A stretch of DNA of 64,000 nt, from the NCBI GenBank assembly GCA_019636285.1, contig JAHBXV010000018.1, positions 1 through 64,000 of the forward strand, read 5' to 3'. Under the pieces are notes generated by a model, which was given only the letters and a program-made list of their open reading frames with translations, was not told the origin of the DNA and searched no databases. Positions 1 to 64,000 of the stretch are shown here, piece after piece. The stretch comes from Planctomycetaceae bacterium. GTDB lineage: Bacteria; Planctomycetota; Planctomycetia; Planctomycetales; Planctomycetaceae. Positions within the stretch are counted from its first letter, which is position 1. The number at the start of each line of letters is the position of its first letter. Both the position numbers and the translations under genes were made by a program.

Positions 1-53
1 TTCTTACTCCGATACCATTCGCCATCGCGACAACGCCCGCCAATCCCGTGGGG

Positions 54-887
54 ATGTCCACGAGTCCGGCTTACCAGGAGAATCCGGGAGACGCCTGGTT
101 CTGCAAAATTGGCGAGCGAGAGTATGGCCCCATTCGTCTGGAAGAGTTGATCGCGTGGGCACGCCAGGACCGCATCTGGAAACAGACGCCCATCCGATAC
201 GGGAATGACGGAGCGTGGTTCGCCGCGGGAGAATGCGAGGAACTCTTCGCCCCCACAACGGTCGCGTCGAATGTCTCCACGAATGTCCCGACGGGCGGCG
301 AGGCAAGTTCGTTGCCACGAACAGAAGAACGCCGCGATCCGTCGGCGGCCGCCGGCGCGCTGATCCACAACGTCAATCGACTTCCCTATCTGTCGGCATC
401 GCGGGAAAAGGCCGATCGCCAACGAGAACGAGTGCCGCTGGGAACACTCCTGCGTGATAACGCCAAGTCGCTCGGAATCGCGGGCGGACTGGCACTCTTA
501 CTTCTGATCTGGTTTTTCCCCTACCCGAACCAGTATTCGACACTGCTCGCCGACGTCCAGAACACTTATACGGAGTTTATTGCTTTACGGGAGCAGAATG
601 CCGACGAAGCACAATGGGAAGACTTACAGTCCAGAACGGAAACTCTGTATCGCGATCGCGTCAAGCAACTCGAACAGACGGCGACTCCGGACGATCCGGC
701 CAGCCAGTGCCTGTTGTGGGCACTTCGCGACTATCTCCCCAAGATGCTCCGCGAGGCCCGCATGAAAAGAACCGCGGCCGAAGAGAAATTCGAGGAGAAC
801 CTCGTCGCGGCACGAGGGTTTATCCATCCGGGAGAGCCGGCAGTCGCTGCCGAGACTGATTCCACCCAGGCGCCCACCGCCAACTGA
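54..887 (+). CDS. GYF_2 (DUF4339) domain protein with one membrane segment
   Basis: The N-terminal ~60 residues match the GYF_2/DUF4339 pattern (WFCKIGEREYGPIRLEEL, then a TPIRYGNDGAWF stretch), a small domain of unknown role common in planctomycete membrane proteins. About residues 140-160 form one hydrophobic segment (GIAGGLALLLLIWFFPYP), followed by a charged, helical C-terminal region (repeated E/R/K) likely on the other side of the membrane. The first ATG is at 54, but no good Shine-Dalgarno precedes it and the frame is open back to the window edge, so the true start may lie outside the window. It stands alone before the DUF1559 gene. Its cellular role cannot be told from sequence. Confidence 0.75.
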   Translation: MSTSPAYQENPGDAWFCKIGEREYGPIRLEELIAWARQDRIWKQTPIRYGNDGAWFAAGECEELFAPTTVASNVSTNVPTGGEASSLPRTEERRDPSAAAGALIHNVNRLPYLSASREKADRQRERVPLGTLLRDNAKSLGIAGGLALLLLIWFFPYPNQYSTLLADVQNTYTEFIALREQNADEAQWEDLQSRTETLYRDRVKQLEQTATPDDPASQCLLWALRDYLPKMLREARMKRTAAEEKFEENLVAARGFIHPGEPAVAAETDSTQAPTAN

Positions 888-1035
888 CAATGATCCCAAG
901 TCGATCGCTTTCAAGGAAGGTGATCGTCCGGACCCGAAGTGTTTGTTTCATTAAACCCATCCGTTAGTCCCAGGAACTTCAGACGACACAGTCACTATTG
1001 TTCCCCAGTCCCACGGTCAACACGAAAGGCATGCC

Positions 1036-2130
1036 ATGATGCGATCCATCACCCCCGTACTTCGCCCCGACGACGTCACACCCGCGAGTCGACGAGGCTT
1101 CACGTTAATCGAACTTCTGGTGGTGATTGCCATCATTGCCGTCCTGATCGCGCTGCTTCTCCCCGCGGTACAGCAGGCCCGCGAAGCCGCGCGGCGTACC
1201 GAGTGCAAGAACAAGCTTCGGCAAATCGCCATCGCGCTGCACAACCACATTGATGCACACGGGTCGCTTCCCCCCGGCTACATGAGCTATGACGAAGCAG
1301 CAAATCGTTACAACGTGGGGGGCTGGCAGCATACGGGAAGCCCGAACGAACTGGGCTTCAACTGGTTGTGCAACATTTTCCCATATCTCGAAGAACCGAG
1401 GCTGGCGGAACTCGCCCAGGCTTGCAATGCCGACCGGCCGGTTGGAACTCACAACCCTGCCGATCATTGCGAGTCGATGTACAGTTCAACCGGCCTGGGA
1501 TCGAGTCAAGCGAAGTTTCTGCTCTGCCCATCGGCCGTCGCCGCCAATCAGAAATTCTCCGATAGCGGGTACGGTCTGGAGAATCTGACCAAGGGGAATT
1601 ACGTGGCCTGCTTTGGTTCCGGAGACTTCCTGAGTTGGGAAAGTTCGACGACTTCCGGCGCCTTCGGCTGTACCTTTCTTGGCCAGGACGATGTCGGCAA
1701 CGACCGGTTTCAGGCCGGGAAAGGAAAGCGTCCCGGCGATCTCACCGATGGCATGAGCAACACGCTGATGCTGAGCGAGGTCATTGCGATCGACGTCGGC
1801 GGCGGCACCACGAACAGCGACATCCGGGGCGTCTGGATGAATCCGAGCATGGGAGCGTCGGTCTACTCGACACGGCTTAACCCGAACTCGCGGGAAATGG
1901 ACCGTCTGACCGCATGCGACGGAAACATCCCCAACACGTCTCCCCTGTTCTGCGATGACCAGGACGTGGACGGACCCGATACCTGGGCGGCCGCTCGAAG
2001 CTATCACACCGGCGGCGTGAACGCCGCGCTGTGCGACGGTTCGGTCCGCTTTATCAGCAATAACATCAATAACGACCTTTACCGGGCACTCGGCACGGCC
2101 GCCAACCGCGACAGTACCGATGGGCTGTAA
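1036..2130 (+). CDS. DUF1559 domain protein with type IV pilin-like prepilin leader
   Basis: Residues 18-45 are a textbook prepilin/pseudopilin leader (SRRGFTLIELLVVIAII) with cleavage expected after Gly21 and Glu at +5 of the mature protein, followed by the planctomycete signature LLPAVQQAREAARR. The C-terminal end has the family's H-X9-DG motif (SYHTGGVNAALCDGSVRF). DUF1559 proteins occur in tens to hundreds of paralogues per planctomycete genome and are thought to be surface or secretion-system pseudopilins; a precise role is unknown. An AAAGG sits just upstream of the ATG pair at 1036/1039. The small lipoprotein gene follows 71 bp later, a common arrangement for this family. Confidence 0.95.
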   Translation: MMRSITPVLRPDDVTPASRRGFTLIELLVVIAIIAVLIALLLPAVQQAREAARRTECKNKLRQIAIALHNHIDAHGSLPPGYMSYDEAANRYNVGGWQHTGSPNELGFNWLCNIFPYLEEPRLAELAQACNADRPVGTHNPADHCESMYSSTGLGSSQAKFLLCPSAVAANQKFSDSGYGLENLTKGNYVACFGSGDFLSWESSTTSGAFGCTFLGQDDVGNDRFQAGKGKRPGDLTDGMSNTLMLSEVIAIDVGGGTTNSDIRGVWMNPSMGASVYSTRLNPNSREMDRLTACDGNIPNTSPLFCDDQDVDGPDTWAAARSYHTGGVNAALCDGSVRFISNNINNDLYRALGTAANRDSTDGL

Positions 2131-2201
2131 GTCCTCAGTCGAATGCCGGGCGATCGAAAAAATCGACCACTCTCTCACCATGTCATCTGAAGGAACGACA
2201 A

Positions 2202-2594
2202 GTGTCTGCTCAGTTTCGCTGTTTTGTTTGTATCGCCATCGTGGCCTGTCTCTTGCCCGGCTGTGGCACCAACCCGGAACCGGAGCGGATTCGGGGTGTG
2301 ATTACGGTCGTGGCCGACGCGGCCCAGGAAGAAGAAATGTTCAAATCCATCTTTGTCAGCGGGTCGGCTCCCGCCGATCGCGAGGCTTATGCGACCGCCA
2401 GCTATAGCCCGGTGGAACCGGTGACGAACCAGGGATCGTCCGCCACGGTCTCCGTCACCGTGACACCATCCCGAATGGGTGGGGCCGCCGGCGACAACGT
2501 GGCCCAGAAAGAGCCGGAAGGTTCGCCGAAGACCGTTCAGTGGACGCTCGAAAAAGTCGGCGAGGACTGGAAGATTAAGTCAGCTCCTCTCTAA
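2202..2594 (+). CDS. small predicted lipoprotein
   Basis: A 130-residue protein beginning at GTG, chosen because AAGGA lies about eight bases upstream. Residues 1-21 are a lipoprotein signal (hydrophobic core then LLPGC, Cys21 the lipidation site). The remainder is soluble, beta-rich looking, and ends in a segment (WTLEKVGEDWKIKSAPL) resembling the last strands of NTF2-like or lipocalin-like folds. Small lipoproteins directly downstream of DUF1559 genes are usual in planctomycetes, which suggests a shared envelope function, but none is demonstrated. Likely co-transcribed with the DUF1559 gene and the FG-GAP gene 62 bp downstream. Confidence 0.8.
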   Translation: MSAQFRCFVCIAIVACLLPGCGTNPEPERIRGVITVVADAAQEEEMFKSIFVSGSAPADREAYATASYSPVEPVTNQGSSATVSVTVTPSRMGGAAGDNVAQKEPEGSPKTVQWTLEKVGEDWKIKSAPL

Positions 2595-2656
2595 TACGTG
2601 ACGGCTGTCAGCGCGCCGTTCATCGATGGCGCTGGCACTGAGATTGACTTCGACCG

Positions 2657-3997
2657 ATGTCCACTCGCTGGTTGCTCCTGGCAGCTGTCGTCATCCCGCT
2701 CGTCGGAATACCGCTTCTTGGCTGGATTCCGGCGGGCGGGCGCCTGCGGGAGCCCTTTCATAACGCCTCGACATTTCCGCGGTCCGAACTTTCGTTTCAG
2801 GTGAGTTCGATCCCTCCCGATCAATCGGATCGGCCGCGCATCACGAACGTCCAGATCCTCGACTTCGACGACCATGGGTCCGTCGATGTCATCGTCTGCG
2901 ACGCGCGGCGAAATGCCGTCTTGCGCTATCAACGGACGTCCGACCAAGCCTGGCAGGAAACAACTCTGGGAAGCGGGCTCATCGCACCGGCGCACGCCAC
3001 GTGTGTCGACCTCGATCGCGACGGTCGCCGCGATGTTCTGGTCGCCGTGCTGGGAAACCTATACCCCGATGATTCCCCGGTTGGAAGTGTCGTCTGGCTT
3101 CAGCAACAGCCAGACGGAACGTTTGCCTCGAGGGTCTTGCTGACCGATGTTCGCCGGGTGGCCGACGTGCAACCGGGAGACTTTGACGGCGATGGCGACA
3201 TCGATCTGGCTGTTGCTGTTTTTGGCTACGCGCGCGGCGAAGTCCTCTGGATGGAGAACCTGGGCAACGAATCGTTCATCGACCATCGTCTCGACTATGC
3301 CGCCGGCGCGATTCACGTTCCGGTGGCGGACTTCGATGGTGACGGCGATCTTGACATCGCCACCGTGATTTCCCAGGAAACCGAGGAAGTCTGGGGCTAC
3401 GAAAACGACGGACAAGGCCGCTTCTCGCGAAAGCTGTTGTTTCAGACGGTGAACTACGACGTCGGCAGCGCCGGCCTGGTCGCCTCCGACCTCGACAGTG
3501 ATGGCGACATGGATCTGCTCTTACCCCTGGGGGACAATCTCGAATACCGCCATACGTTCCCGCAGCCCTACCATGGCTGTCTGTGGCTGGAGAATCTTGG
3601 CGGTTGGAAATTCGCCACGCATCGCATCGCCACGTTCGGTGGGACGTATGCTGCCGCGGTCGACGACCTCGATGGTGACGGTGACCGCGACGTGGTCCTG
3701 GTCAGCATGTTCAATGACTGGCGGACGACGGACCCCGCGAGCGTCATCTGGCTCGAAAACGATGGCCGTCAAAACTTCACGCCCTGGCAGATCGCGGCGG
3801 CTCCGACGCAGCTCTCCACCGTCGCCTGCGGAGACCTGAACGGGGACGGCCGCCCCGACATTGTCGCGGGTTGCATGCCTGTTTTAGACACTGACCCCCA
3901 AAGTCGGCGCCTGCCGGTCTGGGTCAATGGCCCAGAGACACAAACGTCCCGAAGCCTGCCGGACCGAATGTCTGCTCCTCAAACTGGGGCGCCGTGA
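2657..3997 (+). CDS. FG-GAP/VCBS repeat beta-propeller protein
   Basis: A short hydrophobic N-terminus (WLLLAAVVIPLVGIPLLGW) is followed by repeated calcium-binding-like motifs of the DxDxDGxxD type: DLDRDGRRD, DFDGDGDID, DFDGDGDLD, DLDSDGDMD, DLDGDGDRD and DLNGDGRPD, plus one degenerate copy (DFDDHGSVD). That is seven blades in total, the size of an integrin-like FG-GAP propeller. The protein is probably exported or anchored and binds calcium; the partner is unknown. Its stop codon overlaps the start of the next gene (TGATG), so the two are translationally coupled. Confidence 0.9.
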   Translation: MSTRWLLLAAVVIPLVGIPLLGWIPAGGRLREPFHNASTFPRSELSFQVSSIPPDQSDRPRITNVQILDFDDHGSVDVIVCDARRNAVLRYQRTSDQAWQETTLGSGLIAPAHATCVDLDRDGRRDVLVAVLGNLYPDDSPVGSVVWLQQQPDGTFASRVLLTDVRRVADVQPGDFDGDGDIDLAVAVFGYARGEVLWMENLGNESFIDHRLDYAAGAIHVPVADFDGDGDLDIATVISQETEEVWGYENDGQGRFSRKLLFQTVNYDVGSAGLVASDLDSDGDMDLLLPLGDNLEYRHTFPQPYHGCLWLENLGGWKFATHRIATFGGTYAAAVDDLDGDGDRDVVLVSMFNDWRTTDPASVIWLENDGRQNFTPWQIAAAPTQLSTVACGDLNGDGRPDIVAGCMPVLDTDPQSRRLPVWVNGPETQTSRSLPDRMSAPQTGAP

Positions 3998-5406
3998 TGG
4001 AACATCCCTCGTTGACTCGACGCATCGTCAAAGTCGTAGTCGCCTTTGTCGTATGCCTGGAAGTGGCCTGGCTTGCCATGGCCGCGATCGATCAACGGCA
4101 ACAACCGGTTCCCCCGTTGCCGGACTTGAGCCGCCTTGACGTGATTTCGCGCGAGGAACTACTCCAGGTGAGGAACCACCTCAACTCGCGATCGGCGGAG
4201 GACTGGCTGCGACTGGCCGTCCTGTTCAATGTTCACGGATATTTTCCCGAGGCCGAGCTTTGCGCGGAAGTCGCTACTCAACTTGCCCCGATCGACTCGC
4301 GTACCTGGTTCGAGCGAGGTCTGGCTTTGCATCAGACAGGTCGCATGGAGCAGGCCATCGAGATGTTCAAGCGCGCCCGGCCGCTCGCCGATCGCTCGAC
4401 CGCCGCCATGTGTTCGTTCTGCATTGGCCGTAATTACCTGAGGCTCGAGCGACCCCAGGAAGCCGAACTCGAGTTTCAAAAGGCAGGGTCGTTCGCCCCA
4501 GCTCAATTCGAACTCGCCAAACTGCTGATTCGGGATCATCGCGTCGATGAAGCAGAACCGCTCGTCGCCAACCTCCTGAAGAGCGACCCCACCGAACAGG
4601 AGTACCACCAGTTGGAACAGCGGCTGGCGATCGCGAAAGGCGACGAACCGCGCGCCCGCCTCGCCGAATTCCGTAGTGAGTGGACCAGCGATCGGCGTTC
4701 GACCGACGCCGTGATTGGCCTCCTGGGAAGTCGCCTGCTCGAGCATGGACTGGAACGCCGGTTCGCCCAGGTTCGAGCCTTAGCCCGTCGTCAGCAATGG
4801 GACACGGCCTCCCGGATCGCGATCGAAGTCCTTTCCGCCGAGTGGCAGCCGCGTTATTCCTCGGAAGTGGTTCGACTGAATCTGGAACTTCGTGAGTTCG
4901 ATCACGCTGAGGATGCCCTGCAGAAAGAAATCGAACTCGATGGTTTGACCGGCGAACGCGCGCTCACGCTGGGAGAAATTGCCTGGCAGCGCCAACAACC
5001 AGACCTGGCGCGCGAACACTGGCAGCAATCTCTCGCGATCGAATCGTTTGGACTGGCGGCTCAGCGCATCCTTGATGCGAAGCTCATGGAGAACGACGCT
5101 GAAGCGACGCGACGGCTCACCGACCAGGCGAGCCTGGCAGCGGTTCGGCAAAGTCTTCTCAATCGAAATTGGGCTCAGGCCGACCAACGTCTCACCGGCT
5201 GGGATCGGAGCCGGACGGAGGGGCCGTCGCTTCAATCCGCGCTGTTCTTTGAAGGGGTCGCGGCCTTTTTGCAAGGAAACATAACGCGTGCTCGCGAATC
5301 ATGGACGGCACTTTCCAAGGAGGGGCCTCAGCCCGGACGAGTCCAACGAGCTCTCCAACTCGCTGCCGACCACCCAGAGCTGACCGCTGACTCCCCGGCG
5401 AATTGA
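3997..5406 (+). CDS. membrane-anchored TPR repeat protein
   Basis: Starts with the ATG that shares one base with the preceding stop; a GTG three bases earlier is the alternative. Residues ~8-28 form an N-terminal membrane anchor (VKVVVAFVVCLEVAWLAMAAI). The rest is helical with several TPR-like pairs (for example WFERGLALHQTGRMEQAIEMFKRA and FCIGRNYLRLERPQEAELEFQKA), ending with a less regular C-terminal set. FG-GAP plus TPR protein pairs are common in planctomycetes and may form an envelope complex; this is inference from the coupling, as no enzymatic motif is seen. Confidence 0.88.
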   Translation: MEHPSLTRRIVKVVVAFVVCLEVAWLAMAAIDQRQQPVPPLPDLSRLDVISREELLQVRNHLNSRSAEDWLRLAVLFNVHGYFPEAELCAEVATQLAPIDSRTWFERGLALHQTGRMEQAIEMFKRARPLADRSTAAMCSFCIGRNYLRLERPQEAELEFQKAGSFAPAQFELAKLLIRDHRVDEAEPLVANLLKSDPTEQEYHQLEQRLAIAKGDEPRARLAEFRSEWTSDRRSTDAVIGLLGSRLLEHGLERRFAQVRALARRQQWDTASRIAIEVLSAEWQPRYSSEVVRLNLELREFDHAEDALQKEIELDGLTGERALTLGEIAWQRQQPDLAREHWQQSLAIESFGLAAQRILDAKLMENDAEATRRLTDQASLAAVRQSLLNRNWAQADQRLTGWDRSRTEGPSLQSALFFEGVAAFLQGNITRARESWTALSKEGPQPGRVQRALQLAADHPELTADSPAN

Positions 5407-5448
5407 TGGTGGCAGCGGCGCCCGAGTCAAGAAAACCGTTTCCGAGCC

Positions 5449-5476
5449 TTGCGAAAGCGGTCTTGCTTCCTAGAAT
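5449..5476 (+). promoter_or_regulatory. candidate sigma-70-type promoter
   Basis: TTGCGA, a 16-bp spacer, then TAGAAT. The predicted start site falls near 5483, immediately before or within the Fur-like dyad. The -35 is a moderate match and the -10 a good one. Confidence 0.5.
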
Positions 5477-5485
5477 AGCACTCTA

Positions 5486-5502
5486 TTGAGACTCAGTCTC
5501 AA
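5486..5502 (+). promoter_or_regulatory. Fur-family-like operator (7-1-7 dyad)
   Basis: TTGAGACTCAGTCTCAA is a perfect dyad about a single central base and matches the 7-1-7 architecture TGAnAnTnAnTnTCA of Fur-family boxes (10 of 14 bases of TGATAATnATTATCA). It lies on the predicted transcription start, the usual place for repression. Downstream genes encode an ApbE-DUF2271 fusion and a PepSY protein, families often tied to iron and extracytosolic electron transfer. Zur or PerR are alternatives. Confidence 0.55.
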
Positions 5503-5762
5503 CTCACTCGCCAGCCAGGTTCGCCGCCCTCAAGCGTGACGGTCTGCACCCAGCCACAACCTGCAAGTGATCGCCACGTTTCGCATCCGGCGACTGCTGT
5601 TACGAAGTCCAGGCTGGTAGTTGATCAGAGAGAGAATGTTCCTCCAGTTCGCACAGCGCGGGGTTTCCCGGAGCGCGGCTCTCGACTCAGTCATTTCACG
5701 GAGCGGGAATGCGCCCCGGTTGCTCCGCGGAACTTTCCATCGCATAAAGAACAGGAACCAGC

Positions 5763-7103
5763 ATGAACTGCCCCCGGATTGCCAATTATCCTCTGGCCGC
5801 ACTCTGGCTCGGAAGTCTGCTGGCTGGCCAGTTGGCGAGCGCGGCCGACTGGACCCGATTTCAGGATCTGAAGGCCACGGCCGCCGGCGTCGCGCTCCCC
5901 ACGACCGACTGGTCGCCGACGGAGAACCAGTTGTGGTCGACTGAAATTCACGGCTACGGTCAATCGAGCCCGGTCACCTGGCACGGCCGGGTCTTCGTGA
6001 CCTCGATTTCCGGCCCCAACAAAGAACACTGCCACATTTCCTCCTACGATCTGAAAAATGGCGAGAAGCAGTGGCAGGTCGATGTCGACTCGGCCACGCA
6101 AGCCGAGAACACGAACTACATCAGCCGTGGCGCGCCAACACCGGTTGTCGACGCCGAAGGGCTGTACTGCTTCTTCGAGGGAGGAAATCTCCTCTCGCTG
6201 ACACACGACGGAAAGCCCCGCTGGGAGCGGAATCTGGTCGAAGAGTTCGGCAAGATCGGCGCGCGACATGGCCTGTCGGCTTCACTCGAGCAAAACGATG
6301 ACCAGTTGTTTGTCTGGGTCGAGCGGGAAAGCGATCCCTATGTTCTGAGCGTCGACAAGGCCACGGGCAAGGACGTCTGGAAAGTTCCCGGCGTGGGAGC
6401 CACCAGTTGGGCCAGCCCGCGACTGCTGCCTGTCGACGGCGGCCAGCACCTGATCCTGAGCGCGGTCGGCAGTATTACAGGTCTCGATCCCGCGACTGGC
6501 CAAACGCTGTGGAAGCTGGAAGGAATTTCTGGAAACTCGTCCCCCACACCCGTGCCCGCTGGCCCCAATCGCTTCCTGATTGGTGCCACGGTCGGCCGTG
6601 GTGAATCCGACAACGGGAAAGCCGCTGATTCGAATGGCCTCGCTCGCGTTCAAAAGAACGACGATGGAACCTACCAGGCCGAATATGTATGGCGTGCCAA
6701 GCGGGCGACGTCGTCGTTTGGCTCGCCGATGGCCTACCAGGGAATGGCCTACTTCGTGAACGCGACGGGCGTGCTGTACGGACTCGACCTCGAAACTGGC
6801 GAAGAACGTTTTTCACAACGGCTCGCCGACAGTATGTGGGCGACGCCCATTCCCGTTGGCGACCGAATCCTGTTCTGCGGCAAGGGCGGGACGGTTTCAG
6901 TCATCGCCTCCGGGCCCGAGTTCTCGAAAATCGCCGAGAATGCCACCTGGCCGGTCGAAGCCACCGAAGCGCCGGCAGAGCCGCAGGGAAGGGGGCGGGG
7001 TGGATTCGGCGGCCCCGTTCTTTATGCGGGGGCCTTGGCCGACAATCGGTTGCTTTTCCGTCGCGGCGACCGGCTGTATTGCGTCGGCCAGGCCGGCGAG
7101 TGA
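5763..7103 (+). CDS. exported PQQ-like beta-propeller repeat protein
   Basis: An N-terminal signal peptide ends near residue 27 (LASAADW). The body consists of repeats of the PQQ-like propeller type, each ending in a variant of LDxxTGxxxW (YDLKNGEKQW, VDKATGKDVW, LDPATGQTLW, LDLETGEERF). It lacks obvious dehydrogenase cysteines, so it is more likely a BamB/YncE-like or planctomycete-specific propeller than a quinoprotein enzyme. Start ATG follows CAGGAACCAGC. It is the first gene downstream of the Fur-like dyad, but 221 bp separate it from the ApbE gene, so common transcription is possible rather than shown. Confidence 0.9.
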   Translation: MNCPRIANYPLAALWLGSLLAGQLASAADWTRFQDLKATAAGVALPTTDWSPTENQLWSTEIHGYGQSSPVTWHGRVFVTSISGPNKEHCHISSYDLKNGEKQWQVDVDSATQAENTNYISRGAPTPVVDAEGLYCFFEGGNLLSLTHDGKPRWERNLVEEFGKIGARHGLSASLEQNDDQLFVWVERESDPYVLSVDKATGKDVWKVPGVGATSWASPRLLPVDGGQHLILSAVGSITGLDPATGQTLWKLEGISGNSSPTPVPAGPNRFLIGATVGRGESDNGKAADSNGLARVQKNDDGTYQAEYVWRAKRATSSFGSPMAYQGMAYFVNATGVLYGLDLETGEERFSQRLADSMWATPIPVGDRILFCGKGGTVSVIASGPEFSKIAENATWPVEATEAPAEPQGRGRGGFGGPVLYAGALADNRLLFRRGDRLYCVGQAGE

Positions 7104-7242
7104 TCGAGCTGATTTCGAGATGTGGCGGGATTTCCAGCAAAGAATCTTCGAATCGAATCGCCGGACCGGATTCACTGGTTTCACAGCGTTAAAGATCGGC
7201 GACTTCCAATTCGATCGCGGCTTACTCAAGCTGTCAGCGAGA

Positions 7243-7282
7243 CGCTTAAGCAGGCCGTCGTCCGTCGCACTTGTTTTAAGCG
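7243..7282. promoter_or_regulatory. inverted repeat upstream of the ApbE fusion gene
   Basis: CGCTTAA (7243-7249) and TTAAGCG (7276-7282) are exact inverted copies with centres 33 bp apart, about three helical turns, 43 bp before the ATG of the ApbE-DUF2271 gene. It could be an operator or chance. Confidence 0.25.
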
Positions 7283-7324
7283 ACGCACTGCGAGGGCTCG
7301 GATTCGACCTCGGAGACTGTGAGC

Positions 7325-8905
7325 ATGTCGCTGAATCTGGTGCGCCCGACAGGCTTCGTTGCGAGTCTTGTCACAGTTTTCTGCGGTCTGGGGCAATCCG
7401 CTTCGGCCGAGAGCTTCTCGTTCTTCCATGAACACGTTCTAGGCACCTCCCTCGAGATCCAAGTCGAAGCGACGAACACCCAATCCGCGGACATCGCCGA
7501 GCAACGCATTCTCGCCGAGATCGATCGACTCGCGAAGATCTTCAGCACCTATCAATCCGATAGCGAATTCAGCCGCTGGCAGAATTCGTTCGAGACCGAG
7601 ATCCCGGTTTCTCCTGAATTGGGCGAGGTGCTGGCCGCCAGTGCCGCGTGGCAGGAAGAGAGCCATGGCGCGCTGAATCCGGCTGTGGAAAAGCTCTCTC
7701 AACTCTGGAAACAGGGAGAAGCTCTTCAATCAGTTCCCACCGACGTGGACTTGTCGCAGGCGGTCGCGGCAATCCAGACACCGCAGTGGCATCTCGACCC
7801 AATCGCTGGGACCGCGACGCGACTGGCTCGTGGTCCGCTCAGTCTGAATGCACTGGCCAAGGGGGATATCCTCGACCGGGCTTGCTCGGTTGCCCGGAAA
7901 ACTCCCGGCGTTCAGGAAGCCTTGGTTTGTCTGGGTGGTGACCTGCGGGTGTCTGGCAATCTCGCACGGCCGGTCCATGTCGTTGATCCAGCGAACGATG
8001 CCGTGAACGCGTCCCCGATGGCCACCATTCACGTGCATGAGCGAGGCCTGGCGACGAGCGGTGGCTATCGGCGGGGCGTTCGCATTCAGGGCCAGTGGTA
8101 CTCACACATTCTCGATCCGCGAACCGGTCGGTCGGTCGACCATGTCGCCAGCGCGACAGTCGTCGCGGCGACGGCCCGCGATGCCGATGCCCTGGCGACC
8201 ATTTTCAGCGTCCTGTCTCCCGCCGAGACCGAGCAATTCGCTGCGGCACGACCCGATGTCGAATATCTGCTCATCACTCGGGACGGTAAGAAGATTTCGA
8301 GCCCCGGCTGGTCCAAACTTGAACAGCCGGGGGTGTTTCCCCCGACCGCTTCCGCGCAGACTCAATTGGCGGAGGCCGATGGCCGGTCCAAACCGGAAAG
8401 TACTACCGAGCCTCAATTCCTGGAGTTGGTCGTCAACTTTCAGCTCGCTCGGCCGGAGGATTCGCAATACCGTCGTCCGTACGTGGCCATCTGGCTCGAA
8501 GACTCGGACGAAACCACGGTGAAGACGGCTCTTCTGTGGGTTCAGACCAAGCAGCCCGGTCCGCGCTGGCATCGCGATCTCCTGCGATGGTATCGCAACG
8601 ACGCAGTCCGCAGGGTCACAGACAAACGCGACCTCATCGGCACGATTTCCGGGGCCACGCGAGGTCCCGGTAAATACAAGGCGGTGTTCGATGGCAAAGA
8701 CGATACCGGCAATCCCTTGCCGCCGGGCAAGTACACGCTGTTTATTGAAGTGGCCCGCGAACATGGAACCTACCAACTGATCCGCCAACCGCTGACACTC
8801 GGCAATGAGCCGATGGTCGAGACGAAGTTGAAAAGCAATGTCGAAATCGAGTCAGCCACTTACGAATACCGCCGCGCTGCCGCAAGAAAGCCTGACGGAA
8901 AGTAG
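7325..8905 (+). CDS. apbE: FAD:protein FMN transferase (ApbE) fused to DUF2271
   Basis: After a signal peptide (cleavage near ASA-ES, residue 29), residues ~35-335 are an ApbE/Ftp domain: FFHEHVLGTSLEI, SLNALAKGDILDRA, TSGGYRRG, SHILDPRTGRSV and ARDADALATIF are all recognisable. ApbE enzymes attach FMN from FAD to Ser/Thr of exported redox proteins. Residues ~355-520 are a DUF2271 domain (LELVVNFQL, PYVAIWLEDSD, PGKYTLFIEVAREHG). That domain carries SGAT at residues 442-445, the core of ApbE acceptor motifs, so the fusion may flavinylate itself. ATG 7325 is preferred over GTG 7319 because GGAG is then at normal spacing. The downstream PepSY gene overlaps its 3' end by 68 bp. Confidence 0.92.
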   Translation: MSLNLVRPTGFVASLVTVFCGLGQSASAESFSFFHEHVLGTSLEIQVEATNTQSADIAEQRILAEIDRLAKIFSTYQSDSEFSRWQNSFETEIPVSPELGEVLAASAAWQEESHGALNPAVEKLSQLWKQGEALQSVPTDVDLSQAVAAIQTPQWHLDPIAGTATRLARGPLSLNALAKGDILDRACSVARKTPGVQEALVCLGGDLRVSGNLARPVHVVDPANDAVNASPMATIHVHERGLATSGGYRRGVRIQGQWYSHILDPRTGRSVDHVASATVVAATARDADALATIFSVLSPAETEQFAAARPDVEYLLITRDGKKISSPGWSKLEQPGVFPPTASAQTQLAEADGRSKPESTTEPQFLELVVNFQLARPEDSQYRRPYVAIWLEDSDETTVKTALLWVQTKQPGPRWHRDLLRWYRNDAVRRVTDKRDLIGTISGATRGPGKYKAVFDGKDDTGNPLPPGKYTLFIEVAREHGTYQLIRQPLTLGNEPMVETKLKSNVEIESATYEYRRAAARKPDGK

Positions 8906-9581
8906 GCCCTCGACGCTCGATCGCCAAGAAGAAGTCGGCACGGAAGCAGCGATACCGCGATCGCGCCGGAGGTCATGGTCAACACGTGCTGCCGGGATCA
9001 TTCGCTGGCTTCATCTGTATCTGTCGCTGCTGGGCTTCACGGCGCTGCTCTTTTTCGCGATCACAGGACTGACTCTCAATCATCCGACATGGCTGGGAGC
9101 CGATACTCAGAGGATGTCGGAGTACTCCGATCAGCTCGACCAATCCTGGTTGGAACTCCCAAATGCCACCGACGATCCGGCACTGTCCGTCGACCGGCTG
9201 GCCATCGTCGAACATCTGCGAGCCACGTACGGACTGCGCGGTGCCGTCACGGAATTCCGGGTCGACGACTACGAATGCCTCGTCCTGTTCCGCGGTCCTG
9301 CCTATGCGGCCGACGTCGTCATCAATCGCGAGACCGGGGAGTACACGGCGACTCAGACCGTGATGGGACTCATCGCCATCATGAATGATCTGCATAAAGG
9401 GCGCGACAGCGGGCCGGCGTGGTCGCTCCTGCTCGACGCCTCGGCCATTCTGACGGCTATGGTTTCGATCACCGGGCTGGTGCTCCTCTTCTGGCTTCGC
9501 CGCCGCCGCTGGTCCGGGCTGCTCACCACTGTCGCGGGAACAATTGTCCTCGCCGCCGTCTACCTGTTTGGAGTTCCCTGA
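8838..9581 (+). CDS. PepSY-associated transmembrane protein
   Basis: A ~50-residue basic N-terminus leads to a first membrane helix (WLHLYLSLLGFTALLFFAITGLTLNHP), the typical IRxxHLYxGL...TGLxLNHP entry of PepSY_TM proteins. A periplasmic portion with a PepSY-like segment follows (EFRVDDYECLVLFRG, VINRETGEY), then NDLHKGRDSG and two C-terminal helices. The conserved histidines near the helices (His in RWLHLYL, LNHP, NDLHKG) suit heme or metal coordination, as in predicted ferric-reductase-like PepSY proteins. It overlaps the ApbE-DUF2271 gene, so the pair probably works together: DUF2271 as flavoprotein outside, PepSY protein as membrane electron conduit (inference). Confidence 0.85.
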   Translation: MSKSSQPLTNTAALPQESLTESRPSTLDRQEEVGTEAAIPRSRRRSWSTRAAGIIRWLHLYLSLLGFTALLFFAITGLTLNHPTWLGADTQRMSEYSDQLDQSWLELPNATDDPALSVDRLAIVEHLRATYGLRGAVTEFRVDDYECLVLFRGPAYAADVVINRETGEYTATQTVMGLIAIMNDLHKGRDSGPAWSLLLDASAILTAMVSITGLVLLFWLRRRRWSGLLTTVAGTIVLAAVYLFGVP

Positions 9582-9719
9582 CTGACCATCAGGCGACGTG
9601 CCATTTCCCGCGCGGAAGTTTGGCGATCGGCAAATCGCCCCTATCCAATCAACAACAGTTGATGTATCATCCTGGGGCTGTGGGGTTCGTGGCAGTTCCG
9701 AGGCAATCCGGGGGATTGG

Positions 9720-12137
9720 ATGCGCCCGTTGACGCTTGGCGTTTTTGCTGTCCTGCTCGGGGTGAGCTTCTCTCCAGAGGCAATCGGTGCCGAGAAACTG
9801 ACGGCCAGCCCTGCGGTCATCCATCTGACAACTCCCGAGGCTGCCGACCAGGTGCTGGTGTGGGATGTCTCGGCCGCCCATGGTCCGCGCGATGTCACCG
9901 GGTCGGTCACGTATGTCGTGAATCCCCCGAATGTCGTCCAAGTCTCGGCCGAAGGACGCGTCACGCCGATCCAGGATGGTCACGCCGTCATCGAAGCCCG
10001 ATCAGGCAATGCCGCGGTCATGATCAAGGCTGACGTGACCGGCGCGACACATCCCTCGCCGGTTTCCTTTCAACGAGATGTCCTCCCGATTCTCTCGAAA
10101 GCTGCCTGCAACGCGGGTGGCTGCCACGGAAAAGCTGAAGGCCAGAACGGCTTCAAGCTCAGCGTGTTCGGATCTGATGCCGGTAGCGACTACCAGGCAT
10201 TGGTAATGGAGGCCCGCGGACGGCGCGTCGTCCCGAGCGCATCGGCTCAAAGTCTGCTCCTTCTGAAGGGGGCTGCACTGATCCCTCATGGCGGCGGCCG
10301 TAAGATCGAACCTGGTTCGCGCTGGTACCAGAAAATCGATCGCTGGATCCGCGAGGGAGCTCGCTACGACACCGAAGCGACCGACAACGCCACTGGCATC
10401 GCGATCGAACCGGCCGAAATAACCTTGCCCGCTCATGGCCAGCAACAGCTCCGCGTTGTCGTCAGGACTGCTGACGGCCAGCAACGCGGCGTCACGGCCG
10501 AATGTGAGTTCCAGACCAACAATGGCGTTGTCGCCGATGTAGACTCTTTTGGTATCGTCACGGCGACCGACGTTCCCGGAGAGGCGGGAATACTCGTCCG
10601 CTACCGCGGGCATGTGGCCGTCAGTCGCGTGATTCGTCCGCAGGTTGGAAGTCCGTTTGTTCGACCTCCCGAACGAAATTTCATCGACAAACTGGCTTGG
10701 GACAAGCTCGAACAGTTGGGACTGACGGCCAGTCCCCTCTCTGATGACGCCACGTTCCTGCGTCGCGCGTCACTGGATGTGACTGGTACGCTGCCGACCG
10801 TGGAAGAAGCCCGTGAGTTCCTGGCAGATACTGCGGCAGACAAACGCGCAAAATTGGTCGAGCGTCTCCTTAAGAGCCCTGTATATGCCGACTACTGGTC
10901 GCAACGCTGGGCCGATCTTCTCCAGGTCGACAAAGACGTGCTGACCCCACAAGGTGCGGTCGCCTTCACGCGCTGGATTCGCGATCAGTGTGCGCGAAAT
11001 GTTCCGTATGACGAATTCGTCGCCAGCATTCTGACAGCCGAGGGATCGACACTGGCCGAATCACCCGCCGGATTCTTCCAGGTGCAGAAAGATCCCGAAA
11101 AACTCGCCCGGTCGGTCAGCCAGGTGTTCCTGGGGGTGCGGATTGAATGCGCGCAATGCCACCATCATCCCTTCGAGCGATGGGATCAGCACGACTACTT
11201 TGCCTTCGCCGGTTTCTTCACGGGCGTGACTCGACCCCAGAATCCACTGGGCGGCTTGAAAATCCTCGACTCCGGCGGCGATTCCCTGAAACATCCACGC
11301 ACTGGAGAGCCGATATCCGCTGCTGGCCTGGGAGCACCGCCGGCTGATTTTCCTGACGGGACCACGCGTCGCGCTGTCCTGGCTGACTGGGTGACCTCTC
11401 CCGAGAACCCGTTCTTCGCGCGTCTCGCGGTAAACCGCCTTTGGTCACACTATTATGGGCGTGGTCTCGTCGAACCGGTCGACGATCTGCGGGCCACGAA
11501 TCCGGCCACCAACGAACCGCTTCTGGCTGCACTGGCCGAACGCTTCGTGGCCCTCGACTTTGACGTCAAAGCCTTCACCCGTGAGCTGCTCGACTCGCGC
11601 GTTTATCAACTCGCTTCCACGGTTGATCCCGGAAATGCCAGTGACGAACAGAATCACTCCCGCGCCGCCTGGAAGCCCCTTTCAGCGGAAGTGCTCCTTG
11701 ATGCGATTTCACAAGTGACCGGAGTGCCGGAAGAGTTTAACGGCTGGCCAGTGGGCTATCGGGCAATTCAGGTATGGGATAACAAACTCCCGTCTGACTT
11801 TCTGGAGGTGTTCGGTCGCCCGGCAAGACAGTCGGTGTGCGCCTGCGAACGTCAATCCGAACCGAGCATGGCACAGGCCCTGCATCTGATGAACTCGGCC
11901 GGCACGTCGTCGAAGCTGGCGTCCCGATCGGGGCACGCGGCGCGACTGGCGACATCGTCCAGAAGCGACGACGAAGTCATTGACGAGCTGATGCTGGCGA
12001 CTCTCTCACGATTTCCAAGTCCTCAGGAACGTGAACGCTTTCGTAAAGTCTTCTCATCGGCGGCCAATCGGCGTGAAGCGGTCGAAGACATTTTGTGGGC
12101 GCTCTTAAACACGAAGGAATTCGTGTTTAACCACTGA
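9720..12137 (+). CDS. DUF1549/DUF1553 (PSCyt2/PSD1) exported protein with Ig-like domain
   Basis: A signal peptide is followed by a bacterial Ig-like (Big_2) domain (about residues 25-110). Next is a cytochrome-like segment with CNAGGCHG starting at residue 130, a C-X4-CH variant typical of planctomycete proteins. DUF1549 (about 320-520) contains ECAQCHHHPFERWDQ, a second CxxCH, and DUF1553 (about 550-795) ends the protein (LLNTKEFVFNH). The family is predicted to be a multiheme-like secreted protein of unknown substrate, nearly always paired with DUF1501, as here 39 bp downstream. GGGGGA before the ATG supports the start. Confidence 0.93.
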   Translation: MRPLTLGVFAVLLGVSFSPEAIGAEKLTASPAVIHLTTPEAADQVLVWDVSAAHGPRDVTGSVTYVVNPPNVVQVSAEGRVTPIQDGHAVIEARSGNAAVMIKADVTGATHPSPVSFQRDVLPILSKAACNAGGCHGKAEGQNGFKLSVFGSDAGSDYQALVMEARGRRVVPSASAQSLLLLKGAALIPHGGGRKIEPGSRWYQKIDRWIREGARYDTEATDNATGIAIEPAEITLPAHGQQQLRVVVRTADGQQRGVTAECEFQTNNGVVADVDSFGIVTATDVPGEAGILVRYRGHVAVSRVIRPQVGSPFVRPPERNFIDKLAWDKLEQLGLTASPLSDDATFLRRASLDVTGTLPTVEEAREFLADTAADKRAKLVERLLKSPVYADYWSQRWADLLQVDKDVLTPQGAVAFTRWIRDQCARNVPYDEFVASILTAEGSTLAESPAGFFQVQKDPEKLARSVSQVFLGVRIECAQCHHHPFERWDQHDYFAFAGFFTGVTRPQNPLGGLKILDSGGDSLKHPRTGEPISAAGLGAPPADFPDGTTRRAVLADWVTSPENPFFARLAVNRLWSHYYGRGLVEPVDDLRATNPATNEPLLAALAERFVALDFDVKAFTRELLDSRVYQLASTVDPGNASDEQNHSRAAWKPLSAEVLLDAISQVTGVPEEFNGWPVGYRAIQVWDNKLPSDFLEVFGRPARQSVCACERQSEPSMAQALHLMNSAGTSSKLASRSGHAARLATSSRSDDEVIDELMLATLSRFPSPQERERFRKVFSSAANRREAVEDILWALLNTKEFVFNH

Positions 12138-12176
12138 TTCCCCGGATAAGTCAGAAACGGTTGCGAGACTCACGCG

Positions 12177-13526
12177 ATGCGAAATCGTCGACATCAGATT
12201 CCCGGCTGCCTTCCGCACGGATTGTCACGTCGCGGCCTGCTGCGGATCGGAGCCACCGGACTCTTCGGCGGACTGTCGCTCCCAATGCTGCTCGACCTGC
12301 AGGCTCGAGCCGCGAGCAACGCCCCGGCGAAAGCCCGCTCAGTAATCTTCCTGATGCTGGAAGGAGGCCCGAGCCACATTGATTTGTGGGATTTGAAACC
12401 CGAGGCACCACCCGAAATCCGCGGTGAGTTTCTGCCCGTTTCAACCGTCGTGCCCGGTACTCAGATCAGCGAAATTCTGCCGCATTGCGCGCAGGTCGCC
12501 GACAAGTTCACGATTCTGCGCTCACATAGCCATGCCGATAACGCACATCAGACGGGTCGGCACTGGGTGCTGACAGGCTATCCTCCCAACTTCGCCGATG
12601 GCCAGGCCCAAGGCGAGCCGTTCAACGTCCTCTATCCCTCGATTGGCTCGATTCTGGCGCGCGAACTGGGACCGGGAGGCGATGTTCCCCCCTACGTTGA
12701 AATGCCGAATCCCCTCGGCCCGGGAGGCCCTGGTTTCTATGGTGCGAAGTATGCCCCGTTTACCATCGACAACGACCCGTCTCAGCCCGACTTCAAAGTC
12801 CGCGATCTCGAAGCGCCGTCGTCGATCTCCGAGTCGCGCTTCTCGCGCCGCCGTGAACTGCTCGGCGACGTCGAATCGCTGGGCGTCAGCAGTCAGGCCA
12901 CCGGCCGAGCCGACGCGCTCGCCATGTATTACCAGAAGGCGGTCGACCTGACGACGTCGCCAGCCGCCAGGCGAGCGTTTGATATCTCGGCCGAACCGGC
13001 TGCCATGCGGGAACGATACGGATATTCGTCGATTGGCCAAAGCGCGCTGCTGGCCCGGCGGCTGATCGAAGCGGGCTGCCGTTTTGTGGGGATCGACCAT
13101 GGGAGCTGGGACACGCATACCGACAATTTCACCAGTCATAAGAAAGCCCTTGTCCCTCCAACGGATCAGGCATTCAGCGCGCTTGTGACGGACCTCGATG
13201 ACCGTGGTCTGCTGGATGAAACCCTGGTCGTGATGATGGGAGAAATGGGCCGAACCCCGCGCATCAATAAAGACGCAGGCCGCGATCACTGGTCGATGTG
13301 CCAGACCGTGATCCTCGCGGGCGGTGGCATCAAAAGAGGTGCCGTCATCGGCGCGAGTGACAAGACCGCAAGCTATCCCACGACTCAGCCCTACGGCATT
13401 CAGGACTTGCTCCGCACCATCTTCTCGTTGACGGGAGTCGATGCCGACAAGGTTTACGAAACACCCGTTGGCCGCCCGGTCCCGATTGTCAGCGGCGGCC
13501 GCCGGATCGACGAACTCCTGGCCTGA
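12177..13526 (+). CDS. DUF1501 (sulfatase-like) protein with Tat signal
   Basis: Residues 17-45 form a twin-arginine signal (SRRGLLRIGATGLFGGLSLPML), so it is exported folded. The family fold is alkaline phosphatase/sulfatase-like: the opening MLEGGPSHIDLWDLKPEAP, the central DHGSWDTHTDNF and the late GEMGRTPRINKDAGRDHW are the conserved segments carrying candidate metal ligands (Asp, His). Enzymatic activity of DUF1501 proteins is unproven. It follows its DUF1549/DUF1553 partner with a 39-bp gap, and the PPC-domain gene comes next on the same strand. Confidence 0.94.
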   Translation: MRNRRHQIPGCLPHGLSRRGLLRIGATGLFGGLSLPMLLDLQARAASNAPAKARSVIFLMLEGGPSHIDLWDLKPEAPPEIRGEFLPVSTVVPGTQISEILPHCAQVADKFTILRSHSHADNAHQTGRHWVLTGYPPNFADGQAQGEPFNVLYPSIGSILARELGPGGDVPPYVEMPNPLGPGGPGFYGAKYAPFTIDNDPSQPDFKVRDLEAPSSISESRFSRRRELLGDVESLGVSSQATGRADALAMYYQKAVDLTTSPAARRAFDISAEPAAMRERYGYSSIGQSALLARRLIEAGCRFVGIDHGSWDTHTDNFTSHKKALVPPTDQAFSALVTDLDDRGLLDETLVVMMGEMGRTPRINKDAGRDHWSMCQTVILAGGGIKRGAVIGASDKTASYPTTQPYGIQDLLRTIFSLTGVDADKVYETPVGRPVPIVSGGRRIDELLA

Positions 13527-13608
13527 AGCCGTCTTTCGCGGAACGACCCACGACCTGCTCAGTCACACCACTTTCGTCCGCAATGCCTCGAAAGGCTCTT
13601 CCTAAAAA

Positions 13609-16035
13609 ATGTCGCCAGTGACACTGTCCTCGTCCACCGCCGTCGACTCATGCCGGCCGCTGCTGCTGGCCACCTGGCTGGTGCTGGGCCTGGCGATTGT
13701 CCCGGCCTGGAGTCAGGGACAAAAGCCTCCGGATGTCGGTTACGTCTTTCCACCCGTCCTCCAGATTGGCGAAACAACGAACGTGCAACTGGGTGGCTAC
13801 GACTTGACTGACGATCTCGACTGGTTTGTCCACGATGAGCACGTCCGCCTCGACGTTCTGGGGCCGCCCGGCGACTACCTGTTGACTCCGCCCCCCTACT
13901 GGACAGGCCCACGAGCCAGCACGACCGCGCTACCGATTCCCCGTGAAGTTCCCGGCCGCATCACGGTGCACCCCACGGCTCGTCCCGGACTGGTCCGGTG
14001 GCAGGTGGCCAACGCCAATGGAACGTCCTCAGTCGGCACCGTCTTGCTCAGTCGTGACACGGAGGTTCTTGAATCACGCTCTCGCGACATTCCCCAGCCT
14101 CTTCCCACGCCGCCGATCGCCGTTTCCGGGCGACTGAGCCGCTTGACTGAAGTCGACCGCTACGAATTGACCGCCACGCGCGAGGGTCCAGTTACCGTCG
14201 AACTCTTGGCCCGACGACTGGGGTCCGGTTTTCAGGGAGCCATGGAAGTCCATGACCGCGCGGGACGATTGATCGCCGACTTCGCCGACACCCAGGGTCT
14301 CGATGGTTCTGTCACGTTTCCCGCACAACAGGGAGAGCGCTACGTGATTTCCCTCCACGATGTCGACTTTCGGGGCGACCGGTCGTTTGTCTATCGTCTG
14401 AAGGTGACGGAAGGCCCCCGTTTCGTGACGGCGATCCCCTTCGGCGGAAAGTTGGGGACGGAACAGGAAGTCGAGTTCGTTGGCTATGGACTCGCGACGG
14501 GAAGGGCGGTCCTCGAATCGATTCGCCAAGCCGTTCGCTTTCCCTATGAGGCGGACTCCGATGGGTATGCAATCACACTGAACACACCGCTGGGCCCTGT
14601 CGAAGTCTCTGTTCCGTTGAGCGACTGCGAAGAGATGTCCGCCGCCGCTCTCGGGTCGGAACCATTGCGACCTCCGATGGCTGTCACCAGTCGATTTGAC
14701 CCCACGCGCACCGACGAGCGGTACACATGGATCTCCGGCGAAGGCGAGTCGTGGTTGATCTCCGCGCGGTCGCGAGGCATCGGGGGATCGTCCGACGTTC
14801 AACTGACAGTCCTCGATCCGTCCGGAAAAACTCTTCTGCAAGATGATGACCAGCCCGGCACGCTCGACGCCCAAATCGAATTCCTGGCGACTTCGGCTGG
14901 CACCTACACCGCCGTCGTGCGAAGCCTCTCGCCCAGACGCACCCAGCTCGACGAAGTCCACCGATTGGAAATTCGACGACGAACGGCCGACTTCTCGCTG
15001 GACATGCCTCAAGCAATCAACGTCCCCCTTGGCAAATCGGCGACCGGAACGGTGAAGGTCCGCCGCCACGGGAAATGGCAGGGGCCAATTGTTCTATCAA
15101 TCGACGGACTTCCTCGCGGTGTTCGCGTCGCCGGGGATTTGACAATCCCCGAGGGCAAAAATGAACTGGTGCTGGCATTTGAAGCCGCTCCCGATGCCGA
15201 TGTTGTCGGTACGACCATTCATCTTGTCGGGCGAGGCACGATCAACGGTGTGGAGCAGGTTCGCGAAGCCCTCGCCCCTGTCGGCGGTGCCGCACTCCCA
15301 ACGACCGACGACGAGCGTTGGATGACGCCGGTTCTGCTGAACGTCACGATGGCCCCGCCGTTCGCGATCAAAGTCGTCGATCGCGAACGGCAGCGTGAGG
15401 TCCACCGAGGGACAACCTATCTGGCCCCCCTGGAGATCGTCCGGAACGACGGCTTCACCGGTCCCCTGCAAATTGCCATGTCGGCTCGGCAGGCACGGGA
15501 TCGACAGGGAATTCGTGGCCCGCTCCTTCCCGTCGGAGATACCGAGACACTGGTGTTATATCCCTGTTCGATGCCGGAGTGGCTGGGGACCGACCTGACG
15601 CGGCGGATGAATGTTCATGGGGTCGGTGCGGTCCCCGATCCGCGCGGCCGATTACGCTGGCTGACCAGCGCGGCCGATGCCCGGATCACCATGATTATGG
15701 AGGGGGCCCTCTTGAAGCTGGCCTGCCTGGCCGAGGAGACAGTCGCACGCCCCGGCGACACCGTTCGCATCCCGGTTTCAGTCTCCCGCTCCATCAAGCT
15801 CCCCCTCGAAACTCAAGTGGAACTGCTGGTTCCGGATGAACTGACCGGACTGATCGACGCGGCCGCGATTACGCTCCCGATGGGGACCGACTCCGGAACG
15901 CTTATCGTCACGACACAACCGGACGCCCGGCTCGCTGGCCCCTGGACATTCGAACTCCGGGCGACCGCGCTGGAACATGGAAAATGGCCGGTCACATCGT
16001 TTGCAACCGCGAAAATCGAATTTGTCGCCAACTGA
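13609..16035 (+). CDS. large exported protein with pre-peptidase C-terminal (PPC)-like domains
   Basis: The N-terminal hydrophobic stretch (LLLATWLVLGLAIVPAWSQ) is a signal peptide. The segments EVDRYELTATREGPVTVELLARR (about 180) and DERYTWISGEGESWLISARS (about 370) followed by LTVLDPSGKTLLQDDD match the PPC beta-sandwich pattern. Further beta-rich domains follow and no peptidase motif is present. Planctomycetes often carry such proteins directly after DUF1549/DUF1553 and DUF1501 genes, as here, suggesting a functional trio outside the cytoplasmic membrane. Start ATG at 13609 has no strong ribosome site (a poly-A AAAAA just upstream). Confidence 0.88.
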   Translation: MSPVTLSSSTAVDSCRPLLLATWLVLGLAIVPAWSQGQKPPDVGYVFPPVLQIGETTNVQLGGYDLTDDLDWFVHDEHVRLDVLGPPGDYLLTPPPYWTGPRASTTALPIPREVPGRITVHPTARPGLVRWQVANANGTSSVGTVLLSRDTEVLESRSRDIPQPLPTPPIAVSGRLSRLTEVDRYELTATREGPVTVELLARRLGSGFQGAMEVHDRAGRLIADFADTQGLDGSVTFPAQQGERYVISLHDVDFRGDRSFVYRLKVTEGPRFVTAIPFGGKLGTEQEVEFVGYGLATGRAVLESIRQAVRFPYEADSDGYAITLNTPLGPVEVSVPLSDCEEMSAAALGSEPLRPPMAVTSRFDPTRTDERYTWISGEGESWLISARSRGIGGSSDVQLTVLDPSGKTLLQDDDQPGTLDAQIEFLATSAGTYTAVVRSLSPRRTQLDEVHRLEIRRRTADFSLDMPQAINVPLGKSATGTVKVRRHGKWQGPIVLSIDGLPRGVRVAGDLTIPEGKNELVLAFEAAPDADVVGTTIHLVGRGTINGVEQVREALAPVGGAALPTTDDERWMTPVLLNVTMAPPFAIKVVDRERQREVHRGTTYLAPLEIVRNDGFTGPLQIAMSARQARDRQGIRGPLLPVGDTETLVLYPCSMPEWLGTDLTRRMNVHGVGAVPDPRGRLRWLTSAADARITMIMEGALLKLACLAEETVARPGDTVRIPVSVSRSIKLPLETQVELLVPDELTGLIDAAAITLPMGTDSGTLIVTTQPDARLAGPWTFELRATALEHGKWPVTSFATAKIEFVAN

Positions 16036-16170
16036 ACGACTGGCCCCCCTGGTCATGAAACCGTCGTCTCTTGATTGAGGTAGTTATCGCGACGTGGCTG
16101 GTTGGCGATCACAAAGGGTGAGTTCACGCCTTCCCGCGAACTTCCCGCCCAGGCAACAAGGAGACGCATC

Positions 16171-17055
16171 ATTTCCCGTCGCAAATTGATCTTCTGGTCC
16201 GGTCTCGTTCTCCCCGTCCTCGCCGTTCTGGCGGTGGGTGCGAGCCTCGCCGAGGATGGAATCGTTCGCGAGCCGAATATCGTCTACGCGGAACCCGACG
16301 GGAAGCCGCTGCATCTGGACTTTATGCGACCTGAGGGGCCGGGTCCGTTTCCGCTGGTCATCTGCGTGCATGGCGGCGGCTGGCGCGCGGGTTCCCGTGC
16401 CGATTACAAGGCCTTTCAGACCAATATGGCGAAACAGGGAATTGCTACCGCCTCTGTCCAATATCGACTTGCCCCCGCTGCCAAATTTCCGGCCCAAACA
16501 GATGATGTTCGCAACGCCCTGAACTTCGTGCTCGCCGATCCCGATCGGTTTCGCGCCGATCCCCGGCGAATTCTCTGGATGGGCGGGTCGGCCGGTGGGC
16601 ATCTGGCACTCCTGGTCGGTTTGGAGAAGAGCGAGGCTTACACGACACGGCTGATCGTGAATGTCGCGGGGCCCACCGATCTTAGAACCTTCCAGTCGTT
16701 GCCAAGCGGCGACGACGCGCTCAAGAAACACGTTTCGCGCGACTCTTCCGAACTGCTGATCGATCTCCTGGGTTCCGCGGACCGGACCGCCGATATCTAT
16801 CGCGAGGCGTCGCCGATCGAGCACCTGCGTGCCGACAGCCCTCGCATCGTGACGTACCATGGCGAAAAGGATGACATCGTCCCAATCTCCCAGGCCGACT
16901 CGCTGCATGCAAAACTCCGCGAACTCAAAGTTCCGGAACGGCTGTTCAAGGCGAAATCCGGCGGTCATAACATTGGTGCGTGGGACAAGGACGAACTGCT
17001 GGCGTCCATGCTGGACATGGCGAAAGAAATTCAGGCTGCCATCAAGATCGACTGA
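16171..17055 (+). CDS. exported alpha/beta hydrolase (BD-FAE/esterase-lipase type), likely ATT start
   Basis: Signal peptide ISRRKLIFWSGLVLPVLAVLAVGASLA, then a BD-FAE-like alpha/beta hydrolase. The oxyanion motif is VHGGGWRAGS, the nucleophile elbow MGGSAGGH, the acid EKDDIVPI and the histidine SGGHNIGAW. It probably hydrolyses carboxyl esters of polysaccharides or small molecules. The frame has no ATG or GTG before the signal peptide. A perfect AAGGAG (16158-16163) lies 7 nt before ATT at 16171, with ATC at 16168. The remaining option, TTG at 16102, would add 23 residues ahead of an otherwise typical signal peptide and has no ribosome site. I therefore place the start at ATT, a rare but known initiator. 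Confidence 0.85.
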   Translation: MSRRKLIFWSGLVLPVLAVLAVGASLAEDGIVREPNIVYAEPDGKPLHLDFMRPEGPGPFPLVICVHGGGWRAGSRADYKAFQTNMAKQGIATASVQYRLAPAAKFPAQTDDVRNALNFVLADPDRFRADPRRILWMGGSAGGHLALLVGLEKSEAYTTRLIVNVAGPTDLRTFQSLPSGDDALKKHVSRDSSELLIDLLGSADRTADIYREASPIEHLRADSPRIVTYHGEKDDIVPISQADSLHAKLRELKVPERLFKAKSGGHNIGAWDKDELLASMLDMAKEIQAAIKID

Positions 17056-17120
17056 AACCGGCGATGAGACTGACGGCGCCTGTCGCGATTCATCCACCAT
17101 GACGCCAGATCGAGAGCGGC

Positions 17121-17993
17121 ATGACGCACGAGTTCACGCTCCGAACCTTGCTGTGCGTCTTCGTCACGATTGTGCTCAGTCCGAATTTTGGACACGCCGA
17201 GGACGAGTTCCTCGAGATGGGTGCGGTCGAGCGCGATGAGGACGGCATTCTCTGCCATCGAGTCCTCTCGCTGTACCAGGATGGGAAAACGGAAGTCCGT
17301 GTTCTCCTTCCGGATCAACTCGAAGAGTCGCGACGATATCGCGTCGTCTATGTGCTACCCGTCGAGGCGGGACGCGACTCCCGATATGGCGACGGTCTTC
17401 GGGAAGTGAAGATTCACAACCTTCACAACATCCATGAGGTGATCTTCGTATCCCCCACCTTCTCGCGGCTCCCCTGGTACGCCGATCATTCCGCCAGTCG
17501 ACTCGTTCGACAGGAAACCCATTTCCAGAATGTCGTTATTCCGCTGATCGAAAAGACTTATCCGGCATCCGCCCAGCCGCGCGATCGATTGCTCCTGGGG
17601 TTCAGCAAGTCGGGTTGGGGAGCATGGTCGCTGTTACTGCGTCATACCGACAAATTCGGGCGCGCGCTCGCGTGGGATGCACCCCTGATGATGGACGACT
17701 TCGATCATTTCGGTGCCAGAGACATTTTCGGAACGCCGGAGAACTTCGAGAACTACCACGTCGCCAACCTGCTGCGAATGAACACCGAAGCGCTTCGTCG
17801 CGAAAAACGGCTCATCCTGACCGGCAATTCCAACTTTCGCGAACATCACATCCTGATGCGCATCTTGCTGGAAGATCTGGAAATTCCCCACGACTTTCGA
17901 CTTGGCTCCGAACGGCCACACGACTGGCACAGCGGTTGGGTGACGGAGGGTGTGGAACTTCTCCTGGGCGACGCGGGAACGGCCTCCCGCTAA
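17121..17993 (+). CDS. exported esterase-like alpha/beta hydrolase
   Basis: A signal peptide (TLLCVFVTIVLSPNFGHA) precedes an esterase-D/feruloyl-esterase-like fold. The N-terminal strands RVLLPDQLEESRRYRVVYVLP resemble putative-esterase family openings, LLGFSKSGWGAWSLLLRH holds a nucleophile elbow (GFSKSG), and SERPHDWHSGW near the C-terminus provides a likely catalytic histidine. The substrate is unknown. It lies 65 bp after the BD-FAE hydrolase on the same strand and converges on the DUF1501 gene downstream. Confidence 0.82.
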   Translation: MTHEFTLRTLLCVFVTIVLSPNFGHAEDEFLEMGAVERDEDGILCHRVLSLYQDGKTEVRVLLPDQLEESRRYRVVYVLPVEAGRDSRYGDGLREVKIHNLHNIHEVIFVSPTFSRLPWYADHSASRLVRQETHFQNVVIPLIEKTYPASAQPRDRLLLGFSKSGWGAWSLLLRHTDKFGRALAWDAPLMMDDFDHFGARDIFGTPENFENYHVANLLRMNTEALRREKRLILTGNSNFREHHILMRILLEDLEIPHDFRLGSERPHDWHSGWVTEGVELLLGDAGTASR

Positions 17994-18066
17994 GGCGCTC
18001 TCTTTCGGTGGGCAACTCCATCACGGACTGAGCGGCACAGAACATGGTCACTCCCTGCACGGCGAC

Positions 18067-19497
18067 TTATGCCAGAATCGGCCGGACAACGCTCCCATGC
18101 ACATCGGTCAGGCGATAGTCGCGCCCCTGAAACGTGAACGTCAACCGCTCGTGGTCGATGCCCAGTTGATGCAGCAGCGTGGCATGAAGATCGTGGACGC
18201 TGACGGGATTCTCCGTAATGTTATAAGAGAATTCGTCGGTCTGGCCGTACGTCATGCCGGGGCGGATTCCTCCCCCTGACAACCACATGCTGAAGCAGCG
18301 AGGATGGTGATCGCGGCCGTAATCGTCGACCGTCAGGGCTCCCTGGCAATAGACGGTTCGACCGAACTCGCCTCCCCACACCACGATGGTATCGTCAAGC
18401 AGACCGCGCTGTTTCAGGTCCATAATCAGAGCAGCCGACGGCTGATCCGTTTCTTCGCAGCGGGTCGCCAGATCGCGCGGCAGATGGCGGTGTTGATCCC
18501 ATCCGCGATGAAAGAGCTGAACGAAACGCACGCCGCTTTCCAGCAGCCGTCGAGCAATCAGGCAATTGCGGGCAAACGTGCCAGGCCGCCTGGATTGTTC
18601 GCCATATAGTTCGAACGTCGACTCGGATTCTGAGGAAACCTCGACGACCTCCGGAACCGCCGTCTGCATGCGAAAGGCGAGCTCGTATTGCGCGATGCGA
18701 GTGGCCGTTTCCGGATCGCCAATCTCCGCGAGCCGCAGGCGATTCAGTTCGTTGATGTCATGAATCATTCGCGATCGAGATGACGAATCGATCCCCTTCG
18801 GGTTTTCAAGATGCGAAACCGGCTCGCCCGACGAGCGAAATTTGACACCCTGATACCGGGACGGCAAAAACCCGCTCCCCCACAACCGGTCATAGAGCGG
18901 CTGATCGCCGGAACCCGACACAAATGCAATGAACGTCGGAAGGTTGTCGTTCAGACTCCCCAATCCATAGGCAATCCACGAACCCATGCTCGGTCGGCCT
19001 GCAAGCTGCGCCCCCGTCTGGCAAAACGTCACTGCCGGGTCATGGTTGATTGCGTCGGTCCAGACCGATCGGAGAATACACAAGTCATCGGCCACCTTCG
19101 CGGTGTGCGGCAGAAGCTCGCTGAGGTTGGCTCCGCTGTTGCCGTGCCTCGAAAACTGAAATCGCGAGGAAGCGATCGGAAACGACGACTGGCTGGCCGT
19201 CATCCCCGTGAGCCGCTGGCCCTGCCGTACCGACTCGGGAAGATCCTGGCCCTGCCACTCCCGGAGCTTTGGCTTTTCGTCGAACAGGTCAATCTGCGAG
19301 GGCGCGCCCGACTGGAACAAGTAAAGAATGCGTTTCGCTCGCGCGGGCCGTGGTTGTTCGGCAGGAAGACTTTCCATGGCTCCGCGCGCTTCGCGCGAGA
19401 GAAGCAGCGCCGCAGCCGTCGATGCGAGCGACGCCGACGAACCGGCAAGCATAGTTCGCCGTGAACAAGGGAGTTGCATCCGCGGTGCCTCAGACAT
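18067..19497 (-). CDS. DUF1501 (sulfatase-like) protein with Tat signal, second copy
   Basis: The ATG at 19497 is chosen because AAAGG sits 5 nt upstream; a TTG 30 bases earlier would be the longer form. Residues 12-35 form a twin-arginine signal (SRRTMLAGSSASLASTAAALLL). Conserved DUF1501 segments are FQSGAPSQIDLFDEKPKL, FHRGWDQHRHLP and WGGEFGRTVYCQG...GRDHHPRCFSMW. The C-terminal part (LHATLLHQLGIDHERLTFTFQGRDYRLTD) is that of the longer DUF1501 subfamily found next to PSCyt1-DUF1549-DUF1553 proteins. It follows that gene by 39 bp, so one operon is likely. Confidence 0.94.
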   Translation of the reverse strand: MSEAPRMQLPCSRRTMLAGSSASLASTAAALLLSREARGAMESLPAEQPRPARAKRILYLFQSGAPSQIDLFDEKPKLREWQGQDLPESVRQGQRLTGMTASQSSFPIASSRFQFSRHGNSGANLSELLPHTAKVADDLCILRSVWTDAINHDPAVTFCQTGAQLAGRPSMGSWIAYGLGSLNDNLPTFIAFVSGSGDQPLYDRLWGSGFLPSRYQGVKFRSSGEPVSHLENPKGIDSSSRSRMIHDINELNRLRLAEIGDPETATRIAQYELAFRMQTAVPEVVEVSSESESTFELYGEQSRRPGTFARNCLIARRLLESGVRFVQLFHRGWDQHRHLPRDLATRCEETDQPSAALIMDLKQRGLLDDTIVVWGGEFGRTVYCQGALTVDDYGRDHHPRCFSMWLSGGGIRPGMTYGQTDEFSYNITENPVSVHDLHATLLHQLGIDHERLTFTFQGRDYRLTDVHGSVVRPILA

Positions 19498-19536
19498 GTT
19501 GACCTTTTCCGACTCAGACAGGATCAAAGAATCTGG

Positions 19537-22500
19537 CTATTCGCGCGTCACGCTTTCGTCGAGATTCAGAATTGTCGACGCGACCGCCGCGTAGGCAGCT
19601 AGCTCGACCGAATCGATCGAAGACTCGCTCGCCGAGTCGCCAATCGCGAGCAGTTCCCGCGCCGCTTCGGGCTCCTTGCGAAATCGCGCAAGATGCCAAT
19701 CGAATCCCGCCAGCAAAATTCGCAGTTCCGCCTCGCTCGGAAACCGTCCGATCGCCCTGCGAAACATCTCACGAACGAGTTCTTCGGGACTCGCGTTCGC
19801 GTCTCGGGAAACGAGAACCGCCAGACCGCGAGCCGCTTCAACGTAGGTAACATCGTTGAGGAGCGTGAGCGCCTGGAGCGGGGTATTGGTACGGCCGCGA
19901 CGCACCGAGCAGACTTCGCGGGCGGGAGCGTCGAAGACTGCCATCGTGGGATTACTGACCGTTCGCTTCCAGTACCCATACAGCGACCGCCGAAAGATCT
20001 CGGTTGCCGCGCTTCGCTGGTACTGGGTCGTCGTGGCGATCTCGCTCCAGAGGCCGTCCGGCAAATAAGGATAGAACGAAGGGCCGCCCATCCGTTCATT
20101 GAGCAGCCCCGCAATCGCCAGCGCCTGGTCGCGCAACATTTCTGCCGACATTCGGAATCGCGGCCCCCGCGCCAGCCAGCGGTTTTCCGGATCGACACGG
20201 GTAAGCGCTTCCCCGACCCGAGAAGACTGACGGTACGTGCCGCTTTCAACGATCCGACGCTGCAGATTCTTAATGTTCCACTTCGATTCCACGAACTCCG
20301 CCGCGAGCCAGTCCAGCAAATCGGGGTGACTCGGAGGTGCCGCTTGGGTTCCGAAGTCTTCGCTGGTCGAAACCAATCCCAGTCCAAAGAAACGCTGCCA
20401 TTCACGGTTCACCGCGACCCGGGCGGTCAGCGGATGTTCGGGTGACGTGATCCATTGCGCTAGGTCGAGCCGATTGCTCCCTGCCGGGCTTCCCTCTTTG
20501 GTGAGTGCGGCCGGAAATCCCGCTGCGACTCGCTCTCCGGGACGGTTGTACTCTCCGCGTTCCAGGACCGCGGCAACCGCGGGTCGGCCTGATTCCTCCA
20601 TCACCATCGTCGTCGGCAGGCGTTCGACGTAGTCTGCCCGTTCCGATTCGAGTTGTCGTAGATTGGTCAAAACGTCGCGCGCTTCCTCCGGCAGTCCTGT
20701 AGCGAGAAATGCCTGTTGTAGTTTCTCGTTCTGAGACGAACTTCTATTCGAACGATCGAGTGCAGCCAACTCACTCGGCGATTCGGGCACGGCGAGCGCC
20801 GTCAGTTCAATGGCCTCAAGCTTACGCCGGTAGATCCGGACGTCGCTGATCGCGCCGGTCAGCCGCTGCTGGGTTCCTGTGGAACCAATTCGTAACGGCT
20901 CCGTATTCGCCATCGTCTGGTTGAGCAGATCGAGATGAACCGTTTGCGGTTGCACTACACCATCGACATAGATCCTGACGCCGCTCGCCATCCGCGAGCC
21001 GTCATACGTCATCGCCACATGCTGCCAGCGATCGGCGGCCAGCGGACGTTCTGTCTCGACTCGCAAGGCATCATCCAGCCAACGCTTGACCAGATTGACC
21101 TGGACCTTGCCGTTTTGCAGATGCAGCGCCCAGCCGTCGGAATCGGAGTCATCCGACATTCTCGAAACAATTCCACCGGACGCGTTCTCAGCAGGTCGCA
21201 CCCAGGCCGCCACCGTAAACTTGTCGAAGTACCCGAACTTCCCAACGTCGCCCTGATCGATGAAGCGGTCACCATCAAACCGCGTGCCACGACCGGTTGG
21301 CGCCTCGACACGGTCCAACGCAACAGTCTCATGGGCAGGGGTTTTACCCTGGAGCGTTTCATTCCTGTTGGATAGCGCTACGACATCCAGCCCCGCGTCA
21401 ATTGTCCAATCGACGTTCGATTTCCCAGCAACTTCCTGCTCCCAGGCCGCTCGGGCGGATTGAATCCGCGGCATCAACGCCATCCAGCGATTTTGAAGCG
21501 CTGCGACGCTTTCGTCCAGCTCATCGAGACGTCGCTGCTGAGCATCGGTCGGCGTCCGTAAGTAGGGTGGAGAGTTTCCCTCCTTGAGCGCGCGTCCGAA
21601 CTCGGGAATCGTGTTAAAGAACGCGAAGAACTGGTAATACTCCCGCTGCGAGATCGGGTCGAACTTGTGATCGTGGCAGCGGGCACAACCAATCGTCAGG
21701 CCCAGCCAGACGGTCCCCGTCGTGTCGACGCGATCGGCGACATACTCGACCGCATATTCCTCGGGAACGATTCCGCCTTCGGAATTACCACGATGATTGC
21801 GATGAAATCCCGTCGCGAGACGTTGTTCGCTCGTCGCATTTGGAAGCAGGTCGCCCGCGAGTTGCTCGATCGTGAACTGATCGAACGGCATGTTGGCGTT
21901 GTAGGCATCAATCACCCAGTCGCGCCAGCGCCACATCTCGCGGGGGCCGTCGGATTGATAGCCGCTGGTATCGGCATAGCGCGCGGCATCCAGCCATGTC
22001 ACGGCCATGCTTTCACCGTAACGTGGCGACGCCAGCAGCCGATCGACGAGCCGTTCGTAGCGGTCGGGCGACTGGTCGGCGAGAAACGCGTCGATCTCCT
22101 CCGGCGTCGGCGGCAGGCCAGTCAGGTCCAGAGTCACCCGACGAATTAACGTCTCCGGCAGCGCTTCGGGAGCGGGCTTTAGGTGACGTTCCTGCAATTC
22201 CGCGTGCACGAAGGCATCGATTTCACTCGGCGGCGACGGAGCAAGACGCGGCGGCAGCGGCTGTGTCGGGGCAACGAACGCCCAGTGATCCTCGCGAACC
22301 GCTCCCTCCTCGATCCATCGCCGCAGCAGTGCGAGTTGTGCCGCCGTGAGCGGCTTTTTTGCTTCCGGCGGCGGCATGACGAGTTCGGGATCCGCGCTGG
22401 CCACCCGTTTCCACAGTTCGCTCGACTCCGGTTCGCCAGCAACAACAATCGGTTGATCCTCGGCTGTCGTTGTCTTGTCAGTGGCAACATCAAGCCTCAA

Positions 22501-22686
22501 GTCGGCCTGGCGGCTCCGGGCATCGGGACCATGGCAGGCGAAACAATGGTCCGCCAGAATCGGCCGGACATCGCGATTGAATCGCACCGATGCTCGACCG
22601 CCCTCATCGGCCAATGTGTATCCGTGCGAATCGCACCAGAGAAGGACCAGCAAGACACAGCCGACCGCGACGTTCACTCGCATCAT
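19537..22686 (-). CDS. PSCyt1-DUF1549-LamG-DUF1553 exported protein
   Basis: The ATG pair at 22686/22683 directly starts a signal peptide (VNVAVGCVLLVLLWCDSHG); earlier in-frame codons would add an untypical leader. Order of domains: PSCyt1 with CFACHGPDARSRQADLRL, DUF1549 with CARCHDHKFDPIS, a concanavalin-like LamG domain (FTVAAWVRPAENASGGIV ... VRIYVDGV) and DUF1553 to the end. The two CxxCH motifs suggest c-type heme attachment, though this is unproven for the family. LamG would add carbohydrate or ligand binding. It is the first gene of a two-gene operon with DUF1501 and is divergent from the oxidoreductase gene across about 200 bp. Confidence 0.93.
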   Translation of the reverse strand: MMRVNVAVGCVLLVLLWCDSHGYTLADEGGRASVRFNRDVRPILADHCFACHGPDARSRQADLRLDVATDKTTTAEDQPIVVAGEPESSELWKRVASADPELVMPPPEAKKPLTAAQLALLRRWIEEGAVREDHWAFVAPTQPLPPRLAPSPPSEIDAFVHAELQERHLKPAPEALPETLIRRVTLDLTGLPPTPEEIDAFLADQSPDRYERLVDRLLASPRYGESMAVTWLDAARYADTSGYQSDGPREMWRWRDWVIDAYNANMPFDQFTIEQLAGDLLPNATSEQRLATGFHRNHRGNSEGGIVPEEYAVEYVADRVDTTGTVWLGLTIGCARCHDHKFDPISQREYYQFFAFFNTIPEFGRALKEGNSPPYLRTPTDAQQRRLDELDESVAALQNRWMALMPRIQSARAAWEQEVAGKSNVDWTIDAGLDVVALSNRNETLQGKTPAHETVALDRVEAPTGRGTRFDGDRFIDQGDVGKFGYFDKFTVAAWVRPAENASGGIVSRMSDDSDSDGWALHLQNGKVQVNLVKRWLDDALRVETERPLAADRWQHVAMTYDGSRMASGVRIYVDGVVQPQTVHLDLLNQTMANTEPLRIGSTGTQQRLTGAISDVRIYRRKLEAIELTALAVPESPSELAALDRSNRSSSQNEKLQQAFLATGLPEEARDVLTNLRQLESERADYVERLPTTMVMEESGRPAVAAVLERGEYNRPGERVAAGFPAALTKEGSPAGSNRLDLAQWITSPEHPLTARVAVNREWQRFFGLGLVSTSEDFGTQAAPPSHPDLLDWLAAEFVESKWNIKNLQRRIVESGTYRQSSRVGEALTRVDPENRWLARGPRFRMSAEMLRDQALAIAGLLNERMGGPSFYPYLPDGLWSEIATTTQYQRSAATEIFRRSLYGYWKRTVSNPTMAVFDAPAREVCSVRRGRTNTPLQALTLLNDVTYVEAARGLAVLVSRDANASPEELVREMFRRAIGRFPSEAELRILLAGFDWHLARFRKEPEAARELLAIGDSASESSIDSVELAAYAAVASTILNLDESVTRE

Positions 22687-22892
22687 TTGGCGAATTCCAA
22701 GGATCACGAACGGTTGTCGAGCGATATCATCCAGCATGAATCGTAATGAGTTGATGTCAAGTTGACGAGACGGGGCCACCCTGATCGCTGACAAGAAGCC
22801 CCCGAGGCTGCCCCCTTCGCAACTGGTATTCGCCAGGAGGGAAGGGTAGAAGGATCGCGGTCACATTGGACTCACGAAGTCGAGGAGCTTTC

Positions 22893-23894
22893 ATGGCGGA
22901 TTTGGCAAAGTCTTTCCGGCCGGTCACCATCGGCGTCGTGGGCTGGGGACGATTCGGACGACTGCACTCACTGACGCTCGCGGCGTTGGCCGAAGCAGAA
23001 CTCGTCGCGGTTGTCGCTCGCCGACAAGAAAGCCTGGATGCCGCTCGGAAGGAATTGCCACGCGTCCGGGGATTTCTGGACCTCGAACAAGCCATTGCCG
23101 AATCCGCGGCCGAGGCATGGGTCGTCGCCTGCTCAACGCGCGAACATGTTCGTGTGACGGAAACTCTGCTCAGGGCTGGGAAGACCGTGCTTCTCGAAAA
23201 GCCGGTCGCTGAGAGTCTCACCGAAGCAGAACAGCTCGCCGAGTTGGTTCGTCCTGACTCTGCCAATCTGATGATGGGCCACATTCTGCTCTTCAACAGC
23301 GAGTTCCGGGAGTTGCGTCGTGAGGCCGCCGAGCGAGGCACGCTGGCGTATATCGATTGCGCGCGTCATCGGCCGGCCAGCATCGTGCAGGACTTCCCCG
23401 GAGAGAATCCCCTGTACGCCACCATGGTTCACGATCTCTATTGCCTCCAAGTCCTGAAGCAGCGAGCCGAGCCGGTTTCGCTATCCGCCCGGTACCATTT
23501 CGCTCCGGTCGGCTCTGTCGATGTGGCGGCCGCGCACATTCAGTGGGCCGACGGAACCGTGGCCGCCTGTGTCTCCTCCTACACGACGCCACAGGGCATG
23601 GCGCCACGGGGGTTCGATCGCATGGAAGTCTTCGGCGCGGGCTGGGCGGCGCGCATTTCTCCCAACCCCAGGCCCATTGAAGTCTGGGACGACCGTGCCC
23701 GCTGGCCGATGCCGCTCGAAATTCGGCCGGATGCGAGCGGCCCCACCGGGATGATGGCCGAGGAACTTCGGTGCTTCTGCCGTGTCGTCCGCGGAACCGC
23801 TCCGGTTCCGATGGGGGCAACCTATCAGGACGCCATGCAAGTCCAGCGGTGGCTCGACCTCCTCGATCGCGCCGCCCGGTCGAGCAACTCGTAG
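22893..23894 (+). CDS. Gfo/Idh/MocA family NAD(P)-dependent oxidoreductase
   Basis: An N-terminal Rossmann domain shows VVGWGRFGRLHSLTLAAL (GxGxxG) and the family's LLEKPVAESLTEAEQL (EKP motif). The C-terminal alpha/beta domain (residues ~125-330) carries MVHDLYCLQVL with a likely catalytic His. These enzymes oxidise or reduce sugars and cyclitols with NAD(P); the substrate cannot be deduced. No Tat signal is present, so it is cytoplasmic, unlike many planctomycete paralogues. ATG 22893 has GGAG nine bases upstream and is preferred to the TTG at 22866. Confidence 0.92.
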   Translation: MADLAKSFRPVTIGVVGWGRFGRLHSLTLAALAEAELVAVVARRQESLDAARKELPRVRGFLDLEQAIAESAAEAWVVACSTREHVRVTETLLRAGKTVLLEKPVAESLTEAEQLAELVRPDSANLMMGHILLFNSEFRELRREAAERGTLAYIDCARHRPASIVQDFPGENPLYATMVHDLYCLQVLKQRAEPVSLSARYHFAPVGSVDVAAAHIQWADGTVAACVSSYTTPQGMAPRGFDRMEVFGAGWAARISPNPRPIEVWDDRARWPMPLEIRPDASGPTGMMAEELRCFCRVVRGTAPVPMGATYQDAMQVQRWLDLLDRAARSSNS

Positions 23895-24038
23895 CTGACA
23901 CCTCGTTTTGAGCGATCCTCCGTTTTCGCACGAACGATTGGCCGGACAAGCCGCGATTGAATCCCGCCTCACGGTGTGCTGTGATGATCTCCGAGGGTGA
24001 CCGTCGTCATCTTTCGTTGCCCCCGAGGAGTGTCTCGC

Positions 24039-24956
24039 ATGTTTCGTGCAGGTGTCTTGGCTGGCGTGATCTCATGCAGTTGGTTGACGGCTATCTTCGC
24101 CGAGGAAATCGCGCCTGACGATGCCCGTGCGGCTATCCGGCAGTCAGCCGTCGCCTATGCCGAGGCGTTTGCCAAACAAGATAGCAAGGCCATCGCGGCG
24201 CTGTTTACCCCCGAAGCCGAACTGGTGACCGCCGACGGGACCATCTTCCATGGCCGCGAGGCTATCGCAGCCGAGTTCGCGGCTGGTTTCGCGAATCGTC
24301 CCAAGGGGTCTGTCTCGATCGAAATCCTCTCGATTCGGCCCGTGGCGGCAGGCATCCTCGTCGAAGACGGCGCCTCCACGTTCAGGGCCGAGGGAAGCGA
24401 GGCTCGAACCGCCACGCGTTATACCGCCACGCATGTCAAACAGCCCGATGGTCGCTGGCTGATCGCCAGTGTTCGCGAGCTGGAAGCGGCTCCCGCGACG
24501 CCCCATGACCGCCTTCAGGCATTGGCCTGGCTGATTGGCGACTGGCAGGAAGACAAGGCCGGTAGCACCATCCGCACAAGTTGGAATTGGGACGAAAGTG
24601 GTTTCTACCTGATGGGCAACTTTCAGTTGCTGGCCAGGGCTGCTTCCGCCGCGACAGGATCTCATCGGATTGGCTGGGACGGGGAACGCAAGCAGCTTCG
24701 GTCTTGGATTTTCGATTCCAACGGTGGCTTCGCAAGCGGCTGCTGGCAGAGGAACGAGGACGGAACCTGGACATTGCACCTGACGCGGATTGATGCCGAG
24801 GGGGAACGAACCGCCTCGCGATTGACGTACTCCTCGGACGGCAAGGATGCCATGGTCGTTTCGCTGGACCAGATGACCCACGATGGAGCCGCCGTCAGTG
24901 GTGGAATGCATCGAATCGTTCGGCGTCCACCGGAACCATCCGCTCAACGTCGGTAA
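24039..24956 (+). CDS. exported SgcJ/EcaC-like (SnoaL/DUF4440) protein with C-terminal beta-barrel
   Basis: ATG 24039 is used because GAGGAG lies 8 nt upstream and a signal peptide begins at once (FRAGVLAGVISCSWLTAIFAEE). Residues ~25-145 form an NTF2-like SnoaL/DUF4440 domain (AIRQSAVAYAEAFAKQDSKAIAALF, HGREAIAAEF). The second half (LIGDWQEDKAGSTIRTSWNWDESGFYLMGNF) resembles DUF1579-like or lipocalin-like barrels found fused to this domain in planctomycetes. NTF2-like folds bind small hydrophobic ligands; the actual ligand and activity are unknown. It stands alone. Confidence 0.85.
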   Translation: MFRAGVLAGVISCSWLTAIFAEEIAPDDARAAIRQSAVAYAEAFAKQDSKAIAALFTPEAELVTADGTIFHGREAIAAEFAAGFANRPKGSVSIEILSIRPVAAGILVEDGASTFRAEGSEARTATRYTATHVKQPDGRWLIASVRELEAAPATPHDRLQALAWLIGDWQEDKAGSTIRTSWNWDESGFYLMGNFQLLARAASAATGSHRIGWDGERKQLRSWIFDSNGGFASGCWQRNEDGTWTLHLTRIDAEGERTASRLTYSSDGKDAMVVSLDQMTHDGAAVSGGMHRIVRRPPEPSAQRR

Positions 24957-25131
24957 CGATTTCCACGTCTTGAGTTCACTCGCTGGTCAGCCCCTTGTGG
25001 ATCAACGAGACAAAAAGAGCGACCGTCAGGACCGGGTGAGCGTGACCGAGCACTTCATACGTCTCGATTCGGCACGTCATTCAGACAGTTTTGACGCCAA
25101 CACACAATATTCTCTCTGAAGGACAGCGATC

Positions 25132-27456
25132 ATGCGGCGTTTAACGTGGCACTCTCTTCTGGTCGCGGCTCTGACGACGTCGATGGCTGGTGGTCCCGCC
25201 TGGGCACGTGGGTTCGGTGGCGGCGGCTTCGGGGGCGGAGGGTTTCATGGAGGCGGTGGATTTGGTGGTGGCGGTGGACTCGGCGGCGGGGGGGGATTTC
25301 ATGGTGGCGGTGGTTTTGGAGGAGGGGGCTTCGGAGCCGGTGGCCTTGGGGGCGGGGGTGGCTTCGGGGGCGGAGGGCTGGGTGGCGGTGAAGGAATGAG
25401 ACTCCCCTCGGGAGGAGGTCTCTCCGGCGGCGGATTCCGACCGTCTGGTCCCTCGTTCTCAGGGGGTGGCGACTTTTCCCGCGCCGGCGGCGGTTTGCAG
25501 GGACTCGGCGGCGGTGGACTTGGTGGTGGCGGTGGACTTGGTGGCGGCCTGGGCGGTGGAGGATTAGGAGGCGGCGGCTTCGATCGAAGTGGAATTGGTG
25601 GGTTCGATCGCTCGGACCTGTTCCATTCCCCGAACTTCGGCGGTGGAGGAGCGGGGGGCTTTGGTCTTGGCGATCGTCCGCAATTGAATCCCGGCGGCGG
25701 CATCAATCGTCCCGATCTGAGTGATGGCAATCGCAATGGGTTCCGCCCCGATGGGACAAACGCCGATCGCCCGTCGCTGCCAAACGCCGATGGGCTTCGG
25801 TCAGGCAATCTATCGGGTATGACCGATCGATTTCCCAACAGCGGCGGAGCGACGCTGCCAGGATTGGGTCCGTTCCAACCCGGTGCAGGGGGTGCTGGCA
25901 CGCAGCGGCCGGGAGTCCGTCCTGGCGAAGGTGGGGCTGGCGAACGTCTGCCGGGCCTCGGTCCAAACGCCGATGGCGGCAATCGCAATCCGGCCAACTT
26001 CCCCGGCGCGGATGGTTCGGGAGAACGCTGGTCACCGGCGGATCGCGGATCAATCCCCGAACGCCACGACGATCTTTCCAATCGATTCGACGATTTGCAG
26101 AACCACTGGAACGATCAGGACTGGCATCACAACCAGTGGACGGGACCAAACGGAGGAGAGATCAATCACTTCGGGTACTGGGGACCAAACGGCTATTGGG
26201 GTCACACGGGCGCCTGGGGACCGAACGGCGGGTATGCCGGTCATTCTGGACACGTCGGCCCCAACGGGGCCTGGGGGCACAGTAGCGTCGTCGGTCCCAA
26301 TGGCGGGTACTGGGGACATACCGGTGCCGTGGGGCCGAATGGCGCCTGGGGACATGCGGGCTACTACGGTCCGGCCGGGCATTGGTCGCGAAGCTGGGGC
26401 TGGTATAACGGATATTGTCCGACGTGGGGACATGGAAGCTGGAACTATTTGTGGAACGCGTACCCCGTCGCCATGGCCTTCGGCATGACAACCTGGGGCA
26501 TCAACTGTGTTGCCTGGGACATGGGAATCAGTTCCTACTACAACCCCTATTACTCAACTCCCGTGATGGTCGATGGCCAGCCGGTTGCCACGTACGATCA
26601 ACCCCTCGTCGGCGGTGGTGAGGACACATCGCAACCGGCCGATACCCAAGGCGACTCGACTTCGGATTCTTCGTCTGATCCACTGGTCGCAGCCGTCGAC
26701 TCGGCACGGCAGGCATTCTACGACGGCAGCTACGATCAGGCCCTTCAATTGATTAACGGCGCCCTGAAGCTGGCTCCGCGCGACGCGGCCGTGAATGAAT
26801 TCCGCAGCTTGTGCCTGTTCGCGCTCGGCCGGTATCAGGATTCGGCGGCAACGATTCACGCGGTGCTGGCAGCTGGTCCAGGCTGGGACTGGACGACCAT
26901 GATCAGCCTGTACGGCGACGCGGATGCTTATTCCCAGCAATTGCGTCAGCTCGAGGACGCCGTCCGGTCCAATCCCGATGTCGCGGCAAACCACTTTCTC
27001 CTCGGCTATCACTACCTGACGGGCAATCATAAAGACGCGGCCGTCAAGCAGTGGCAAGACGCCTCGCGCCTGGCATCCAACGACCAGCTTTCGGCCGAGC
27101 TTGTCAAAATGTATTCCCCGCAGGATCAGGGTACGCAACCGGCGACGGCACAGACGCCAGCGCCCAATCTCGACCAGCCCGCCTATCCCATGGACAAACT
27201 CTACGGTGACTGGTCCGCGAATGGCGATTCCGGCCAGTTCGCGCTCACCCTCGGCAACGATGACAAGTTCACCTGGAAATTCACGCGAAATGGTCAGCCA
27301 CAGTCGGTGACGGGCGTGTATATCGTTCGCGGCAACAACCTGGTCTTGCAACCCGACTCGGGCGGGACAATCGCCGCGACCATCACGCTCTCCGGAAACC
27401 AGTTGAAATTCGTGCCCGTGGGCGACGTCAAGACACTGACATTCACCCGAGGCTAA
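25132..27456 (+). CDS. glycine-rich, GPNG-repeat, TPR exported protein
   Basis: A signal peptide ends near ARG (residue 25). About residues 25-165 are extremely glycine-rich (GFGGGGFGGGGF type). A Pro/Asn/Gly-rich linker follows, then six GPNG-headed repeats of 12-13 residues rich in Trp, His and Tyr (positions 26143-26379), and a Tyr/Trp-rich hydrophobic segment. The second half has TPR-like helices (AFYDGSYDQALQLINGALKLAPRDAAVNEFRSLCLFALGRY) and a final beta-rich domain (LYGDWSANGDSGQFALTLGN). The glycine-rich part suggests a surface or matrix protein. AAGGA before the ATG supports the start. The Pro-rich antisense frame is a shadow of the glycine repeats. Confidence 0.88.
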   Translation: MRRLTWHSLLVAALTTSMAGGPAWARGFGGGGFGGGGFHGGGGFGGGGGLGGGGGFHGGGGFGGGGFGAGGLGGGGGFGGGGLGGGEGMRLPSGGGLSGGGFRPSGPSFSGGGDFSRAGGGLQGLGGGGLGGGGGLGGGLGGGGLGGGGFDRSGIGGFDRSDLFHSPNFGGGGAGGFGLGDRPQLNPGGGINRPDLSDGNRNGFRPDGTNADRPSLPNADGLRSGNLSGMTDRFPNSGGATLPGLGPFQPGAGGAGTQRPGVRPGEGGAGERLPGLGPNADGGNRNPANFPGADGSGERWSPADRGSIPERHDDLSNRFDDLQNHWNDQDWHHNQWTGPNGGEINHFGYWGPNGYWGHTGAWGPNGGYAGHSGHVGPNGAWGHSSVVGPNGGYWGHTGAVGPNGAWGHAGYYGPAGHWSRSWGWYNGYCPTWGHGSWNYLWNAYPVAMAFGMTTWGINCVAWDMGISSYYNPYYSTPVMVDGQPVATYDQPLVGGGEDTSQPADTQGDSTSDSSSDPLVAAVDSARQAFYDGSYDQALQLINGALKLAPRDAAVNEFRSLCLFALGRYQDSAATIHAVLAAGPGWDWTTMISLYGDADAYSQQLRQLEDAVRSNPDVAANHFLLGYHYLTGNHKDAAVKQWQDASRLASNDQLSAELVKMYSPQDQGTQPATAQTPAPNLDQPAYPMDKLYGDWSANGDSGQFALTLGNDDKFTWKFTRNGQPQSVTGVYIVRGNNLVLQPDSGGTIAATITLSGNQLKFVPVGDVKTLTFTRG
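26143..26379 (+). repeat. in-gene GPNG repeat array
   Basis: Six degenerate copies of a 36-39-bp unit, each coding GPNG(or GPAG)-x-WGHxG, inside the glycine-rich protein gene. The units differ at many synonymous sites, so the array is old and kept at protein level. Confidence 0.75.
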
Positions 27457-27637
27457 CGGCATGCGGTTCGCTATGGTGTTCCTGGGCCGAATCCCTGCGA
27501 GTTACGGCTGAAAACTCGATTTCCCGCTTGTTTGTTCCCGAACACAACTGGCTGCCTGTCGATCACTTGGTGGATTCTGAGCGAGCAACTCAGTTCACAA
27601 ACGTCGTGATTGAAAATTTTCGTGAAAATTGTCCGAG

Positions 27638-28513
27638 ATGAGCACGTTCCCGATCGAATCGCTGCTGCTGACCGTCGTCCGGATCACCACCAAACAGGGA
27701 GAGACGGTCCTCACCAATGCGACTGGCTTTTTCTTCGAACGGGATGGCCGGGTCTTTCTGGTGACGAATCGGCATGTGATCGTTGACGAGCCCACGGAAC
27801 ATCACCCGGACAGCCTTGATCTGGCTCTTCACGTCTCCGAAGGCAATATCGCTGAAATCGTTTCCGTCAACATTCCGCTGTTCGAGGGTGGCAAACCGAT
27901 CTGGCGCGAGGCGACGGACAGCGGCGGACTGATTGATGTCGTCGCGGTCGCGTTGAGTCCCGACCAGCTTCCTGAAACCACGGTCTACCGCGCTTTCACG
28001 TCCGACCATCTGGTCGAAGAGCTCGATGAAGTCGAAGTGGGAACATCGCTGCTGGTCGTCGGTTTCCCGTTGGGATTTCATGACACGCTGCATCATCTGC
28101 CCGTCGCCCGCCAGGCGGTGATCGCCTCGTCATTCGGCATGCGATTCCAGGGAACTGGATGCTTTCTGACCGACGCGCGCACCCACCGCGGTATTAGCGG
28201 AGCCCCGGTGGTCGCGCGCTTCTCCGATCGCCGCGGACGTTCTTCGCTGCCGTACCTCCTGCTGGGAATTCACGCGTCGCGCATCGACATGACGACTCGG
28301 GATCAGGAGCAGGACGAAGCCCTCGGGTTGAATTGCGCCTGGTATTCCGACGTCCTTGGCACCCTCACGGAGGATCCGCCGCAAGACATACCATCGCCGG
28401 AACCGTCTCCCGAGGACACGGTTTCATCGGCGCCTTCGACCACTCCCGCACCAATCGCGGCTTCGCCCGTTCCCGCGCCGTCCAAGTCTTCCGAATCGCC
28501 AGCGACCACCTGA
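27638..28513 (+). CDS. cytoplasmic trypsin-like serine protease (Trypsin_2 type)
   Basis: A chymotrypsin-fold protease domain fills residues 5-225 with a complete triad: His46 in LVTNRHVIV, Asp100 in GLIDVVAVAL and Ser187 in RGISGAPVV. There is no signal peptide or membrane segment. The C-terminal ~50 residues are Pro/Ser/Thr-rich and probably disordered. Such stand-alone proteases occur in stress or defence contexts, but no partner is adjacent. Its stop lies 14 bp from the convergent hybrid kinase stop. ATG 27638 is preferred to TTG 27629; neither has a good ribosome site. A GAAAATTTTC palindrome (27612-27621) lies just upstream. Confidence 0.87.
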   Translation: MSTFPIESLLLTVVRITTKQGETVLTNATGFFFERDGRVFLVTNRHVIVDEPTEHHPDSLDLALHVSEGNIAEIVSVNIPLFEGGKPIWREATDSGGLIDVVAVALSPDQLPETTVYRAFTSDHLVEELDEVEVGTSLLVVGFPLGFHDTLHHLPVARQAVIASSFGMRFQGTGCFLTDARTHRGISGAPVVARFSDRRGRSSLPYLLLGIHASRIDMTTRDQEQDEALGLNCAWYSDVLGTLTEDPPQDIPSPEPSPEDTVSSAPSTTPAPIAASPVPAPSKSSESPATT

Positions 28514-28527
28514 TTCGGGGCACCGCG

Positions 28528-31500
28528 TCATCCGTTTGTCGATGTTTGGGGGGACTCTTGAAATTGCTGACGAAGCGTGGAGTGCCATTGGAGCAGGGCG
28601 ACCAACTGGTCCAGGCTGACTGGCTTCGTCAGATGTTCATCGAAGCCGGCTTCAAGGGCCGCCGCGCGGTCCGTTTCTTGTCCATATCCGGTCAGGGCCA
28701 CCAGGACCGGCCTCGCGACATTTTCCTGCTCACGGATCCGGCGCGCCAATTCGTAGCCGCTCATATCGGGCATGCCGATATCGGAAATAACCAGTTCCGG
28801 CTGGAACTGCGAGATTGCCGACAGGGCCGATTCCCCATCACCGGCGATTTCCACGGTCTGCCCCAGCGATCGCAACAGTTTTTCGAGGAGGTGGACTGCC
28901 GCCCGGTTGTCGTCGACCACGAGAATTCGACGCGGAACCGGTGAATCGCTCGGCTCTGGACGCAAGGTATCGGATGGCTGTGCATCAAGAGGAGTTTCCA
29001 GCAAGGGAAGCCGAACCGTGAACGTGCTTCCCCGGTTAGTCCCCTCGCTGGAAACACTGATCTGGCCGTGATGCAGGTCAACCAGTGTCTTGGCGAGCGT
29101 CAGACCAATTCCGAGCCCTCCCTGCGATCGCGTGTGTGACGCGTCGACTTGCGCGAAGAGCTCAAAAATCTCGTCCATCTTTTCCGCGGGAATTCCAATC
29201 CCATTATCTTTGACCGTGATGATCCCCTCGCCCTGGTCGGACATGAGGGTGAGTTCGACACGCCCGCCAGGGGACGTGTACTTGGCCGCATTGATCAGCA
29301 GGTTCGAGACAACCTGGGCGAGCCGAACCGCGTCGCCAGTCACATGGAGAGGTTCCTCCGGCAATTTCACGATCAGTTCGTGGTTCGACGCCTCGCACAA
29401 CGGGGTTGCCGTCTCCATGGCCTGTCGCATGATGGCTTGAAGACAACATCGGGTCAGTTGCAGATGAAGCTTGCCGCGTGAAATCCGGGAGACATCGAGC
29501 AGGTCGTCGACCAGCTGCTTCAGTTGACCGCACTGCCGCAGAATCAGGTCGGCCGTCTCGGCAACCTGCGCGGAATCGTTCGGCCGAAGGGCAATCAATT
29601 GCGTGCCGGATGTCAGAGCCGAAAGCGGATTGCGGAGTTCATGTGCCAGAAGCGCCAAGAACTGGTCTTTCCGTCGATCGGATTCGCGGATTTCCTCGTG
29701 CAGCCGCGCGCGTTCCAGAGAAACCGAGGCCATTTGCGCCAGCTGCACCAGAACCGCTTCATCGTCCGACGTGAATGGCCCGAGCAGCTTGTCCTGCAAC
29801 TCGATCAGACCCATATTGCGACCGTCTTGGCCAATCAGCGGTGCCGCCAGCCATTCGCCCGGCTCAAAGGCAAACGGAATGGAGTCTGTTTCAGTCGGCG
29901 TAGGCGGCGAGTCGCCGCTCCCGGTCAATCGAATCGGCCGATTCGTCCGGCACACCTGCTCGCGCAGCGCATCCCACTCAGCCGAGCGAATTGGCGACAC
30001 GTCGCCGGTTTCCACGTCGTCGGTCGCTCTCAAATCGCCCGTCTGCGAGACATCGTGAAGACGCCGGGTTTCCGCAGCGCGGGCTTGCAGAAGTTCGCGC
30101 GCCCCCGCTGTCACGACATCGAGAATCTCAGCGACATCCTGGGCCGCGCTCAGGTTCCCCGCGAGCGTCGCCAGCCCTTGTTGCTGCTCGGACCAGATCC
30201 GCGTCGATTCCTCCGTCTGAACCCGGGACGTAATGTCCTCGTGAGAGATCACCACGCGAACCGATTCGCCGCTCTCATATCGATTCGCCCGAATTTGAAA
30301 CCATCGCTCCGAAGTCCCGAAGTGGCGAGGATACTCCATCGTGAATGAGGGTGCCCGCCCTTCGAGAACGCCGAGAATTCCCGCGACAGGCGTTTCGACA
30401 TCCGTCCGCTCATCGGTGAGTTCGGGAATGCAGATGTCCAGATAGCTCTGACCGACGCCATGATCCGTCAGTTGCAGGCCATTCGCGTCGGCAAAGTCAC
30501 GCCAGGCTTGATTGACCGCCAATATCACGCCGCTTTCATCGACCACCGCGATCTGGCTCGAAAGTCCGTCCAACGACGAACGCAGAAATTCCCAGGAGGC
30601 CGCCAGTTCCTGCTCGGTATGCTTCCGATCGGTAATATCGACCCCGGAAGGAATGACGAACAAAAGTCGGTCATCCTCGAAAACCGGTTGCAGCATCAGG
30701 TCGATCGTCAGTCGCTTGGTTCCGGTCACGCGCATTTCGACGTCATGACGAATCACTTCACCAGCGGCGGCTCGTTCGAAGTCCTGGCGCAACTGCTGGC
30801 GCGCTTCGTCATTGTCCGACCACCATGGGCAATCCCAGAATTTTTGCCCGATTACGTCGTCGCGCGACAGACTGGCCGCGAGCAACGGCGTCCGGTTCGC
30901 CTCAATGAGCGTTCCATCGGGGGCAATGATTCCGACGAACGCGAGAACCGAGTCGATCACGCGTCGCAACCGCCCCTCGCTTTCGCGAACCCGCTGCTCG
31001 GCCTCTCGCTGCTCCGTGATGTCGGTATTCGTGCCGAACCAGAGTCGGATTCGCCCATGTTCGTCCCGAACGGGCAGCATCCGGCTCAGATGCCAGCGGA
31101 ACTCGCCATCGTGCCGGCGGATGGGAAACGTATCTTCCCACGGTTCGCCAGTCGCGAAGGAGCGATTCAACGACTCGACGACATGGGGAAGCTCCAGCGG
31201 GTCATGGACCGACTGCCAGCCCCAGCCGCTCATCTGTTCGAACGTCGTTCCCGTGTAGGCAAACCAGCGCTCGTTATACCAGAAGATGTAGCCGTCCGGA
31301 CGAGCCATCCATGCCAGTTGGGGAATCGAGTTCGACAGCGTCCGGAACAATTCCTCGCTCTGATTCCGCGCTTCTTCGATTCGTCGGCGTTCGATGAACT
31401 GCGAGAGTTTCGCGGCCAGCAGTTCCAGTTCGGCGAAAGTCAGCTCGCTAAGGGGACTCGCCGCGTAGACCGCCAGGACACCGATCAAACGATCCTCGAT

Positions 31501-32928
31501 CTGCAACGGATACGCGGCAACAACCGCGGGGGCCGCCGCGCCGGGTCCGGCCGCGACCATGCCCTCCATGTCATGCGATTCCACTCGCGATTGCAGCTTT
31601 TGCCGGAGGCTGACTGCCCGGGCGATCACCGAATGCGAGTCCTCACGGCCAACTGTCGCCGGTAATTTCCAGCCACCAGAAGTCGAACCGGCACGCAATT
31701 CCAGTTGCGACGACGAAGCATGAACCACCCATAACCCAACTCCCGAAGCCGGCAATTGGGAATGAACCTTCTGAACGCACTGCTCGAGCTGCCGGTCGGT
31801 CTGGCCTCCTCGAGTGATCAGCATGCCGACATCCGCCCGAAGAGCGATCAGACGGGTTCGTTCCAGCCGCGCCTGCTCGGGCTGCTCCTCGGCCAACCGC
31901 GGATTCAGGACGATCACCACGCCGGTCACATCCCCCATTCGATCGCGGACCGGCGTGCACCGCATCACGACCGCCTGCTCCACGCCATCGTCCCGAACGA
32001 GCAACACCGGCTCGCCAAGCCCCTGGGCTCGGCCGGTTGCGATCACTTTTTCGATTGGGGCAAGCACCGCTTCGCGCGTGATCTCATCGCGCAGAAACAA
32101 GACTTCCTCGACCAATCGTCCACGCGCCGTTTCCTCGGGCTGGCCGCTCAGCATCGTTGCCGCCGAATTCCATTGCAGGACGCGATGCTCCGAATCGACC
32201 GTCAGCACGGCATCGGCGATGCTGCCCAGCGTCACGTCGAGTTGCTCTCGTTCGGCGAACAGACTGGCCTGTTGTTGCTCGGCGGCGGAAACATTTCGCC
32301 GAATCAGGACAATCACGCCGGTGAGCAGACACAAACCTAAGACCAGGTGTCCCAGGGCGCTTCCCAGGGCAAACAACAAAGTCCGCCGCACATCGCGCTC
32401 GCGAACGCTCAAAAGTCGCTGTTCTTCCCGTCGGATATCACCGACTGTCTCGCGAATCTTCTGCAGCCAATCGTTTGTCGCAAACGCCGCGGACGTCGCA
32501 TCGTCGCGACTGACGCCATTCCGAAGGTCTTCGATCCCGCCATTCAGTTCATTCTGCAGCTCGGCGATCGAGTGCTCCACGTCGGCGACACGCTCCTGTT
32601 GGCTGACTCGATCGACCGTCGCCTGGCGAAGCTGTTCGACGCTCTCGGGAAGCCGCTCGTTCGACTTGTTATATGCGTCCAGAAAACCCGCGTCCCTGCT
32701 CAGCAGATATCCCTGCTGAAAAACCGCGAGGTCGGTTGCCTCTCGAAGAACCTCGGCGGCAATCCGATCGACTTCGTAGGTGTGCGCCACCCAGGACGAA
32801 TTCACATTCAGCGACTGAATGTTTCGATAGATGATCGACGTCCCCACCGCTTGCAAAGCGATGACCAGTCCGATGCCAATAATGACGCCACGATCGAGGG
32901 TGGGACGCAATTCCGCCTGAACCTTCAT
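28528..32928 (-). CDS. hybrid sensor histidine kinase: CHASE3, PAS, GAF, three PAS, GAF, HisKA, HATPase, REC
   Basis: The 1466-residue protein begins with a membrane helix (GVIIGIGLVIALQAVGTSIIY), a CHASE3 extracytoplasmic domain (about 36-185) and a second helix (GHLVLGLCLLTGVIVLI). Then follow PAS (about 225-340), GAF (about 360-520), three PAS modules (LFRTLSNSIPQLAWMARPDG, RVIDSVLAFVGIIAPDG, LRSSLDGLSSQIAVVDESG) and a second GAF. HisKA has phospho-acceptor His1096 in LLAHELRNPLSAL. A HATPase_c domain and a C-terminal receiver with Asp1383 (VISDIGMPDMSG) end the protein. The 5' end of its mRNA can fold a hairpin over the ribosome site (32931-32960). It is divergent from the ANTAR regulator gene. 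Confidence 0.95.
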   Translation of the reverse strand: MKVQAELRPTLDRGVIIGIGLVIALQAVGTSIIYRNIQSLNVNSSWVAHTYEVDRIAAEVLREATDLAVFQQGYLLSRDAGFLDAYNKSNERLPESVEQLRQATVDRVSQQERVADVEHSIAELQNELNGGIEDLRNGVSRDDATSAAFATNDWLQKIRETVGDIRREEQRLLSVRERDVRRTLLFALGSALGHLVLGLCLLTGVIVLIRRNVSAAEQQQASLFAEREQLDVTLGSIADAVLTVDSEHRVLQWNSAATMLSGQPEETARGRLVEEVLFLRDEITREAVLAPIEKVIATGRAQGLGEPVLLVRDDGVEQAVVMRCTPVRDRMGDVTGVVIVLNPRLAEEQPEQARLERTRLIALRADVGMLITRGGQTDRQLEQCVQKVHSQLPASGVGLWVVHASSSQLELRAGSTSGGWKLPATVGREDSHSVIARAVSLRQKLQSRVESHDMEGMVAAGPGAAAPAVVAAYPLQIEDRLIGVLAVYAASPLSELTFAELELLAAKLSQFIERRRIEEARNQSEELFRTLSNSIPQLAWMARPDGYIFWYNERWFAYTGTTFEQMSGWGWQSVHDPLELPHVVESLNRSFATGEPWEDTFPIRRHDGEFRWHLSRMLPVRDEHGRIRLWFGTNTDITEQREAEQRVRESEGRLRRVIDSVLAFVGIIAPDGTLIEANRTPLLAASLSRDDVIGQKFWDCPWWSDNDEARQQLRQDFERAAAGEVIRHDVEMRVTGTKRLTIDLMLQPVFEDDRLLFVIPSGVDITDRKHTEQELAASWEFLRSSLDGLSSQIAVVDESGVILAVNQAWRDFADANGLQLTDHGVGQSYLDICIPELTDERTDVETPVAGILGVLEGRAPSFTMEYPRHFGTSERWFQIRANRYESGESVRVVISHEDITSRVQTEESTRIWSEQQQGLATLAGNLSAAQDVAEILDVVTAGARELLQARAAETRRLHDVSQTGDLRATDDVETGDVSPIRSAEWDALREQVCRTNRPIRLTGSGDSPPTPTETDSIPFAFEPGEWLAAPLIGQDGRNMGLIELQDKLLGPFTSDDEAVLVQLAQMASVSLERARLHEEIRESDRRKDQFLALLAHELRNPLSALTSGTQLIALRPNDSAQVAETADLILRQCGQLKQLVDDLLDVSRISRGKLHLQLTRCCLQAIMRQAMETATPLCEASNHELIVKLPEEPLHVTGDAVRLAQVVSNLLINAAKYTSPGGRVELTLMSDQGEGIITVKDNGIGIPAEKMDEIFELFAQVDASHTRSQGGLGIGLTLAKTLVDLHHGQISVSSEGTNRGSTFTVRLPLLETPLDAQPSDTLRPEPSDSPVPRRILVVDDNRAAVHLLEKLLRSLGQTVEIAGDGESALSAISQFQPELVISDIGMPDMSGYELARRIREQENVARPVLVALTGYGQETDRAAALEAGFDEHLTKPVSLDQLVALLQWHSTLRQQFQESPQTSTNG

Positions 32929-32930
32929 AG

Positions 32931-32960
32931 CGGTCGCCTCCCGATACAGTGGGGCGACCG
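32931..32960 (-). promoter_or_regulatory. leader hairpin over the ribosome site of the hybrid kinase
   Basis: On the minus-strand transcript CGGTCGCC (32960-32953) pairs perfectly with GGCGACCG (32938-32931). The ribosome site GGGAGG lies at the loop/stem junction with its last two G in the stem, 8 nt before the ATG at 32928. This would limit kinase translation unless opened. Confidence 0.5.
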
Positions 32961-33209
32961 GTCAGATCGAAATCCCTGCCTCTGCTTCTGGCCCTCCGGC
33001 CAATCGCCAGGCACTCCGAATTCCAGCATACGCGGCCGAGTCCTCGCGATCACCTTCAGCGTCGTCCCAAAGCAGGACCAGGTATTCGGACGGATTCCCG
33101 GATCGTGGAAACGGAATGCGCGCTCTTTTTTGGAGGAGAGTCGTCGCGTATCTTCTCGGGAGGCAATGGGCTCCGAGGTGCTAGGTTTTCGAGGCCATCT
33201 GGTTAGAGA

Positions 33210-33803
33210 ATGACGACAAATCCACCGCTGAAGATCGCGCTGGCTCACGGCATGGCCGATGCCCGCGAGGCCATTCACGCAGCCCTGGTTCTCTCGCGGT
33301 ACGAAGATATCTGGATGTGCCGGACGGGGGCCGAACTCATCGCCACCTCGCTCGAGCACGAACCCGATCTCATCATTACGGGCGTTGACCTGCCCGACAT
33401 GGATGGCCCCAGCGCCCTCATCGAAATCAGCCAGACCCTGACGATTCCCGCGATCGTCGTGACTTGGCAGCGATCGCTGGAACTGGTGCAGCGGTCGCTC
33501 GAAGATCATGTCATGGCCTACCTGCTGGAACCGGTCAAGCCCGAGGAAATTGTTCCGACAATTTTCCTCGTGATCCGCCGCTTCGAGCAGCTCAAGGAGC
33601 TCGAAGCCGAAAATCAGTCGCTGAAGCAGGCCCTGTCCGACCGCAAAGTGATCGAGCGCGCCAAGGGGTTCCTGATGAAGCAGCACGGGCTCGATGAGGA
33701 AGCCGCTTACAAGCAACTCAGGCGTCAGGCAACGGATAACCGCATTCGAATGGTCGAGGCGGCCCAACAGGTGTTGTCGGACGACCAACCACCCGACGAG
33801 TGA
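33210..33803 (+). CDS. ANTAR-domain RNA-binding regulator with degenerate (pseudo) receiver
   Basis: Residues 7-120 have a receiver fold and 138-192 an ANTAR domain (ALSDRKVIERAKGFLMKQHGLDEEAAYKQLRRQATDNR), which in AmiR, NasR and EutV binds RNA hairpins to prevent termination. The receiver lacks its active site. The acidic pair is Ala12-His13, the phospho-Asp position is Gly58 (PDLIITGVDLPDMDG), and the conserved Lys is Glu107 (LLEPVKPEE); only Thr85 remains. It should therefore not be controlled by phosphorylation, like AmiR. A long coiled linker (RFEQLKELEAENQSLKQ) precedes ANTAR. Divergent from the large hybrid kinase, 281 bp apart. Confidence 0.92.
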   Translation: MTTNPPLKIALAHGMADAREAIHAALVLSRYEDIWMCRTGAELIATSLEHEPDLIITGVDLPDMDGPSALIEISQTLTIPAIVVTWQRSLELVQRSLEDHVMAYLLEPVKPEEIVPTIFLVIRRFEQLKELEAENQSLKQALSDRKVIERAKGFLMKQHGLDEEAAYKQLRRQATDNRIRMVEAAQQVLSDDQPPDE

Positions 33804-34256
33804 TCCACCCGACGAGGTCACCCGTCGCGAGGGCGATCGTTTCACCGAATCTGATTGATCCGCTTCGGACACTATTGCCGCGCCATTTGACCGCTACCGG
33901 AAACTGAACGACACTCGCCGTGTCACATCAGCTCAGGAACGATCGGGCTGCCATAGGCCGACGGTATCCATGAACGTTCTGATTTGAACCTCTGAAAGCA
34001 TACGGACAGAAGAACGAGCGGTCAATCTGATTGGCAGAGCCGGTAGCCCCGCGACGTTTGAAGCGCGCTCGCTTTCGTGCGGAGCCGAGCGAGAGCGGCC
34101 GACAACATTCACGGCTCTTCCTGGCTTTTCACATGGTCCTACAGGGAAACCCGGGCTGGTTGAATTGCCGCGAGAGCAATCCCGATCGACCGGCGAATTC
34201 CGGCTGCGAGAGCCCACGGTTGCGACCAGCCTCCCATCAGAACCAACTGTCCTCAA
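33804..34256. other. gene-free stretch
   Basis: About 450 bases between the convergent ANTAR and lipid kinase genes. Short open frames on both strands lack plausible composition or ribosome sites. A few weak GC-rich hairpins are present, with no T-run terminator and no tRNA-like fold. Confidence 0.6.
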
Positions 34257-35162
34257 TCATCCAGTCATCGAAGCATCGCAAACAATTGGAATTCGCCGGG
34301 CTTCGACTCGAACTTCAAAGGGGCCTTCCGTGACGACATCCCCATCAATGGTCACGGGCATCGGCTGGCGAGCCTTCACGCTGACGTGACGGACTTGCCG
34401 ATGAAGGACCAGTGGATGCTCCAGAAAGTCATGGAAAACATAGTCTCTGGCCAGCGCCATCATGTCCGTCGGAGATCCGTCGAGAATGGCTACCACGTCG
34501 ACCAATCCGTCATCGATCCGAGAACTGGGAGCGACCGAGAGCCCTCCACCCGAGGTTCGGCCATTGGCGATGAACAAATTGAAAATCGACAAGTCTTGAA
34601 GTTCATCATCCAGCTTGAGCCGCGCCTCGAAGGTCTCGAGATTGCCAATCATGTCGACCACGCCCCGTAGATAGCTATAAGGGCCCCACTTTTCCTTCGT
34701 TTCCGCTGTCAGGGCTTCCAGATACCGTCCCGTATTTCCACCGGTGCACATATTCGCGATCACATGCCGTCCCGTTTCGCATTCCATGTGGACCAGGTCC
34801 AGGCGACTGGCTTCTCCTCCCAGGACAGCCTCGACGGCCTGCTCGGGTTCGAGCGGCATTCCGAGCGTTCTTGCCAGATCGTTGCCGGTCCCCAGAGGCA
34901 GGACGGCGAGACTCACGTTCGGGTTATCGAGGCTCGCTAACGCTTCCAGGACAACATTCACCGTGCCGTCTCCCCCCGCCGCCACGACGCGCCGACACCC
35001 ACAGGCCACGCCGTCTCGAATCGCGCTCTTCGCCGAGGCCGGCGAGTTCGATTCAACAAGTCGCACGCCATCCTTGCTGATGAGTTCGTCTCGCAACGAT
35101 CCCGTCTTTTTGCATCCGCTGGCCGAAGGATTCCAGATCACCAGGGTGAACCCGCTCATCAT
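34257..35162 (-). CDS. diacylglycerol/lipid kinase family protein (YegS-like)
   Basis: The DAGK catalytic domain shows LVIWNPSASG (phosphate loop), VVAAGGDGTVNVV (the signature GGDGT) and AVLPLGTGNDLARTLG, followed by the beta-sandwich C-terminal half with IDDGLVDVVAI and TIDGDVV. Such enzymes phosphorylate diacylglycerol or related lipids from the cytoplasmic face; about 300 residues is the normal bacterial length. Two adjacent ATG codons (35162 and 35159) begin the protein with AGGG just upstream; an upstream TTG is less likely. Its placement in a stress-signalling island is consistent with membrane maintenance, which is inference. Confidence 0.93.
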   Translation of the reverse strand: MMSGFTLVIWNPSASGCKKTGSLRDELISKDGVRLVESNSPASAKSAIRDGVACGCRRVVAAGGDGTVNVVLEALASLDNPNVSLAVLPLGTGNDLARTLGMPLEPEQAVEAVLGGEASRLDLVHMECETGRHVIANMCTGGNTGRYLEALTAETKEKWGPYSYLRGVVDMIGNLETFEARLKLDDELQDLSIFNLFIANGRTSGGGLSVAPSSRIDDGLVDVVAILDGSPTDMMALARDYVFHDFLEHPLVLHRQVRHVSVKARQPMPVTIDGDVVTEGPFEVRVEARRIPIVCDASMTG

Positions 35163-35504
35163 CAACCCTCGCAAGGAATCGAACAACGGGCAACAACCGC
35201 GCGGCTGTTTGCGAACGTCGTCTCATTCAGAGAGAACCATCTCGCGAATCGAGTACCGGTTCTCCGAATTCTTCGTAAGTCGTGGACACGATGGTGATTT
35301 AGCCATTTGGCGGTTCTCGGATTAGCCACCGCGATTCTCTTTTGCAAGGGCCGCCTGCCCAATCGCCGCCCTCGCTGAGCGTCCATCGACCATGATTCCA
35401 CCCGGTCCGTCTGGACGATCGGGTTCGTTCGACAGACTGAACCAACGTGGAACCTGATTGGCGTGACACAAGTTACGCAAACGGCAGCCTACCGGACTTG
35501 AGAA

Positions 35505-35520
35505 TGGCACGGTCCTTGCA
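35505..35520 (+). promoter_or_regulatory. sigma-54 (-24/-12) promoter, perfect consensus
   Basis: TGGCACGGTCCTTGCA equals the RpoN consensus TGGCACG-N4-TTGCA with exactly 10 bp between GG and GC. Start expected near 35531. No protein gene follows on this strand; the tandem hairpins do. Confidence 0.85.
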
Positions 35521-35530
35521 AGACAGAGAC

Positions 35531-35680
35531 TGCCAGAGATGGTTATGCCAGGGTGTTGCTTGATGCGGCGACATCCTGGCAGTTTGTGCGGCCAATTGGC
35601 GAATCGGACAGGCCAAGGTTGTCCTGTTCGATTCGAGTATCGGAGGGCGATTGTGTGCTCGCGAAACGCGGACACATTCG
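35531..35680 (+). ncRNA. candidate sigma-54-dependent structured RNA
   Basis: Starting about 15 nt after the predicted start, hairpin 1 (35546-35559 with 35568-35581) has 14 consecutive pairs around an 8-nt loop. Hairpin 2 (35600-35612 with 35623-35635) has 13 pairs around a 10-nt loop. A weaker third (35655-35675) has a CGCG-AAA-CGCG core. The three imperfect positions in hairpins 1 and 2 are all G.U pairs in the + strand RNA and would be A.C mismatches in the opposite RNA, which supports the + strand as the folded product. The 3' end is not defined: no T-run follows, so the end given is approximate. An ATG at 35539 opens a frame that runs into the antisense of the kinase gene; it is not protein-like. 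Confidence 0.55.
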
Positions 35681-35888
35681 TCACGGCACCGCACCGGTCC
35701 AGATGGGGAAGGGGGGGTGACCCAGAAATGGTTCTCACCACGCCCGTCTTCGTCCCGACCGGTGCGGCCGGAGAGGATCTAAGGCCTCGCGCGTTCGTAC
35801 CGTCGCCACGCGAAAAGTCGTGTAAATTCCCGAGTCACACATACGCCATGGTCAACCAGCCTGTTTCGCCACAGCGAAGCACGGAGAA

Positions 35889-38771
35889 TCACGCTTCGGC
35901 TGCCGCCGCGGAGGCATCGGGCGGCAAACTCAGCATCTGCCGAAGTTCGACATCCAACGCGTCGAGTCGAGAACGAAGTTCCGCGATGAGGTCGAGACGT
36001 TCTGCCCGAGCGGAAGCCGCCGCTTCGAGTTGAGATGCCAATTCCACGACCGGAGCCGCGCCAAAGTTCGCGGCCAACCCTTTGATCGAATGGGCGGCAC
36101 GCGCGGCGAGATCCCCAATCCGTTGGTTCTCGAGCGTCGTCATCATTTCAGGAGTGTCTTCGAGAAAGAATCGGGCCATGTCGTGCAAAAGACTGACATC
36201 GCCCCCCATCCGCGCGAGCGAACCCGGAAGATCTATCATAGTCCCCATAGCCTCGCTGGAATAAGTTGCCTCGCCATTCTCGCTACTGGCTGGTTCTTCC
36301 GTACCGTCCGCAGCCCCTGACATCAAGTCCCGAGGAAGATCGGGCGATTTCCCCAACCGTTCCACTTCGCGAATCAACTGGTGAGCGTCCAGCGGCTTGG
36401 CAATGTATCCGTTCATGCCGGCCGCGAGACACAATTCCCGATCCCCCCGCATCGCATGCGCCGTCATGGCGACGATGGGGATGCTCGCCTTTCGTGGTTC
36501 GGCTAGGCCGCGAATCAGTTCCGTTGCCTGTCGACCATCCATGACGGGCATTTGAACATCCATCAGGACGAGATCGAAGTCCTCGTTTTCGAGTCGGGAA
36601 ACAGCTTCACGTCCGTTCGAAACCAGCGTCACGTCATGGCCCCTTTTCCGCAGAATCGCGTCCACGACCTTTTGATTCGCCGGGGCATCTTCCGCGATCA
36701 GGATACGAAGCGCATGATAGGTTGGCTTTAGCTTACCGGACAGCGAAGGCGTGACGGCCGGATCCTCGATCACCTCCATGAGCGTATTCAGCAGGTCCGA
36801 CTGCGAGACGGGCTTGTTCAGAAAACCGGCGATCGGCAAGCCTCGCAACTTTGGATCGAGGGCGTGCCTGTCGGCGGCGGACGCCATCAGAATCGCGGCA
36901 CCATGCAGCAATCCCTCCCGGGTCGCCACATTGACGAACTCCATGCCATCCATGGATGGCATCAGCGCGTCGATGAGTATGACGTCAAACTGCCGGTCGT
37001 CGTTCCTGGCCGCCCGCATCGCGCGCAGCGCTTCCCGACCATCTCCGACAATCGTCGCGCTCATCGACCAGTTCCTGAGCATTTCGCCTAGAACGCCGCG
37101 ATTCGTGGAACTGTCATCGATGATGAGCACCTCCAGCCCTCTTAAAGCCCCGTTCGAGGAGCGGGACGCGAACGTGGAGCCCCTGCCGTTCGCCGCCAGT
37201 GGCATGACCATCCTCACATGGAAAGTCGTCCCTTCGCCAAGTCGACTTTCGAGTTCGAGACGGCCGTTCATCCGCCGGATCAGTTGCTGGACAATCGAAA
37301 GTCCCAGCCCGGTCCCTCCGTGTGCCCTTGTCGCTGTCGAATCGACCTGCGTGAACGGTTCAAAGATGCGTTTCTGATCTTCCAGCCCAATGCCGATCCC
37401 CGTGTCTTTCACCGAAAGGTGCAACGAGACCTCTTCAAGATTGGCGGCTCTTCCGGCCGCGCTGTCCTTCGACACTTCAAGAACAACCTCTCCGGCGTCG
37501 GTGAACTTGATCGCATTTCCCGCGAGATTCAGAACGATCTGTCGCAACCGGTCCTGATCGCCGACGACAAGATCCGGAACATCGCGATCGATCGACCAGA
37601 CCAGTTCCAGTCCTTTCTCGGCCGCGCGAAGCGACAGGATCTTCGCCGCCTGGTCAATCGTGCCGCGGAGGCTGAAGGGTTCGTGATCGAGTTCGATGTG
37701 ACCAGCCTCGATCCGTGAAAAGTCGAGCAGATCATTCAGCAGATAGAGCAGCGTCCGGGCCGATTCGACCGTCGTCTCCAGGTATTCCCGGACGGGTTTC
37801 GGCAACTCTTCGTCCAATGCCAACTCTGTCATCCCCAGGATCGCGTTCATCGGCGTTCGCAGTTCATGGCTGACATTGGCCAGGAACTCTCCCCGCGCTC
37901 GATTGGACCGCTCCGCTGCCTCCTTGGCTCGCAGAAGTTCCACTTTCGCCTGACGCTGGGCTGTCAGATCCATCACGAAGCAGACGAACTGTCCGGGAGT
38001 CGGCATCGTCGTTCCGCCGACCCACACGGGAACAACTGCTCCGGCGCTCGTCATGAACTCCTTTTCGGTAGCCTCGAATCGGCCCCGCTCATCCAGGTCC
38101 GCGATCAATCGCCTGTCCACGTCCCCGTACGACTCGGGAGTCATGTTTCGCCAGTCAAGACGTCCCGCCTCCAGATCTTCCCTGGAGTATCCCAGCATCG
38201 AGAGCAGCGCGGCGTTTGCTTCCAGAATGGGTCCGTGGAACTCGCAGATCATCGCTCCGACAACATTGGCATCGACCAACCGCTGGAAGGTTCGATCGCG
38301 AGCCGCAATTTCGGCACGCGCCCGCTCCACGTCGTGCAGCCGTTCGATAGCCGTCTGCTGAGCGGACCGCGCGGCAATTTCCCGGAGTGCGGCCAACGAC
38401 CGGCTCCGATGGAGTCGTTCGGCCAGAGCCGAGACGAAACAACCCTCGATCAGGAACACGACCACTTGCAGCATCTGCTGGCTTCCCTCGATCGCCAGTT
38501 TGAATCGGGGTTCGAGGAAAAACCAATTCATGATCGCGATGGCCATCAGCGTCGCGACAAGCCCCGGCTTAAGACCTCCGTACCAGGCACTCAGCATGAT
38601 GGCGCTGGAAAACAAGAGAAACGGCGTTTCCTGCTGGCTGACGAATGGATCCAGGATCAGCTTGAACAACAGTGCCGCCAGTACCGCGGCCACCCCGACG
38701 CCATATCCCCAGGTCCGGCTAGAGACGGGTAGAATCGACCAGCTACGGAATCTCTGGTACGGGGACTTCAT
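35889..38771 (-). CDS. hybrid sensor histidine kinase: DUF4118, PAS, HisKA, HATPase, REC, REC, HPt
   Basis: Residues 22-120 form a KdpD-like DUF4118 membrane domain. PAS spans ~160-275, and HisKA has His302 in FLANVSHELRTPMNAIL. HATPase_c spans 400-525 (N box LAGNAIKFTDAG, GTGLGLSI). Receiver 1 has Asp601 (ILIDALMPSMDG), receiver 2 Asp738 (LMDVQMPVMDG), and the HPt domain His894 (AAHSIKGLAANFG). All phosphotransfer residues are intact, so it can run a complete internal relay and hand phosphate to a free receiver. Candidate targets nearby are the sigma-54 regulator (receiver Asp77) and the single-domain receiver at 44.7-45.2 kb; the pairing is inference. Confidence 0.95.
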   Translation of the reverse strand: MKSPYQRFRSWSILPVSSRTWGYGVGVAAVLAALLFKLILDPFVSQQETPFLLFSSAIMLSAWYGGLKPGLVATLMAIAIMNWFFLEPRFKLAIEGSQQMLQVVVFLIEGCFVSALAERLHRSRSLAALREIAARSAQQTAIERLHDVERARAEIAARDRTFQRLVDANVVGAMICEFHGPILEANAALLSMLGYSREDLEAGRLDWRNMTPESYGDVDRRLIADLDERGRFEATEKEFMTSAGAVVPVWVGGTTMPTPGQFVCFVMDLTAQRQAKVELLRAKEAAERSNRARGEFLANVSHELRTPMNAILGMTELALDEELPKPVREYLETTVESARTLLYLLNDLLDFSRIEAGHIELDHEPFSLRGTIDQAAKILSLRAAEKGLELVWSIDRDVPDLVVGDQDRLRQIVLNLAGNAIKFTDAGEVVLEVSKDSAAGRAANLEEVSLHLSVKDTGIGIGLEDQKRIFEPFTQVDSTATRAHGGTGLGLSIVQQLIRRMNGRLELESRLGEGTTFHVRMVMPLAANGRGSTFASRSSNGALRGLEVLIIDDSSTNRGVLGEMLRNWSMSATIVGDGREALRAMRAARNDDRQFDVILIDALMPSMDGMEFVNVATREGLLHGAAILMASAADRHALDPKLRGLPIAGFLNKPVSQSDLLNTLMEVIEDPAVTPSLSGKLKPTYHALRILIAEDAPANQKVVDAILRKRGHDVTLVSNGREAVSRLENEDFDLVLMDVQMPVMDGRQATELIRGLAEPRKASIPIVAMTAHAMRGDRELCLAAGMNGYIAKPLDAHQLIREVERLGKSPDLPRDLMSGAADGTEEPASSENGEATYSSEAMGTMIDLPGSLARMGGDVSLLHDMARFFLEDTPEMMTTLENQRIGDLAARAAHSIKGLAANFGAAPVVELASQLEAAASARAERLDLIAELRSRLDALDVELRQMLSLPPDASAAAAEA

Positions 38772-39055
38772 TCATGAGTCCCTTTCCGCGCTGGAAGGAT
38801 GAGGCTGCCAATAAACGAAGGCTCCGCGCCGATCGGCGCGGAGCCTCGATTTAGGATTTGACGGTCATTTTTGAACTTCGTCCGCACCGTCAGGGCTCTG
38901 TTGTAAAGCCGCCAAACGCCTGTGGACGTCCGAAGCGCGCCTGAATTGACAGGGGGCTCCCAGTCGCCAACCGGGTCTTGACGGAAGCTCTTGTCAATCA
39001 CTGGCACCATCATGTCCGAGTGATGACCCTGGGAAGTTGCTTGCGACGCCGTCAC
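38772..39055. other. intergenic region with terminator-like palindrome
   Basis: No gene; it holds the 28-bp palindrome described next and the upstream region of the second hybrid kinase. Confidence 0.6.
38819..38846 (-). terminator. 28-bp perfect palindrome, probable terminator
   Basis: Two 14-base arms (AGGCTCCGCGCCGA and its complement) with no spacer; in RNA the centre GATC would form the loop over a very GC-rich stem. On the minus strand it is followed by TTCGTTTATT, fitting termination of transcription from the small genes at 39-40 kb before the kinase. It may act in both directions. Confidence 0.65.
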
Positions 39056-39337
39056 TCATCGGTTCGGCACTTCGGTCGGTTCAATGGCGTCGGGTTGCTC
39101 CGCCGATCCATTGGGAACAGGCTCTTCCATTGGCTTGCCCAGGTTGTTGATCTGATCGCCCACCTCTTCCGCGGTATCCTTGATGTCTTCCGCCGCGGCA
39201 TCGGCATCGCGTTGGATTTCGTCCTTGTTGATCTGGATCGTCGTCTGGTTGGAATCGTTGGACACCGTCAACCAGCCATTGGCCGAGGCAATACCGATAA
39301 TGGCGATGATCGCCAGGACTGCAATAACAAGCTTCAT
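39056..39337 (-). CDS. small exported or membrane-anchored acidic protein
   Basis: Residues 1-20 are a hydrophobic leader (KLVIAVLAIIAIIGIASA). Residues 35-65 are a charged amphipathic helix (INKDEIQRDADAAAEDIKDTAEEVGDQI), and the tail is Pro/Glu-rich and probably disordered. GGGAGA lies nine bases before the ATG. Small proteins of this shape occur in planctomycetes beside PRC-barrel and DUF1328-like stress genes; function unknown. Unlike three neighbours it has no recognisable sigma-54 site of its own and may be read through from upstream, although a 75-bp repeat lies in its upstream region. Confidence 0.75.
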   Translation of the reverse strand: MKLVIAVLAIIAIIGIASANGWLTVSNDSNQTTIQINKDEIQRDADAAAEDIKDTAEEVGDQINNLGKPMEEPVPNGSAEQPDAIEPTEVPNR

Positions 39338-39419
39338 GATTGGGATTCTCCCGTATGATTATCGACGCCGAATGCGCTCTCCGCCCCGCCCCGGACTCAA
39401 CGCCACCTTGTTAGTGCAC

Positions 39420-39495
39420 ATTTCAAAACCTGGTTAGCGTCTCGAAAACCTTGAGGGTTCAGCGAGTAACTTTGTCGTTCAGAGGATTTTGAAAC
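39420..39495 (+). repeat. dispersed ~75-bp repeat with inverted ends, copy A
   Basis: Begins TTTCAAAACCTGGTTAG and ends GTCGTTCAGAGGATTTTG-AAAC. Its ends are inverted relative to each other (TTTCAAAACCT against AGGATTTTGAAA). Copy B at 45.35 kb, in opposite orientation, shares three blocks with it. It lies between the DUF1328 gene and the small acidic protein gene. Confidence 0.65.
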
Positions 39496-39544
39496 GGCTT
39501 CTCGAAGCGGCGCCTCAACGGCCAGATCGGTTTATCGGGCTCCA

Positions 39545-39712
39545 TCAGGGAACCGGACGCGGAGCCCGCGCGATCATCGAAATCAAGAAGAGAACCAGGA
39601 ACACGAAGAATAGAACCTTCGCGATTCCCACGGCTGTTCCCGCAAGCCCCCCGAAGCCCAGGACGCCTGCGATCAAAGCGATCAGCAGAAAGGTCAAAGC
39701 CCACGACAACAT
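39545..39712 (-). CDS. DUF1328 family small membrane protein
   Basis: A 55-residue protein, [20 protein letters not shown] followed by [19 protein letters not shown], the characteristic two-helix DUF1328 (YtjA-type) sequence almost residue for residue. It is an inner-membrane protein of unknown function, commonly seen among general stress genes. The ATG is preceded by AAGGAGA at 8 nt, an excellent ribosome site. It sits 179 bp after DUF3309 on the same strand and may be carried by the same transcript. Confidence 0.93.
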
Positions 39713-39891
39713 GATTCTTCTCCTTCCAAGGCGCGCCGCTCCAGCGAAGACGAAGGTGGCAGCGAGGTCGCGACGCGTTCACGATTGAGACGGTTACCAG
39801 CTATTCCAAGTCATCCGGCGGGTTTCAAGACCCGTTTCGACTGACTTCCAAAACGGTCATATCATTCGTTCAACTGATTCTCGCCGTCCGG

Positions 39892-40041
39892 TTAAAACAG
39901 GATCACCAGCAGCAGCAGGATGAGTAGCACGCTTCCAACGCCGCCGGCCGGTGAATATCCCCAATCTCGCGAGTAAGGCCATGCCGGCAGAGATCCGACC
40001 AGGAGCATGATCAACAGAATGAAGAACAGCAGTTCAATCAT
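39892..40041 (-). CDS. DUF3309 family small membrane protein
   Basis: A 49-residue protein from the ATG at 40041 (MIELLFFILLIMLLVGSLPAW), then PYSRDWGYSPAGGVGSVLLILLLLVILF. This is the DUF3309 pattern: helix, LPxWPYSRxWGYxPxGG, helix. An upstream in-frame start at 40077 would add an unrelated hydrophilic stretch. Function unknown; the family is widespread in bacteria exposed to envelope or osmotic stress. A near-perfect sigma-54 promoter lies 65-80 bp upstream, and the gene for a sigma-54 activator follows immediately beyond it, so direct control is likely. Confidence 0.92.
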   Translation of the reverse strand: MIELLFFILLIMLLVGSLPAWPYSRDWGYSPAGGVGSVLLILLLLVILF

Positions 40042-40077
40042 TGGTCCGCCCTTTCGGCAGGTATTGACGGCGTTCAT

Positions 40078-40112
40078 GGTTGCGTCAATTGAACGCTGCC
40101 TTTAACGCAACC
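40078..40112. promoter_or_regulatory. 8-bp inverted repeat overlapping a sigma-54 promoter
   Basis: GGTTGCGT (40078-40085) and ACGCAACC (40105-40112) are exact inverted copies. The second overlaps the -12 element of the DUF3309 promoter and the expected start (near 40095) lies between them. It may be a repressor operator or a 5' stem. Confidence 0.45.
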
Positions 40113-40121
40113 ACCGTGCCA
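40106..40121 (-). promoter_or_regulatory. sigma-54 promoter of the DUF3309 gene
   Basis: On the minus strand TGGCACG, GTGG, TTGCG: consensus at every conserved base with 10 bp between GG and GC. Start expected near 40095, about 55 nt before the DUF3309 ATG. Confidence 0.85.
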
Positions 40122-40287
40122 CCAGGCGTAAATGGCGCGTCGAGCGAGGTTGGCGCGATGCAACATCCCTGCTTGCAAGGAGTTGTCGCCAGAATGAAGA
40201 ACGTCTCCCCATTGGGAGACAATGCGAGCCGACGAACGTGCCACCTCGGCAGTTGTTCGGACGTCGGGCAGACTGGAGCGCGAACGC

Positions 40288-41820
40288 TCAGTCGATATGG
40301 ACTTCTTTGTCCACAATGATTCCGAATGCAGCGATCCGGTCGCGAACTTTGCCCCGAGTAATTCCCAAGAGATCGGCGGCCCGGCTCTGGTTTCCCTGGG
40401 TCTCCTGGAGCACTCGCGTGAACAGGAAGCGCTCCATCATTTCCAGACACTCGGCATACAAGTCTGTCGTACCATGCTCGATCCGTTGAGCGACAAACCT
40501 GGCCAGCTCGCTGTCCGGAAGTCCTGTCTCCGCGCTCGGCGCCGCGACTGGTGAATCGGGCATGCCCAATCCCCCGGATCGAACTTCCTCCGGCAGAAAA
40601 TCCGGGACGATCACCGTTCCGGAAGTGTGCAGAATCGCATAGCGGACAACGCTTTGCAGTTCGCGAATATTGCCCGGCCAGCGATAGCGCTGCAGCAGCT
40701 CGAGGGCGTCGGGAGAGATCCCTTCCAGATCAGGCCGGTTCAGGATTTTGGCGAATCGCGAGACATAGTGTTCCAAGAGCAGCGAGATGTCCGATTCGCG
40801 TTCGCGCAGCGGGGGCAGGCGAATGGTCACGTTATTCAGACGATAGAGCAGATCCTCGCGAAACTCTCCCGCCTCGACCATCTGTTCCAGATTGCGGTTC
40901 GTCGCCGCCACCAGCCGCACATCGGTCGAAAGGGTCGCGTTGCCCCCCACGCGCTCGAATCGCTGATCCTGCAAGAGCCGCAGCACCTTGCCCTGGACCA
41001 GCAGCGACATATCCCCCACTTCGTCAAGAAACAACGTGCCGCCGTTGCATTGCTCGAACTTGCCGATCCGACGCTGATCCGCTCCCGTGAACGCCCCTTT
41101 CTCGTGACCAAACAGCTCGCTTTCCAGCAGGTTGTCCGGAATCGCGGCGCAATTGATCGCCATGAAGCACTGACTGGCCCGTCGACTGTGCTGATACACG
41201 GCCCGGGCAACCAGTTCCTTCCCCGTCCCGCTTTCCCCCCGAATCAGGACGGTGACATCCTGACCAGCAACGCGACCAATGGATTTGAAAACGTCCAGCA
41301 TTGCCGAACTGCCGCCGACGAACGGATCGCCACCAGCCTGGTGATCTCCGCGAATGGGAACCGCCACCGGTATGTTCATCAGTCGGCGCGTATCTAACGC
41401 GCGTAGGACGACTTCCTTCAACTCCGCGAGATCGAGAGGCTTACGCAGATAGTCGAATGCCCCCAACTGAATCGCGTTGATCGCGGTCTCGCTCTCGGAG
41501 TCGGCCGTGATGAAAACGACGGGAAGTCGACGATCCCGCGTCTGAATGTCGCGAAACAATTCCAGGCCCGAGGCGTCGGGCAGGCGAATATCCAGGAGGA
41601 CCACGTCGGGGCGATCCCGTTCCACGGATTCCAGCCCCGCGCGACCATCCTTCGCCGCGATCACTTCGACTTCGGAGCCCTCGAACACCTTGCCGACAAG
41701 GTGGTGCAGGCTGCGGTCATCATCAATGGCCAGAACTTTGTCAGCCAAGTTTTCGCTTTCCGGTGTGGCGGCTTGAAGGCCCGAAGCCCGTCGCAAATCA
41801 TCGTCGGTCCAGCCTACCAT
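40288..41820 (-). CDS. sigma-54-dependent response regulator (NtrC type)
   Basis: An N-terminal receiver (residues 27-145) has the acid pair Asp33/Asp34, phospho-Asp77 (LLDIRLPDASG) and Lys in LRKPLD. The AAA+ domain has Walker A GESGTGKE (195-202), the sigma-54 contact loop GAFTGA (242-247), Walker B GTLFLDEV (261-268) and the arginine-finger region. The C-terminal Fis-type helix-turn-helix (QGNQSRAADLLGITRGKV) binds enhancers. All activities look intact. AAGG lies 7 nt before the ATG. Four sigma-54 promoters lie within 8.4 kb around it, making this the natural activator; the enhancer sites were not identified. Confidence 0.96.
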   Translation of the reverse strand: MVGWTDDDLRRASGLQAATPESENLADKVLAIDDDRSLHHLVGKVFEGSEVEVIAAKDGRAGLESVERDRPDVVLLDIRLPDASGLELFRDIQTRDRRLPVVFITADSESETAINAIQLGAFDYLRKPLDLAELKEVVLRALDTRRLMNIPVAVPIRGDHQAGGDPFVGGSSAMLDVFKSIGRVAGQDVTVLIRGESGTGKELVARAVYQHSRRASQCFMAINCAAIPDNLLESELFGHEKGAFTGADQRRIGKFEQCNGGTLFLDEVGDMSLLVQGKVLRLLQDQRFERVGGNATLSTDVRLVAATNRNLEQMVEAGEFREDLLYRLNNVTIRLPPLRERESDISLLLEHYVSRFAKILNRPDLEGISPDALELLQRYRWPGNIRELQSVVRYAILHTSGTVIVPDFLPEEVRSGGLGMPDSPVAAPSAETGLPDSELARFVAQRIEHGTTDLYAECLEMMERFLFTRVLQETQGNQSRAADLLGITRGKVRDRIAAFGIIVDKEVHID

Positions 41821-41996
41821 ATCGCACCTTCTTCACAAGCGAGAGTCTCCCGTATCGCCAGACGGTCGATTCCCCACGCGTTCGCGAAAACCCCCACAAG
41901 ACTCCGTCCACCTCGGCAGGCAATTTCGCAACCGCCGAACTTCCCGAATCGAGTCGTGCGTTCAGGAATTTTTTGGCACCGATCCCCTAAAAGAAA

Positions 41997-42028
41997 AACG
42001 CTGCTTCCCAAGGGCGGGAAGCAGCGTT
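41997..42028 (-). terminator. strong intrinsic terminator after the PRC-barrel gene
   Basis: On the minus strand a 13-bp perfect stem (AACGCTGCTTCCC with its complement) around CGCCCTT-like six bases is followed by TTTTTCTTTT. It lies 40 bp after the PRC-barrel stop and separates it from the regulator gene. Confidence 0.88.
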
Positions 42029-42068
42029 AATCATCGGCATTCCGAGAAGATGTCGCGTGCAATCAGGA

Positions 42069-42887
42069 CTATTTCCGAACCGTGGTCGTCCCTTCGATTC
42101 GCTCGCGAACCGAAGGCAGATTCAATTCGGGGTAGTCTGGTGGGGTGACCTGGGGGGCGCGTTCAAGCTGTTCACGCGTCAAGTCCGTCGAGACCACGTA
42201 TTGACTTGTGTTTTCGGCATTTCGGCTCACCGTCAGCGACTTGTACGGAACCACGACGAAGGTTTTACCCACGCCGACCACTCCGCCATGGCCGATCACC
42301 GCGTACGGCGTCTTCTTCGCGGCCACGTCAAAAATCACGGCATCCAGGACACCGACCGATTCGCTGTCCACTCCGAGCACCGAGGCATCCGTGATACTGC
42401 GGATGCAGACAAGCTCATCCTTTTCCGAAACCGCCTTCGGCTGGCTGACACGGAAAAATTCCGCATTCTTCGTCAACCAGTCCTGATCTCGCAGTTCCGC
42501 GCGTTCCTGGGCTTTCAACTTCGCGGCTCGATTCATCTGATCTGTCGTCATGGCCACGGAAAGGCGGAGTTCGTGATCCTTCGCGGGAAGCTGAATTTTC
42601 ATCGCTTCGAAGGGAATTACGATTTCCGATTCGCCAACACCGGCGACCCCGCCAATTCCCGCGATCACGAACAGCGTTTTCCCGCTCTTGTCCACGATGA
42701 TCGTGTTCACGTCCGCGATGGCTTCGTTGCTCGCGTCGTGGATCGTCGCTCCCAGAAGCTTGTTCGACTCGATCAGTTCTTGCTTTTGATTCGTTCCCGC
42801 GGCTTCCCGAGGCTTGTCGTCCGCCCCGAACGCGGCCACCGTCATAGCCAGTGTTGCCAGCGCCGCGCCAATCACGTTCGATGTCAT
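42069..42887 (-). CDS. exported protein with two PRC-barrel domains
   Basis: A signal peptide (IGAALATLAMTVAAFGADD) is followed by two PRC-barrel-like domains, residues ~40-110 (SNKLLGATIHDASNEAIADVNTIIVDKSGK) and ~160-235 (DASVLGVDSESVGVLDAVIFDVAAKKTPYAVIGHGG). Both carry the repeated GVxGVGxxxVVVPY/IPFE strand. Exported PRC-barrel proteins of this form are associated with stress response in many bacteria; ligands are unknown. ATG 42887 has GGGGAGA 7 nt upstream and is preferred to 42902. A sigma-54 promoter lies about 65-90 bp upstream and a strong terminator downstream, so it is a single-gene unit. Confidence 0.92.
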   Translation of the reverse strand: MTSNVIGAALATLAMTVAAFGADDKPREAAGTNQKQELIESNKLLGATIHDASNEAIADVNTIIVDKSGKTLFVIAGIGGVAGVGESEIVIPFEAMKIQLPAKDHELRLSVAMTTDQMNRAAKLKAQERAELRDQDWLTKNAEFFRVSQPKAVSEKDELVCIRSITDASVLGVDSESVGVLDAVIFDVAAKKTPYAVIGHGGVVGVGKTFVVVPYKSLTVSRNAENTSQYVVSTDLTREQLERAPQVTPPDYPELNLPSVRERIEGTTTVRK

Positions 42888-43284
42888 CTCTATTCTCCCC
42901 ATTTCCAGGACTCATCTTGGGAAGGCATATCCCCTATGCCACACGCCTGACATTTCCTGACAGGCAATTGTGGTGCCATTCGCCTGTTTGAATCCGCGCC
43001 AGACACGTCCCGCGTCTGACATGACGACGGGATGCGTCCTCCACGGCCGGAAACTGCGGAAATTCGCTCGAAATTCAGCCGTTCAATTCCCGGTCAGCGA
43101 TCCGGACCAATCGCATTAATGCCTGCTCACGTGATTGCGCGTCACCAGGCCGAACGCCGCAAGGGGCTCCTCTGCGATTCGCATTCGACCACAGTGTTCG
43201 ACGCGCGACCACGTGGAAGCAGCCGGAGCAACAAAAACGCCCCCGAATATGGCGGCGTCGCGTGAGAGACCGTGCCCGATGCAT
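42888..43284. other. intergenic region with sigma-54 promoter
   Basis: About 400 bases between the PRC-barrel and four-helix-bundle genes. It contains the sigma-54 promoter at 42963-42978; no gene-like frame is seen in the remainder. Confidence 0.65.
42963..42978 (-). promoter_or_regulatory. sigma-54 promoter of the PRC-barrel gene
   Basis: On the minus strand TGGCACCACAATTGCC: TGGCAC, 5 bp, TTGC, with 10 bp between GG and GC. Start expected near 42952, 65 nt before the ATG. Confidence 0.8.
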
Positions 43285-43755
43285 TTACGACTTGCGCGCG
43301 TCTCGCATGTCGCGCACCCGGTCATGCGCCATTTTGACGGCCGTGTACTGCCGCAACACGAGCGGATGCACGGCAGTCCCCGCCGTTTGATCCACGGCTT
43401 CCAGATAAGCCTGCTTGATTTGATCCTCGCCGTACTCGGCTTCCTTCAGAATGGCGTACGGATCGTTCCCCGACAGGAATTCGCGGCACTTCAGCCAGGC
43501 CCGATGCAAGGCCGCCAAATAAGAACCATCCGTGACCGGTTCCTCCCCGCTCCATTGCACATACTCCGACAACTCGCGGGCCTGCTGTTCACGCTCGACG
43601 GCGAGTTGGTTGCAGACCTCCGAGACATATCCATCGCCCAGCGCGTCCGAGACTTCTTCAAACCCCTTGGCGCTGTCGATGTTCAGCCGCGCGAGCTGCT
43701 TCAAGACGTCAACCGTCTTATCACTCAGATTCATGGTGTTTGGCGAAGTAGCCAT
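43285..43755 (-). CDS. PA2169/DUF2383-type four-helix-bundle protein
   Basis: A 156-residue all-helical protein. MNLSDKTVDVLKQLARLNIDSAKGFEEVSDALGD is the usual start of PA2169-family (DUF2383) ferritin-like bundles, with Glu/Asp/His-bearing later helices (LAALHRAWLKCREFL, ILKEAEYGEDQIKQAYLEAV). Family members are stress-associated cytoplasmic proteins; metal binding is suspected from the fold but not established. GGAGG seven bases before the ATG is a strong ribosome site. A sigma-54 promoter lies 85-100 bp upstream. Confidence 0.9.
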   Translation of the reverse strand: MATSPNTMNLSDKTVDVLKQLARLNIDSAKGFEEVSDALGDGYVSEVCNQLAVEREQQARELSEYVQWSGEEPVTDGSYLAALHRAWLKCREFLSGNDPYAILKEAEYGEDQIKQAYLEAVDQTAGTAVHPLVLRQYTAVKMAHDRVRDMRDARKS

Positions 43756-44220
43756 AATTATGCCTCCATTCCGGCTTCAGGCCGGTTGAATTGTCCATCG
43801 CGGCGAGTCACCGTGACTGCCGACCCACCTCGATGGTGTTGCAGTCCGCGTGCCAGTTCGATTTTTTCGCGACAAACTTCGCCTCGCCATTCGTCGCAAC
43901 TCGCGTCTCACAAAGTTTCTTCCAAAAACTCCGTAACGCGTGAATCGATACCTAGGCGCGACTCAAACAACGCGCGGCGAGCTGCCGGGCGGGCCGCCCC
44001 CGTGGCACAACTCCGTGCGGGTCGCCCGGAGTGACGGGCGTCGCGTGGCGGACGAGATGCGTTCCAACATCCGCGCCGTCTCCGGACGGTCTTACGCCGC
44101 CAGGAAAGGTCCGGGCAATGGCCGCCCCAGCCGGACACGGCAATTCCGTTCCGAGCGAACGGTACCGCGAGTCGTGGGGTTCGATGCGCGAGAGTCGCGC
44201 CTCTTGAGTCGGGCCGGGAG
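43756..44220. other. intergenic region with sigma-54 promoter
   Basis: About 465 bases. The left part carries the sigma-54 promoter of the four-helix-bundle gene. The rest is GC-rich with open frames in several phases but no ribosome sites or recognisable protein. Confidence 0.6.
43840..43855 (-). promoter_or_regulatory. sigma-54 promoter of the four-helix-bundle gene
   Basis: On the minus strand TGGCACGCGGACTGCA: perfect -24 (TGGCACG), 10 bp between GG and GC, -12 CTGCA with one deviation from TTGCA. Start expected near 43829, about 75 nt before the ATG. Confidence 0.75.
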
Positions 44221-44613
44221 CTACATCTTCTGAAAGGCCGCCCCGAATTCCCAGAATTCTTCCCCGGGAATCTCGCGGCGACGGACGATACTGGCGACCT
44301 TCCAATGGATGCCAGTCGGCAGGATCAGACCGATCCCCACGGAATTTGAATGGATGGGGAGTTGCGACACAAAACCAATCCCGCTTCGCGAGAGGCTGTA
44401 CGACCAGCACTCTCGAGCCGTCGAGTGGTTTTCGCTCAGAACGGGTTCGTCGAGCGTGGGCTGACAAACCCAGATCGCCAGGGTCGCGGATTGGCGATCG
44501 AAGGCGCGCAATCGCGCATAATGGTTGTCCGTTCGCTCCAGGCTCTTGGTCAGAGTCGCCAGCACGCGCTGGAGTCCACGTTGGCTGCGATCGTCAAGTT
44601 GCTGCGTCGTCAT
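44221..44613 (-). CDS. PilZ-like domain protein
   Basis: The ATG at 44613 is preferred because AAGG lies upstream and the longer frame adds an Arg-rich, non-native leader. The 130-residue protein has an N-terminal helix, then YARLRAFDR (resembling the PilZ RxxxR), a strand-rich body, and SYSLSRSGIGF in the position of the PilZ (D/N)xSxxG motif, with Ser for Asp. PilZ domains bind cyclic di-GMP; the changed motif makes binding uncertain. An HD-GYP-type protein is encoded nearby. It follows the receiver gene by 49 bp. Confidence 0.65.
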   Translation of the reverse strand: MTTQQLDDRSQRGLQRVLATLTKSLERTDNHYARLRAFDRQSATLAIWVCQPTLDEPVLSENHSTARECWSYSLSRSGIGFVSQLPIHSNSVGIGLILPTGIHWKVASIVRRREIPGEEFWEFGAAFQKM

Positions 44614-44662
44614 CGTTTTTCGACCTTGCTGACGCCACTTCACCGGGCCCGTTGAACAATTC

Positions 44663-45226
44663 TCAATTCCTGGTAGCCGCCGTGATACCCTCCTCGGCGA
44701 GCGACTCGTGGATGGCCTCGACGACCAGATCCCGATTTTGCTTTCCAAACCGCTGGACCAGCCGGCCGATCGTGGCGCGCACCTCGGCTCGAATCTCGCT
44801 GGGATCCTGCTCATCCTCGGATTTCACTTGTGTCAGCTTCTTCACGGCTCGTTCCAGATCGTCCGCCGTGATCGGCTTGAACAGAACGTCCGAGAAGCCC
44901 AGTTGCTTGGCGACATTAATGCGTTCGAGATCTTTCTGCTGAGCCGATCCGGGCCGAGCGGCCGTCATCAACAGAAAAGGAATCGACAGGCTGTTTCCCG
45001 TGTCGTCGAGCCGCTCGATCGACTGGCACTGGCGATAGAGTTCCAGTCCATCGATCCCCGTCATCAGCATATCGGTCAGAACGGCATCAATGGTCGGATC
45101 GCGCCGCAGGATGGACATCGCTTCGCGCCCATCGACCGCCATGATCGTTTCGTGCCCGAGCCTTTGCAGCAGTCGGGCATGAAACAATCGGCTATAGCCA
45201 ATGTCGTCAACAACCAGAATTCTCAT
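44663..45226 (-). CDS. single-receiver response regulator with helical tail
   Basis: From ATG 45226 (MRILVVDDIGYSRLFHARLL) the receiver has the acid pair Asp7/Asp8, phospho-Asp52 (VLTDMLMTGIDG), the Thr in LLMTAARPG and Lys in LFKPIT, so it is fully competent. After about residue 130 a ~55-residue charged helical tail follows without a DNA-binding motif. Such proteins pass phosphate on or act by protein contact. The neighbouring HPt protein is a natural partner. An in-frame start at 45337 would add 37 residues without ribosome site. Confidence 0.92.
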   Translation of the reverse strand: MRILVVDDIGYSRLFHARLLQRLGHETIMAVDGREAMSILRRDPTIDAVLTDMLMTGIDGLELYRQCQSIERLDDTGNSLSIPFLLMTAARPGSAQQKDLERINVAKQLGFSDVLFKPITADDLERAVKKLTQVKSEDEQDPSEIRAEVRATIGRLVQRFGKQNRDLVVEAIHESLAEEGITAATRN

Positions 45227-45347
45227 AATCTCTGATTCCCAGGCAGCAGGTTGGGCTGCCCACGGTTTAAGTACGTCAGTCAAAGAGGCCGCGGAATACC
45301 TGACAAGCACTTCGTTGCACGGAGATCGTGCTGGCACTCTAGAGGTG

Positions 45348-45422
45348 GTTTCAAAACCCTCTGGACGACGGAGGTGTCCCCGATTTCGAGACGTTTTGCA
45401 GCCACCAACCGGGTTTTGAAAC
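45348..45422 (-). repeat. dispersed 75-bp repeat with inverted ends, copy B
   Basis: Perfect 12-bp inverted ends (GTTTCAAAACCC at 45348-45359, GGGTTTTGAAAC at 45411-45422). Read on the minus strand it aligns with copy A at 39420-39495: TTTCAAAACCYGGTTRG, CGTCTCGAAA and a 22-base end block with two transitions. It lies between the HPt and receiver genes. Confidence 0.7.
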
Positions 45423-45427
45423 GTGTT

Positions 45428-45763
45428 CTAAACAGCGCCGGCTGTCCCACGGACCGCGCGGATGTCCCGATAAATTTCCTCGATCAAATCGCGAAATTCG
45501 GCCACGTGGCGTTCCGTTCCATCGCGCTCGAACTCAGCTTCCAGTTCTCGCAACGTCTCAAACGTTTCCGACGCGACCCAGCTACCCACGACGCCACGAG
45601 CCGAGTGCATGCCGCGACGGCGGTCCTCATGGCCGCATTTGCCATCAACGATCGTCGGCAGGAGCTCATCCAGCGAGGCGATGACGGTTTCCATCAGTTC
45701 GTTCACGATCAGCCAATCGTGATCAAAGTCCCGCAGCACGTTTTCGATTCGCAGTTTCGACAT
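45428..45763 (-). CDS. stand-alone HPt phosphotransfer protein
   Basis: A 111-residue helical protein. His53 in RRRGMHSARGVVGSWVA matches the HPt phospho-site pattern (H-S-x-(K/R)-G). The surrounding helices (WLIVNELMETVIASLDELLPTI and TFETLRELEAEFERDG) have the length of the four-helix HPt bundle. It can shuttle phosphate between the hybrid kinases and free receivers encoded in this island. It is likely co-transcribed with the HD-GYP gene 82 bp upstream. Confidence 0.85.
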   Translation of the reverse strand: MSKLRIENVLRDFDHDWLIVNELMETVIASLDELLPTIVDGKCGHEDRRRGMHSARGVVGSWVASETFETLRELEAEFERDGTERHVAEFRDLIEEIYRDIRAVRGTAGAV

Positions 45764-45845
45764 CTCTGGTCACCATCGCAATTTGACAGAACTTTACGGC
45801 CATCGGTCGCCGCGTTCGATGTCCAATCTCGCTCGCCGCGCTTGG

Positions 45846-47192
45846 TCATAACTGGCGGCGCGCTTCCCACAGCAGTTCTTCGCTCAGGTCGACTTCGTAA
45901 CGGCCCGGGCTCGGCAACGCCTGAACCACCGCCAATCCTCCCTCGTCCGGACAGATAATCGCGTGATCGGATGCGTCGACCAGTTCGCCGCCCGGATCCT
46001 GCACAACTTGGATGAAGGGCTTCGAGTAGTCTTCTCGATTGCGGCGGATCACGCGTCCCACGCTTCCGTCCGTCAGGGCGACGTAGCTGCCGATGGGGAA
46101 TAGCGAGTGGGTCTTTAGAAGGGCTCGCGCGGCTGTGCCGTCCAGATCTCGTGTTGCCACCAGACGCAACACGGCTTCCATCGCTGCATAAGGGGTCAGT
46201 GCTGGCCGCCCTCGACTGGGGTGACACAATTGCACATACACATCGGACACTTGCAGTATCTTTGCGAACAGATGAATTCTGTTGCCGGATCGACCGCGCG
46301 GATAGCCGTGGCCGTTGGGTCGTTCGTGGACCTGGTAGGACGCGACCTGCACGGCCGAAGGAATACCCGCCATCCGCTCAAGCATTTCCGCGGTATGAAT
46401 CGGGTGTTTGCGGAATTGAAAGACTTCGTCGTCCGTCAGGGGGCGGTCGGCGTGACGAATCTCCTCCGGGACGCGGATCTGGCCCCAGTCATGAACCAGC
46501 CCGGTCATGAAGATCCGCTTGCAGTTGTCGGCGTCGAGGTCCATTTCCACGCCAATCGCCATTCCAAGCACTGCCATTTTCAGGCAATGATCGGCAACGC
46601 ACTTGTCGTGGGAGGCTTCCATCGCCACTGACAGCACGGCGTCCGGGTCATTCGAAAACTCCGCCAGGTATTGTGCCGTCACGGCCGACACGTCCGATGC
46701 GGAGACCCGGCCCCGGAGTGACTCCTTCATCATCTGGCCGATCTGGTCGACCGATTCCTCCCGCTGGGTCTTTAACTGTTGCAATCGCTCGGAAGTGAAC
46801 GCCTTCCGCCCATGGAAGACAACCGAACTCTTGGCGGCTGGCCCCTTGTTCGCGACGAGCAGCAGCCCGGAATCGATCATCGAGTCGAGAGCCTGGCCGA
46901 CATCCTCCGCCAACATCGGCGGCGAAGAGTTGGCCTGACTCTCGAGAACTCGCGCGGTCACCCGCTGTACATCCTCGGTCGCCACGTGAATCGACAATAA
47001 ACGTCGATTGCGAAGCAGTTTCTTGAATTCCGGCGTGATCTGCGCGCCGCTATTCAGCAGCAGAACTCCGTCTCTGTCATGAATCGGTGACGACAGCTCG
47101 CGACCAATAATCAGTTCATCGAGGCGCACCTCGACGGTGCCGTTCGGAATGGATTCCAGGGAAGTCGCTTTCGCAACCATTTCGCGGACCAA
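45846..47192 (-). CDS. HD-GYP-type phosphodiesterase-like protein
   Basis: Residues 185-345 carry an HD-GYP-type core: HDKCVADHCLKMAVLG, then GLVHDWGQIRVPEEI (His234-Asp235) and HERPNGHGYPRG (the GYP loop, 289-300), then KILQVSDVYVQL. HD-GYP enzymes hydrolyse cyclic di-GMP using bound iron. Here the usual HHE is VHE and the DVYDAL region is DVYVQL, so activity could be reduced. An N-terminal ~170-residue region is of unknown type. The start may be TTG 47192 or ATG 47180; neither has a strong ribosome site. Confidence 0.85.
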   Translation of the reverse strand: MVREMVAKATSLESIPNGTVEVRLDELIIGRELSSPIHDRDGVLLLNSGAQITPEFKKLLRNRRLLSIHVATEDVQRVTARVLESQANSSPPMLAEDVGQALDSMIDSGLLLVANKGPAAKSSVVFHGRKAFTSERLQQLKTQREESVDQIGQMMKESLRGRVSASDVSAVTAQYLAEFSNDPDAVLSVAMEASHDKCVADHCLKMAVLGMAIGVEMDLDADNCKRIFMTGLVHDWGQIRVPEEIRHADRPLTDDEVFQFRKHPIHTAEMLERMAGIPSAVQVASYQVHERPNGHGYPRGRSGNRIHLFAKILQVSDVYVQLCHPSRGRPALTPYAAMEAVLRLVATRDLDGTAARALLKTHSLFPIGSYVALTDGSVGRVIRRNREDYSKPFIQVVQDPGGELVDASDHAIICPDEGGLAVVQALPSPGRYEVDLSEELLWEARRQL

Positions 47193-47408
47193 CCATGTTC
47201 AAGCCGGGTATTTTCGTCCGCGCGCAAGCCACGGACTTCAATAGGAAACCTAGCTCCGGCAATGATTGGTCTTGAGCGACCCGTCGCATTTCAGCAACAA
47301 ATGCGTAGCGTCACTAATGACTACGCCGAATGTTCCCGGATATCCGGTCCTGACGGCTATTCCCGCGACAACGGCAGTTCCGTGTATGCCGGTCGTCCGC
47401 GATCTGGG

Positions 47409-48203
47409 TCAATCGAGAGGTATGGGCCACGCATAGCCCGCGGTGAATCCCCCGTCGACGAAAAGCTGCTGCCCCGTCACGAATCTCGCCGCAGGGCTCG
47501 CCAGGAAGATCGCGGCACCGATCAGATCGTCCGGCCTCCCCAGACGACCCAGCGGCGTATTGCGCTGTCCCCAATCCTGCATGGTGGGGTCAGACCAGAG
47601 CTTCTGCGTCAAATCCGTCAAAATGAAGCCGGGATCGAGGCAATTCACGCGAATTCCCGCCGGTCCCCACTCCACCGCGAGGCCCTTCGTCATGCCGACG
47701 ACCGCGTTCTTGCTCATCGCATAGGGAACAACCGCCTTCAGCGGGCCATGCGTGTTCAGCGAACCCACGTTGATAATTGATCCGCCGCGCTTGGCTGCCA
47801 GCATTTCGCGGCCGACCGCCTGCGCCATCAGGAACGATCCCCGCTGGTTCGTGTTGACGATGAAGTCGTAGTCCGCATCGGTGTATGTTTCAACACGCTG
47901 CCGCCGGTTGACCCCCGCCACGTTGAGCAGCGTATCGATGGTCCCTTCCGTGGAGACCACCGTCTTGACGGCGCTGCGGATCTGGTCTCCGTCTTCGACG
48001 TCGCATCCGAGGCCGCGCACTGGATAACGGCTTGTCTTGATGCCCGCTGCTGCCGACTCGGCCGCCTCGCTCTGGCGACCCGTGATCCAGACTTTCGCAT
48101 CTCGCAGCGCGAACCCCTCGGCCAGCGCGCGTCCAATCCCGCGCGTTCCACCGGAGACCAACACGACCTGATCGGCAACCTGGAACAGTTCATCTTGTGG
48201 CAT
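47409..48203 (-). CDS. short-chain dehydrogenase/reductase (SDR)
   Basis: A classical SDR: cofactor motif SGGTRGIGRALA, NVAG (LLNVAGVNRR), catalytic Ser in INVGSLN and YAMSK (YxxxK), and the C-terminal GQQLFVDGGFTAGY typical of gluconate 5-dehydrogenase or 3-oxoacyl reductase relatives. It probably oxidises a sugar acid or reduces a keto group using NAD(P)H; the substrate is not deducible. ATG 48203 is preferred: GGGAG lies 6 nt upstream; 48209 is the alternative. It is upstream of, but separate from, the HD-GYP gene on the same strand. Confidence 0.93.
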   Translation of the reverse strand: MPQDELFQVADQVVLVSGGTRGIGRALAEGFALRDAKVWITGRQSEAAESAAAGIKTSRYPVRGLGCDVEDGDQIRSAVKTVVSTEGTIDTLLNVAGVNRRQRVETYTDADYDFIVNTNQRGSFLMAQAVGREMLAAKRGGSIINVGSLNTHGPLKAVVPYAMSKNAVVGMTKGLAVEWGPAGIRVNCLDPGFILTDLTQKLWSDPTMQDWGQRNTPLGRLGRPDDLIGAAIFLASPAARFVTGQQLFVDGGFTAGYAWPIPLD

Positions 48204-48380
48204 CTGCATCTCCCGAATCGCTCGACCCGCCGAATCGCACGACACTCCACGACCGGCAGTCGCGCCGCGACGGTCGTGCGAACCTGTGCAGATTACGACA
48301 TCGTGTCGGGAATGACACGGTCGAAGAGGTCCGCACTCAGGATCCGGCGGCAGCGTGCCTCAACCCTGCTGCGGGGACGT

Positions 48381-50306
48381 CTAAGAGACCGTCCGATCGC
48401 GCGATTCCGACCACCCCCAGCGATCTCGCGGGACTTCTGGCTCCGGCTGCTGATCCGAAGCGTTCAGCGCCGCACGAAGAACGTCGGCGCTGGGTCGCCA
48501 GCTATCGCCGTCAGTTTCACTGGCCGCGACTTCGTCCGCATAGGACTGACGAGACGTCAATTCCGTGAGCAACTTGCGGATGACCGTCTCCGCCTCGGCG
48601 CGTTCATCCAGCCACGCCAACTGCTGTTGCCGGCACGCCTGTTCGCGGTCCAGCAGCGAGCGTTCGGTCTCTTGAAGGCGTGTCTCCAATGACTCCAGTT
48701 CGGCATCGCGCTCGACCAGCCAGTCTTTCAGCTCCTGGCGTTCGCGAGACACGTCGGCTCGCTCTCGCTCCAGGTCGGCCCGTTGTTCGAGGACTTCGCG
48801 ATGATCGGCGGCGACGCGGGCTCGTTCGCCGTCGAACCACTCCGAAATCGCGGCCTTCGCCGCGTCGAGCCGCCCGTTGGTCTGAGTATCCCCCAGCGAG
48901 CGAGCGACGTCGGCCCACACCTCTTCGATCGCCAGTCGTTGAGCCAGCGTCCGGGCGTGCGTTTCCTCGACTTCTCGCCGCAACTGATCGATCCGCAGTC
49001 GCCGCAGTTCGATACCGCGAGTTTCTCCCGCGATCTGGGATTCGCGAAGTTCGAGCGATTTTTCGTGTTCTAGCCGAGCCTTTTCCCACTCCAGTCGTGC
49101 CCGCTCGAAATCGGCGGCCGCGTCGCGATGGGCCTCGGCGGCCGCTTCGCGTTCGTCTCGCAGAATCCGCGCTTCACGATCCAGCGACTTCTCGCGTTCC
49201 TCCAGCGCGCTGCGGTGGAGTTCCAGTTGCATGAACCGTCGTTCGCACTGGTTCGTCCGCTCTTCGAGTTCCTGTTGCTGAACCTGGCGTTCACGACGCG
49301 CTTCGAGCTGTGACCGCTCCAGTTCGCCTCGCGTTCGTTCCAGGTGATCGAGCTGAAAGCGAAGACGATTGGCCTCGAGCTGTTGTTGTCGCTGCGTTTC
49401 GGCGAATCGGCTTTCGAGCGCCTGGGCGTGCTCAGTCGCCTCGGCCGTCAGCTTCTCCTCATGTTCGCGACGACGCTGTTCCAGTTCCTCCTCGAAGGCC
49501 GCTCGCCGTGCCGCAATCTCCTCGGCGAACGTTTCCGTTGTCTGGACGAGTTCGGCTCGAATTTCCTCGAGTGACGCCTGCTCCGCGGTTCGAGTCGCCA
49601 GCCAGCTCTGCTGCTCCTCGTCCAACTGACGTCGCCGGTCCTCCCACTCCTGGGTCAGCGACTTCCAGAGTTCTTCGCGCTCTCGGGCAAGGATCTCTTC
49701 GTTCTGTGCGACCAGCTCGTCGTGCTGCTCTTGAAGGACATCCGCCAACTGCTGAGTGGCCTGCTGTTCCCGCGACAACAGTTCCCGTTCACGGGCAATG
49801 GCCTCGCGATCCGCGACCAGCTCCGCGAGCAGAGTTTCTCGAATTTGGGCCCGTTCGTCTTCGAGCTGGCTGGCGCGAAGCTCCAGCTCCTCGAACTGCC
49901 GTTCCAGGTCCGCCTGTTCGGCAGCCACCGAGGCAACCTGTTTGGCGAGGGCCGCTTCATGCTGATTCAGGCTGGCCGCGCGCTCGTCGAATTCTTGCCG
50001 GCGAGACGTTTCCCACGCCTTCAGGTTCTCTTCTCGTCGCGCGATCTCGGACAACGAGGCTTCGACAGACGCTTCCCGTTCAGCCAGTTCCGCGAATCGC
50101 GACTGCAATTCCTGCAGCGCCTGGCCCGCTTGCAGGAACAAGCTCGCTTGCGACGAGAAGTCTCCAGTCGGGGGAGCGGACGGGCGCTGACCGGACATCC
50201 CGAAGTGGGGACCATCAACCCGATTCAGTCGCGGTCCACCCGCCGACGTCGGAGACGAAGTCGCGGGCGTCCCCACATCCGAATAATTGTCCGCGCTGTC
50301 ACTCAT
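48381..50306 (-). CDS. long coiled-coil protein
   Basis: From ATG 50306 (MSDSADNYSDVGTP), after ~70 disordered residues, nearly 500 residues are continuous heptad-rich coiled coil (for example EELELRASQLEDERAQIRETLLAE and similar Glu/Arg/Gln/Leu-rich runs). A short acidic C-terminal tail follows. There is no signal peptide, membrane helix or ATPase motif, so it is a cytoplasmic structural or scaffold-like protein, comparable in build to planctomycete coiled-coil proteins of unknown role. AAGGA precedes the chosen ATG. A CACAACCGGTTGTG palindrome lies 37 bp upstream. Confidence 0.85.
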   Translation of the reverse strand: MSDSADNYSDVGTPATSSPTSAGGPRLNRVDGPHFGMSGQRPSAPPTGDFSSQASLFLQAGQALQELQSRFAELAEREASVEASLSEIARREENLKAWETSRRQEFDERAASLNQHEAALAKQVASVAAEQADLERQFEELELRASQLEDERAQIRETLLAELVADREAIARERELLSREQQATQQLADVLQEQHDELVAQNEEILAREREELWKSLTQEWEDRRRQLDEEQQSWLATRTAEQASLEEIRAELVQTTETFAEEIAARRAAFEEELEQRRREHEEKLTAEATEHAQALESRFAETQRQQQLEANRLRFQLDHLERTRGELERSQLEARRERQVQQQELEERTNQCERRFMQLELHRSALEEREKSLDREARILRDEREAAAEAHRDAAADFERARLEWEKARLEHEKSLELRESQIAGETRGIELRRLRIDQLRREVEETHARTLAQRLAIEEVWADVARSLGDTQTNGRLDAAKAAISEWFDGERARVAADHREVLEQRADLERERADVSRERQELKDWLVERDAELESLETRLQETERSLLDREQACRQQQLAWLDERAEAETVIRKLLTELTSRQSYADEVAASETDGDSWRPSADVLRAALNASDQQPEPEVPRDRWGWSESRDRTVS

Positions 50307-50342
50307 TCCGGGAATCCTTTCCCAGGGTCTTGGACTGCCTGA

Positions 50343-50356
50343 CACAACCGGTTGTG
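50343..50356. promoter_or_regulatory. 14-bp palindrome upstream of the coiled-coil gene
   Basis: CACAACCGGTTGTG is a perfect palindrome. The related GGTTGTGTC at 50403-50411 is an inverted copy of GACACAACC at 50341-50349. The arrangement suits an operator for the coiled-coil gene. Confidence 0.35.
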
Positions 50357-50533
50357 CTTGTCGAAGCCCTGCAGAATAGCGGGTCAACGATTTTTGCACA
50401 GAGGTTGTGTCAGCACCTCTTAACAGTCGATTTCCTGCGGTCAGCGATCAGGCTGGCGCGAACGACTCAAACTGTCAGCATCGGCCGGAATAGCCCCAAT
50501 CCACGGGACATTCCGGCCGACCAATCTCGATGT

Positions 50534-50860
50534 CTACAACTGGCCGGTGATCGCGTCGGCGAGCTTGGTCTTCGGCGTGATTCCGACGAATCGCTGAACG
50601 ACCTCACCACCTTTGAAGATCATGATGGTCGGAATGGCGCTGATGCCATGGTCCATCGCGACCTGCGGATTGTCGTCCGTATTGACCTTGCCGATCTTCG
50701 CCTGTCCAGCGAACTGGGTCGCCAGTTCTTCGATCACCGGAGCGATGCTCTTGCACGGACCGCACCAGGGAGCCCAGAAGTCCACCACCACCGGCGCGTC
50801 ACTCGAAAGAACTTCCGTTGAGAAGTTCGCGTCGGTGAATTCCACGACATTACCAGCCAT
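50534..50860 (-). CDS. trxA: thioredoxin
   Basis: A 108-residue classical thioredoxin from ATG 50860 (MAGNVVEFTDANF). It has VDFWAPWCGPCKSIAPVIEE with the redox CGPC pair, the buried Asp preceding strand 3, the cis-Pro in SAIPTIMIF and the C-terminal helix. It reduces protein disulfides in the cytoplasm together with thioredoxin reductase. AAGGAGG lies directly upstream, so the longer in-frame start at 50899 is rejected. A sigma-70 promoter is found at 50934-50961. Confidence 0.97.
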   Translation of the reverse strand: MAGNVVEFTDANFSTEVLSSDAPVVVDFWAPWCGPCKSIAPVIEELATQFAGQAKIGKVNTDDNPQVAMDHGISAIPTIMIFKGGEVVQRFVGITPKTKLADAITGQL

Positions 50861-50933
50861 TGCAGCCCCTCCTTCGCGAAATCTGACCGGGTTGGTCAAA
50901 CCCCGTAACTATTCTTGAGACAAGTTGTTGCGA

Positions 50934-50961
50934 ATTGTAGGAATTCGGGCAGCCGCGTCAA
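50934..50961 (-). promoter_or_regulatory. sigma-70-type promoter of trxA
   Basis: On the minus strand TTGACG, a 16-bp spacer, TACAAT: close to consensus. Start expected near 50927, giving a leader of about 67 nt. Confidence 0.75.
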
Positions 50962-51183
50962 TTGCGGTCCCTTTCCGGCCCGTCTTCCCCAAATGCCCAC
51001 CGAGGGCACTCCTCGAATGGACAAGGGCGCCCCCGGCCAAGTTCGCAGCCACGGAGTGGATCACGGATAAGTGGAATCTAGACAAGGGCTTACAAGGACG
51101 ATGCCAAATGACGACCGAACGGATTCACTTAGTGGACATTTCGCCGAAAGGTCCGTGATTCCTCTTCGCAATCGGCCGTTTGA

Positions 51184-51225
51184 CAAAAAAGAAAGCCAGC
51201 GCGGGCGAAGGTCGCCAGCGCTGGC
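51184..51225 (-). terminator. intrinsic terminator after the third DUF1501 gene
   Basis: On the minus strand GCCAGCGC pairs with GCGCTGGC around a 15-base loop, followed by TTTCTTTTTTG. It lies about 40 bp after the DUF1501 stop. Confidence 0.82.
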
Positions 51226-51264
51226 CGATTCTTTTCAGACGGCTGATGAGTGAACTTTGCGCCG

Positions 51265-52554
51265 TCAGACCAGGACTTGCTCAATGGCATGGGCCGCCGG
51301 GTCGGCCAGCGGCAACTGGCGCCCGTCGATATCGAACGACCCGGACGAGTCGACACCCAACGCCCGGAGATAGGTGTGGAAGAGGTGACCGTGATCCACT
51401 TCGCCGTCGACGACTTCGGTCCCATGGTCGTTCGTCTTGCCGAACACGGATCCCCGCTGCACTCCGCACCCCGCCATGGCGACCGACCAGGCTCGGCTCC
51501 AATGGTCGCGTCCGTAGAGGTGATTGATGTTCGGCGTCCGGCCGAATTCAGAGAGTACCACGATCAGCGTGCTGTCGAGCATCCCACGATCGGCCAAGTC
51601 GCCGACAAGCGTGGCAAACGGACGATCGAACTCGCCGACCTGCTCGATGTGGAAAATGAAGTTCTCGTTGTGGGTGTCGTAGTTGGAGTGCGAGACCTGC
51701 ACGCAGGAGACACCCCGCTCCAGCAGCCGCCGCGCCAAGAGGCAATGACGTCCTAGATCATGCTTCCCGTACCGAGCCTGATCCGTTTCGGATTCCTTCG
51801 ACACGTCAAACGCGTCTCCCTCCGCCATCAGGTTCTGTGCAGCTTCGTAGCTGTAGGTATACAGGTCGGTCTTCGCAGTGCGGCGGCGGTTCAGGAACTG
51901 CTCGTCCAGCTTACGGCGCAGCGCTTGCCGGGAAGTGTCCGAAACCTCGGTCAAACCATCCGGCCGCGCCATGTTGGCGGGTGGGCTCCCGTTCCCCAAC
52001 GCGATGCTGGCGTATTTCGGTCCCAGGTAAGCCGAATCGTTGCTGCGACCACCTCCACCACCGGGAGTAATCACCACATGGCCGGGCAGAGCGTTATTGG
52101 CATCGCCGACGCACTTGGCCAGCACTGCCCCGATCTGCGGATAGTCGGCCGCGGGCGACTGACGACGCCCGGTCATCATCAGGTACGCCCCTTTTCCGTG
52201 ATCGTCTTCCTTCGTGTTGACCCCACGGACCAGCGCGAAGTGGTTCATCACCTTCGCGGTTTCGGGCAGCAGTTCCGAAATGTGGATGCCGGTGACATTC
52301 GTGGGAATCGCCCGGAAGGGTCCGCCCGTGGGCGTTCCTGGCTTGGGATCCCACGATTCGAGCTGGCTGAGGCCACCATGCATGTTGAACACCAGCAGTC
52401 GCTTCTGCTGCTTGTTGAGTGCCGCCGACACCTGGCGCGTGCCGAAGATCGACAATCCCCCAACGAGCGCCGATCCTCCGGCCGCCATCGCCCCTAGAAA
52501 CTGGCGGCGAGCCATTACATGGTCGGCTGTTCCGCAGGCATAGTGACAACGCAT
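51265..52554 (-). CDS. DUF1501 (sulfatase-like) protein with Tat signal, third copy
   Basis: A short twin-arginine leader (ARRQFLGAMAAGGSALVGG) precedes a DUF1501 domain: VFNMHGGLSQLESWDPKPG, a central SHSNYDTHNENF and LSEFGRTPNINHLYGRDHW. Metal-ligand candidates are the same Asp/His positions as in the other copies. AGGA lies upstream of the ATG at 52554. It follows its DUF1549/DUF1553 partner by 54 bp and ends at an intrinsic terminator, so the pair forms a complete operon. Confidence 0.94.
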   Translation of the reverse strand: MRCHYACGTADHVMARRQFLGAMAAGGSALVGGLSIFGTRQVSAALNKQQKRLLVFNMHGGLSQLESWDPKPGTPTGGPFRAIPTNVTGIHISELLPETAKVMNHFALVRGVNTKEDDHGKGAYLMMTGRRQSPAADYPQIGAVLAKCVGDANNALPGHVVITPGGGGGRSNDSAYLGPKYASIALGNGSPPANMARPDGLTEVSDTSRQALRRKLDEQFLNRRRTAKTDLYTYSYEAAQNLMAEGDAFDVSKESETDQARYGKHDLGRHCLLARRLLERGVSCVQVSHSNYDTHNENFIFHIEQVGEFDRPFATLVGDLADRGMLDSTLIVVLSEFGRTPNINHLYGRDHWSRAWSVAMAGCGVQRGSVFGKTNDHGTEVVDGEVDHGHLFHTYLRALGVDSSGSFDIDGRQLPLADPAAHAIEQVLV

Positions 52555-52608
52555 GGTTGATTCCTGTTTGAACGCGTCAGCATCCTGGACGCAATTTCTG
52601 CCATTCGC

Positions 52609-55485
52609 CTAACGCTGAAACCGAAACTCCGCCGACGTCACCAGAGCCCACGCCAGTTCCTGAACCGCCGCGCTTCGATCCTCGCCGCGCGAAGCCAGGT
52701 ACTGAGCGACCTCCGCCACCTCTGCCTCGACAGGGGGGCGACCATATACCGTCAGGAACAGTTCCTCGGCAAGCGGGGCCGATTCCTGCAAACTCAAAAG
52801 ACGCTGTGTCAGATTCGTCCCCCCTGGAGACAACCAGCCTCGGAGCGAGCCACCATTTGCCAGGAAGAGCGCCTGCTCGGCCGTCGCGAAGAAGTCATCC
52901 TGGGGTTGACCCGGTCCACCGCCGTACAGGCTGGCGAACGTGCCGACATTTCCCTTCAACTGATCGTAGGCGTGGGCCACCACCCGCCGCTGGCGTTCCG
53001 CCTGCTGGGCCGCGTCGTTGGCGACACTCGCCGCTGGCATCGTTTTCTCGATCTCGGCTTCGGCCGCGATCAGATAATTTCCCGCCACTCCAGTCACCTG
53101 GAAAATGCTCCATAGCATCTGCTCCGGCGAGAGGGCCTTGAAGTCGCGACGCGCGGCGGTATCCCCCAAGCCCTTGTCGTGCTTTTCGAGTAAGTTCGTC
53201 AGAGTTCCGTTTCGGGTGGCCTGCTCCTGACTGATGGCGGCCACGAGTTCCTCGGCAGCCTTACGAGCGGCTTCCCGCTGGCTCATTTCGGTGCGGGCCT
53301 GTTCCACGGCCTGTTTCGCGGCGGCTTCTCCGCCCGTCGCCGTTTCCAGGGTGGCCTTGGCAGTTTCCGTCGCCTTCTGCAGTTCCGCGAGACCAGTGGC
53401 CAGGTTGTCCGATCGTTCTTTGAGAGAGGCGAGGATCCCCGTCAGTCCTTCGTCGCCGCCAAGCTCAGCCGAGGCAAACTCCGCCTTGGTGCCAGCCTCT
53501 TTGACGGCTTCGATGATTCCCTGCCGCTTTGCAACGGCAGCAACCGTCGCGTCAAACGCCTGGCGAGCCGCTACCATGGTCTTTTGCGTTTCGGCATGCG
53601 TCGCGGCCAGCCCGTCAATCTTCGATTGCTGATCGATAATCGCCTGTTGAGCGGCAACCACGCCCGCTTCCGCGACCGGCATTTTCTCGGCCAATGCGGC
53701 CAGCGCCGTCCGTTCGGCGTGAATGGCCATCGCCGTCTGCAACCGATCGCGGCGTCCCTTCAAGCGGACGAGATCCCCTTGCAGACGACTCCATTCGCTT
53801 CGCCGGGCCTGTGTGACTTCCTTCGCGGCCAGAATCGGTTTCTGCCCCTCCACCCATTTTTCGGCAGCAACGTCCACCGCCGCCCATGCGGCATCCAGCG
53901 CGGGCTGAACGGTTGCAACGGCCGCTTCCTTTTCCTGGCGCGTTTTCTCAAGGGTGGCCACCGTCTCGGTCAGCTTGGTCACGCGCGCTTCGAAGACCGC
54001 TGCCGCGCTCGCGGCCTCGGCATCATTCGGAAGCAATGGCAGCACTTCCTTCGCCTTCGCCGAAAGCTCGGTGACGGCCTTGAGCGCGTTCTGCTGGGTC
54101 GCCAGATCAGCGGCTGCTTTCGCAAGGGCCGCATTCGCTTCAACCACCGGCTTGCGAGCCGCCACCGCTGCTTTGCCAGCCTCATCCAACGCCTTGATCG
54201 ATTCCGCGGCCGCATCCAACCGGTTTTTCACGTCATCGCGCGCCGCCTGCAGCGCCGTGGCCGCCGCCTCCGTCTGCTCGGTCAACGCCGCCAGAGATTG
54301 CTCCACACCCGAGAGTTCCGCCGTGAGTTGCTCAACGGCTGGCAAATTGCTGGGGGTTTCAAGCGACCGCTGATACGCATCCGTCAGCGCGATCTCGCGA
54401 AGAAGGTGTCGCAGGTCGTAACCGGTGGCCTTCAAGTCGGCCACCAGCAATGCGAGTACTTCCGGATGGGCAGGGGGGTTGTCGGGATGATGGAAATCGA
54501 TCGGCGCGACCAGTCCTCGCCCCATCAGGAGCGCCCACATCCGGTTGGCGATATTCCGCGCGAAGTAGTCATTTTCACCCGTCGCCACGAGCTCGCCGAG
54601 TTTCGCGCGACGGCTGTACTTCGGAACGCCGCGAACCGTCTTGTCAGGGACGACCGAGTATTCCTCGCCCACGCGAAACCGCGGTTCGTCAATTTCCAGG
54701 CCACCGGGCAGTCGCGGACGCATCCGGCCGGCATCGCCTGTGAAGACCGATTTGTATTCCGCATCCCCTTCGGCGGTTTCCTTCAAATACGACTTTTTCG
54801 CCGCTTCATCGGTGAAGATCGACGTCCGGTTCACGAAGGCGAACAATCCGTAATAGTCGATCTGGCGGTAGTCCTCGACGAGTGGGTGATCGTGACACTG
54901 GGCGCATTGCAAATCGATGCCAAAGAAAATTCGGCCAATGTCGCGAGCCACCAGATTCGGCTCGGCATCCCGGTCCAACAGGAATTTCGCTGCCGGTCGA
55001 GTCGCCTCATCGGTTCCGTCAGCGGTGAGCAAATCTCGCGCGATGTGCGTCCACCGGCGATTCTCGCGAACAGCGGTCTGCAACCACCCCATCCACTCGG
55101 CGGCCGGCACATGCTGATCCCGGCGACGCTCCATCAGCATGACATTTAAGACTTCCGCCAGATGGAGCGGATGGCGCGGATGTGCCAGAATGCGGTCCAC
55201 GGTCGCGGCGCGCTTATCGGCCGAACCGTCGGCCAGAAATGCCCGAACTTCGTCCGAAGTGGGGGGAGCACCGAGCAGATCGATCGAAACCCGACGAAGA
55301 AAATCGGCATCACTGCAAAGTGGACTCGTTCCGTGAGTCAGATCCGCAGACATCGCCTGATTGATGCGAAGATGAAGAGCGTCTTGTGCGTCACCCGAAC
55401 GAAGTCCGCCGGTGAACACAAAGACAAGAAAAAATACGCTACCGGTGAGGCGTGGAATTTCACGTGTCATGGCGGCGGGTCCCAT
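52609..55485 (-). CDS. DUF1549/DUF1553 exported protein with large coiled-coil insertion
   Basis: A signal peptide (SVFFLVFVFTGGLRSGDA) leads to DUF1549 with DLQCAQCHDHPLVEDY (CxxCH), then the first part of DUF1553 (DLKATGYDLRHLLREIALTDAYQRSLE, about residue 375). About residues 385-760 are then an alanine-rich coiled coil (repeated AAA/KAA/EQ heptads such as AALTEQTEAAATALQAARDDVKNRL), after which DUF1553 resumes (LSPEQMLWSIFQVTGVAGNYL). Related proteins of the family lack such an insert. No N-terminal cytochrome domain is present. Starts at 55485 or 55470 are both possible. Confidence 0.92.
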   Translation of the reverse strand: MGPAAMTREIPRLTGSVFFLVFVFTGGLRSGDAQDALHLRINQAMSADLTHGTSPLCSDADFLRRVSIDLLGAPPTSDEVRAFLADGSADKRAATVDRILAHPRHPLHLAEVLNVMLMERRRDQHVPAAEWMGWLQTAVRENRRWTHIARDLLTADGTDEATRPAAKFLLDRDAEPNLVARDIGRIFFGIDLQCAQCHDHPLVEDYRQIDYYGLFAFVNRTSIFTDEAAKKSYLKETAEGDAEYKSVFTGDAGRMRPRLPGGLEIDEPRFRVGEEYSVVPDKTVRGVPKYSRRAKLGELVATGENDYFARNIANRMWALLMGRGLVAPIDFHHPDNPPAHPEVLALLVADLKATGYDLRHLLREIALTDAYQRSLETPSNLPAVEQLTAELSGVEQSLAALTEQTEAAATALQAARDDVKNRLDAAAESIKALDEAGKAAVAARKPVVEANAALAKAAADLATQQNALKAVTELSAKAKEVLPLLPNDAEAASAAAVFEARVTKLTETVATLEKTRQEKEAAVATVQPALDAAWAAVDVAAEKWVEGQKPILAAKEVTQARRSEWSRLQGDLVRLKGRRDRLQTAMAIHAERTALAALAEKMPVAEAGVVAAQQAIIDQQSKIDGLAATHAETQKTMVAARQAFDATVAAVAKRQGIIEAVKEAGTKAEFASAELGGDEGLTGILASLKERSDNLATGLAELQKATETAKATLETATGGEAAAKQAVEQARTEMSQREAARKAAEELVAAISQEQATRNGTLTNLLEKHDKGLGDTAARRDFKALSPEQMLWSIFQVTGVAGNYLIAAEAEIEKTMPAASVANDAAQQAERQRRVVAHAYDQLKGNVGTFASLYGGGPGQPQDDFFATAEQALFLANGGSLRGWLSPGGTNLTQRLLSLQESAPLAEELFLTVYGRPPVEAEVAEVAQYLASRGEDRSAAVQELAWALVTSAEFRFQR

Positions 55486-55631
55486 GGGCGGGCAGTTCGG
55501 CGGGAGGCTGATGGGTCTCGCTCGGTTGAAGTCGATCCATCAACTGTTCTAAATACGTTATCGGCCCTCACGAGTTCCGTCAACCAATTCCGTTGACAGT
55601 ATGGATTTGGGAATCTGGGAGATTTGGTCAA

Positions 55632-58600
55632 ATGAATTGGTTGCAACGGGAAATACGACTTCCGGCGCTCGTCACTCTCGTCTTGATCGCGACTTTCGAC
55701 CTGCGCGGGGAAGACATCGGTGACTTCCCACGGACTCCACCAAAGTCGCCCGCCGAGGCCGTCACAACGTTTCAATTGGCGAACGGGTTTCGGATGGAAC
55801 TCGTCGCCGGCGAACCGCTTGTGGCGGATCCGGTCGACATTGCTTACGACGCCGACGGCCGCCGCGCCTACGTCGTCGAAATGCGAGGCTATCCGCTCCC
55901 CGCCAAACCCGAAGATGCCTGGCCGCCGCCAATCGGGCGCATTCGCCTGCTCGAAGACGATGACGGCGACGGGATCTACGACCGGAGTCACGTGTTCGTG
56001 GAGGGCCTCGACTGGCCGACGTCTGTCTGCGTCTGGAAGAATGGCATCTTCGTCGCGGCCGCTCCCGACATCTGGTACTTCGAGGACACGGACAACGACC
56101 GGGTCGCCGACATCAAGAATCGTGTCTATACAGGCTTCACCCGCACGAACGTCCAGGCACTGTTTAACGGTTTGCGAATCGGTCTCGACAATTGGATCAC
56201 CGGGACGGCGTCGGGAAATGGTGGAACGGTCAATCGTCTGAACGCCGAGGGCCAACCCGCTGACAGTTCAACCGTTTCGGTCACTCGTCGCGACTTTCGG
56301 TTTGATCCAACCAGTGGCAAGTTCGAATCGCTGCCAGGGGGAGCACGGTTTGGGCACTCGTTCAATGACTGGGGCGATCGCTTTCTCTGCAATATCCGCA
56401 ACCCGGTTCAGCACGTCGCGTTGGCCTCATCCCTGTTGAGCCGAAACCCGCATGTTCCGTCACCACCAGCGGTCCACGACGTGGCCGAGTCAGGAGAACA
56501 TCTGCCGGTCCATCGCATCAGCCCAATCGAACCTTGGCGCGAGTTGCGCGCGCGTCGCTGGACCGCCGAGCGCGTCAACTACCCGCAAAGCGAACTGGTA
56601 GGTGCCGGATACTTCACCTCGTCGAGCGGCGTGGCCATCTACCGTGGCGACGTTTATCCACCGGAATACCAGGGCAACGCGTTTGTCGCCGACGTCGCCT
56701 CGAACATCATCCATCGTCAAGTCCTGACTCCCGACAGCATCACGTGGCGAGGAGCGCGCGGGGAACCCGACGCCGAGTTTCTCGCATCGACCGATATCTG
56801 GTTCCGTCCCGTGAACTTCACGACGGGGCCGGACGGAACGCTCCACATTCTCGATATGTACCGCGAGTACATCGAACACCCGTGGTCCATCCCCGACGAC
56901 ATTCTTGCGAAGCTCGACCTCGATAGCGGCAACGATCGCGGTCGGATCTGGCGACTCCTCCCGCCAGACAAGCCGGCCCGCAAGGCACCGAACCTGCGTG
57001 CGGCCAGCGACGAAGAACTCGCGGACTGGCTCGGCGACGGGAACGGATGGGTCCGCGACACCGCCCAGCGGCTGCTCGTGGAACGCCAGGCCGTCAGCGT
57101 CGCGGATAAACTTCGAGCGCGACTCACGGACAACTCCGCGCCGGTCGTCTCCCGAGCCCATGCCATCTGGACGCTCCAGGGATTGGATCTTGTGACGACC
57201 GACGACATTGCCACCTGCCTGACAAGCACCGATGCCCGGTTGCGAGAGCAGGGCATTCGCGTGTTCCTCGAAGACGGGCGAGATCCGACGCTGATCGTGC
57301 CCGCCCCCTTGAGACCTCTCTTCAGAAGTCTGCTCGCTGACGATGATGCGCGAGTCCGCTTTCAGGCAGCGCTCGTCTGGGGGAATTCTTCGCTCAAGGA
57401 AGCCGACGAAATTCAGCCTCTCGTCGAATTCGCGCGACGGGACGCAGGCGACCCGTGGATTCGCGCGGCCATTCTTGGTTCCGCCCGTAACACGGCAGGA
57501 ACGATCCTCGCTAGCCTGCTCGCACGCCCCGAGTTTGCCGACCGCCAGGGTGGCCTCATCGTCTGCCAGCAGTTGGCATTGACGGCTGCGGCTGAGAATC
57601 ATGGAGAACTCACCGCGTGCTATCGTTCGCTCGGCAATGTCCCCGACGACTTCGCCTTCGCGCTCATTGCGGGATTCGCCGAGGGGTCACGCATTCGCAA
57701 GGTCGACTTCACCACGGTTGTCGATGCGCAACCCGTCATCGCAGGTCGCATCGCCAGCGCGCTGGAGATTGCCGAGAAACCAGACGCCCCGCTCACCGCG
57801 CGGCTGCAAGCCCTGCAACTCCTGAAGTATCGTCCCTTCGCGGAAGCCCGGCCGCGATTGTTGATGCTTGTCCAACCCGCTCAGCCCGCCGACATCCGCG
57901 TCGCAGCCGTTCGGCAGCTTTGCGCGAGTGCTGATTCGGCCGTTCCCGGCGACCTGATCGCCCGCTGGCGGCAGTTCTCACCCATCGTGCGCGAAGCCGC
58001 CATCGAGGGATTACTCGCCCGCGCGATCTGGCACGACGCGGTCCTCGAAGCCATGGAGAATCGCCTCATCATTCCCAGCGAAATTCCATCCGCCCGGCGT
58101 CGACTTTTGCTTGCGTCTGCGAACACCGAAATTGCAGCCCGTGCCGAGAAACTCCTTGGGGCCTCCTCGCAAAGTCCACGGGCAGAAGTCGTCGCGAAGT
58201 ACTCGGCGACCCTCAAGCCGGAATTCGATCCCGCGATTGGCCGCGCGGTTTACACGCGCGAGTGTTCCCAATGTCATCGTCTGGCCGGGCAGGGATTCGA
58301 TGTCGGCCCGGCGCTGGAATCGGTCCGGCACCGTTCCGCGGCCGAGCTGGTTCTGCAAATTCTCGACCCCAATCGTGAAGTGAAGTCAAACTATGTCGAC
58401 TTCGTCGTCGCGCTCGACGATGGGCGCATTCTCACGGGTCTCGTCGCCGACGAGACAGAAACCCACGTGACCCTCAAGCGGGCCAAGGCCGAGACTGACG
58501 TCGTCTCGAAGTCGTCAATCGAAGAGTTTTCGTCCTCAGGGAAGTCGTTCATGCCGGAAGGGCTCGAGCAGCGCATCACTCCCGAGGAGCTCAGTCACCT

Positions 58601-58664
58601 CGTCGGGTACTTGCGATCGTCGCCTCAGCCAACCGCTGTCGCCCCAGCATCATCCATGAAGTAA
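55632..58664 (+). CDS. PVC-type heme-binding CxxCH protein (propeller, HEAT-like, cytochrome c)
   Basis: ATG 55632 begins a signal peptide (LPALVTLVLIATFDLRG). Residues 40-430 form a membrane-bound-dehydrogenase-type beta propeller (PLVADPVDIAYDADGRRAYVVEMRGYP, FTTGPDGTLHILDMYREYIEHPW). Residues ~450-860 are HEAT-like helices (RLREQGIRVFLEDG, LQALQLLKYRPF). The C-terminal cytochrome domain has RECSQCHRLAGQGFDVGP (CxxCH) and the downstream VDFVVALDDGRILTGLVADET strands. It is probably a periplasmic electron-transfer dehydrogenase of unknown substrate. It is divergent from the coiled-coil DUF1553 gene, sharing an intergenic region of ~150 bp. Confidence 0.94.
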   Translation: MNWLQREIRLPALVTLVLIATFDLRGEDIGDFPRTPPKSPAEAVTTFQLANGFRMELVAGEPLVADPVDIAYDADGRRAYVVEMRGYPLPAKPEDAWPPPIGRIRLLEDDDGDGIYDRSHVFVEGLDWPTSVCVWKNGIFVAAAPDIWYFEDTDNDRVADIKNRVYTGFTRTNVQALFNGLRIGLDNWITGTASGNGGTVNRLNAEGQPADSSTVSVTRRDFRFDPTSGKFESLPGGARFGHSFNDWGDRFLCNIRNPVQHVALASSLLSRNPHVPSPPAVHDVAESGEHLPVHRISPIEPWRELRARRWTAERVNYPQSELVGAGYFTSSSGVAIYRGDVYPPEYQGNAFVADVASNIIHRQVLTPDSITWRGARGEPDAEFLASTDIWFRPVNFTTGPDGTLHILDMYREYIEHPWSIPDDILAKLDLDSGNDRGRIWRLLPPDKPARKAPNLRAASDEELADWLGDGNGWVRDTAQRLLVERQAVSVADKLRARLTDNSAPVVSRAHAIWTLQGLDLVTTDDIATCLTSTDARLREQGIRVFLEDGRDPTLIVPAPLRPLFRSLLADDDARVRFQAALVWGNSSLKEADEIQPLVEFARRDAGDPWIRAAILGSARNTAGTILASLLARPEFADRQGGLIVCQQLALTAAAENHGELTACYRSLGNVPDDFAFALIAGFAEGSRIRKVDFTTVVDAQPVIAGRIASALEIAEKPDAPLTARLQALQLLKYRPFAEARPRLLMLVQPAQPADIRVAAVRQLCASADSAVPGDLIARWRQFSPIVREAAIEGLLARAIWHDAVLEAMENRLIIPSEIPSARRRLLLASANTEIAARAEKLLGASSQSPRAEVVAKYSATLKPEFDPAIGRAVYTRECSQCHRLAGQGFDVGPALESVRHRSAAELVLQILDPNREVKSNYVDFVVALDDGRILTGLVADETETHVTLKRAKAETDVVSKSSIEEFSSSGKSFMPEGLEQRITPEELSHLVGYLRSSPQPTAVAPASSMK

Positions 58665-58687
58665 GGCAGGCAGCAGAAACATCGTCC

Positions 58688-58933
58688 TCAACCGCCACTC
58701 ACTGGGGGAAAACAGACGATCGTGTCATTCTCGGCCAGGCGGGCCGACGCATCGAGATACTCCACGCCACGGGCGAACAACAGCCGGGGAGCCAGAGGAG
58801 CGAGTGCGGGAATCGCTTCGCCCAGCGCGGTCCGCAGGTCGTCAACGGTCGCATCGGATGGGATGTCGACTTCCCGCTTCTCGCCCCCGGCCAGGTCACG
58901 AGCCATCGCGAAGAAAACCAGTTCCACCTTCAT
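58688..58933 (-). CDS. moaD: MoaD/ThiS-family sulfur carrier protein
   Basis: An 81-residue beta-grasp protein ending in Gly-Gly (FPPVSGG), the residue activated as thiocarboxylate. VELVFFAMARDLAGG and VDDLRTALGE match MoaD more than ThiS. MoaD donates sulfur to molybdopterin in molybdenum cofactor synthesis, with MoaE. No moaE or other cofactor genes are near; instead its ATG overlaps the stop of the FAD/Fe-S oxidase gene by four bases, so the two are translationally coupled. Confidence 0.88.
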   Translation of the reverse strand: MKVELVFFAMARDLAGGEKREVDIPSDATVDDLRTALGEAIPALAPLAPRLLFARGVEYLDASARLAENDTIVCFPPVSGG

Positions 58934-61854
58934 CGACGTTCACCCTTCGACACAAATGGCTTCAGCTCCTCGACGGTCAGCACGCCGGCGGCGGCGGCTA
59001 GAACTTTAACCGGATGAATCGCGCGATTCCCCGTCCGATGCATCATCTGCGATCGGCAGTTCGAGCACTCGCTGATCCCGAATTGGGCTGACGAGGCTGC
59101 CACGCTCGTTCGCATTCGCTGGCTCACCGAGAGCGACATTTCGTGCGTCCGCTTCGTCCAGCCAACAATTCCCGGCATTCCCGAGCAACCCGCGTCCAGC
59201 ACCTCGACCTCAAGGTCCGGCACGCGCCGCAGCAGGTCCACCAGAGGCAGCCCGATTCCCTGGCTAATCAAATGACACGGCGGCTGGTACACCAGCTTCA
59301 GCGGCAACGAGGCAAGGGGCGTCCGCCATTTGCCATCGTTGCAGAGTGTTCGCAGGTAATCGCCCAGATCGATGGCCCAATCCGCAACGAGCCGCACATC
59401 TTCCCGATCGGGCAACAGCAGTGGATAGTCCTCTTTCAGACACAGGGCCGCCGAGGGTTCGCTGCAGACGATGGGACACTTCGCACGCGCCCATTCCACC
59501 AGCACCGATACGTTTTCTTCCGCGATCCGCCGCGCCTGCTCAAGATCGCCGGAGCTGAACAGCGAATATCCGCTCGGTTTCTGTCCGTCCGGAATCACCA
59601 CGTCCAGACCCTGCTGTTCCAGGAGACGACAAGCTGCTTCCAAAAGTTCCGGATCGTGAAAACGGGCCTGCTGGTCCACGAAGAACGCCACGGTCCGCCC
59701 GCCTGCTCGCGCCGACTTGGCGTCGCGACCGCGCGTCACGGCGGCATAACTCGCGGTGCTGACGTATCGCGGCCACCGCCGTTCACGAGTCAGACCAAAC
59801 ATCTTTTCCAGCGTCCACCTGCCCAGGCGCGTGCGGCCCAGGACGTTCATCAGCTTGCGGAAGCCGGCGAATTGTTCGGCCCACAGGGGAATCCGCGTGG
59901 CATACCAGTCTTCCCGGCGCAACCCCTGAGAAGCCACGAACTGCGCTCGCATCTCCTGGACCAGCCGAGGAATTTCCACTTCGGCCGGGCATTCTCGCTG
60001 GCACTGACGGCAGTCGATACAGGTTTCGAGGAGAGGACGCGCGCTCTCCTCTCCCAGTTCCGCGTAGCCTTCCGGATTCTGGATCAACAAGCGCAGCGTA
60101 TTCGCCTTGGCGCGCGGACTCGCCTCTTCCCCGCGATGAACTCGAAAGACCGGACACATGCGTCCCTGGTTCCCGGCGCGGCAACTTCCGCAACCGTTAC
60201 AGGTGCTGCTCGTTTCCAGCACTTCGAGTGGTTCCCACGGTAGCTGCAACTGGCCCTTATCGACGCGAGGATCGCCGGCCGGCCGCAGGTGGCGAATCAT
60301 CAGGTCGGCATCGTCGTTCAGAACTTTGCCAGGGTTGAATAGATTGACGGGATCAAAAATCCGTTTGATCTGCTCGAAGACGGGATACAACGGCCCATAC
60401 TGCCGACGCAAGAACGACGACCGCGAAATTCCCAGTCCATGTTCCCCGCTGATCGTCCCCCCCACGGCGAGCACTTCGTCATAAAGCGCCGACGCGAAGT
60501 CCCGCAGTCGTCCGCGATCCTCCGCGCGTCGGATCGACCAGAATGGACGCAGATGGATCTGTCCTGCCGCCGCGTGCGAGTACAGGGTCGCCGTGAAGTC
60601 ATATTTGTGCAGCACCCTTCGCGCCGCCGCGAGAAAATCGCCCAGCGCTTCGGGGGGAACGGCGATGTCCTCGACCAACGGAACCGGCCGTTCGGCTCCG
60701 CGAATGCGGTTGAGCAGTGGCACCACGCGTCGAGGGAGCGACCAAACGAAGTCCACGGTGGTAGCGTCATTCGACTGCAGCGCCACCAGCCCCCGTTCCT
60801 TCAACCCCTGTGTCGCCAGCCGCAGCGCTTCAAGACGTGTCTGAACCTGATGCGACGAAGTTCCCGTCTGTTCCACAATCAGTGCCGCTTCCACGTTTTG
60901 CGGGATCAGCGACGAAAACCGATTGTCAATTTCACGTCCGAGATTGAGCAGCCGGCGGTCAAGCAGGTCGCAGGCGCTGGGCTGCTGGCTCGAGAGCTTG
61001 CCGACCGCCTCGATCGCTCCCTCGAGCGTGTCGAACACCATGAGCAAGATGCCGCGGTGCGCGGGAAGGGGGAGCGTCGCCAGGACGGCCGACGTCCACA
61101 GGGCCAGAGTCCCTTCCGAACCGACCAGCATCCTCTGAAGATGAACCGTCTCGTTCTGCAAAATGTTGCGGAGAAAGTATCCCGCGCGATTGCGTAACTG
61201 ACGGGCCGGCTGCTTTTCCAGAATTAGTCCGGAATGGCGGCGGAGCAGGGGACGAAGATCTCGCAAGAGCCGGGGAACCGGGTCGCCATCCCGGTCCAGG
61301 CCGGGCGGCTGATGTGACTCAGAACCGACGGTACACGTGCTGCCATCCGCCAGAATCAGGTCAAGCGTTTTGACATGATCGCGCACCGAGCCAATGCGAA
61401 TCGAGTGCGAACCCGCCGCGTCGACACCGATCATTCCGCCAATCGTCGTCGTCGCGTAATTCGCGGGGTCCGGCGCGAAGTATCGCCCCTGGCGCCTGAG
61501 TTCGCGATTCACCTCGTCCAGACCGGCCCCGGCTTCGACGCGCACCCAGTCTTCGCCGACCCCTAGAATTCGATTCATCGAACGGGAGAAATCGACGACA
61601 ATCCCTTCCCCGATCGACTCTCCCGCCACCGTGGTTCCCGCGCCGCGCGGCACCAGCGGCAGATTTTCATCGCGGGCATAGGCCACCAGCGTGGCCGTAT
61701 CGTCGTGATCGAGCGGTCGCGCCACCGCGAGCGGCACGATCTGGTGCAGGCTGCCATCGCACGCATATTGCGCGCAGGAAATAGGATCGCAAAGCAGCTC
61801 GCCCCGAAACAGGCCCGCCAGGTCTTCAAGCAGACGTGTCTTGCGGGCGTCCAA
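58930..61854 (-). CDS. FAD-binding and (Fe-S)-binding oxidoreductase, GlcD-GlcF fused type (YdiJ-like)
   Basis: The first half is a FAD-linked oxidase of the GlcD/PCMH type (LPLVPRGAGTTVAGES, TTTIGGMIGVDAAGSHSIRIGSVRDHV, HGLGISRS). The second half has two ferredoxin-like clusters (CNGCGSCRAGNQGRMCP and CIDCRQCQRECP) and a CCG-type C-terminal region (PPCHLISQG, DAGCSGMPG). Length and order match E. coli YdiJ and other D-2-hydroxyacid dehydrogenases that pass electrons to quinones. The substrate here is unknown. The start is TTG 61854 with GAAGG at normal spacing; no ATG/GTG fits better. Its stop overlaps moaD. Confidence 0.93.
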   Translation of the reverse strand: MDARKTRLLEDLAGLFRGELLCDPISCAQYACDGSLHQIVPLAVARPLDHDDTATLVAYARDENLPLVPRGAGTTVAGESIGEGIVVDFSRSMNRILGVGEDWVRVEAGAGLDEVNRELRRQGRYFAPDPANYATTTIGGMIGVDAAGSHSIRIGSVRDHVKTLDLILADGSTCTVGSESHQPPGLDRDGDPVPRLLRDLRPLLRRHSGLILEKQPARQLRNRAGYFLRNILQNETVHLQRMLVGSEGTLALWTSAVLATLPLPAHRGILLMVFDTLEGAIEAVGKLSSQQPSACDLLDRRLLNLGREIDNRFSSLIPQNVEAALIVEQTGTSSHQVQTRLEALRLATQGLKERGLVALQSNDATTVDFVWSLPRRVVPLLNRIRGAERPVPLVEDIAVPPEALGDFLAAARRVLHKYDFTATLYSHAAAGQIHLRPFWSIRRAEDRGRLRDFASALYDEVLAVGGTISGEHGLGISRSSFLRRQYGPLYPVFEQIKRIFDPVNLFNPGKVLNDDADLMIRHLRPAGDPRVDKGQLQLPWEPLEVLETSSTCNGCGSCRAGNQGRMCPVFRVHRGEEASPRAKANTLRLLIQNPEGYAELGEESARPLLETCIDCRQCQRECPAEVEIPRLVQEMRAQFVASQGLRREDWYATRIPLWAEQFAGFRKLMNVLGRTRLGRWTLEKMFGLTRERRWPRYVSTASYAAVTRGRDAKSARAGGRTVAFFVDQQARFHDPELLEAACRLLEQQGLDVVIPDGQKPSGYSLFSSGDLEQARRIAEENVSVLVEWARAKCPIVCSEPSAALCLKEDYPLLLPDREDVRLVADWAIDLGDYLRTLCNDGKWRTPLASLPLKLVYQPPCHLISQGIGLPLVDLLRRVPDLEVEVLDAGCSGMPGIVGWTKRTHEMSLSVSQRMRTSVAASSAQFGISECSNCRSQMMHRTGNRAIHPVKVLAAAAGVLTVEELKPFVSKGERR

Positions 61855-62015
61855 GGAAGTCAGCCTTCAATCGATCCAAACTGATCGCGCGATCGGTCGC
61901 AGCCGACCCGCGTTTCATCCGACCGACATAAAAATGAGAACGGGTGTTTGAAGCGGAAAAGACAATTCAGAAGGGAAACCAAGCGGATTCGATCCGAGAT
62001 CCGCACGGGTGCGAA

Positions 62016-62501
62016 TCAGCGGGAAGTCGCGCCCCCTTGCTGCGGTCCCGCGCTCCGTGACGGCGCCAAACCCAAACGATAACGCCTGGCGGTCTCACTG
62101 CGATAGCCCGTCAGGCCGCGCGGACGTCCCACTCCACGGTATCTGGCCCGACACTGGTAACAGGTGGCGACAGGTTCACGCAGGGCCAGCGGCACGATCA
62201 GCAAGACTGGCACGACACCAAGCGCGATCCACCAGCCCGAAGCTCCCAGAATTGCGGCAATCGCCCCCACGCCCCCCGCCGCCACTCCACCAAGCAGCCA
62301 GCTCTTCCATCCCGACCGAAGGTCTCGCCACAGATCGGGACATCCACACACCAGACATCGCGACAGAACACCGTCACCGCAATCGAGCGGTTCCACATCG
62401 CGAGTCCATCCGCACACGCGACATCCGACGAGAGAGGCGCTCTTCGCGATCGTGACCTCTTCCGGCCGCAGGCATTCCGGACAATCAAACCGTACGTGCA
62501 T
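62016..62501 (-). CDS. zinc-ribbon membrane protein, hypothetical
   Basis: Residues 7-54 hold paired cysteines of zinc-ribbon type (CPEC, CRVC, CGDGVLSRCLVCGC). A hydrophobic region (LLGGVAAGGVGAIAAILGASGWWIALGVVPVLLIVPLAL) suggests two membrane helices. A further CYQC lies at about residue 113, followed by an Arg-rich tail. Cysteine pairs on both sides of the membrane part imply metal binding on the cytoplasmic side. No family is recognised. An AGGCGAACGGA precedes the ATG at 62501. It is in the same direction as the FAD oxidase gene, about 160 bp upstream of it. Confidence 0.72.
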   Translation of the reverse strand: MHVRFDCPECLRPEEVTIAKSASLVGCRVCGWTRDVEPLDCGDGVLSRCLVCGCPDLWRDLRSGWKSWLLGGVAAGGVGAIAAILGASGWWIALGVVPVLLIVPLALREPVATCYQCRARYRGVGRPRGLTGYRSETARRYRLGLAPSRSAGPQQGGATSR

Positions 62502-62756
62502 TCCGTTCGCCTAACCCGGATTTCAGCAACCTGTCATCACGTCGCTGTCACCAATTCCGTCTTCTTCAAATTTCGTAGGACCATCGGCAAGCCAATACGC
62601 CAACGATTCGGCTCGGCTTTTTCGCAGGAACCGCCTCGCGTTGACGGAAGCCGCTGTAAGGCCGAGGCGCCCGAGAATTTAGACAGTTTGATCCGGCCAG
62701 ACAATCCGCAGGCTGCCGCCGGTTGGCTCCGAACCGCGTCAGCGAGTCGGGACTTG

Positions 62757-63164
62757 TCAGCCCTTGGGAGGAATTGATCGAACCGAGCCAGTGTCGTGAG
62801 CCTCGCTCGAGTGAAACTCGGCCCAGCGATCCCAGGCGTACGTCCATTCCATCCACAGTCGCATGGTCGACCAGAGCAGACGCATCTTATGCACGTGCTG
62901 CGGATTCAGCCCCGCAGCTTCCGCGCCCGAGTCGCGTGCGGCATCGGCCAGTCCCCAGCGGGCTCCGAGTTCGCGGCAAAGGGCATCCGCGGAAAGATCG
63001 AATGCGGCATCTGGCTGCATCCCCCCGGCCCGATAAGCCAAGACAAAGACGGTGAAGAGCCGGCCCCGGTAGGGTTCCACCTCAAGCGGCCGCGTCGCCT
63101 CCTCGGCGGCCAGAACCACCTCTTCCACCTGCCCAACCACCCGTTCCGCGAAATCCGATCTCAT
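62757..63164 (-). CDS. hypothetical helical protein
   Basis: From ATG 63164 (MRSDFAERVVGQVEEVVLAAEEATRPL) a 135-residue, mostly helical protein with conserved-looking aromatic C-terminal helices (LLWSTMRLWMEWTYAWDRWAEFHS). No signal or membrane segment and no family recognised. The frame stays open to a TTG at 63233; the extra stretch would encode FFF from a run of nine T on this strand, so the inner ATG is preferred, although neither start has a good ribosome site. It is divergent from the DUF1080 gene. Confidence 0.6.
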   Translation of the reverse strand: MRSDFAERVVGQVEEVVLAAEEATRPLEVEPYRGRLFTVFVLAYRAGGMQPDAAFDLSADALCRELGARWGLADAARDSGAEAAGLNPQHVHKMRLLWSTMRLWMEWTYAWDRWAEFHSSEAHDTGSVRSIPPKG

Positions 63165-63526
63165 CGTGCGCTCGACAAACCTGAAAAAAAAATTACTTCC
63201 GTCCGAAGGCAGATTCGGAGAATCCGCCGGCAAAGCTCCTCTCGGATCATGCCAGATTCGACTCCCGGCGAACAGGTTTCGCGTGATGGTCGTTCATGGA
63301 TCGTCAGCCGTCATCCAACACAAATGCGATGGATCGAAAATCTCCCCCGTGATCCAGTTTACACGGCCCCGACTTGCTGGCAGACTGGTGCCGTCCCAGC
63401 GGGTGATATCGGTCGCAACGATTTTTCGGGCGGGCGAGAATCGCTTTCGGGACAAACGCCCTTGAGACGCGGCTGTTTCCAGCTCGCGTCGCGCCTTTTT
63501 CATTCACAACCTCGCAGGATTGCACC
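63165..63526. other. divergent intergenic region with an A9 tract
   Basis: About 360 bases between the hypothetical gene (minus) and the DUF1080 gene (plus). It contains nine consecutive A at 63184-63192 on the + strand and otherwise nothing recognisable; it presumably holds both promoters. Confidence 0.5.
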
Positions 63527-64000
63527 ATGACGTTTTCGAGGAGCCTGTTCACGATCGCCGCGCTGGCGGTCTGTTGTCTGGGAGCCAATACCCACGCCGC
63601 GGACGACAAAGGCTTTGTCACGATTTGGGACGGCAAGACTTTCAACGGCTGGAAGATCAGCGAGAACCCCGAAAGCTGGTCGATCGTCGATGGAACCATC
63701 AAGTCCAACGGCCAGCGAAGCCATTTGTTCTACACGGCCGATGAAAAGCCCTTCAAGGATTTTGAGTTGAAGGTGGACGTCATGACCCAGGCCAACAGCA
63801 ATGCTGGCATCTACTTCCACACCAAATTCCAGCCCGAAGGCTGGCCGAAGTACGGGTTCGAAGCTCAGGTCAACAACAGCTACAACAAGGATCCGCGAAA
63901 GACGGGCAGTCTGTACGCCGTCAAGGACGTCCTCGAAGCCCCGGCAAAGGACGACGAATGGTTTACCGAACACATCATCGTCAAAGGCAAGCACGTCACC
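63527..64000 (+). CDS. DUF1080 (3-keto-disaccharide hydrolase-like) exported protein, 3' end outside window
   Basis: ATG 63527 has AGGA upstream and begins a signal peptide (FTIAALAVCCLGANTHAAD). The DUF1080 signature follows: GFVTIWDGKTFNGWKIS, SWSIVDGTIKSNGQRSHLFY, FKDFELKVDVMTQANSNAGIYFH and QVNNSYNKDPRKTGSLYAV. The family has a concanavalin-like fold; some members hydrolyse 3-keto-glucosides. About 158 residues are visible of a usual ~200-250; the gene is cut by the window end and no disruption is seen. Confidence 0.93.
   Translation, partial: MTFSRSLFTIAALAVCCLGANTHAADDKGFVTIWDGKTFNGWKISENPESWSIVDGTIKSNGQRSHLFYTADEKPFKDFELKVDVMTQANSNAGIYFHTKFQPEGWPKYGFEAQVNNSYNKDPRKTGSLYAVKDVLEAPAKDDEWFTEHIIVKGKHVT

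Follow-up and report, generated by a model that had tools for sequence, protein, structure and literature searches.

The stretch of DNA analyzed here, to which we refer throughout as the window, comprises 64,000 nucleotides of a Planctomycetaceae genome (assembly GCA_019636285.1, contig JAHBXV010000018.1, positions 1 to 64,000). A lipid kinase gene and a hybrid sensor kinase gene, both read on the minus strand, flank a gap in which a sigma-54 promoter on the plus strand leads into a series of predicted hairpins; beyond the sensor kinase lies a cluster of genes for small membrane proteins, a PRC-barrel protein, and a DUF2383 protein, arranged around a gene for an NtrC-type response regulator (Table 1). 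An RNA made from this promoter would run towards the sensor kinase gene and meet it at its 3' end, a convergent arrangement that the earlier note on this DNA had described correctly.

Table 1. Genes, promoters, activator sites, and hairpins of the locus, in window coordinates
Feature	Position	Strand	Remarks
REC-ANTAR response regulator	33210-33803	+	Sole ANTAR match found in the genome; 1.7 kb from the RNA
YegS-like lipid kinase (DAGK_cat), upstream neighbor of the RNA	34257-35186	-	Pfam; lacks a good sigma-54 site here
Predicted activator site, TGAGCGTCCATCGACCA	35376-35392		Center 121 nt upstream of the -24 element; score 9.01
Sigma-54 promoter	35505-35520	+	Full consensus; putative transcription start near 35531
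Leader hairpin	35532-35543	+	Predicted fold; small, 4 pairs
Hairpin 1	35546-35581	+	Predicted fold; 15 unbroken pairs including 3 G.U, loop UGAUGC
Hairpin 2	35600-35635	+	Predicted fold; 13 pairs (1 G.U), then 2 inner pairs past a mismatch
Hairpin 3	35646-35682	+	Predicted fold; interrupted, 14 pairs, smaller
Hairpin 4	35689-35767	+	Predicted fold; ~80 nt, 11 unbroken outer pairs, then interrupted
Hybrid sensor kinase (DUF4118-PAS-HisKA-HATPase-REC-REC-Hpt)	35889-38771	-	The RNA points into its 3' end
DUF1328 small membrane protein	39545-39712	-	Lacks a good upstream sigma-54 site
DUF3309 small membrane protein	39892-40041	-	
Sigma-54 site ahead of the DUF3309 gene	40106-40121	-	Among the window's four best
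NtrC-type response regulator (REC, sigma-54 AAA+, HTH_8)	40288-41820	-	Presumed activator; domain matches
PRC-barrel protein	42069-42902	-	
Sigma-54 site ahead of the PRC-barrel gene	42963-42978	-	Among the window's four best
Predicted activator site	43195-43211		225 nt upstream of the PRC promoter; score 8.69
DUF2383 protein	43303-43755	-	
Sigma-54 site ahead of the DUF2383 gene	43840-43855	-	Among the window's four best

Sigma-54 promoters follow the consensus TGGCACG-N4-TTGCA, which is matched in full by TGGCACG-GTCC-TTGCA at 35505-35520 (+), including the -24/-12 requirement of GG-N10-GC in its consensus context. The site ranks first among sigma-54 matches in the window, bearing out the perfect promoter that had been claimed to stand ahead of the hairpins, and the genome yields one match for rpoN (E value of 5.2e-63). 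Genome-wide, the exact consensus occurs twice in 6.37 Mb and the reversed motif likewise twice, such that the perfect site, taken alone, is within chance expectation and too rare for enrichment to be assessed; the looser pattern TGGCAYN5TTGC is enriched, with 42 matches versus 15 for its reversed control.

Immediately downstream, the segment 35531-35775 (+) folds at -131.1 kcal/mol (z of -6.65; 0 of 200 shuffles as stable), and among 2,126 scanning windows covering both strands of the 64 kb, the 240-nt one that starts at 35521 (+) ranks first for GC-adjusted stability. Over 35505-35680 (+), the extent initially considered, z against shuffles is -3.82. The earlier note had described tandem hairpins of 14 and 13 pairs followed by a smaller third; the second and third stand as described, the first has 15 pairs, and hairpin 4, the longest of the set, lies beyond the coordinates given there and was missed, so that the combination of promoter and fold is real and larger than first described. 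(The longest stem in the scan of the window lies elsewhere, a 17-pair hairpin at 15355-15393 [-] inside the long ORF 13609-16035 [+].)

How rare such a fold is was gauged against a random sample of 5,200 windows taken from 22 related stretches; 19 of these windows match the stability of the one at 35521 and 2 that of the one at 35531; such folds therefore arise without this promoter and are rare, yet not unique. The eight most extreme of the 5,200 come from five stretches, and each, on folding, is dominated by a large palindrome. Large near-perfect palindromes occur in the cluster stretches of relatives L072 (~10805-10880), L076 (~2656-2732), and L080 (~6930-7033), and that of L072 adjoins a sigma-54-like site but lies upstream of it, the fold downstream being unremarkable (z of -0.17). 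Across the 42 sigma-54-like sites in stretches from the family, an extreme downstream fold is found once, at 35505 (z of -5.05, with the other 41 between -1.73 and 1.54), and likewise, when 29 of the 42 sigma-54-like sites in the genome itself were analyzed, the same site stood at -4.99 and the others between -1.84 and 1.48. That the best promoter leads straight into the top-ranked fold counts in favor of an RNA.

The four best sigma-54 matches in the window are the 35505 site and three on the minus strand (at 40121, 43855, and 42978); the latter lie 28 to 84 nt upstream of the ORF starts of the DUF3309, DUF2383, and PRC-barrel genes, around the gene for the NtrC-type activator. Relatives across the family were found for the NtrC-type regulator, the hybrid kinases, the DUF3309, DUF1328, PRC, and DUF2383 proteins, and the lipid kinase. 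Those of the regulator reach an E value of 1e-160 or better in 62 of 169 other family genomes, and in 26 of the 33 relatives passing the cutoffs for both genes (a count combined from two lists), a kinase lies within 10 kb of the regulator. The same genome carries a second NtrC-type paralogue (G000:C66:74-1501, 55% identical), and a relative of the REC-ANTAR regulator (71% identical) adjoins a CHASE3 kinase in L072.

To place the promoters in a family context, we assembled 23 stretches surrounding such regulators, totaling 398,595 bases (21 kb come from this window and 20 kb from the surroundings of the second paralogue of the same genome), and found 42 sigma-54-like sites at the cutoff versus 13 for the reversed motif. 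Of the 42, we count 15 that stand ahead of a CsbD-like, DUF1328, DUF2383, DUF3309, PRC-like, or lipid kinase gene, gene names beyond this window being assigned by eye or by tblastn rather than by Pfam. One such site, L091:8133 (+), belongs to a YegS-like lipid kinase in a related genus that has its own sigma-54 promoter with two strong activator sites and adjoins an NtrC-type gene, which suggests that lipid turnover belongs to the regulon.

A binding motif for the activator was sought in the 220 nt upstream of 23 promoters picked for having a plausible gene (3 from this window and 20 from relatives; two of the 23 lie slightly below the cutoff of 15), with all other sites excluded from training. 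The result is a palindromic 17-nt motif, approximately TGRTCGnTnAnCGAYCA, whose log-likelihood of 91.1 compares with 35.3 to 42.5 for six sets of random segments run with fewer restarts; 17 was the best of the six widths first tried, and widths of 19 and 21 later fit somewhat better (98.4 and 103.8). When retrained on the 20 foreign promoters alone, with this genome left out, the model places its 9.01 site at 35376-35392, and since four sites in the 64 kb reach that score, about 0.014 would be expected per 220 nt (under the first model, 0.014 in the window and 0.028 across all of its loci). Best sites of the 20 training promoters score 5.5 to 12.5 and lie at 60 to 191 nt; the score ahead of the RNA is second best of the 29 sigma-54-like sites analyzed among the 42 of its own genome, and the sister promoters of DUF3309 (4.75) and DUF2383 (3.21) score poorly. 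That it serves the lipid kinase instead is improbable, since the best minus-strand sigma-54 match in 35187-35500 has a score of 12.2, close to the median of 11.75 under the null. Family-wide (L071, L072, L074-L092, and the window at 38.7 to 44 kb), the motif recurs, often paired, ahead of genes that include CsbD-like, DUF1328, and PRC-like ones, and the literature consulted on Planctomycetes sigma-54 and on the regulon's proteins contains no description of a family-wide regulon with this motif. The shared best sigma-54 sites around the NtrC-type gene, together with the activator motif at the RNA promoter, support the co-regulation with envelope genes that had been proposed, and regulon context and activator site lend independent support to a co-regulated sigma-54 RNA.

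We consider that 35531 to ~35770 (+) probably encodes a structured RNA, driven by sigma-54 and an activator, that belongs to a local envelope-stress regulon, and we assign this explanation as a whole, RNA plus regulon membership, a probability of about 0.5. From the sequence, we infer both that the RNA is transcribed and that the NtrC-type regulator is its activator. Once phosphorylated, this regulator would bind at or near the predicted site upstream, the sigma-54 promoter would fire, and a structured RNA starting near 35531 would be produced as a member of the same regulon as DUF3309, PRC, DUF2383, and their neighbors. With no U-tract terminator found ahead of 35889, transcription would continue into the 3' end of the opposed sensor kinase gene, the hairpins forming the stable 5' part of the transcript, and overlap with the kinase transcript, or collision of RNA polymerases, would damp kinase expression; this damping would close a negative feedback loop onto the system responsible for inducing the RNA.

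Any regulatory role is itself presumptive, and this kinase feedback, taken on its own, is a guess that we hold only tentatively. The conserved neighborhood of kinase and regulator would make it meaningful; however, sigma-54 sites antisense to the kinase 3' end number 4 in 29 relatives versus 6 on the sense strand. We therefore rejected the idea that an antisense promoter is conserved at this position, and the feedback is without comparative support. Between 35500 and 35889, the plus strand has no terminator-like site, an absence that says little because the terminator scan as a whole returned fewer sites (8) than shuffled sequence (11.5); strong terminator-like sites within the cluster lie on the minus strand at 38847-38818 and 42028-41997.

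If the modes of action are ranked, again as a guess, kinase feedback comes first and a protein-binding decoy second. Under the latter, promoter, regulon, and identity of the RNA are the same, and only the action differs: the RNA would work in trans by titrating a protein, for instance an RNA-binding regulator, much as CrcZ and CsrB-type RNAs do. Several observations fit such a role. The predicted RNA is nearly fully paired, with four accessible stretches of 5 to 6 nt each, and a search for Hfq gave no match in the genome, the same search being positive in 5 of 14 control genomes; with no Hfq, no terminator found, and accessible stretches this short, a small RNA that acts by seed pairing is not the first choice. 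By an approximate method with guessed start positions, pairing with the start regions of 20 window genes showed no excess for regulon genes and stood out in two, the gene at 5763 (0 of 200 shuffles) and an SDR gene (P = 0.03).

The encoded ANTAR protein, as the sole such RNA-binding regulator found in the genome, makes an ANTAR target attractive and would offer the decoy a partner close at hand. No pair of hexaloop hairpins with A1 and G4 and a linker of 2 to 25 nt was found in 35521-35800, however, and on this loop motif we rejected the identification as an ANTAR target, which leaves the ANTAR regulator unsupported as a partner. The loops of the four hairpins, compared by eye, also share no sequence. 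Any protein partner is putative, and we regard the decoy as possible but doubtful.

The flanking genes are both read on the minus strand, on which no terminator-like site was found in 35187-35889; the hairpins might instead lie in a minus-strand transcript that joins the kinase and lipid kinase genes and, as a spacer element, govern its processing or stability, with the sigma-54 match incidental. The minus-strand fold indeed also beats its shuffles (z of -5.0). Against this, the plus-strand fold is better by 26.6 kcal/mol, the top-ranked promoter and top-ranked fold coincide, and a predicted activator site lies 121 nt upstream of that promoter; we consider a minus-strand element unlikely. The strand preference itself calls for caution. 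Every non-Watson-Crick pair counted in the plus-strand helices is G.U, including those of stems 1 and 2, as the earlier note had stated (although the wobbles there are four in number, not three), and a strand-neutral, ungapped count over the stems gives 8 G.U versus 3 to 4 A.C, where the A.C pairs sit at edges or within internal loops. That note had offered this asymmetry as independent evidence of strand, a claim that is not supported: 25 of 1,062 windows (77 of 1,062 after correction for GC skew) show an energy difference of at least 26.6 kcal/mol favoring one strand or the other, and the difference is mostly a matter of GC skew, so that we rejected asymmetry as proof and take it to favor the plus strand weakly. 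At 25081-25501 and 62041-62461, the two strands differ in folding energy by as much as 64.6 kcal/mol, which points to strongly skewed composition there.

The promoter could instead drive a short unrecognized protein or what is left of a stress gene since lost, the fold being a by-product; promoters of the same kind in relatives do precede CsbD-like, DUF1328, PRC-like, and lipid kinase genes (names assigned partly by eye), and the ORF 35539-36033 (+) is open. Of the two ORFs of at least 80 amino acids that overlap the hairpins, however, this one has a codon-usage score of -0.187 and the other -0.148, versus +0.10 and +0.11 for the flanking genes; scores across the hairpin stretch are those of noncoding frames, and neither ORF has a Pfam match at an E value of 0.001. 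The open frame, moreover, begins ~8 nt past the putative transcription start. We therefore regard a protein product as very unlikely: as the earlier note maintained, no gene follows the promoter, and the product of 35531 to ~35770 (+) is apparently noncoding.

Searches for related elements returned little. A DNA search found the element in 0 of 58 other genomes, and a covariance model built from the single sequence gave no believable homologue in 169 other family genomes, although its filters lose some weak matches; of its three weak matches, two (in G027 and G035) fall within genes, and the third, in G016, was assessed solely from its alignment, which is poor. A search of 56 related loci (840 kb) gave two matches, at chance level and thus no homologue, and scans of contigs from named genomes gave no close relative, in a collection that may omit near records. 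No Rfam family exceeded its gathering threshold anywhere in the 64-kb window (two microRNA models matched 35681-35774 below threshold). A dispersed palindromic repeat or mobile-element remnant behind a chance sigma-54 match, for which the large palindromes in relatives' cluster stretches might speak, is scarcely credible, given that the element is single copy (among the 30 matches listed at an E value of ≤10 in its own genome, from 30 candidates scored, only the element itself is genuine, and the next has an E value of 0.11 over 18 bases) and has no genuine match in plasmid or phage records; a REP- or MITE-type palindrome, which requires several genomic copies, was rejected on copy number. Among the genomes examined, then, the element is lineage specific. 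A bolder account, in which a recently born, lineage-specific RNA was captured by the sigma-54/NtrC-type envelope-stress system and feeds back, without Hfq, through the sensor kinase gene or the ANTAR regulator, strikes us as decidedly doubtful.

Sigma-54-dependent small RNAs as a kind are already known, Qrr and CrcZ among them. Qrr RNAs act by Hfq-assisted pairing with mRNAs and have a terminator at their end, whereas at this locus neither Hfq nor a terminator-like site was found and few bases are accessible. Transcription of CrcZ and CrcY depends on sigma-54 together with CbrB, so that they share with the RNA proposed here a sigma-54 promoter; CrcZ binds Hfq through repeated CA-rich motifs, unlike the nearly fully paired structure predicted here. 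The comparisons that follow draw on parts of the papers cited. The Qrr small RNAs of Vibrio are sigma-54 dependent and governed by the phosphorelay-controlled activators LuxO and SypG (PMC10162802), the same type of control proposed for this RNA, and they too take part in a feedback loop (PMC2680268); sequence comparison with Qrr consists of the Rfam search, which gave no match. In Pseudomonas, CrcZ and CrcY exemplify RNAs that titrate a protein (PMC4063720), the counterpart of the decoy considered above. ANTAR targets are defined by dual hairpins with A1/G4 hexaloops (PMC3369931, PMC8164766), and the tandem hairpins here, near an ANTAR regulator gene, are alike in arrangement but lack the hexaloop pair.

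The closest regulon described is a sigma-54 regulon of the Planctomycetia with NtrC/ZraR-type activators and stress genes (PMC12316311), which resembles this one in sigma factor, activator type, the presence of stress genes, and class; the portion of that text consulted names only protein genes, and the text does not contain the terms "sRNA," "small RNA," or "non-coding." Rhodopirellula-1 is a candidate structured RNA motif of Planctomycetes and Proteobacteria (PMC2864571), and because it bears no Rfam number in the table of that paper, the Rfam search may not cover it. Eight small RNAs, unnamed in the part of the source consulted, are annotated for the Planctomycetes-Verrucomicrobia-Chlamydiae group (PMC9029176). 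Literature on Planctomycetes sigma-54, on small RNAs, and on the regulon's proteins, judged mostly from listings, announces no sigma-54-driven RNA.

If transcribed, the RNA would be a regulatory RNA under sigma-54 and activator control in the Planctomycetota. On the bolder account above, it would give a stress phosphorelay a riboregulatory arm, within a phylum for which the literature search gave no sigma-54-driven RNA. If transcribed, it would also show how, within a single lineage and with no relatives elsewhere, an RNA was added to a regulon of protein genes through a promoter and an activator site. Together with its set of genes, the activator motif maps, in a form that can be tested, an envelope-stress system that has received little study.
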